This document shows, piece by piece, positions 1 through 24,587 of a stretch of 24,587 nucleotides of DNA. The notes below the pieces were generated by a model. The model was not told the origin of the DNA. It ran no database searches and saw only the letters and a program-made list of their open reading frames with translations. Origin of the DNA: Nostoc sp. GT001. Lineage in GTDB: Bacteria > Cyanobacteriota > Cyanobacteriia > Cyanobacteriales > Nostocaceae. The stretch lies in NCBI RefSeq assembly GCF_030382115.1, contig NZ_JAUDRJ010000001.1, positions 78,875 to 103,461 of the forward strand. The letters are read 5' to 3'. Within the stretch, counting starts at the first letter, position 1. The number at the start of each line of letters is the position of its first letter. A program made the translations under genes and the position numbers.

Positions 1-342
1 AAAAAAATCAGCAACAAGGAGCTTGCTGAACTTTCGGGTATTCACCCAACCTCTATCTCAAAACTAAAAAATGCCGATGAGATTGAACAGATCAGTGGGA
101 GAGTTTTAAACAGTCTATGCAACGGTTTGACAAAGGCATATCTTGCTACAGGTGATAACCGCGTCATTACACCGGGAGATTTGTTTGACTATACTTTTGA
201 TGATGATGGTGATCCTACGACTGCTGAAATTCAGTCAACAGCAGTAGAAAAAGCCGAGAATGAGCAATTACCTAGTTCTGGTAAATCAGCTAAAACTAAT
301 ACTCAGGTAGTGTGGTTAACGCCTAATAAGGAGGCATCATAA
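1..342 (+). CDS. XRE/Cro-type HTH regulator, 5' truncated by window edge
   Basis: The open frame runs from base 1 without a start, so the gene begins upstream. The visible part starts in a Cro/C1-type helix-turn-helix: KELAELSGIHPTSISKLKN fits turn and recognition helix, followed by the helix IEQISGRVLNSLCNGL. An aspartate-rich stretch (DYTFDDDGD) and a polar tail ending in NKEAS follow. Small XRE regulators with this layout are common on plasmids and prophage-like elements. It lies 44 bp upstream of the broken ParB-like gene on the same strand, so the two may once have formed a small regulatory or maintenance module. A TTG at 127 lies inside the HTH region and is not a plausible start. The family assignment is reliable; the target is unknown. 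Confidence 0.8.
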   Translation, partial: KKISNKELAELSGIHPTSISKLKNADEIEQISGRVLNSLCNGLTKAYLATGDNRVITPGDLFDYTFDDDGDPTTAEIQSTAVEKAENEQLPSSGKSAKTNTQVVWLTPNKEAS

Positions 343-386
343 GTATTTTTCCTCTTAAGCATACTTGAGCTAGAAGAGGTGGATAA

Positions 387-1144
387 ATGGACACCCCACC
401 CCGTAAGCGTAAAAAGGCCACCTCTGCCACATCACTCGATCCAGGATTGCTCAACTCAGACATCGCCCCTTCAGAAAATCCAGCTTCAGCAATCATTGAT
501 GTTCCTGCTGTTGAAGTACCTGAATTGACTGAGCAGGAGATTCGCGATCGCCTACTCCTGGAGAGGAAAGTAGAGAGGACATTTTTTGAGGCAGGGAAGG
601 CATTAACGGAATTGCGCGATCGCAGACTGTACCGTTCGACCCACAAAACCTTTGAGGAATATTGCAGGGACAGGTTTAGTTATACTCACCGCCATGTGAA
701 TTATTTAATAGCTGGTTCTTTGATAGTTGAGAACATAATAATGGGAACTAATAGTTCCCAAAATGAAAGCCAGGATGAAATGGGAACTAATAGTTCCCAA
801 ATTTTGCCCACATCAGAAGTACAAGTTCGACCTCTGGCAAAGCTAGAACCTCAACAACAGCCAGAAGCATGGCAGCAGGCGGTGGAACAAGCGGGGGTAA
901 AGTGCTAAGTGGTAGAATCGTCAAAGATGTTGTGCAGCGCATCATGGAGCGAACCCAAGTACCCAATACCTACCAGATTGGCGAAGTCTGTCAAATCCTT
1001 ACCAAAGACAACCCCGAACTCAGAGGTAAGGGTGGCTGCTGGGGGATAGTCGCAAGAGTGAATGATTTTAGCTGCACTGTAAAATTTTTCTACTTAAAAC
1101 TCAAAAAATTTTTCTGCACCACTAAGTATCAATTGCTTCTATGA
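387..1144 (+). pseudogene. ParB/KorB-like plasmid-type DNA-binding protein, frameshifted and 3' truncated (copy 1)
   Basis: This is a second copy of the gene at 16833-17837. The N-terminal part (387-908) reads PPRKRKK, then the conserved block VERTFFEAGKALTELRDRRLYRSTHKTFEEYCRDRF, then LPTSEVQVRPL. The frame is lost in a run of five G at 893-897; one more G would restore the reading frame of the intact copy. The next frame (from about 898) continues GRIVKDVVQRIMERTQVPNTYQ up to about base 1080. There homology stops abruptly and unrelated AT-rich DNA supplies the last 20 residues. The roughly 83 C-terminal residues of the intact copy are missing. The start has a good ribosome site (AGAGGTGG, 6 nt upstream of ATG 387), also seen before copy 2. 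Either a real pseudogene, or a gene whose G-run was miscounted but which is still truncated. Confidence 0.8.
743..798 (+). repeat. Two perfect 17-bp palindromes inside copy 1
   Basis: GGGAACTAATAGTTCCC occurs at 743-759 and again at 782-798, in the same reading frame and 39 bp apart. They encode two MGTNSSQ units. The intact paralogue has different repeats at the equivalent place. Confidence 0.85.
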
Positions 1145-1591
1145 ACCAGAATTTATGTTCTGATTAATTAGTAAAGAACAGCGGTAGACCATTGCTGCAC
1201 GACTTCCGACACCGAGCTTAGTAAATATCCGACGCAGGTGGGCAGAAACTGTCCATTCACTAATTTTTAGTTGTTTGGCAATATGTTTGTTTTGCTTCCC
1301 TAATGCAACGAGAATTGCTATTTCCAGTTCTCTTTCAGTTAAGATATGTGTTGGATCTAGTTCTTTTTCAGTTGATGTTAGTTCACTTTTTAAAATGGCA
1401 TATGATTGTTGATTAAGCTCAAATCGACCTATTTGCGTAAACTGTGGGGATTCTACTTCATTTTCTATGTGGTTGTTGACAATAGTAATTGAGTAATACT
1501 TGTTGTCTAAATAAAGGGCACCAACAATATCAATGGGGATAGCAAAGTCTAGTTTTTGAAGAAGAGAATTTGCCAAGGCGGGTTCTATCAT
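1139..1591 (-). CDS. Small LuxR-type HTH transcriptional regulator
   Basis: 150 residues. Residues about 83-138 form a LuxR/GerE-type helix-turn-helix: LTERELEIAILVALGKQNKHIAKQLKI, then SEWTVSAHLRRIFTKLGV as recognition helix and dimerisation helix. The roughly 80-residue N-terminal part (DIVGALYLDNKYYSITIV) has no receiver-type phospho-acceptor pattern that I can see, so this is probably not a two-component response regulator. ATG at 1591 follows an AAGG about 5 nt upstream. Stand-alone LuxR proteins of this size are frequent in filamentous cyanobacteria. It is transcribed in the same direction as the ten-gene cluster ending at 2126, but 534 bp of non-coding DNA separate them, so it probably has its own promoter. 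It could regulate that cluster; nothing in the sequence proves it. Confidence 0.8.
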   Translation of the reverse strand: MIEPALANSLLQKLDFAIPIDIVGALYLDNKYYSITIVNNHIENEVESPQFTQIGRFELNQQSYAILKSELTSTEKELDPTHILTERELEIAILVALGKQNKHIAKQLKISEWTVSAHLRRIFTKLGVGSRAAMVYRCSLLINQNINSGS

Positions 1592-2125
1592 AAAAACCTT
1601 TTTTATTCAAAGTAGAGATTGATAATTATTATGATGTTAGAATCAGCGTAGCTTAGTTAAAAAATATTATGGTATGTAATGTTTTATAGCGGATAAATTA
1701 AACGAGATTAAAAATATATTGCAGGGTGGCGAAAATATATATCAAGCTGAAAAAGCTGTTTATCAAACAAGCTTTATATCCTTTTGTGTTCTGTCTTTTG
1801 GCTGTTGTAATAATTTTAATTGTGCTAACAACTAATAAACATAGCTAGTACAGTACGGCGGAAATAAATCTACAATTCAAAATGGCGCAAGAGCTTGGAA
1901 TACAATTCTTTTGACTTCAGCGTAGCGATATTAGTGATGTAAATATGTGGTAACTACTGTTTGTTTCAAAGAGTGAAATTATATATTTATTTACGTATAA
2001 GGATTGACAAGTTTTTTAGCTTAAAATCATTGCTAGATAGTCACTTTGGTAATTTGAAGTCAAAATTACAAAATATTACAAAATACATAAATTGCAACCT
2101 TAACGTAGTATAAGTCACGTATTAC
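1592..2125. other. AT-rich non-coding gap with small repeats
   Basis: No convincing gene in 534 bp. It must contain the promoter of the LuxR-type gene (minus strand). Visible structure: a short direct repeat of ATTACAAAAT units at about 2069-2088, the octamer AGCGTAGC twice (about 1646 and 1920), and the inverted repeat GTATTAC-5 nt-GTAATAC at 2119-2137, which overlaps the stop of the amidohydrolase gene. The inverted repeat lacks a T-tract, so I do not call it a terminator. Confidence 0.5.
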
Positions 2126-2896
2126 TTAGTGTAATACAGTATGATTAGGTTTGACTAAATATGGAGTTTTTCTGCCTTCAATTAGCCGCAGTAGGTTTTT
2201 ACCTAGTACCAGCGCTTCTTGCCAAGAGGACAAACCCAAAAGGTGGATTTTATGGAGTTCTAGAGCAGGGTGCAACCAGGGACCATCAGAGCCAAATAAA
2301 ATCTTATGCACTCCTCCTCGCTGGACTGCTTGCACGAGGTAATCAAACCGCCGTACTCCTGATGTATCAGTATAGACATTAGGAAAACGAGCTATCTGAT
2401 CGATGACGCGCAAATGGGCACGCCAATCATCCGCAAAACTGCCCAAGTGAGGGATGATGAAGTTGACATCAGGATATTCACTTGCCAGGAGTTCAACGAC
2501 ATCTGTTTCGCTTACAGGGTCATAAAGAATGGGCAGGCGAAAAGTACGGGCAGCCTCGCATAGTTCGCGAGTTGCTGGTCCGTCCATACGGTGGGCTTTG
2601 ATCCCACAAAATCCCCATTGAGTAACGGCTTGTTGAACTAATCGGTAAATGCGATCGCGATCGCGTTGAGGATGGATAGTTGCAAAGCAGAGAAAGCGAC
2701 CTGGATAGCGGGCAGCAATGCGAGCCGTATTGGCGTTAGCCTGTTGGTAGTTGCTGTGGAAAGGCGAGAAAATCACAGTTTTCTCAATTCCAGCAGCTTT
2801 TGCCCGTTTTAAATAGATTTCGATCGGTGCGTTAGTATTCCAAGGCCCTATGAGTAGGTCGCCTTTTCCTGCATGACAGTGGCAATCAATAATCAT
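2126..2896 (-). CDS. Amidohydrolase family metal-dependent hydrolase (TIM barrel)
   Basis: 256 residues with the hallmarks of the amidohydrolase (Amidohydro_2-like) fold: the strand-1 metal motif DCHCH (H6 and H8), GIKAHRMDG near residues 98-106, a conserved histidine in FIIPHLGSF (H150), and the strand-8 aspartate in ILFGSDGPW (D204). Family members hydrolyse or decarboxylate diverse amides, esters and carboxylates; the substrate here cannot be read from sequence. There is no signal peptide, so it is cytosolic. The start ATG at 2896 overlaps the stop of the upstream M20 peptidase (ATGA), a typical translational coupling that suggests the two enzymes act together. It is the last gene of the collinear minus-strand cluster. 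Family call firm, substrate unknown. Confidence 0.88.
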   Translation of the reverse strand: MIIDCHCHAGKGDLLIGPWNTNAPIEIYLKRAKAAGIEKTVIFSPFHSNYQQANANTARIAARYPGRFLCFATIHPQRDRDRIYRLVQQAVTQWGFCGIKAHRMDGPATRELCEAARTFRLPILYDPVSETDVVELLASEYPDVNFIIPHLGSFADDWRAHLRVIDQIARFPNVYTDTSGVRRFDYLVQAVQRGGVHKILFGSDGPWLHPALELHKIHLLGLSSWQEALVLGKNLLRLIEGRKTPYLVKPNHTVLH

Positions 2897-4290
2897 CTTC
2901 CGTACTCCGCCAAAAATTGGATCACTGTTTCAATGCCTTGAAAAAAGTTAGACAGGCTAATCTTTTCATTGGGGGCATGGATGTTGTCGTCAGGTAATCC
3001 AAAGCCAAGGAGAACAATCGGTACACCCAGCCGCCGATATAGTTGCTCAACCAAGGGAATTGTGCCACCACTACGAGTAAATACAGGGGTAACTCCCCAA
3101 GTTTGCTTTATTGCTTTAATGACTGCTGTCATCACCGGATGGTTTTTGGGCAGAAGCACAGAACGCGCACCGCCTGTAATTTTGAGACGACTACGAATAG
3201 CAGGATGGGTAAGAGTTTGAATGTGGCGCTGGAGGAGTTGGGCAACATCTGCGGGATCTTGATCCGGGACTAGCCGAATACTCAATCGTGCCAGACTGCG
3301 ATTAGGAATGACTGCTTTACTTCCCAGCCCAGTATACCCGCCAGCTAACCCGTTAATAGTTAGAGCAGGGCGGATAGTCATACGCTCGTATAAACTGTAG
3401 CCTGGTTCGCCCCAACCTGCGGGCAAGTCGAGGTCATCTAATATTTGTTGGTCGCGTTTGCAACAGCAGCGAATTGTTTGGCGTTCCGTGGGTTCTAATT
3501 TTCTCACTTGCTGATAGAAACCGGGAATGGCGACTCGACCTTTGCGGTCATGGAGTCCAGAAATAATGTCACTTAACCCTTGCAAGGGGTTGAGGACAGC
3601 ACCACCGTAACGTCCAGAATGGAGATCATGGCGCGGTCCAGTGACTTCTAATTCACAGGAGAGATTACCCCGCAAACCGTAGATAATAGATGGGCGATCG
3701 CGTCCTAACATTTCTGTATCCGATACTAACACCGCATCCGCTTTTAATCGAGAAGTTTCGCGCTTGAGAAAAGCTGAAAGGTTGGGGCTGCTAATTTCTT
3801 CTTCCCCTTCTAACCAAACCTTGATATTTAAGGGCAACTTGCCTGTAGTTCTCAAGTAACTTTCAATGGCTTTCAGGTGAATAAAAAATTGTCCCTTATC
3901 ATCACTAGCCCCTCGACCATAAAGATTTTCGCCGATAATAGTTGCTTGGAAAGGCGGAGTTTGCCAAGCCCCAAGGGGGTCAACAGGTTGGACATCGTAG
4001 TGACCGTAAAGTAGAAGTGTGGGTTTTCCAGGCGCGTGTAACCAGTCCCCATATACGCTAGGGATACTGCCCTTAATTCCTGGTAAAATCTGCACATTGT
4101 GCAATCCCAGTTCAGCTAAGTGCCGTGCTAACCATTGAGCGCAAGCTTGCAAATCTCGGCGGTGCTTCGGCTGGGCGGAGATAGTGGGGAAGGCAATTAG
4201 TTGTGTTATTTGGGAGAGCCAGCGCGATCGCTGCTGTGTTTGTTGGCTGTAATCAAGAGGTGCAAAATTAGTTGAAAAAGACGAAAGCAT
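2893..4290 (-). CDS. M20-family metallopeptidase (dipeptidase-like)
   Basis: 465 residues, normal for M20 dipeptidases and related amidohydrolases. Two-zinc site motifs are in order: LLLYGHYDVQP (H97, D99), YGRGASDDKGQ (D130), the catalytic and ligand glutamates in EGEEEISS (from E161), VSDTEM (D191), and the C-terminal histidine in LPDDNIHAPNE. The dimerisation (lid) domain fits residues about 205-345. Family members cleave dipeptides or N-acyl amino acids. No signal peptide, so probably cytosolic. It begins 9 bp after the preceding gene and overlaps the amidohydrolase gene by 4 bp, so all three are likely co-transcribed. Its presence next to a zincin and tagged proteins suggests that peptide fragments are recycled or trimmed here, which is inference. 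Confidence 0.92.
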   Translation of the reverse strand: MLSSFSTNFAPLDYSQQTQQRSRWLSQITQLIAFPTISAQPKHRRDLQACAQWLARHLAELGLHNVQILPGIKGSIPSVYGDWLHAPGKPTLLLYGHYDVQPVDPLGAWQTPPFQATIIGENLYGRGASDDKGQFFIHLKAIESYLRTTGKLPLNIKVWLEGEEEISSPNLSAFLKRETSRLKADAVLVSDTEMLGRDRPSIIYGLRGNLSCELEVTGPRHDLHSGRYGGAVLNPLQGLSDIISGLHDRKGRVAIPGFYQQVRKLEPTERQTIRCCCKRDQQILDDLDLPAGWGEPGYSLYERMTIRPALTINGLAGGYTGLGSKAVIPNRSLARLSIRLVPDQDPADVAQLLQRHIQTLTHPAIRSRLKITGGARSVLLPKNHPVMTAVIKAIKQTWGVTPVFTRSGGTIPLVEQLYRRLGVPIVLLGFGLPDDNIHAPNEKISLSNFFQGIETVIQFLAEYGR

Positions 4291-4299
4291 TTTGCCTAC

Positions 4300-4722
4300 T
4301 TATCGAATCAAATCTAGTCCGATCAAATGCCGTGCTGCCAGAATATGAACGATAGCGTTTTTCAAATGTTGTGTCGCTTGCGTCCTATTTGCCTCATTTG
4401 TCTTAGCTTGCGCGGTCGCGACTTTAGCAGACAATATCTTCCTTTGCACTGCGGTTAATCGAGGTGAGGGGGAGATACGATTTCTTATTCCTGTTGCCGC
4501 CTCATCGAGATACATATTTGCTGTGACTAATGCATTGTGAAACTCTCTAGTGTTGCTTTGGTGCAAATACTTGATTGCGCTCCCAATCTGTTGACGAGCT
4601 TGCTGAAGCCTCCTCGGCCAAGGATTGGTGGGAGTAGCCATCGCGTCAGCATAAGTATAATATTCCCGCTTTGGCTTTGAAGGAAAGGGTGCTTCAAACA
4701 GCCACTGGCTTTTTGTCTTCAT
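4300..4722 (-). CDS. Small helical protein with N-terminal LFEAPF tag
   Basis: 140 residues, not recognised as a named family. It starts MKTKSQWLFEAPFPSKPKRE; the WLFEAPF hexapeptide core is shared with the next upstream gene (4793-5227), and LFEAP also starts the protein at 10131-11198. The remainder (about residues 35-140) is predicted to be all alpha-helical and basic, with IKYLHQSNTREFHNALVTAN resembling the YLGGNSPAAKQALAIAR region of the 144-residue neighbour, so the two are probably distant paralogues. ATG at 4722 has GAAGGA about 8 nt upstream. No signal peptide, membrane segment or catalytic motif is visible. Position between tagged protein genes and the M20 gene suggests a substrate or adaptor in the same pathway. 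Confidence 0.75.
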   Translation of the reverse strand: MKTKSQWLFEAPFPSKPKREYYTYADAMATPTNPWPRRLQQARQQIGSAIKYLHQSNTREFHNALVTANMYLDEAATGIRNRISPSPRLTAVQRKILSAKVATAQAKTNEANRTQATQHLKNAIVHILAARHLIGLDLIR

Positions 4723-4792
4723 ATTTGAAATCCTTCACACTGATATAGTAAATAACCTAAACGACTATGGTTATAAAATAGACGCAATTGCT

Positions 4793-5227
4793 TTAATTCC
4801 AGACCTTAGCACCCTTTTTCGTCCTTAAAACTCTAATAGTTGCACTCAGCGCCACCGATGCTGTTTTTAACTCTGCTGCTGCCATATTGGCGTTATTAGC
4901 TGCCAAATAGCTCTGTGCTCGTTGAATTGCTACATGGGCAGCACCCAGGAATTGCTGCGATCTCGGCTCAGATGTTATTTGCTTAACCATCGAGCCCGCA
5001 AGTGTAACACGCTGTCTTGCGATGGCTAATGCTTGCTTGGCAGCTGGTGAATTACCACCTAAATATTGCCGCGCTCTTTTAACCTCTGTCACAGCTTGAT
5101 GTAGAGCCTGCCAAAACCATCCTGTCCCTGCCTCATACTCCATCTCAGGATGGGAGTAGGGGTTAATATAATGAGTTGTTGCCGAGGTGAATGGTGCCTC
5201 AAACAACCAAGGGCTTTGCTTGTTCAC
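4793..5227 (-). CDS. Small helical protein with LFEAPF tag and YINPYSHPEMEYE motif
   Basis: 144 residues. The start codon is GTG at 5225-5227 with a strong AAGGAG 7 nt upstream, so the first residues read (M)NKQSPWLFEAPF. A second motif follows directly, YINPYSHPEMEYE, which matches the YSHPYSNPEFE repeat unit of the protein at 10131-11198. After an acidic/glycine turn comes GWFWQALHQAVTEVKRARQYL and three to four predicted basic helices to the C terminus. Both halves of the tag (LFEAPF and Y-x-NPYS-x-PE) are therefore present in one short protein. This is the best evidence that the tag is a common address or processing signal in this cluster. Enzymatic function is not indicated. Confidence 0.78.
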   Translation of the reverse strand: MNKQSPWLFEAPFTSATTHYINPYSHPEMEYEAGTGWFWQALHQAVTEVKRARQYLGGNSPAAKQALAIARQRVTLAGSMVKQITSEPRSQQFLGAAHVAIQRAQSYLAANNANMAAAELKTASVALSATIRVLRTKKGAKVWN

Positions 5228-5325
5228 GGATTGCTCCTTAATATTCTATCAAAGTTGTCAGTCACTAGTAGCCTGCCTCTGTTTGGAGACTAATAACTTG
5301 TAGCTCAATGACAATTGCCCTCACC

Positions 5326-6486
5326 CTACTCCAGCAAATTGGGAGCAGGCATCAAGCCATTGGATCTAGCAAAGACTGGATCTCTTCTTGAACCACTCGG
5401 CGGCGCACCTGGGACGTAAACATTTCTTGGTGGCGGAGTCGGGCGGCTGATCCGCATTCCTTCCTCGCTGGAAATCCATTCTTCCGAAGCTTCCGCAATG
5501 CGATATAGTAATGCCTCAAAATCGGTGCGGTTCTTCTTGAGGACGAAAGGTTCAGCCAACCAGCGCAGAATTTCTCGTCCGGTGACAGCCATGCGATTCA
5601 TGGTGCTGGCGTGGACTGATTCGCGGAAGTATTGCCAAAGCACCAGTTCAATTAGTTCCCAAGCGTTATCAGCACCAAATTGGGCGCGGACATCGGGGGC
5701 TTCTAGGACTTTAAAGGCTTCGGCTAATGCCTGAGAAGTTTCTACTCTCAGGACATTGATATAGCCATAGGAAGAGTTTTTCAAGTTGTTGCGTAAATCC
5801 AATCCTGACCGCCGGACGATCGCAATTGAACCAAATGTCGGATCGGTGGCATTTTGCCGGATTACCTCGCTAATCCGTTTGTCGCGCCAGTATTTTGCCG
5901 TCTCACTAATAAAGTGAGTCAGCAAGCCGTGAAACTGGGGATTGGGACGGGCATTGGGGCCTGGGTTGACTTTGGTGTAACCGAAAACTCGACGGTAAGC
6001 TTGAAAGCGATCGCGTTGTCGGTAGCGGAGAATATTCCGCCTGTCAAAACGATAGAGTCCGTAAGCGCCCTCACCGTTAGAAATTCGCAAGGTTCCCGCC
6101 CGGAATAATTCTTGCAACTTGTCCATGACGCGGAACACGCCCAGAAATTCGTGAATGCAGATATAGTAGAGGTCGGCGGATGCAAGGATGCGATCGCTCT
6201 TGACGGTATCATCGTAGTCAACTACCCCTCTAGAAATTTGGGTATCACCTAAATTATTCGGTGCATCATTTCCCAATCCAATTAAGTCGGCTAGTCCCCC
6301 GTCAGCAGGCGTTCCTTTACCGTTTTGGTTGGCATAGTATTCATTGAGCTGATCGTCAATCTTCCGATTGAGAATTTCTGCTAATTGTGGATTGGCAATT
6401 AATTCGGGACCCAAATTTTTAATTGCTTCTTCTAGCAATTTAGCCGCTTGATCATTGCGATTGTCGTAGTCATTAGTTTTTACCAT
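5326..6486 (-). CDS. Unrecognised 386-residue protein of the tagged-protein cluster
   Basis: I do not recognise this family. The N-terminal 50 residues are helical and acidic (AAKLLEEAIKNLGPELI), followed by a glycine/asparagine-rich linker (about 53-82). A large mixed region with many arginines and tyrosines follows (YRFDRRNILRYRQRDRFQAYRRVFGY), then helical segments around ESVHASTMNRMAVTGREILRWLAEPF. The last 45 residues are a proline-rich, probably disordered tail (RPTPPPRNVYVPGAPP). No signal peptide, transmembrane helix, Walker motif or metal motif is visible. ATG at 6486 is preceded by AGGGAG at about 8 nt. It lies 52 bp after the 473-residue protein, which also looks like a structural or binding protein; the two may be partners. 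Confidence 0.75.
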   Translation of the reverse strand: MVKTNDYDNRNDQAAKLLEEAIKNLGPELIANPQLAEILNRKIDDQLNEYYANQNGKGTPADGGLADLIGLGNDAPNNLGDTQISRGVVDYDDTVKSDRILASADLYYICIHEFLGVFRVMDKLQELFRAGTLRISNGEGAYGLYRFDRRNILRYRQRDRFQAYRRVFGYTKVNPGPNARPNPQFHGLLTHFISETAKYWRDKRISEVIRQNATDPTFGSIAIVRRSGLDLRNNLKNSSYGYINVLRVETSQALAEAFKVLEAPDVRAQFGADNAWELIELVLWQYFRESVHASTMNRMAVTGREILRWLAEPFVLKKNRTDFEALLYRIAEASEEWISSEEGMRISRPTPPPRNVYVPGAPPSGSRRDPVFARSNGLMPAPNLLE

Positions 6487-6538
6487 TGGAAACTCCCTAT
6501 TCTCTTGGAATCAAAAATTGCGATTTGGCGATCGCTGA

Positions 6539-7960
6539 TCAGGCCGCTTGATCGGCTAAAGCATTCAGTTGACTTAAAATATTATCCAAAGCCCAAGTTA
6601 CTCGTTCGTTGGAGAGAATTTGTTTCAGAGTGGAAGAACCAGACGGATTTGTGGGAATAAATTTGATATGGGCGACAACGGGTGCGATCGTCCAAAAGAG
6701 GCGATCGGCTTGATCGGTGACAAAATCGATGCCGTAGGTACTATCTAAAGCACTGGGGGCTTCTATATTTGCATATTTATCTAACCAGTCGATCAAGTCG
6801 CTGACGGTAAGCTTCGGCAACCAACTAGCTATGTAGGCTGGATCGAGAATAGGTAGACTCTGTGATGAGAAACTTCCGCTACTTTGGCTTTGAACTTGGT
6901 TTGACCGCAACATTAACGATGTGTTGCTCTCACTAGACGAACTACGGCGAGAACTACTTGGGCTTTGAACTTGGTTTTGCGGCAAAATGGGGGGTATGTC
7001 GATCGCACTAAACAAACTAGCGCGGGAACGACGCTCGTTTTCACTCAAGCCTACCGATTCCAAGGAGTTGCTAAAATCTAAGTTTGCTTGAGCAACTATA
7101 GGTAACAAAACTCTCGCTCGATCAACTCTAATACTGAGAGAGTTCCCAAGTTCTGATCGTTCCCTCTTGTAATACGTTGTCCAAGCCTGACTGAGATTTG
7201 TTATGTAAGACTTCAGCAACCTATATTTAGTAGTCTGCTCTTCATCTTCGATAGTTACTCCCAAGTTGGGATTATTCAGAGATGCTTTTCTGCCAAACTC
7301 CGTTGTATATTCATCAAGGGAGTAGAGATAGAATTTAACTAAATTTGCTCGCGGTTCGTCAGCCCGACGAAATTCTTCCACCAGAAACAGAATTCGTCCC
7401 CTGATTAATTCTCTTAAAGCTTCAACACTCTCTTTATCGACTTTAGGAGAAAAGTATTGAATTTCTGCTAATACCTTCAAGGCATCTGCCATATTAGTAT
7501 TAACTTGACGATAGAGAATTGCTTGCTCTGTGGAAACTTCGGTTAATAATTCATTACTGCCTAAATTATTGGTATTGTTAGCAATAACAATTATAGCCGC
7601 TTGACCATAGCCATTTTGAGGAAAAGCTGCATTGAGAGCATTGACAAAATTATTTCCGCCTTGTCCTGGAGACTTGCCTAGAGCCCGATTGATGGCGCGA
7701 TCAACAACTCGCTCCCACTGATTAGAAGTATTAGTGCTACTAGATTGTATCGAACCGCTATCATAGGCAGTTTGTTGATTCCCGGCATAGCGTTTGAAAG
7801 CACCTAAAAAATCACTAATTAACAAATTTCCTCGATTTCCTGAGTCATTTCCAGGTGCATAAAATGGGCTAATGCCATAAAGTTGCGCCATCAATCCAGT
7901 CCGCAACGCTTTAGACTGTTGAGCGTATATTTTACTTAAAGATAGATCATCTATCGCCAT
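6539..7960 (-). CDS. Unrecognised 473-residue protein with serine-rich linker
   Basis: No family recognised. The N-terminal 75 residues are followed by a Ser/Thr/Asn-rich patch (SGSIQSSSTNTSNQ), then a mostly helical region (about 80-320) rich in charged residues. A serine-rich linker at about 328-368 contains the motif NQVQS twice and runs such as SSSRRSSSSES. A C-terminal helical domain of about 100 residues follows (LPILDPAYIASWLPKLTVSDLIDWL). The two-domain-plus-linker architecture suggests a scaffold or adaptor rather than an enzyme. ATG at 7960 has AGGAAGGA about 12 nt upstream, slightly far but usable. The gap to the upstream 228-residue gene is 98 bp. Confidence 0.75.
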   Translation of the reverse strand: MAIDDLSLSKIYAQQSKALRTGLMAQLYGISPFYAPGNDSGNRGNLLISDFLGAFKRYAGNQQTAYDSGSIQSSSTNTSNQWERVVDRAINRALGKSPGQGGNNFVNALNAAFPQNGYGQAAIIVIANNTNNLGSNELLTEVSTEQAILYRQVNTNMADALKVLAEIQYFSPKVDKESVEALRELIRGRILFLVEEFRRADEPRANLVKFYLYSLDEYTTEFGRKASLNNPNLGVTIEDEEQTTKYRLLKSYITNLSQAWTTYYKRERSELGNSLSIRVDRARVLLPIVAQANLDFSNSLESVGLSENERRSRASLFSAIDIPPILPQNQVQSPSSSRRSSSSESNTSLMLRSNQVQSQSSGSFSSQSLPILDPAYIASWLPKLTVSDLIDWLDKYANIEAPSALDSTYGIDFVTDQADRLFWTIAPVVAHIKFIPTNPSGSSTLKQILSNERVTWALDNILSQLNALADQAA

Positions 7961-8058
7961 AAATCTGCAATCCTTCCTGTTAGATAGGTGAAAATAATTA
8001 GATGTAAAAACATAGATAAATCTGTGGAGACAATCAAATTATTCTGAGAAATAATGTT

Positions 8059-8745
8059 TTAAGAAAGTCTTCCAAGCGTCTCTGTATCCGCCAATCTACT
8101 GTAGATAAGTTCCAATTCGTTATGAAGGCAAAAGAAATTTGCAAGAGTTTTCTGTGTACCTGGTTCTTCAGGGTTTGCAGGTTCTAATTTGCCACCAGAT
8201 TGTCTCGCATCTTCAACAAATTCATTAATAGCCGTTCCCCAAGCACTGGTTAAATTATTAATTTGTTCCTCACTTAAATTGGGAATACGGTTTTCTAGTA
8301 AAGCTTGTGTATTTTGCTTAACAACGATGTCTGTGTCTTGCAAAAAACCAAGAATTACACTATTAGAACATAATTCTTCTATTTCCCCTGTCGAATCTAG
8401 GGGTTTTTCTGCAACCACTTTGAAAGAATATTTTAGTTCTGTCAGCAAATTAAGAAAGTCTTGTTCTAACTTTTCCTTTTCTTCTTTATTTTTAGGATTA
8501 GATGAAAGCTTGGTAGCATCTACTTTAAATAGCTCTTCTCCCAAACGTTTGAGTATTTTCAAATAAAACTCTAATTCCTCAATTTTTTGGCGCAATTCGT
8601 CCGTATTATTTGGGTTTGTGTCAATGTTTAAAACATTGAGGCTGTGTTTGAGAACCTCATTTTCATCTTTTGTTGTATTGTGCTTTGAAAAAACCTTTTT
8701 CAAGTCTTCATAATTGTTTTTATCTTTTGCCGTTAATTCAGCCAT
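8059..8745 (-). CDS. Charged helical (coiled-coil-like) protein of unknown function
   Basis: 228 residues, rich in Lys, Glu, Leu and Asn and probably all helical. Heptad-like stretches occur at about 45-75 (TDELRQKIEELEFYLKILKRLGEELF) and 85-110 (NKEEKEKLEQDFLNLLTELKYSF). No known domain recognised and no signal peptide. Its ribosome site is an excellent AGGAGGT at about 7 nt, embedded in the last codons of the zincin gene. With only 4 bp between the genes, translation is probably coupled and the two products may interact. Lower GC and different composition from the zincin gene are noticeable, but such helical proteins are generally AT-rich. Confidence 0.75.
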   Translation of the reverse strand: MAELTAKDKNNYEDLKKVFSKHNTTKDENEVLKHSLNVLNIDTNPNNTDELRQKIEELEFYLKILKRLGEELFKVDATKLSSNPKNKEEKEKLEQDFLNLLTELKYSFKVVAEKPLDSTGEIEELCSNSVILGFLQDTDIVVKQNTQALLENRIPNLSEEQINNLTSAWGTAINEFVEDARQSGGKLEPANPEEPGTQKTLANFFCLHNELELIYSRLADTETLGRLS

Positions 8746-8749
8746 AACT

Positions 8750-10102
8750 CTACCTCCTGCCTAAAATGCGGTAAAAATTATCAGTAATTATTTGTGGACT
8801 AGCTAACTGTTTATCCAACGCAAATCTCGCTGCACTAATGGTAAATCTCAGGGGAATTGTGCCTACATCTTGCCCTGCGGCTAAACGCTGTCCGGCTAAC
8901 TTAATCATCTCCATTTCTGGGATACCAAACTTAACCACTTGGGCTAAGGATTTATTGGCAAACTGGCGATAGGGCTGGAATACCATTGTATCTACGACCA
9001 TTTCCGCTGCCGGATAGAAGCTTTTCATAAAAGCCGGGGGAATATCTTGTGGGGTGAGGCGGGGATAAAGGCGTTGCCAAACCCTGGTTAAATCGCCTGC
9101 CATTTTGTCAAATCCCAACCGCCGCAGCAGAATCAAGTTAATTAAAACCCGTAGATAAGGGGTAGGATGTACAGAAAAAGCACTAAACCGGACTGTACTC
9201 TTGTGCGATCGCCCCACCACATCCATCAGCGATTCTACTGCCGCAGGTCCCCCTAAAACTAAGGCAAACATATCTGCCATCGTTTCTTTATGCCAGTTCG
9301 CCCAAACCCTGGCAATTTCTGGGGAAAATCTCCCTTCAGTAGTCAGCCGTTGGTAAATACGGGCGGGAATTTCTTCCCATAATCCCAAATCGGCTTGCAG
9401 GTTATGAGATACTTCATGCAGCACACTGGACAATGCCCAAACATTATCTAAGCGATGTTGCGGCAGCACAATCAATGGAAAGAGGTTGGGGTTATGGCGT
9501 AGCCGTCGCATCGGAACTCCCCGCCGGAATGTCATCGGACTGAAGCCACTATCGGCGTAGCTAAAAGGCAGCAGATTGGGAGTGGGTTGAGCTGTTCCCA
9601 AACCCACATAAAGGTCTTCGTAACAGTTTGCAGCAATTCTATCTATGGAACGCAACCGTTCACCAAAGCTAGACAAGCGTTGAACGAATAGATCGAAATA
9701 AAAGTCCCAAATCCCTTCGACATAAAGAACGCGATCGCCCACAACTTGCTTGCGTTCTAACAGCACCTGCAACCGTTCTGTGGTAGGTTCCTGGCGAGCA
9801 GCATTAGCAGCAGCTTCCACCCAACGCGCCCTTTCCACTACTTTGCTACGGAATTTGTCAATAAAGCGGTTAACTGCTTCAATATGTGCCTCACTGGGAG
9901 ACACTGGCCCTGTGCCAAATTCATCCTTGGTAAAGGGGCGGAGGGATTTGGCATGGCGCATCAGGTTGATGGCTTGGATATTCAGCCAGTTGTCCAAAAG
10001 GCGCTGTTCACTTGGAGTTGCCGACCCCTTCATTCCACTCTTCTCAACAGAGGTGGCTCCTTCTGGGGGTTGCTTGACAGTGGAGACAGGTGGGGTTGTC
10101 AT
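8750..10102 (-). CDS. Predicted zincin metallopeptidase (HEVSH ... ETMAD)
   Basis: 450 residues when started at ATG 10102, which has AGAGGAAGG about 8 nt upstream; a longer open frame to 10222 would overlap the upstream gene by 92 bp and lacks such a site. Residues 226-236 read SVLHEVSHNLQ, a canonical HExxH zinc motif (H229, E230, H233). About 40 residues on, HKETMADMFAL supplies the glutamate (E273) and aspartate of a gluzincin-type ExxxD third ligand. The helix spacing is consistent with a zincin catalytic domain. The N-terminal 60 residues are polar and probably disordered (TTPPVSTVKQPPEGATS); no signal peptide is seen. In context it is the prime candidate to cleave the tagged neighbours, which is inference. 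I cannot assign it to a named peptidase family. Confidence 0.8.
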   Translation of the reverse strand: MTTPPVSTVKQPPEGATSVEKSGMKGSATPSEQRLLDNWLNIQAINLMRHAKSLRPFTKDEFGTGPVSPSEAHIEAVNRFIDKFRSKVVERARWVEAAANAARQEPTTERLQVLLERKQVVGDRVLYVEGIWDFYFDLFVQRLSSFGERLRSIDRIAANCYEDLYVGLGTAQPTPNLLPFSYADSGFSPMTFRRGVPMRRLRHNPNLFPLIVLPQHRLDNVWALSSVLHEVSHNLQADLGLWEEIPARIYQRLTTEGRFSPEIARVWANWHKETMADMFALVLGGPAAVESLMDVVGRSHKSTVRFSAFSVHPTPYLRVLINLILLRRLGFDKMAGDLTRVWQRLYPRLTPQDIPPAFMKSFYPAAEMVVDTMVFQPYRQFANKSLAQVVKFGIPEMEMIKLAGQRLAAGQDVGTIPLRFTISAARFALDKQLASPQIITDNFYRILGRR

Positions 10103-10130
10103 AGTTAGAGCCTTCCTCTGCAAGAGAATT

Positions 10131-11198
10131 TCAGCGAGCGATGGAACCAGCGCAAGTAGGGCATTGACCAGCCCCAGTTCTGCGGGGGCTTGGGGGTGCG
10201 GTGCGCTGGCGTAAAACAGCATTGCGGACGATCGCCTTTTGCACGCGTTGGGGATTGCTTAATACGCGATTGGTGGCATTTGCCATTGCTTTGAGTGCCA
10301 TTGCACTGTTGATTGGCTGACCGGAACGAGCTACAGCTTTGAGAGTGGCAGCTGTTTGGCGTTGAATTGTGGGGATGGTTCGCAGCAGTTGTTTTCCAGC
10401 TGGCCCTTGTTGGCGTAATAAGCGTGTTAGTCGTCCAGTAGCCTGGGCTAGGACTGGCATCACGGGTCTTAATGCCCGCCGTCCGCCCGTAATGGAGATA
10501 CTGATGGGTAGAGAAGCGGCGATCGCTGCTTCTGCTTCTGCTTCGGTGGTCGCTTCTGCTGCCTGGGCAGCCAGAAACTCGGTCAGTGCAGCCTCATGGG
10601 CAGTTTCTGTATTGGCAACTTCTGCTTCTGCTTCATTAGTGCCAAAAAATTCGGCTTCCATTTGCACAGCTTCCATTTCGCCTTCTTTAATTAAGGCACC
10701 AGCGAGTTTGGCTGCAAGCGGACCAGCAACGGCTCCTACACCTGGTATCATCCCGACCAAAGTGCCTGCTAGCTTAGGAGCTAATTTCTTGGCAAGGGGA
10801 GCTGCAACTTTCCATGCTTTCGTAGCAAATTTCTTGATTCCACCCCAAAAATATTCTCCCTCATCCTCAAATTCTGGGTTGGAATAGGGATGGCTGTAAT
10901 GGGTTGCCTCATGGCTAGTTTCCCACTCATTTTCAAATTCTGGGTTGGAATAGGGATGGCTATAGTGGGATTCTGGATTATTTTCCCACTCATCCTCAAA
11001 TTCTGGGTTGGAATAAGGATGGCTATAGTGGGATTCTGGATTATTTTCCCACTCATCCTCAAATTCTGGGTTGGAATAGGGATGGCTGTAATTGGTTGCC
11101 TCGTAGCTAGTTTCCCACTCATTTTCAAATTCTGGGTTGGAATAAGGATGGCTGTAATTGGTTGCCTCGTGGGCAGATGGTGCTTCAAAAAGTGTCAT
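10131..11198 (-). CDS. Repeat-bearing tagged protein: LFEAP leader, five YSHPYSNPEFE repeats, amphipathic segment, basic helical domain
   Basis: 355 residues in four blocks. Residues 1-6 are MTLFEA(P), the short tag. Residues about 14-112 carry five tandem copies of YSHPYSNPEFE(N/D)E with alternating linkers, strongly acidic. Residues about 113-175 are lysine-, alanine- and glycine-rich and amphipathic (WGGIKKFATKAWKVAAPL, then GMIPGVGAVAGPL), like membrane-active peptides. Residues about 180-340 form an acidic-to-basic helical domain (AEFFGTNEAEAEV, HEAALTEFLAAQAA, GGRRALRPVMPVLAQ, QGPAGKQLLRTIPTIQR), ending with CPTC near the C terminus. Proteins of this general composition occur in several bacterial phyla as hypothetical proteins; I know of no established function. 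It is a paralogue of the gene just upstream. The start ATG has GGAG about 12 nt upstream. Confidence 0.82.
   Translation of the reverse strand: MTLFEAPSAHEATNYSHPYSNPEFENEWETSYEATNYSHPYSNPEFEDEWENNPESHYSHPYSNPEFEDEWENNPESHYSHPYSNPEFENEWETSHEATHYSHPYSNPEFEDEGEYFWGGIKKFATKAWKVAAPLAKKLAPKLAGTLVGMIPGVGAVAGPLAAKLAGALIKEGEMEAVQMEAEFFGTNEAEAEVANTETAHEAALTEFLAAQAAEATTEAEAEAAIAASLPISISITGGRRALRPVMPVLAQATGRLTRLLRQQGPAGKQLLRTIPTIQRQTAATLKAVARSGQPINSAMALKAMANATNRVLSNPQRVQKAIVRNAVLRQRTAPPSPRRTGAGQCPTCAGSIAR
10867..11190 (-). repeat. Five in-frame tandem repeats of 63-66 bp
   Basis: The plus-strand core TCAAATTCTGGGTTGGAATA starts at 10867, 10933, 10996, 11059 and 11125, giving periods of 66, 63, 63 and 66 bp. 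Units are nearly identical and always in frame, each encoding YSHPYSNPEFE plus a linker of 10-11 residues. Recent expansion or contraction by recombination is likely. Confidence 0.92.
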
Positions 11199-11256
11199 GG
11201 TTCAAGTTCTCCATGTGAATTGAGTAAAACACTTATCACTTGTCTTCAGAAGAAAG

Positions 11257-12120
11257 CTAAGAAAAGTCCCTCTGAAAACTTCTCCGATAGCCCAATGGGT
11301 TCCTGGGGGCAGCAGCGACGGTTGAAATCCGAATCAGGGCATTGCGGGTAATAGATTGGTAAACTAATTGGGAATTGCCTAAAACCCGTTTTGTCTGGGC
11401 AGCCACAACGCAGCCAACTAACGCTGATGTCATCGGACAACCCCAACGCCTAGCAGCTAGGAGGCTGGCAACCGTCCGGCGGAGGATGGTAGGTACAAGC
11501 CGGAGCAAGCGGCGACTATCACGGCTGTGGCGGTGCAGAAAGCGGACGAGGCGGGCAGTGGCTACTAACAGCATGGGCAAGACAGGACGGAGCAGTTGTC
11601 GCCCATCCATCACCCTGAAAGCGATCGGGAGCGCCGTACCAATTAAGGCAGCCGCTTCACTTTCGCTTTCTGTATGACTGGCTTCTGCTGCTAGCACTTC
11701 TGTTAAGGCAGCCTCGTGAGCGATTCCTGTATTCGCCACTTCTACGTCTGCCGCTTGCGTGCCAAAAAATTCTGCTTCCTTACGCCTGCTATCGCGATCG
11801 CCTTTTTGGAGCAAGGGGTACAGGAGTTGAGCAGTCAAGGGATTGAAGTTCCTCTTTGCTCCTGGCACAGCATTCACAATCATGTTGGCAGTTATAGGAG
11901 CCAAATATTGGGCAAGGGGTGCAATTCGACTAGCTACTTTACTAATGCTTTGCAAAGTCTGCTTAAGGTTAAATTCCCTTTCATCCTTGCGTTTGGACTT
12001 AAAGGCAGAAGCTGTTTTGGGATTTTCCTTGAAATAATCTAATTCCAACTCAGAGTAGGAATTTGCCTCGAACTCCATTGCAGTCTTACCTCTGCCATTG
12101 CCATTAGCATAAATATTCAT
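11257..12120 (-). CDS. Paralogue of the repeat-bearing tagged protein, without tandem repeats
   Basis: 287 residues from ATG 12120, which has GGGAG about 9 nt upstream (a TTG at 12141 is a weaker alternative). The N terminus is short and acidic (MEFEANSYSELELDYFKE), standing where the neighbour has its YSHPYSNPEFE repeats. The rest aligns along its length with the downstream protein: KVASRIAPLAQYLAPI, AEFFGTQAADVEVANT, HEAALTEVLAAEAS, LPIAFRVMDGRQLLRPVLPML, SRRLLRLVPTILRRTVASL, KRVLGNSQLVYQSITRNALIR. The C-terminal domain is strongly basic. It is the first gene of the minus-strand cluster, so the 12142-12775 region should hold the main promoter. Tandem duplication followed by divergence is the simplest history. 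Confidence 0.8.
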   Translation of the reverse strand: MNIYANGNGRGKTAMEFEANSYSELELDYFKENPKTASAFKSKRKDEREFNLKQTLQSISKVASRIAPLAQYLAPITANMIVNAVPGAKRNFNPLTAQLLYPLLQKGDRDSRRKEAEFFGTQAADVEVANTGIAHEAALTEVLAAEASHTESESEAAALIGTALPIAFRVMDGRQLLRPVLPMLLVATARLVRFLHRHSRDSRRLLRLVPTILRRTVASLLAARRWGCPMTSALVGCVVAAQTKRVLGNSQLVYQSITRNALIRISTVAAAPRNPLGYRRSFQRDFS

Positions 12121-12243
12121 CGGTTTGCTCTCCCAGCACAATGTTTTGGCTGACCTGTTTGATCCGGCTTAGTGTGTCAGGTACATAGTCATATCGCTTT
12201 GCTCCAATTCGCAATTAGATAATTCGTCATCACTAAGAGCGCT

Positions 12244-12271
12244 AACTACGAACTACGAATTACTAATTACT
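12244..12271. repeat. Heptanucleotide tandem repeat (STRR-like)
   Basis: Four 7-bp units: AACTACG twice, then AATTACT twice. Short tandemly repeated repetitive sequences of 7 bp are typical of filamentous heterocystous cyanobacteria and usually lie between genes. Confidence 0.8.
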
Positions 12272-12302
12272 CGGTTACTATATCCAGGGAGCCTACCAAC
12301 TA

Positions 12303-12381
12303 TAGTCAGATATTTGCTAGTCACATATTCTTGCAGAACTTATTTTTGGTAGCACAAATGAGTGACACACAAATGTGTGAC
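12303..12381. promoter_or_regulatory. Clustered direct repeats, candidate operator region
   Basis: TAGTCAGATATTTGC (12303-12317) is followed by the similar TAGTCACATATTCTTGC (12319-12335). CACAAATGAGTGAC (12353-12366) is followed by CACAAATGTGTGAC (12368-12381). Both pairs repeat at about 15-16 bp. They lie upstream of the minus-strand cluster (start 12120) and of the gene at 12776. A regulator-binding role is a guess. Confidence 0.35.
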
Positions 12382-12500
12382 TATCGAATTGAGTTCAAGA
12401 ATGAGAAATTCATTATATTTCCTTTATTGTCTTTAACCTTGGCTCTGAGGACGTTCCTAGTAGTTCGCCAACCCAAAATTGCTGGGTGGAGGTCGGCAGA

Positions 12501-12544
12501 GGAGCAGAGGAGCAGGGGAGCAGGGGAGCAGGGGAGCAGAGGAG
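12501..12544. repeat. 8-bp GGAGCAGR tandem array
   Basis: Five and a half copies of GGAGCAGG/GGAGCAGA in tandem. Arrays of this kind are scattered in intergenic DNA of Nostoc-type genomes and vary in copy number. Confidence 0.85.
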
Positions 12545-12775
12545 AGGCTTATACAAGTTCTTTCCCCTCTGCCTCTCTGCTAACCACCTTTGCATTGTTT
12601 CCTTGGCAGACTACTAGTCCAAAAAATGCCCCGTCTACCCATTGTCTCAAAGAGGCTAAAGCGTCAGCAACATAGTTGCAGCCGCCCAATATAACTGATA
12701 CGAGGGCATTTTTTTCGAGGGTTATTCTTAAGAACAGCAAACAACTTTATAACTTGTCTTTCTTGGGGAGGAAAG

Positions 12776-13648
12776 ATGATGATTGCTTCATCAGCTAACT
12801 TTTCTGTCAAATTTAGCCAGCAGCGCTATGCTTGTGTTTTAGATCCCACCTTAGCTTTATCTCGGTATGGCCTCCTCTTAGTCAAGCAGCTAGGAACAGT
12901 GATGGATATTTGGTTAGGGCGTGAGTTCTGGAATATTATTAACAATACTCGCTTTTACTTAGACCACCCGGAGTTGTTGCTCCTGCCAATGGCTACTTGT
13001 TCTAGCCCTCTCAACGGACAGCCATATATTCTACAGGACATGCTTGAAGCATTGCAGCAGTGGGAACAAATGGATAAACAAACTACTTTGACAGATTTAA
13101 AACTCTTCCGCATCGGAGAGCGACCTGAAGAGTCTTTTCTGCCAAGGGAAATGGGAACAGAAATCATCTGGTACTATGAATCCCTAGCACACTCTCTGGA
13201 AGCTCAAGCGTCAAAGGGATTTGATAGCAGTGAAGTGCTAACCTCAGCTTTTCGGGATACAGTTGCCCTAGCTGCGGCTATAGGTTCTCCATTTATCTTG
13301 ACGCATCAATTTCCTACCGCTACAGCGGAAACTCTTCCTCCAGGGATCTGTATGGCTCTCACTAGTTGGCAAATCCCCTGCCAAGCTGTTACCCTCCAAG
13401 ACGAAATGGCTACTCTTGAGCGTAACTATTTGCGTCAAATTTTCGTCCAAGCTGGTCTTGCCAAGTTCTTGTGGGCTGGACTTCATCTGACAGTACTTCA
13501 TCTGCTAGCACCCTCAGCTTCCCAACCAGCGAGTTTACCTGTACACCATCAGGAATATCAATCTCCTAACAATAAAGATTTTGCAAAATTTCCCCACGCA
13601 GAAACTAATTTGTGGAAAGGAAGCCAAGGCTTTTGGTATCAACTGTGA
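12776..13648 (+). CDS. Unrecognised 290-residue protein
   Basis: I do not recognise the family. The protein begins MMIASSANFSVKFSQQRYACVLDPTLALSRYGLLLVKQL and has a mostly alpha/beta composition, with aromatic and acidic clusters (FWNIINNTRFYLDHPELLLLP) and a long helical segment (DTVALAAAIGSPFILTHQF). A serine/proline-rich tail covers the last 45 residues. Some features recall small nuclease-like folds but no catalytic pattern is convincing. The ribosome site GGGGAGG lies 4 nt before ATG 12776 and 7 nt before ATG 12779, so translation may start at the second methionine. It stands alone on the plus strand, convergent with the SAP-like gene. Confidence 0.7.
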   Translation: MMIASSANFSVKFSQQRYACVLDPTLALSRYGLLLVKQLGTVMDIWLGREFWNIINNTRFYLDHPELLLLPMATCSSPLNGQPYILQDMLEALQQWEQMDKQTTLTDLKLFRIGERPEESFLPREMGTEIIWYYESLAHSLEAQASKGFDSSEVLTSAFRDTVALAAAIGSPFILTHQFPTATAETLPPGICMALTSWQIPCQAVTLQDEMATLERNYLRQIFVQAGLAKFLWAGLHLTVLHLLAPSASQPASLPVHHQEYQSPNNKDFAKFPHAETNLWKGSQGFWYQL

Positions 13649-13702
13649 GAAATTTTCAACTTTGTTTTGCTTGACAACTGCGATCGCCTGGAATGAAAAT
13701 AA

Positions 13703-14515
13703 TCATGCTGTTACTAACTCACGGCTTGCTGCAACTGGCTCATACACCCGTAACCGTTGCCATTTATCAGGGACCAGCATTACAAACGGTCGGTCTAGCA
13801 ATTCTTCGCAGTCAACCGCTTCTGCATGGGGTAGTGTGTCCACTATCGACAGCCACCCCACAGCATCCATTGCCGAGTCACACGGCATTTGCTGCCGTTC
13901 CCCAGTACGCATTACCCACCAGCCGCCGTCAGTACAGCCAACCTCGCCCAGTTTCACGTCGTTGTGGCAAATCCCATCGTCGAGGATTTCAAAGCCGTAT
14001 TTTTCGCATTCGTTGAAAATCTGCGCCATGACTTCGTTACCAGTAGTGCATGGTGTTGCAAGTTGTTCCTGCACAGGTAATGAACCGTCTTTGTAGTGAG
14101 TGCAGATGAAGCGATCGCAACGCATTAAAGTGTTGGCACGAAATACTTCTTTATCGTTGACCATGACTACCCAGCGTTGCGTTAAGTGGTTGTCGTCATG
14201 GCTGATGCTGGCTATCAGTTTGTCATCAGCGTAATATTCGTGATGGTCAAACGAGATTTCGACTATTGTGAGGGGTTCGGGAGCTACGGCTTGGGCTTGG
14301 GTTGCGATGAAGTGGTCGAGTTCGCCTTGGGCAAGGGCTTGGTTGTCCGTGACTTTATGAAGCTTGGTGGATTGGTGAGCGATGATTGCGTTTACCCAGG
14401 TGTCAGCTGCTCTTTTGTCCCCGGTGGGTGTTATGCCACGTTCGGCGGCGATTCTTTTGAGTCGGGGTAGGTTATAGTGGCAAAGGGCTTGCTGTGTGTA
14501 TTTCGGATATGTCAT
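13703..14515 (-). CDS. SAP-like-domain protein of accessory/plasmid type
   Basis: 270 residues. The first 50 (LPRLKRIAAERGITPTGDKRAADTWVNAIIAHQ) fit a SAP/Rho-N-like helix-extended-helix nucleic-acid-binding motif. The central part (FDHHEYYADDKLIASISHDDNHLTQRWVVMVNDKEVFR) is a predicted beta-rich domain of a type often found in hypothetical proteins of Nostoc plasmids and genomic islands. The C-terminal part contains several cysteines (CEKYGFEILDDGICHNDVKLGEVGC). ATG at 14515 follows AAGGAAA at about 8 nt. It is divergent from the RHH regulator at 14699, sharing a 183-bp spacer with operator-like repeats. Role unknown; probably part of the mobile-element gene pool. Confidence 0.7.
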   Translation of the reverse strand: MTYPKYTQQALCHYNLPRLKRIAAERGITPTGDKRAADTWVNAIIAHQSTKLHKVTDNQALAQGELDHFIATQAQAVAPEPLTIVEISFDHHEYYADDKLIASISHDDNHLTQRWVVMVNDKEVFRANTLMRCDRFICTHYKDGSLPVQEQLATPCTTGNEVMAQIFNECEKYGFEILDDGICHNDVKLGEVGCTDGGWWVMRTGERQQMPCDSAMDAVGWLSIVDTLPHAEAVDCEELLDRPFVMLVPDKWQRLRVYEPVAASRELVTA

Positions 14516-14605
14516 GATAAGGTTTCCTTAATTGGAACAAAAGGCGATCGCTCCCAAAGTTTTCCAGGCTGTGGGCGAGCGCTTTTTGTATTTGGTGTTA
14601 TCACA

Positions 14606-14625
14606 ATGGTATAACATGGTAAAAC
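14606..14625. promoter_or_regulatory. Tandem 10-bp direct repeats, candidate RHH operator
   Basis: ATGGTATAAC is directly followed by ATGGTAAAAC, exactly one helical turn apart, with further partial palindromes nearby (CAACAATGTTG, 14632-14642). Ribbon-helix-helix repressors typically bind such tandem short sites and often regulate their own gene, here 73 bp downstream. Confidence 0.4.
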
Positions 14626-14698
14626 GTGTGTCAACAATGTTGTACCAAAATCACTAAAGATCAGACAGAATAAGCTAGAACTGATTCAAGCGCCTTAT

Positions 14699-14953
14699 AT
14701 GAGCAAGCAAGAGTTATCAAAGGATGATCGATTGGTCGTCAGAATAGACAAGGAGACAAAGAATGCATTTATGCAAAGAGTTGAGAGTGAGGGCAAGAAT
14801 GCTTCAGAAGTACTTATAAGTTGGATAAATGATTACCTTGCTCAAGAAGCACGGTTATTGCCTGATATAGGCCAGGTTTATGCAGAAGTAGAAAACCTCA
14901 AAAAGAAAGTTGCTTTCTTGGAAGATGAAGTAACAAAAAAATCAGCAGCCTGA
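14699..14953 (+). CDS. Ribbon-helix-helix regulator with coiled-coil tail (short form)
   Basis: 84 residues. Residues about 11-47 (RLVVRIDKETKNAFMQRVESEGKNASEVLISWINDYL) match a ribbon-helix-helix fold: a beta strand with alternating polar/hydrophobic residues, helix A, a turn with GKNASE, and helix B. Such proteins are plasmid copy, partition or antitoxin-type repressors acting as dimers. Residues about 63-82 begin a coiled coil (VENLKKKVAFLEDEVTKK) that is cut off after KSAA. No toxin gene follows, so an antitoxin role is unsupported. No clear Shine-Dalgarno sequence precedes ATG 14699. The end of this frame is suspicious because the -1 frame continues the coiled coil (separate entry). Confidence 0.8.
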   Translation: MSKQELSKDDRLVVRIDKETKNAFMQRVESEGKNASEVLISWINDYLAQEARLLPDIGQVYAEVENLKKKVAFLEDEVTKKSAA

Positions 14954-15045
14954 GAGAAGAGAATAGCTCTCTCAGGCAAATGCATGAAACAATAGCGCAG
15001 GCGATAAAATCTTTGCCTGTACCAGAAAACCCGTCAGACATCTGA
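14935..15045 (+). other. Candidate -1 frameshift extension of the RHH gene (slippery A7 plus hairpin)
   Basis: Bases 14935-14941 are seven A, read in phase as A AAA AAA by the RHH gene. Seven bases later, 14949-14976 form a perfect 9-bp stem (CCTGAGAGA / TCTCTCAGG) with a 10-nt loop. After a -1 slip, translation continues for 34 codons (ISSLREENSSLRQMHETIAQ and on to PENPSDI) and stops at 15043-15045, giving a product of about 115 residues. The hydrophobic heptad V-V-L-L runs through the junction without a break. Either a programmed frameshift yielding short and long coiled-coil forms, or loss of one A in an originally continuous gene. Confidence 0.5.
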
Positions 15046-15060
15046 CGGGTTTAATTTTAT
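15027..15060. terminator. Intrinsic terminator after the RHH gene
   Basis: A perfect 12-bp stem (AAACCCGTCAGA / TCTGACGGGTTT, 15027-15052) with a 2-nt spacer, followed by TTAATTTTAT. The stop of the -1 extension lies in the second arm, which fits a gene ending here. Confidence 0.75.
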
Positions 15061-15063
15061 GAA

Positions 15064-15097
15064 TGCAACAAGTCCGACCGAACTTGTTGCAACAAGT
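15064..15097. repeat. Inverted and direct TGCAACAAGT repeats beside the IS
   Basis: TGCAACAAGT (15064-15073), 8-nt spacer, its exact complement ACTTGTTGCA (15082-15091), then TGCAACAAGT again overlapping at 15088-15097. It lies between the terminator and the IS left end; possibly a protein-binding site or a remnant of a recombination site. Confidence 0.6.
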
Positions 15098-15134
15098 ATA
15101 CACAATGTGTGAATAATAAGTTAATAATATTTGC

Positions 15135-16600
15135 TGTATGCCAATACCTCTGCCAATTTACGAGGGTTCAACGCCAGTGGAAACGGGATGAATACGTCCT
15201 AAAGAAGTAAGCTTGGCAAAAATCTGGGTTAATAAAATAGGCTCAGGGATTTCGGGAAGCATTTTTAACATTTCACGAACATATCGAAAACCACGATGGT
15301 AAGCCTTAAGGTCAATAATGCCAGAACCGGGATTGAGTTGCTGGAAATCAGCGAGAAGATGGTGGGATAAATTGACCATAAAAAATGCTAAATTAGAAGC
15401 ATTAGTCACGGCAGTTTGGCTCAGGTTCATAAAATCTTCCAATCCCCAAAACTGCTTGGCATCCCTAAAATTAAACTCGATTTGGAAACGGAGTTTGTAA
15501 TAGTCGATAATTTTTTCAAATGACAGAGTTAGGTCGCTAGAAAAAATAATTACATGGCTGCAAGCATTAGTTTTAAGATTGGTTTTGACCAAAATCACTA
15601 CATTGAGAGCTTGGGCAAATTCTTTGTGAATAAGAGTGGCTTGATAAATATCAGTTTGAATATCATCCTCAATAGCACTTTTACATAAGTATTTGTCAGG
15701 TATATTACGATAGTCTAGCTTATCACCGTATTTACGACGAGAGCGCTTACTGGAGTCAGGATTTTCATAAGGGAAGTATAATGCTGAATCATGGCGCAAT
15801 TTGGAAATTATCTGCAAGTTGACAAGACGTGCCATCTGCAAAGCATTGTTGTTACCAAAATGACCATCTACTACCAAGTAGGTGAGGGAAATAGAGTTAG
15901 CTAATAACTTGAATAGTGAACCAATCATTTTCTGAATTAGTATTAATTCAGATGTTAATATCACTTCCTTTTTATTTTTGTTTTTACTTCCTTTTGGTCG
16001 TCCACGCCCACGCTTTTCTTTTTTGTTTGGTTTTTCGATTGTCGAGGTACTTTTTGTTTGAGTATCTTTCTTTATTACCTGTTCTATCTGAATCGGAAAC
16101 GAGTGCCTCTGTTCAACACTCACTAATGATAATACAAAGAAAGATAATCCTGATATCGGTTTATTGGCTAGGCTAGAAAAGAATCTATCTAATCCATAAG
16201 TCTTTTTACCCGATTTACTGACTACAACTTCATCTCCTGCAAGCAAATATACCTCATTCGCACGGAACAAATGCTTGCGGAAAAATAGCCAAAACAATGT
16301 AGCCCAAGGTATTACTGTATGAAAAAACCGCAACATCGTCCGATAACTACCACCAATGCCTGCCCAACGGGAAATTCCCAACATCGTGACTCGTCCGCTC
16401 ATCGCTAACATAGCCAGGATTATCTGGTTCAATTGCCGCATCGTCGTAGCGTTTATCTGCGGTAGCAAGCATTGTAGCAGTGATAAGATATCGGACATGG
16501 GCTGATTGTAGTTTTTGAGTTGTCGTTGTGAGAGACAATAACTCTACTACATCGGCCCTCTCTCCTCATCCTCTTATTTTGGCTAAGGTATTGGTATGCA
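15135..16600 (-). mobile_element. IS4-like insertion sequence, about 1.47 kb, apparently complete
   Basis: Imperfect terminal inverted repeats bound the transposase gene. The left end, TGTATGCCAATACCTCTGCC (from 15135), pairs with the complement of the right end, TGCATACCAATACCTTAGCC (to 16600); about 16 of 20 bases match. The left repeat overlaps the transposase stop codon. I could not find a target-site duplication, so the boundaries are accurate to a few bases only. The element sits between the RHH gene and the ParB-like gene and probably split a formerly compact module. Confidence 0.75.
15158..16498 (-). CDS. IS4-like DDE transposase
   Basis: 446 residues, full length for the family. The DDE catalytic residues are visible: D89 in YLLAGDEVVV, D211 in YLVVDGHFGNN, and E341 in the YREK signature (Y334-x2-R337-x3-E341-x6-K348, within YYKLRFQIEFNFRDAK). 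The basic stretch KRGRGRPKGSKNKNKK (about 162-177) resembles an AT-hook and may aid DNA binding. The reading frame is intact, so the enzyme could be active. It catalyses cut-and-paste transposition of its own element by binding the terminal repeats. Exact IS group not assigned. Confidence 0.9.
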   Translation of the reverse strand: MSDILSLLQCLLPQINATTMRQLNQIILAMLAMSGRVTMLGISRWAGIGGSYRTMLRFFHTVIPWATLFWLFFRKHLFRANEVYLLAGDEVVVSKSGKKTYGLDRFFSSLANKPISGLSFFVLSLVSVEQRHSFPIQIEQVIKKDTQTKSTSTIEKPNKKEKRGRGRPKGSKNKNKKEVILTSELILIQKMIGSLFKLLANSISLTYLVVDGHFGNNNALQMARLVNLQIISKLRHDSALYFPYENPDSSKRSRRKYGDKLDYRNIPDKYLCKSAIEDDIQTDIYQATLIHKEFAQALNVVILVKTNLKTNACSHVIIFSSDLTLSFEKIIDYYKLRFQIEFNFRDAKQFWGLEDFMNLSQTAVTNASNLAFFMVNLSHHLLADFQQLNPGSGIIDLKAYHRGFRYVREMLKMLPEIPEPILLTQIFAKLTSLGRIHPVSTGVEPS

Positions 16601-16720
16601 TAAAGCAATTAAGACGAGTAGTGATCCCTGCATGGAAAACGAGAGATTAGAAATTACAAATCAAGCAACTTTACTCAAGAGTGATTGCTGATGCAAATCT
16701 ACTATATGTAACAAGCAAAC

Positions 16721-16765
16721 AAAAAACCCCAACCTCAGCAAAAGGTTTGGGGAATAAATTTTAAT
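16721..16765. terminator. Possible bidirectional intrinsic terminator
   Basis: CCCCAACCT (16727-16735) pairs with AGGTTTGGGG (16743-16752) with one bulged base; A6 precedes and AATAAATTTT follows. It would end transcription arriving from either side between the IS and the ParB-like gene. Confidence 0.6.
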
Positions 16766-16782
16766 ATAGTTACATCCTTATC

Positions 16783-16833
16783 ATGGCACAACTTGATATT
16801 CGTTCACCCACTGTTCAGCCAGAGGTGGACTGA
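16783..16833 (+). CDS. Possible 16-codon leader ORF upstream of the ParB-like gene
   Basis: ATG at 16783 opens a frame reading MAQLDIRSPTVQPEVD whose TGA stop overlaps the ATG of the next gene (TGATG at 16831-16835). Such an overlap allows translational coupling. No clear ribosome site precedes it, and the AGAGGTGGA inside it serves the downstream gene, so it may be fortuitous. Confidence 0.3.
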   Translation: MAQLDIRSPTVQPEVD

Positions 16834-17837
16834 TGAACAAATCACCACCGAAGCGCAAAAAGATTACCTTTGCTTCAACCAGTGAGAGCAAACCACCAGA
16901 TGACCAAGACTTTGAGAATATCTCTGTTGAAGAAAACCCAGCTACAGCAACAATTAACGTTACTGCTGTTGAAGTTCCAGAACTAACCGAGCAGGAAATT
17001 AGCGATCGCCTGCACCTGGAGAGGAAAGTGGAGCGGGCGTTTTTTGAAGCGGGGAAGGCTTTGATGGAACTCCGCGATCGCAGATTATATCGTTCCACGC
17101 ACAAAACCTTTGAGGAGTATTGCCGTTCACGGTTTGGTTATACACGAATGGCAGCAACCTATAAAATTGCTGCGGCGACAGTTATGGAGAATTTGTCAAC
17201 CATTGGTTTACAGAATGCGGAAATAACCACAGATGGTTTACAACCTCCACAAATGTCAACCATTGGTTTACAAAATGTCGAAATATCAACAAGTGGTTTA
17301 CAAATACTGCCGACAAACGAACGTCAAGTACGCCCCTTGGTTGCCCTAGAGCCAGAAGTCCAGCGCACTGCATGGCAGCAGGCAGTGCAAGTTGCTGGTG
17401 GGAAAGTGCCAACTGGTAGGATTGTGAAAGATGTTGTGCAGCGCATAATGGAGCGTACCCAAGTACCCAATACCTACCAAATCGGCGAAGTCTGCCAAAT
17501 CTTAGTTAAGGACAACCCCGAACTCAGGGGTAAGGGTGGCTGCTGGGGGATAGTCGCAAGAGTGAATGATTTTAGTTGCACCGTGAGAGTCTGGGATGGC
17601 GAGTACACCATAGGGGTGAAGCATCTGAAATCATTTAACTACCTGCCCCAGGAGTGTAAGGAGATGCAGTCCTTGAGCGATCGCATTCATAGGTTACGGG
17701 AAAACGAGAATTTAGAAGAAGCTGCTCGTGCTGTGCTGAAGCACCTGGGCGAGTTGAAACGCCCGTATTTGAATGAGTTTGAGGAAAGACTATTGAGTTT
17801 TATAGAAGAAAAATGTTCACTGAGGAATGAAGCTTAG
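16833..17837 (+). CDS. ParB/KorB-like plasmid-type DNA-binding protein (copy 2, intact)
   Basis: 334 residues. Order of parts: basic N terminus (PPKRKK); acidic linker; helical block about 62-113 (ERKVERAFFEAGKALMELRDRRLYRSTHKTFEEYCRSRF), ending in an HTH-like FGYTRMAATYKIAAA; four 10-residue repeats (about 123-160); the motif LPTNERQVRPLVALEPEVQ; KVPTGRIVKDVVQRI; and a C-terminal region with a small beta domain (VNDFSCTVRVWDGEYTIGVKHL) and a final helical pair. The TFEEYC...RPL...AW..AV...GK layout is typical of proteins on plasmids and phages that resemble ParB/KorB or DNA-binding regulators. The ribosome site AGAGGTGGA lies about 6 nt upstream. Copy 1 at 387 is its broken relative. A DNA-binding role is likely; partition is only one option. 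Confidence 0.78.
   Translation: MNKSPPKRKKITFASTSESKPPDDQDFENISVEENPATATINVTAVEVPELTEQEISDRLHLERKVERAFFEAGKALMELRDRRLYRSTHKTFEEYCRSRFGYTRMAATYKIAAATVMENLSTIGLQNAEITTDGLQPPQMSTIGLQNVEISTSGLQILPTNERQVRPLVALEPEVQRTAWQQAVQVAGGKVPTGRIVKDVVQRIMERTQVPNTYQIGEVCQILVKDNPELRGKGGCWGIVARVNDFSCTVRVWDGEYTIGVKHLKSFNYLPQECKEMQSLSDRIHRLRENENLEEAARAVLKHLGELKRPYLNEFEERLLSFIEEKCSLRNEA
17195..17307 (+). repeat. Iteron-like repeats with 30-bp period inside the ParB-like gene
   Basis: TGGTTTACA occurs four times, in CATTGGTTTA (17201, 17261), AGATGGTTTA (17231) and AAGTGGTTTA (17291), always exactly 30 bp apart. The larger unit starting GTCAACCATTGGTTTACA repeats at 17195 and 17255 (60 bp). Protein units read TIGLQNAEIT, TDGLQPPQMS, TIGLQNVEIS and TSGLQILPTN. 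Confidence 0.9.
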
Positions 17838-17943
17838 GGTAGTTCTACTGATTACTGAGGAAGAGTGCGATCGCGGCTTTGGTGTAACTTTTCCTAGCTG
17901 GAATTTGATATATTCTCGAACAAGAGTATAAAGTATAATCTAG

Positions 17944-20900
17944 TTACGTAGAGTGGCGAGCAATGCGATTGCTACAAAAACGCAACCCATTGGGATCTTT
18001 TGGATGAGTGAGAAAATAGTCTTGGAGCCATTGACATCCTCGTGCTAGTGCATCATCTAACTGCAAACTCCATAAAATTAGCTTACCATCCTTACTAGCA
18101 GAGGCAATAATCTTATTATCAGGACTAAAACTGACGCTGGTTACTGAGTCACTATGTCCATTTAGGGTAGTGATAGGAATTCCATCTCTTTTCCAAAGTT
18201 TGATAGTTTTGTCTCTACTTCCTGAAGCTATAATTTCTCCATCGGGACTGAACCCGACGCTATTTACAGAATCACTATGTCCAGTCATGGTAGTAATTAA
18301 AGTCCCATCTAGCTGCCAAAGTTTGATAGTTTGGTCTGTACTTCCAGAAGCTATAATTTTGTCGTCAGGACTAAAACTGATACTATTAATACCCTTTCTA
18401 TGTCCAATCAGAGTAGTAATTAAAGTTCCATCTAAGCGCCAAAGTTTGATAGTTCCATCCTCGCCATCGCCACCAGAAGCAACAATTTTACCATCGTGGC
18501 TAAAACTGACACTTGTTACCCAATTTTTATGTTCGCCGAAGGTTTTAATTAAAGTTCCATCTGATTTTAAAAGTTTAATAGATCCTTGGTCAGTACCAAA
18601 AGCAATTATTTGTTGATGAGGACTGAAACTAACACTTGTTACCCCTTTGTATTCAGTCAGAGGATGAATGAGAGTACCATCAAGCTGGAAAATTTTAGCA
18701 ATTAGTTGATCGGTACCAATAGCAATAGTTCTATTATTAGGGCTGAAACTGATACTATTTATCCTACCTTGATGTTCTGTAAGATTAACAATTAAAGTTC
18801 CATTTCGCTGCCATAGTTTCACAGTACCATCGCCACCGCCAGAAGCAATTATTTTACCATCACGGCTAAAATTTAGGCTGGTTATCCCGCGTTTATGCCC
18901 AGTTAATTTAGTCATCATATCTGCGTTCAGCTTCCAGAGTTTCACAATTCCGTCTTCACTACCAGAAGCAATAATTTTGTCATCTTGACTCCAACTCACG
19001 CTAGCGACTGAATCGCCATGTCCAACTAAGGTATTAATTCGAGTACCATCTAGTTGCCAAATTTTTACAGTTTGGTCACTACTACCAGAAGCGATTATTT
19101 TACCATTATGGCTGAAACTGACAGTATTTATCCTAGCTGTATGCCCCTGGATAGTTGTACTTGAAGTACCATCAGCTTTCCAAAGTTTAATAGTTCCATC
19201 ATCACCACCAGAAGCAATATTTTCTCCATCAGGACTAAAGCTAATACTTGTCACCCAACCTTTATGTCCCTCAATTTTTCTAATTAAAGTTCCATCACTT
19301 TTCCATAGTTCAATATTTCCTTCTTCATGACCAACGGCAATAATTTTACCATTAGGGCTGATGGTAGCACTAGTAATTGTATTACTTTTGAGTGGTATAG
19401 TTTTAATCAGAGTACCATCTGAATTCCAGAGTTTTACAGTGCCATCTTTGCTAGCAGAGGCAATAGTGTTATCGGCACTAAATGTAGCACTAATTACCCA
19501 ACTTTGATGTCCAGAGAGGGTTTTAATGAGAGTACCATTTCGCTGCCAGAGTTTAATAGTTCCGTCTTGGCTAGCAGAAGCAATAATTTTGCTATCCTCG
19601 CTAAAACTAATACTTCTTAGCTTATTTTTATGCCCAATAAGGGTAGTGATCGCAGTTCCATTATGATTCCATAATTTAATAGTACCATCATCACTAGCAG
19701 AAGCAATAATTTTGCCATCAGGACTAAAAGTTAGATTATTGAGTATTGTTTGACCAGTATCAAATTGATTATATTCATGAATATTGACAAGGATATTTAG
19801 TAAAGCAGACAAGGGAGTGATTGTTTGATATTCTCTCAAATCAGACTGATTTTTCACAAGATATTTTAAATCTTGTCCAGCCTTCATAGCTAAAAGTAAA
19901 GCTTCAAGTTGTTTAGATTGAAATTGTTGTGCAGCATTATAACCAACTTGTGTAAGTTTTGTAGCTTCCTTGGCTGTTTGCAGTTGATTTTGTCCGACAA
20001 TCACACTTAGTAGTATGAGGATAATTGCTATACTTCCCCCAATCCCAACTATGTATTTTGCTTTTTTATTTGCATCAGCTAACTTTTGTTTGACGGTTTG
20101 ATTAGCTTTGGTTAATTTTTGACTAGCTGATGCTAATTTCTGATTGACCTCAATTTGTAATTCTGTAGCAACTTTTTGGCTTTCTTGCAAAAATTCATAA
20201 TCTAAATTACTTAAACTTTTGCCAACCGCCCAGACTAACGCCTCATCTAAGGCTTTTCCTCGCAATAGCCAAGATTGCTCTTTGTGAGAATTAAACCAGT
20301 TATTAATTGCTTCACTATAAGGGCGGAGTTTATCTAATTCTTGCCTGAGCCATTGCTGATTAAAGACTGTTTTATAGATAAAATTATATACTTTTAAATA
20401 ACCGTCTTGTTTAACTACTAAACCTGATAATCTTAATTCTGTTTGCTCTTGACTGCCATCTATAATAACTCCTTGACTTGAGTGCAATACTTGCTGATAT
20501 AATCCTAGTAATCTGCTAGCTTTTTTTTCATTTCGTAGTAAGCGATCGCGGATTGTTCTTAAATGCTCTGGTTCATCTTGAGTTTCCCAATTTTGGATGA
20601 TATAATTATCAACTAATTCATTAACACTCCTATAGCTATTTTCTGCTTCTTGCACAATTAAACTGCATAATTTTTGAGTCAAAAATGGTTGCCCAGCAGT
20701 CCAATCTAAGACATCTTGTAACATCGCTTCTGGCTGCTCTACTTTATCCGCTAATCCCGGAATTAACGCATCTTTCGCTTCTGCAAAGCTAAACCCAGTT
20801 AATTCTATTGAACTACCAATATTAAACGGCGTGCGTTCTCTTTCTTGAATCAAATCTCCTGGTGTAGCTACCCCAAGCAAACAAAAAGTTAGACGCTCAT

Positions 20901-21411
20901 ATTTTGAAGATTCAGCGCGGAGATTATAACAAGCGCGAATTAAAGCAAAAAAATCATCTTTAAATTTACTTTTGATTAGGCTATCAATTTCATCGATAAA
21001 AATGATAATTTTAGAGCTAAATTTCTCTAGCAGTAATGACTCTAAAAGTAAGTTTAATCTCTGTATCTCCGTCCAATAGTCATGCTGTAACCACCAGCTA
21101 TTAAAATCTATATCATCTATTTCAAAACTAGATAATAACTGATTAGCAAATCCTTTATACCATTTTTCGGGGCTGGTATGGCTACCAAGGATAGTTAAAT
21201 CAATAGAAGCACATTTTATTCCTACTGCTCTAAGTTTTTTGATTGTCTGAACTCGCAAACTAGATTTACCCATTTGACGCGAGTTAAATACAAAACAATA
21301 TTCTCCAGCTTTCAGCAGTTCAAATATTTGTATATCTGCTTTGCGGACGACATAGGTGCGATGATTAGCATTTAAACTACCACCAACTTTATAATAGTTA
21401 TTAAATTCCAT
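17944..21411 (-). CDS. AAA-like ATPase - transmembrane - WD40 repeat protein
   Basis: 1155 residues. N-terminal AAA-like (AAA_35-type) ATPase: Walker [10 protein letters not shown] (43-51), Walker [11 protein letters not shown] (about 134-143), then the family block [13 protein letters not shown] and [14 protein letters not shown]. Residues about 405-450 are a helical stalk ([20 protein letters not shown]), followed by one transmembrane helix (about 453-473, [20 protein letters not shown]). From about 555 to 1120 there are 14 WD40 repeats, counted by their IKLW-type ends, enough for two seven-bladed propellers; repeats 9 and 10 are degenerate. The C terminus [19 protein letters not shown] recurs in cyanobacterial WD40 proteins. 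It is a plausible membrane-anchored, nucleotide-driven sensor or scaffold. ATG 21411 has AGAGG 5 nt upstream. It follows the HTH-AAA gene by 68 bp. Confidence 0.9.
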
Positions 21412-21479
21412 TTAACCTCTGCGCCCTTAGCTTCTTGGTGGTTCGTTTAATTTTTTACGACTCAGAAACCTAGATTGAA

Positions 21480-22799
21480 TTACAAGCAATGCCTGCGGCG
21501 GGCTACGCCTACGCCAAAATATTCATAATACAATCTACAGCGTGACATCACAAAATTATTGCTAAATTTAATCACTCCCATACTATCTAATTGATAAAGT
21601 TGTCGATTTTTGCGCTCTACTTTAATCCCTTGAGTATTACTCACTATCTCTTGAAAGACCCTTCCTAACTCTTGATTTTCTTGGAGAGTCTCTAAATGTC
21701 GGCGTAAGTGTTCAGTATAAATCCCTGTATCTCTAGTAGCCTCTTTAAGCAATCCCTCAATAGTTACATCCTGACATACCAAATAATAAAGTGCTAACCG
21801 CACCAAATAAGGATGTCCCCCCACTAAAGACATAATAGGAAGAATATTTTTACTATCTAATCCATGTCGGATAGCTAAACTCTTCACCTGTTCTTCAGTA
21901 AATTCTTCTAATTTAATTGGTAATCCGATATTAAAAGGAGATTGATTAATATCTAAACGTCCATAATCTTCCGTAGAATGTGCTACTACTAGTCGCAATT
22001 TTTCCCATGTTTCTGACTCATTAGCATTTTCATTCCAATTACGCAACATTGGAAAAAAGTTCTCATAAATTTCTGGATATTCAAATAATTTATCTACTTC
22101 ATCTAAAGCTAAAACTAAAACCCCATCTAATTGTTTTAGCAATCTGTAAAATGTTAAAGTGCAGTTCACCATACTGGGAGTATCTTTATCCCATACAGAT
22201 AGTGAAGGCGCTGAAGGTAGTTGATTAATCACATAAGCATAAAAACTACGAAGAAAATCATTAGCGTTAGTAAATTTATTTTTTTCTATTAAGCTAAAAT
22301 TCAAATAAACGATATTATAACTACTTTTCTTAGCTTCAGCGATAATTCTCTTCAACAGGGAAGTTTTACCCATCTGCTTAGGTGCTTTAATCCGAATTAG
22401 TCCGCCTGGTTCTTTAATAGCAGTATAACAACGAGATTCAATAGGGGAACGTTCTTGATAAAAAGCAGAATTTAGTGGTTCCGGCCCATCTGGAAAGCGG
22501 ATATTCTGGATGATATACCCACATTTTTCTAAAACTTTTGCACTAACTAACTCCGGTTTATATTTAGCAAACATCTCAATTAAATTACAACGATAATCTG
22601 GTTCTGTCTCAGGGGGAAAACCAAATTTAGTAGATATATTTCTGAGTTGATGGCTAGCTGTGGAACGATGGGTAGCGCCAAGTTCTTTTGCTATCTGTTC
22701 ATCTGTTTGTCCAGCTAAAAATAAGGGCAATACTTTCTTTTGTTTAGGAGTCAATTCATCCTGATATATTTTTTCAAAGTTTTCTTGATTTATCAGCAT
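21480..22799 (-). CDS. HTH-AAA-like ATPase
   Basis: 439 residues. Residues about 16-60 (LTPKQKKVLPLFLAGQTDEQIAKELGATHRSTASHQLRNI) resemble a LuxR-type helix-turn-helix. An AAA-like (AAA_35-type) ATPase follows: Walker A APKQMGKTS (139-147), Walker B GVLVLALDEVDKLF (D233, E234), then SPFNIGLPIKLEEF and LVGGHPYLVRLALYYL, equivalent to blocks in the downstream WD40 protein. The C-terminal region is winged-helix-like (LYQLDSMGVIKFSNN). The last residues (VGVARRRHCL) are translated from a dispersed repeat, so the original C terminus was probably different. No clear ribosome site before ATG 22799. With the WD40 gene it may form a two-gene signalling or conflict module, the HTH domain giving DNA or transcription control. 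Confidence 0.85.
   Translation of the reverse strand: MLINQENFEKIYQDELTPKQKKVLPLFLAGQTDEQIAKELGATHRSTASHQLRNISTKFGFPPETEPDYRCNLIEMFAKYKPELVSAKVLEKCGYIIQNIRFPDGPEPLNSAFYQERSPIESRCYTAIKEPGGLIRIKAPKQMGKTSLLKRIIAEAKKSSYNIVYLNFSLIEKNKFTNANDFLRSFYAYVINQLPSAPSLSVWDKDTPSMVNCTLTFYRLLKQLDGVLVLALDEVDKLFEYPEIYENFFPMLRNWNENANESETWEKLRLVVAHSTEDYGRLDINQSPFNIGLPIKLEEFTEEQVKSLAIRHGLDSKNILPIMSLVGGHPYLVRLALYYLVCQDVTIEGLLKEATRDTGIYTEHLRRHLETLQENQELGRVFQEIVSNTQGIKVERKNRQLYQLDSMGVIKFSNNFVMSRCRLYYEYFGVGVARRRHCL
21487..21515. repeat. GC-rich dispersed repeat at the 3' end of the HTH-AAA gene
   Basis: A GC-rich island, TGCCTGCGGCGGGCTACGCC followed by TACGCC, in otherwise AT-rich DNA. Sequences with this GGCGGGCTACGCC core are common dispersed repeats in Nostoc-type genomes. 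It supplies the last codons and the stop of the gene. Confidence 0.65.
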
Positions 22800-23079
22800 T
22801 TTTCTATAAAAATCATATTTTATTTTTGAAATTATCTACGTGGGCGGGGAGTGGGGAGTAGGGAATAAGGAGCCTATATCTTGCACAATTCTCAATAACC
22901 TCCAGGTGGGCACTGCCCACAACGTAAAAAGAAGGGTTTGAGTGAACGTTAAGCAGTGCCCACCCTACAAAAATTGCTGATTACCTTGGTAGATTTGCAA
23001 AATTGGGATGCTCCCTTGAATTCGGGCAGTCGTTTATTGAATTCGGGCAACCCCCAAGAATTTATATAAAGCCATTTAA
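22800..23079. other. Intergenic region with dispersed repeats upstream of the HTH-AAA gene
   Basis: No gene seen. GGTGGGCACTGC (22905-22916) and its exact complement GCAGTGCCCACC (22953-22964) flank 36 bp, a form of dispersed inverted repeat common in Nostoc-type genomes. TTGAATTCGGGCA occurs at 23016-23028 and 23037-23049, a 21-bp period (two helical turns). The promoter of the HTH-AAA/WD40 pair must lie here. Confidence 0.6.
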
Positions 23080-23177
23080 TAGACATCTCCGAAAATTAAT
23101 TAATTGCATGACCCCTCTCCAAACCTCTCCCCGAAGCGGAGAGAGGCTTTAATTCCCCCTTCCCTGCAAGGGAAGGG

Positions 23178-24467
23178 CAGGGTGGATTAATTGTCGAGAG
23201 AGAAAATATAACATAGAAGGATGATTCCTTAAGAAAAACACGGTTCTCCCAGAGGAAAGTTAGGAATGAATTTAATCGAAGCAATCCAAGGGGTTCCCGA
23301 TTATCGACATGCTAGAGGTATTAGACATAGACTTTGGATAATACTAACTATAGTTTTGTTAGGTAGTTGTACAGGATATTGGGGGTATAAACCTTTAGCT
23401 GAGTTCACAAAAAATCATCGATTATCTCTAATCAAATTATTAGATTTATCTCCAGATATTCAATTTCCGTCAGCATCAACATTCAGAAATATTATGATGT
23501 CAATTGATTTTCAGATATTAGCTGAACTGTTTAACGTCTGGGCAGAAAAGAGTTTGCCAATTAATTTCAAAGAATTATTTGCCATCGATGGGAAATGTAT
23601 TAAAAGTACTGTAACCGGGGGAAATCAATCCTATCAAAACTTTGTGAGTATCGTTTCAGTTTCAGTTTATAGTCATCAGCAAGGATGGGTAATCAGACAT
23701 CAAGCTATGGAAAATAACAAAAACAGTGAGATTAGTGTGGTAGAAGAGCTAATTAAAAAGCTTTATGGGCATCATATCGTGATTACAGCCGATGCACTAC
23801 ATTGCCAAAAAAAACTGTTGAGCTGATTATCGAGGGAGAAAATGACTACATTATTACTATTAAAAGAAACCAGCCAAATCTCCTGAAAGTAGCTACTGAG
23901 CTAGCTGAATCCTCAATCGCTATCGATACCAATTACCATGATGAAAATTTACATGGACGAAAGACTACTCGTCAAGTCAAAGTCTATCCAATTCCATTTG
24001 AGTCACTACCTGATTGGGTTGGCGCTAAAAGTTTAATTGAGGTTAACAGATATGGAACTCGACCTCAAGGATAGAATTGTCGTCGCCAGATTGTTGACTA
24101 TCATGAACAACACTTTTATTTAAGTAGCTGAAATTATTCAGCTTCAGAATTCGCGGAGATTATTCGTGGTCATTGGTCAATTGAAAATCAACTTCATTGG
24201 GTCAAGGATGTAACTTTAAATGAAGATAACTGTATTCATACTGGCGGTTTTTCACCAGCTAATTGGGCGATGGTCAGACAGTTTTTAGTTTCCCTGGCTC
24301 GTCAGTTAAATTGTCGGACTCTTCCCGAAGCGTTAAGGCTGATGGCTAACCAACTTCAAATGATTTTTGATGCGCTATTTGACCACTCCGACTCCTTTTG
24401 CCCAATGCCTGTGAGTCCAATGGTCGAGTGAGAAAACTTTTTCTCTCCCGACAATTAATCCACCCTG
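23178..24467 (+). mobile_element. ISAs1-like insertion sequence, inactive, about 1.29 kb
   Basis: The inverted ends are CAGGGTGGATTAATTGTCG (23178-23196) and its complement ending at 24467; the similarity continues inward for about 10 bp (GAGAGAAAA). Ends starting with CAGGG fit what I recall of the ISAs1 family. A 19-bp direct repeat, CTTCCCTGCAAGGGAAGGG, flanks it at 23159-23177 and 24470-24488; this may reflect the target site or a repeat already there. Confidence 0.65.
23266..24431 (+). pseudogene. ISAs1-family transposase, frameshifted and with two in-frame stops
   Basis: The N-terminal frame (23266-23826) reads IEAIQGVPDYRHARGIRH, LFAIDGKCIKSTVTGG (first catalytic Asp) and VITADALHCQKK (second Asp), typical of ISAs1-type DDE transposases. 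In a run of eight A (23807-23814) the frame changes by -1 and continues TVELIIEGENDYIITIKRNQPNLL. In that frame a TAG at 24072 and a TGA at 24129 interrupt it, after which it resumes with SEFAEIIRGHWSIENQLHWVKDV (catalytic Glu) up to a stop at 24431. The two nonsense codons show it is dead even if the A-run slip were tolerated. The enzyme would have moved the surrounding element. Confidence 0.88.
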
Positions 24468-24587
24468 TGCTTCCCTGCAAGGGAAGGGGGTAGGGGGGTT
24501 AGGTCTGCGCCTGACTTTAAGGTTTCTAAATCTTTTTCGGAGATGTCTAATAAGTGCTCATGGAGGAAACCCCCTGTTCCCGCACGG

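Follow-up and report, generated by a model that had tools for sequence, protein, structure and literature searches.

Do the ten genes that follow one another on one strand of this Nostoc sp. GT001 contig belong together, and what could they do jointly? In the window, by which we mean the whole analysed stretch of 24,587 nucleotides, all ten ORFs were present and collinear on the minus strand from 2126 to 12120, with intergenic gaps of 58, 28, 4, 98, 52, 98, 70 and 9 bp in the order g1 to g9 and a sole overlap of 4 bp between g9 (M20) and g10 (amidohydrolase). The ORF coordinates bore out the layout given by the original prediction (ten same-strand genes, gaps of 4-98 bp, one 4-bp overlap), and its limits of 2126..12120 proved too narrow, with module genes at 1139-1591 and 12776-13648 falling outside.

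1139..1591, minus strand: small LuxR/GerE-type regulator of the module (PF00196, 64.3 bits; 57/88 loci)
2126..2896, minus strand: g10, Amidohydro_2 hydrolase, accessory, 4-bp overlap with g9
2893..4290, minus strand: g9, M20 dipeptidase-family peptidase, accessory
4300..4722, minus strand: g8, WLFEAPF-tagged variable gene, tag common to g7
4793..5227, minus strand: g7, WLFEAPF-tagged variable gene in cargo position
5326..6486, minus strand: g6, core gene, most conserved of those without a recognised family (62/63 loci with room)
6539..7960, minus strand: g5, core gene, family not recognised (58/63 loci with room)
8059..8745, minus strand: g4, accessory gene (6/88 loci)
8750..10102, minus strand: g3, zincin, predicted gluzincin-like peptidase
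9404..9418, minus strand: HEVSH metal site of the g3 zincin, from the conserved-residue alignment
10131..11198, minus strand: g2, bipolar protein with LFEAP start, acidic repeats, cationic amphipathic segment and basic C-terminal part
10779..10850, minus strand: acid-to-cation junction and amphipathic segment of g2, 24 residues from F117, placed via alignment
11257..12120, minus strand: g1, bipolar-family protein (tagN family), paralogue of g2
12776..13648, plus strand: c5, divergent module gene of 290 aa (family in 41/88 loci)

Bipolar proteins have an acidic, often repetitive N-terminal half and a cationic amphipathic segment, and g1 and g2 are 38% identical, which upholds the predicted paralogy of the two leading genes. 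An alternative g3 start at 10222 would overlap the upstream neighbour g2; the closest homologue of g3 begins at the position of ATG 10102, and the nearest database relatives span 92% of the long g3 ORF. The predicted M20 peptidase and amidohydrolase were confirmed: g9 matched PF01546 and exceeded the NCBIfam cut-off for the M20 dipeptidase NF006053 (PRK08201; 514.9 versus 441 bits), being the only such match in the genome, and g10 matched PF04909. Nine of the ten window proteins (the amidohydrolase left out) and one DUF4438 protein matched no PADLOC system, g8 alone giving two weak matches of 13-15 bits. A promoter scan was no better than chance (17 versus 21.9 in shuffles), and a terminator scan gave 19 versus 14.0. 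The host contig is plasmid-like and 361,862 bp long, with transposase-like genes near the cluster, as seen by eye.

A gene module in many bacteria

Sequence comparison identifies the cluster as a copy of a gene module that many bacteria share and that appears to be undescribed; it has four core genes (bipolar proteins, zincin, g5 and g6). The complete core order was kept in 47 of the 53 loci with enough flank, and the collinearity is therefore not a matter of chance. The neighbourhood check proposed earlier came out in favour of the cluster, since the core genes adjoin in related and distant genomes alike, the module ranging over Cyanobacteria, Mesorhizobium, Roseateles, Corallococcus and Jidongwangia. 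The zincin beside bipolar proteins is the constant core, and g5 and g6 accompany the two nearly always (58 and 62 of 63 loci with room, respectively). The best 80 of 143 relatives were fetched, and a threshold of 40 bits was used for the family catalogue of 88 loci, the core-order and tag counts and the M20/amidohydrolase counts. The catalogue counts one contig twice (L012 = L044), and its MAG loci L026, L028, L030 and L037 may be misbinned contigs. Gene calls in high-GC genomes were unreliable and produced spurious antisense g5b ORFs, which were ignored.

In the core-order count the bipolar gene was absent from L014, L067 and L088, g5 from L014, L048, L060, L073 and L092, and g6 from L014, where a zincin relative stands without any of the three; L015 is the only locus without a zincin call. 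Some of these missing core genes are probably artefacts of distance or gene calling.

In Pfam, NCBIfam and PADLOC, none of the core families reached a cut-off or rose above noise. In particular, the zincin had no Pfam match and no NCBIfam match above noise, c5 had neither a Pfam nor a PDB sequence match, and the sequences of zincin, g5, g6 and c5 found nothing of value among solved structures. Profile searches recognised no enzyme family in g5 or g6. In some relatives of g5 the N-terminus includes a transthyretin-like stretch that scored under the Pfam cut-off, and the g6 model is all-helical (pLDDT 76.6) with no useful fold match, an absence that does not show a new fold. The earlier statement that no described system has this composition held in Pfam, NCBIfam, PADLOC and the open-licence literature; within that literature, papers on polymorphic toxins and operons held related systems, none of them this cluster (another paper could exist), and the tag strings had no mention. 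A viral origin was rejected, the zincin having no relative in viral contigs and g6 none in phages.

The M20 peptidase and the amidohydrolase are a different matter. Both occurred in 6 of the 88 loci and in a Paraburkholderia plasmid locus. Among the 26 N/C-type loci with room, M20 was present in 7 (8 with L030, whose M20 was missed by the distance filter) and the amidohydrolase in 10, and neither was found in any of the 36 P-type loci with room. The compact order bipolar-bipolar-zincin-g5-g6-M20-amidohydrolase was observed in L045 and the Paraburkholderia plasmid locus L118, and L050 has the same order with one extra gene before g5. In the close relative L009 (genome G191) the pair lies about 9 kb past the zincin, and among the 386 phylum-sample genomes close orthologues of both were confined to two, our own and G191, each with the module. 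Of the three-metallohydrolase composition originally put forward, it stood that the pair travels with the module, but only as an accessory of one sub-type; three metallohydrolases describe a sub-type and do not define the module, because the pair is absent from 36/36 P-type loci and present in a minority of the N/C-type.

Zincin, charge junction and tagged genes

The g3 protein carries HEVSH and WHKETMAD, and H230, E231, H234, E274 and D278 were invariant in 59 of 59 aligned zincins, so that the HExxH and downstream glutamate of gluzincin peptidases (M48/M13-like) are present throughout and the predicted zincin has an intact set of metal-site residues. Four VIA rows beginning at residue 142 presumably represent M48/M13-type gluzincins (BepA, Zmp1), the likeness lying in HExxH plus the downstream glutamate.

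A charge split (N-terminal half net negative, C-terminal third net positive) was observed in 124 of 136 tag proteins versus 60 of 418 other module proteins. There are often two and sometimes three bipolar genes per locus, the number of repeats varies among the proteins, and in most of them the cationic segment begins at an acidic-FF/FL junction. In g2, the LFEAP start is followed by five YSHPYSNPEFEDEWE-type acidic repeats, then by the cationic amphipathic segment (moment z 2.6; 6/24 residues cationic) and the basic C-terminal part. At a threshold of 60 bits, 94 of 133 bipolar proteins had F[FLWI] no more than 4 residues from the boundary computed between acid and base (versus 5.6% of positions), and the 24 residues that follow the junction had a hydrophobic (helical) moment with a median z of 2.6, 102/115 lying above 1.5; the p-values of these statistics are too small, because the sequences are related. 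Control medians were 0.0-0.7, and z exceeded 1.5 in 22/300 acid-free cationic 24-mers of other module proteins, 39/300 of g5, 56/300 of zincin and g6, and 92/300 taken from any part of tag proteins. No junction segment was found in 18 of the 133, the g1 of the window among them. A cecropin-like nature of the cationic segments found no support by sequence: against solved chains, they matched no antimicrobial peptide.

A second kind of protein follows g6. In N-type loci an LFEAP-type tag was present on 11 of 12 post-g6 genes versus 1 of 178 other genes of these loci, the one being itself a downstream WLFETPF-tagged gene; the same 11/12 proteins, of differing lengths, share the N-terminal sequence and vary in the remainder. 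In clades other than N the tag was judged by eye. The shared motif was also present on 10 of 25 bipolar proteins. The two small proteins predicted to share an LFEAPF start, g7 and g8, do have the WLFEAPF tag in common and are 29% identical; a protein search with g7 returned only g7, which had no Pfam match. Of 27 post-g6 proteins, 7 (L012, L020, L025, L035, L041, L042, L086) had effector-type domains (peptidoglycan-hydrolase, peptidoglycan-binding or nuclease) over the Pfam cut-off, and the other 20, including g7 and g8, had none at that cut-off; since the 27 were hand-picked from 79 rows, partly for tags and suggestive ends, 7/27 is not a rate. The single group of tagged proteins in the original prediction needs to be split in two: the bipolar proteins, which are constant and lie upstream, and the tagged proteins after g6, which vary and of which some look like effectors.

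WLFEAP occurred in our genome (G000) in the two window genes only. The other occurrences among the 386 genomes were two in G191, again in the module, and one each in G128 and G043, neither of which had a zincin match. The looser LFE[AT]P, without W, matched our genome 10 times (3 within the module), and a reversed-pattern control matched 31 times. A role of the tag as genome-wide sorting signal is not supported for this clade.

Possible functions and related systems

We tentatively favour, as plausible though still short of probable, a self-contained precursor-processing module in which inert precursors, cut by the zincin, would yield membrane-active peptides as well as tagged effectors; its purpose would probably be conflict between cells. 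A trypsin-like family, present in 20/88 loci, fits this reading. The acidic half would keep the cationic helix inert inside the producing cell, and the LuxR-type regulator would switch the module on. Adaptors or a scaffold formed by g5 and g6 may bring the tagged proteins to the zincin, which would cut near the acidic-FF/FL junction and near the tag. The freed peptides and effectors might then jointly attack a cell envelope, either that of a rival or, as a suicidal response, that of the producing cell itself, and the M20 peptidase and amidohydrolase of one sub-type could destroy leftover peptides. Further, it is conceivable, and we doubt it at present, that this is an effector-release or delivery machine of a new class in several phyla, built from no known secretion, phage-tail or toxin family, in which bipolar proteins, silenced by their acidic half until a dedicated gluzincin-like peptidase cuts them at the acidic-FF junction, form with g5 and g6 a membrane-breaching assembly that carries short-tagged lytic cargo or sets it free.

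Several observations also fit an assembly in which bipolar proteins are the building blocks of a coat, pore or condensate by acid-base pairing, tagged proteins are cargo and the zincin serves to trim or mature the particle: the two or three bipolar genes per locus with their variable repeat number, the conservation of g5 and g6 with no recognised enzyme family, and the tag motif common to bipolar proteins and N-clade variable genes. Against it, g6 has no useful fold match, although this proves nothing, and a peptidase whose site is intact suggests a role beyond scaffolding; we regard this as rather unlikely. Distinctly less likely is a turnover role, with the bipolar proteins serving as a polymer for storage or stress that zincin, M20 peptidase and amidohydrolase break down step by step. 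The compact order in L045 and L118 (with a further gene in L050) and the restriction of close orthologues to module genomes are consistent with it, but both enzymes are missing from every P-type locus with room, and the lytic tagged genes and amphipathic segments would stay unexplained.

Loading of the variable tagged proteins as effectors into an eCIS encoded elsewhere, with the zincin as a DUF4157-like loading factor, seems very improbable and is already weakened. Of the 21 module genomes searched, 17 had a contractile-sheath match, a finding that cannot tell eCIS from prophage, and sheaths are common anyway (72/386 in the phylum sample; 24/43 of our own family among the matches listed). Four of the 21 lack a sheath, including G011 (single contig, rated 100% complete), which is also without eCIS_core over cut-off, and in G000 the sheath is on another contig. 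The eCIS_core (DUF4157) domain was found over cut-off in 3/4 genomes searched; all four had matches elsewhere, and none was found in the module zincin, which has no Pfam match. PMC11297309 gives DUF4157 and a polar signal at the N-terminus as features of eCIS, and its toxins resemble the module in a metallopeptidase beside effectors with such a signal; unlike them, the module has no recognised tail gene, and the single-contig G011 has no sheath. That the genes are unrelated neighbours sharing a strand on a plasmid-like contig has almost nothing to recommend it: transposase-like genes do lie nearby on the 361,862 bp contig, but the order is conserved across many genera, which refutes it for the core genes, and g4, g7 and g8 could individually be passengers.

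Pfam and NCBIfam recognised neither an exporter nor vWA, MoxR or VMAP genes among the ten window genes. TIGR04267 (mod_HExxH), a family linked to zincin peptide-processing systems, did not match the zincin locus in any of 4 genomes. In the passage of PMC7159879 describing Haft and Basu 2011, a zincin-like metallopeptidase gene lies beside a fast-diverging precursor (FxSxx-COOH, RxD and acidic types), which is small, has its peptide C-terminal and is tied to vWA/MoxR/VMAP or FtsH systems. The module is similar in its zincin and precursor neighbour, in the suggestion that a peptide is set free as toxin or signal, and in the conflict setting, whereas its precursors are large and bipolar and g5 and g6 are constant. 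Polymorphic toxin systems (PMC3482391) likewise combine a constant N-terminal sequence on variable effector-like proteins with a metallopeptidase and with peptidase, nuclease and peptidoglycan-targeting domains, and effector-type domains were present in the 7 of 27 picked post-g6 proteins; in contrast to those systems, no PVC-type metallopeptidase (DUF4157) domain was found in the module and no exporter recognised.

Bipolar proteins, zincin, g5, g6 and c5, all without a Pfam match, are thereby placed in a shared setting and given a function that can be tested. Should the favoured mechanism be true, the termini of many new cationic peptides could be read off the acidic-FF junction, and the tag would point to effectors that escape domain searches, in soil- and plant-associated bacteria and in cyanobacteria. 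The open-licence literature contained no paper under the name DUF4438, and that on TM1086/3DCL/PF14505 was mostly unrelated by title; this family, which has a solved structure (TM1086), is carried by 32 of the 88 loci and gains a setting in the module.

The ten-gene cluster and its conserved core

The original prediction of ten collinear genes was borne out by ORF reading: g1 to g10 occupy 12120 to 2126 on the minus strand, where neighbouring genes are 4-98 bp apart except for one pair that overlaps by 4 bp. The window corresponds to G000:C1:78875-103461; its contig, 361,862 bp long, is one of six in the 7.9-Mb cyanobacterial source genome G000. Only the M20 peptidase (g9) and the amidohydrolase (g10) were recognised by Pfam and NCBIfam among the ten products, and g1 to g8 had no match over cut-off. 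The metal-site motifs typical of the two enzyme families look intact in g9 (GHYDVQP, SDDKGQ, EGEEEI, IHAPNE) and g10 (DCHCHAG, GSDGP). Scoring 7,999 candidates from the protein database gave 2,317 relatives of the zincin (g3), and none of its relatives among the 120 matches listed carried a Pfam domain. Short tandem CTCCCCTG-type repeats were observed on the minus strand at 12490-12560, in the intergenic stretch between divergent genes that lies upstream of the module.

The cluster is a copy of a conserved module. Species-representative genomes were scanned once, yielding 143 zincin relatives; the best 80 of these, seven further loci and the window formed a catalogue of 88 loci that served both to build family profiles and to be searched with them. 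The profiles were found in 87 (zincin), 77 (g6), 57 (LuxR-type gene), 41 (the 12776-13648 gene), 20 (trypsin-like), 11 (amidohydrolase) and 8 (M20) of the 88 loci, the four bipolar families (that of g1 and g2 among them) in 15, 25, 45 and 8, and the g5 families in 37 and 47, the latter figure being inflated by some antisense artefacts. Among loci with enough flank, bipolar genes were directly upstream of the zincin in 68/71, g5 was downstream in 58/63 and g6 in 62/63, and the complete bipolar-zincin-g5-g6 core was kept in 47/53, so that the predicted gene neighbourhood is conserved in this core.

Going by record titles, isolates within the best 80 of 143 zincin relatives include Nostoc, Scytonema, Jidongwangia, Corallococcus, Roseateles, Mesorhizobium, Methylobacterium and Burkholderia, and Acidobacteria, Verrucomicrobia and Chloroflexi are represented there by MAGs only. 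The module is patchy within the phylum, with a zincin match in 8/386 sampled genomes, two of which (G101, G170) have a weak match without the rest of the module. A Paraburkholderia mobilizable plasmid carries bipolar-bipolar-zincin-g5-g6-M20-amidohydrolase, followed by a LuxR gene on the opposite strand.

Architecture of the bipolar proteins

The four profile groups have a common plan: the N-terminal half is acidic and in many cases repetitive, a cationic amphipathic stretch that is often Gly/Ala-rich comes next, and the C-terminal part is basic. A net negative first half together with a net positive last third was found in 124/136 bipolar proteins (median charges -26 and +21.5) versus 60/418 other module proteins. 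F[FLWI] lay at most 4 residues from the computed acid/base boundary in 94/133 bipolar proteins (17/25, 26/48, 45/52 and 6/8 per group) versus 5.6% of positions across these proteins, 115/133 had a junction with 24 acid-free residues behind it, and the helical hydrophobic moment of these 115 segments gave a median z of 2.6 against their own shuffles (102 above 1.5, 3 below 0), the junction and moment tests overstating independence because the bipolar proteins are related to each other. The control 24-mers above z 1.5 numbered 56/300 for zincin and g6 (random; median 0.5), 39/300 for g5 (median 0.1), 92/300 for the bipolar proteins (random; median 0.7) and 22/300 for acid-free cationic segments of other module proteins (median 0.0). 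The junction and amphipathic pattern is present in all four groups; in the window, such a segment was found in g2 and not in g1.

Several bipolar proteins have a CPTC or CTCG motif close to the end, and family c26 (L072 16866-17555, L055 11815-12387) has CGC..C motifs close to the N-terminus.

Tagged and accessory genes behind g6

In N-type loci (N and C types being defined by bipolar family), the tag [LM]FE.P occurs within the first 30 residues of 11/12 post-g6 genes, compared with 1/178 other non-bipolar genes, the single exception being a gene further downstream with the same tag (L009 19039-19473); 10/25 N-type bipolar proteins also have the motif. WLFEAP, the form in g7 and g8, was found nowhere else in its own genome, and a protein search with g7 returned only g7 itself. 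Several C- and P-type post-g6 genes, judged by eye, have an acidic-aromatic start resembling that of the local bipolar proteins. When 27 post-g6 proteins, chosen by eye from 79 listed, were scanned with Pfam, seven had effector-type domains over cut-off:

Post-g6 proteins with effector-type domains, by locus
L012: M15 peptidase with PG binding
L020 and L025: PG binding
L035: PG binding with OmpA
L041: GIY-YIG
L042: DUF2272, with a CHAP match below cut-off
L086: VanY, 3.4 kb behind g6

Beta-lactamase2-like (L027) and M35 (L080) matches fell below cut-off, L094 had a DUF6399 match that is not effector-like, and the other scanned proteins, including g7 and g8, had no domain over cut-off.

N and C types have variable tagged genes, M20 and/or amidohydrolase, or both kinds behind g6. 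The original prediction had counted M20 and amidohydrolase in the set; this holds for part of the N/C types, where, in loci with 4 kb or more of room, M20 was counted in 7/26 (8 if L030, which the distance filter dropped, is included), amidohydrolase in 10/26 and both in 6/26, but not for P types, where neither was found in 36 loci with room. The P-type core is instead accompanied by the 12776-type gene (34 of these 36), LuxR (34), DUF4438 (28) and the trypsin-like gene (18). DUF4438 genes, whose structure is known from TM1086 (3dcl, 3n99), occur in 32/88 loci (L013 4223-5224 and 31 further) and accompany the P-type module. In the 386-genome sample, close orthologues of the window M20 (86%) and amidohydrolase (85%) were found outside the source genome only in G191, which also carries the module; weaker matches, with identity no higher than 37% over the full length and reaching 41% in short pieces, occur in further classes of this phylum and, as M20 pieces, in G060.

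Putative mechanism and neighbouring genes

Sequence comparison establishes a conserved gene order, a peptidase site that is invariant, the junction-bearing plan of the bipolar proteins, and the tag. We propose that the acidic half of the bipolar protein would be silencing, that cleavage would occur at the junction, and that g5 and g6 may take part in gathering substrates; released peptides and tagged hydrolases would then attack the envelope, and M20 and amidohydrolase would do the clean-up. The main alternative is that the bipolar proteins play a delivery or assembly role. A tie to a contractile injection system would agree with the sheath match in 17/21 module genomes, and the sheath is frequent in the source genome's own family (24/43, counted from listed rows); nevertheless, such a system does not look required, because no sheath match was found in 4/21 module genomes, among them G011, whose single contig has no eCIS_core over cut-off either.

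The nearest logic outlined in the sources is the zincin with diverging precursor of peptide-processing systems (PMC7159879) and the metallopeptidase-linked toxins (PMC3482391, PMC11297309); the module zincin matched neither the family model TIGR04267 of the former nor DUF4157 of the latter. The original prediction knew of no described system with this composition, and our search of open-licence literature likewise found no published description of the module and no described system to which the core families belong. Since the mechanism is one that we infer, we set the module with the precursor-plus-zincin kind and do not call it wholly new. A distant zincin relative (27% identity) on a Bradyrhizobium plasmid (L119 8734-10155) has CHAT, patatin and phospholipase D-like genes as neighbours, a single weak case whose setting would fit a conflict role. 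Another distant relative, in a cyanobacterium (L014 9344-10624), lies beside SPF-type-motif proteins, one with a trypsin domain.

Elsewhere in the window, 387-1144 and 16833-17837 seem by eye to be two copies of one gene family, the former apparently decayed into two overlapping ORFs (387-908, 869-1144) and the latter with relatives at L017 4330-6048. The gene at 13703-14515 and L016 7825-8628 are a paralogous pair on one contig (59% identity). Also by eye, 15158-16498 is a 446-aa transposase-like ORF, equal in length and first 60 residues to an ORF on another contig of the same genome (L115 5858-7240), 23266-24074 is a transposase-like gene in two ORFs, and 17944-22799 holds two adjoining AAA-type NTPase-like genes, one with WD40-like repeats and the other with a LuxR-like N-terminal part.
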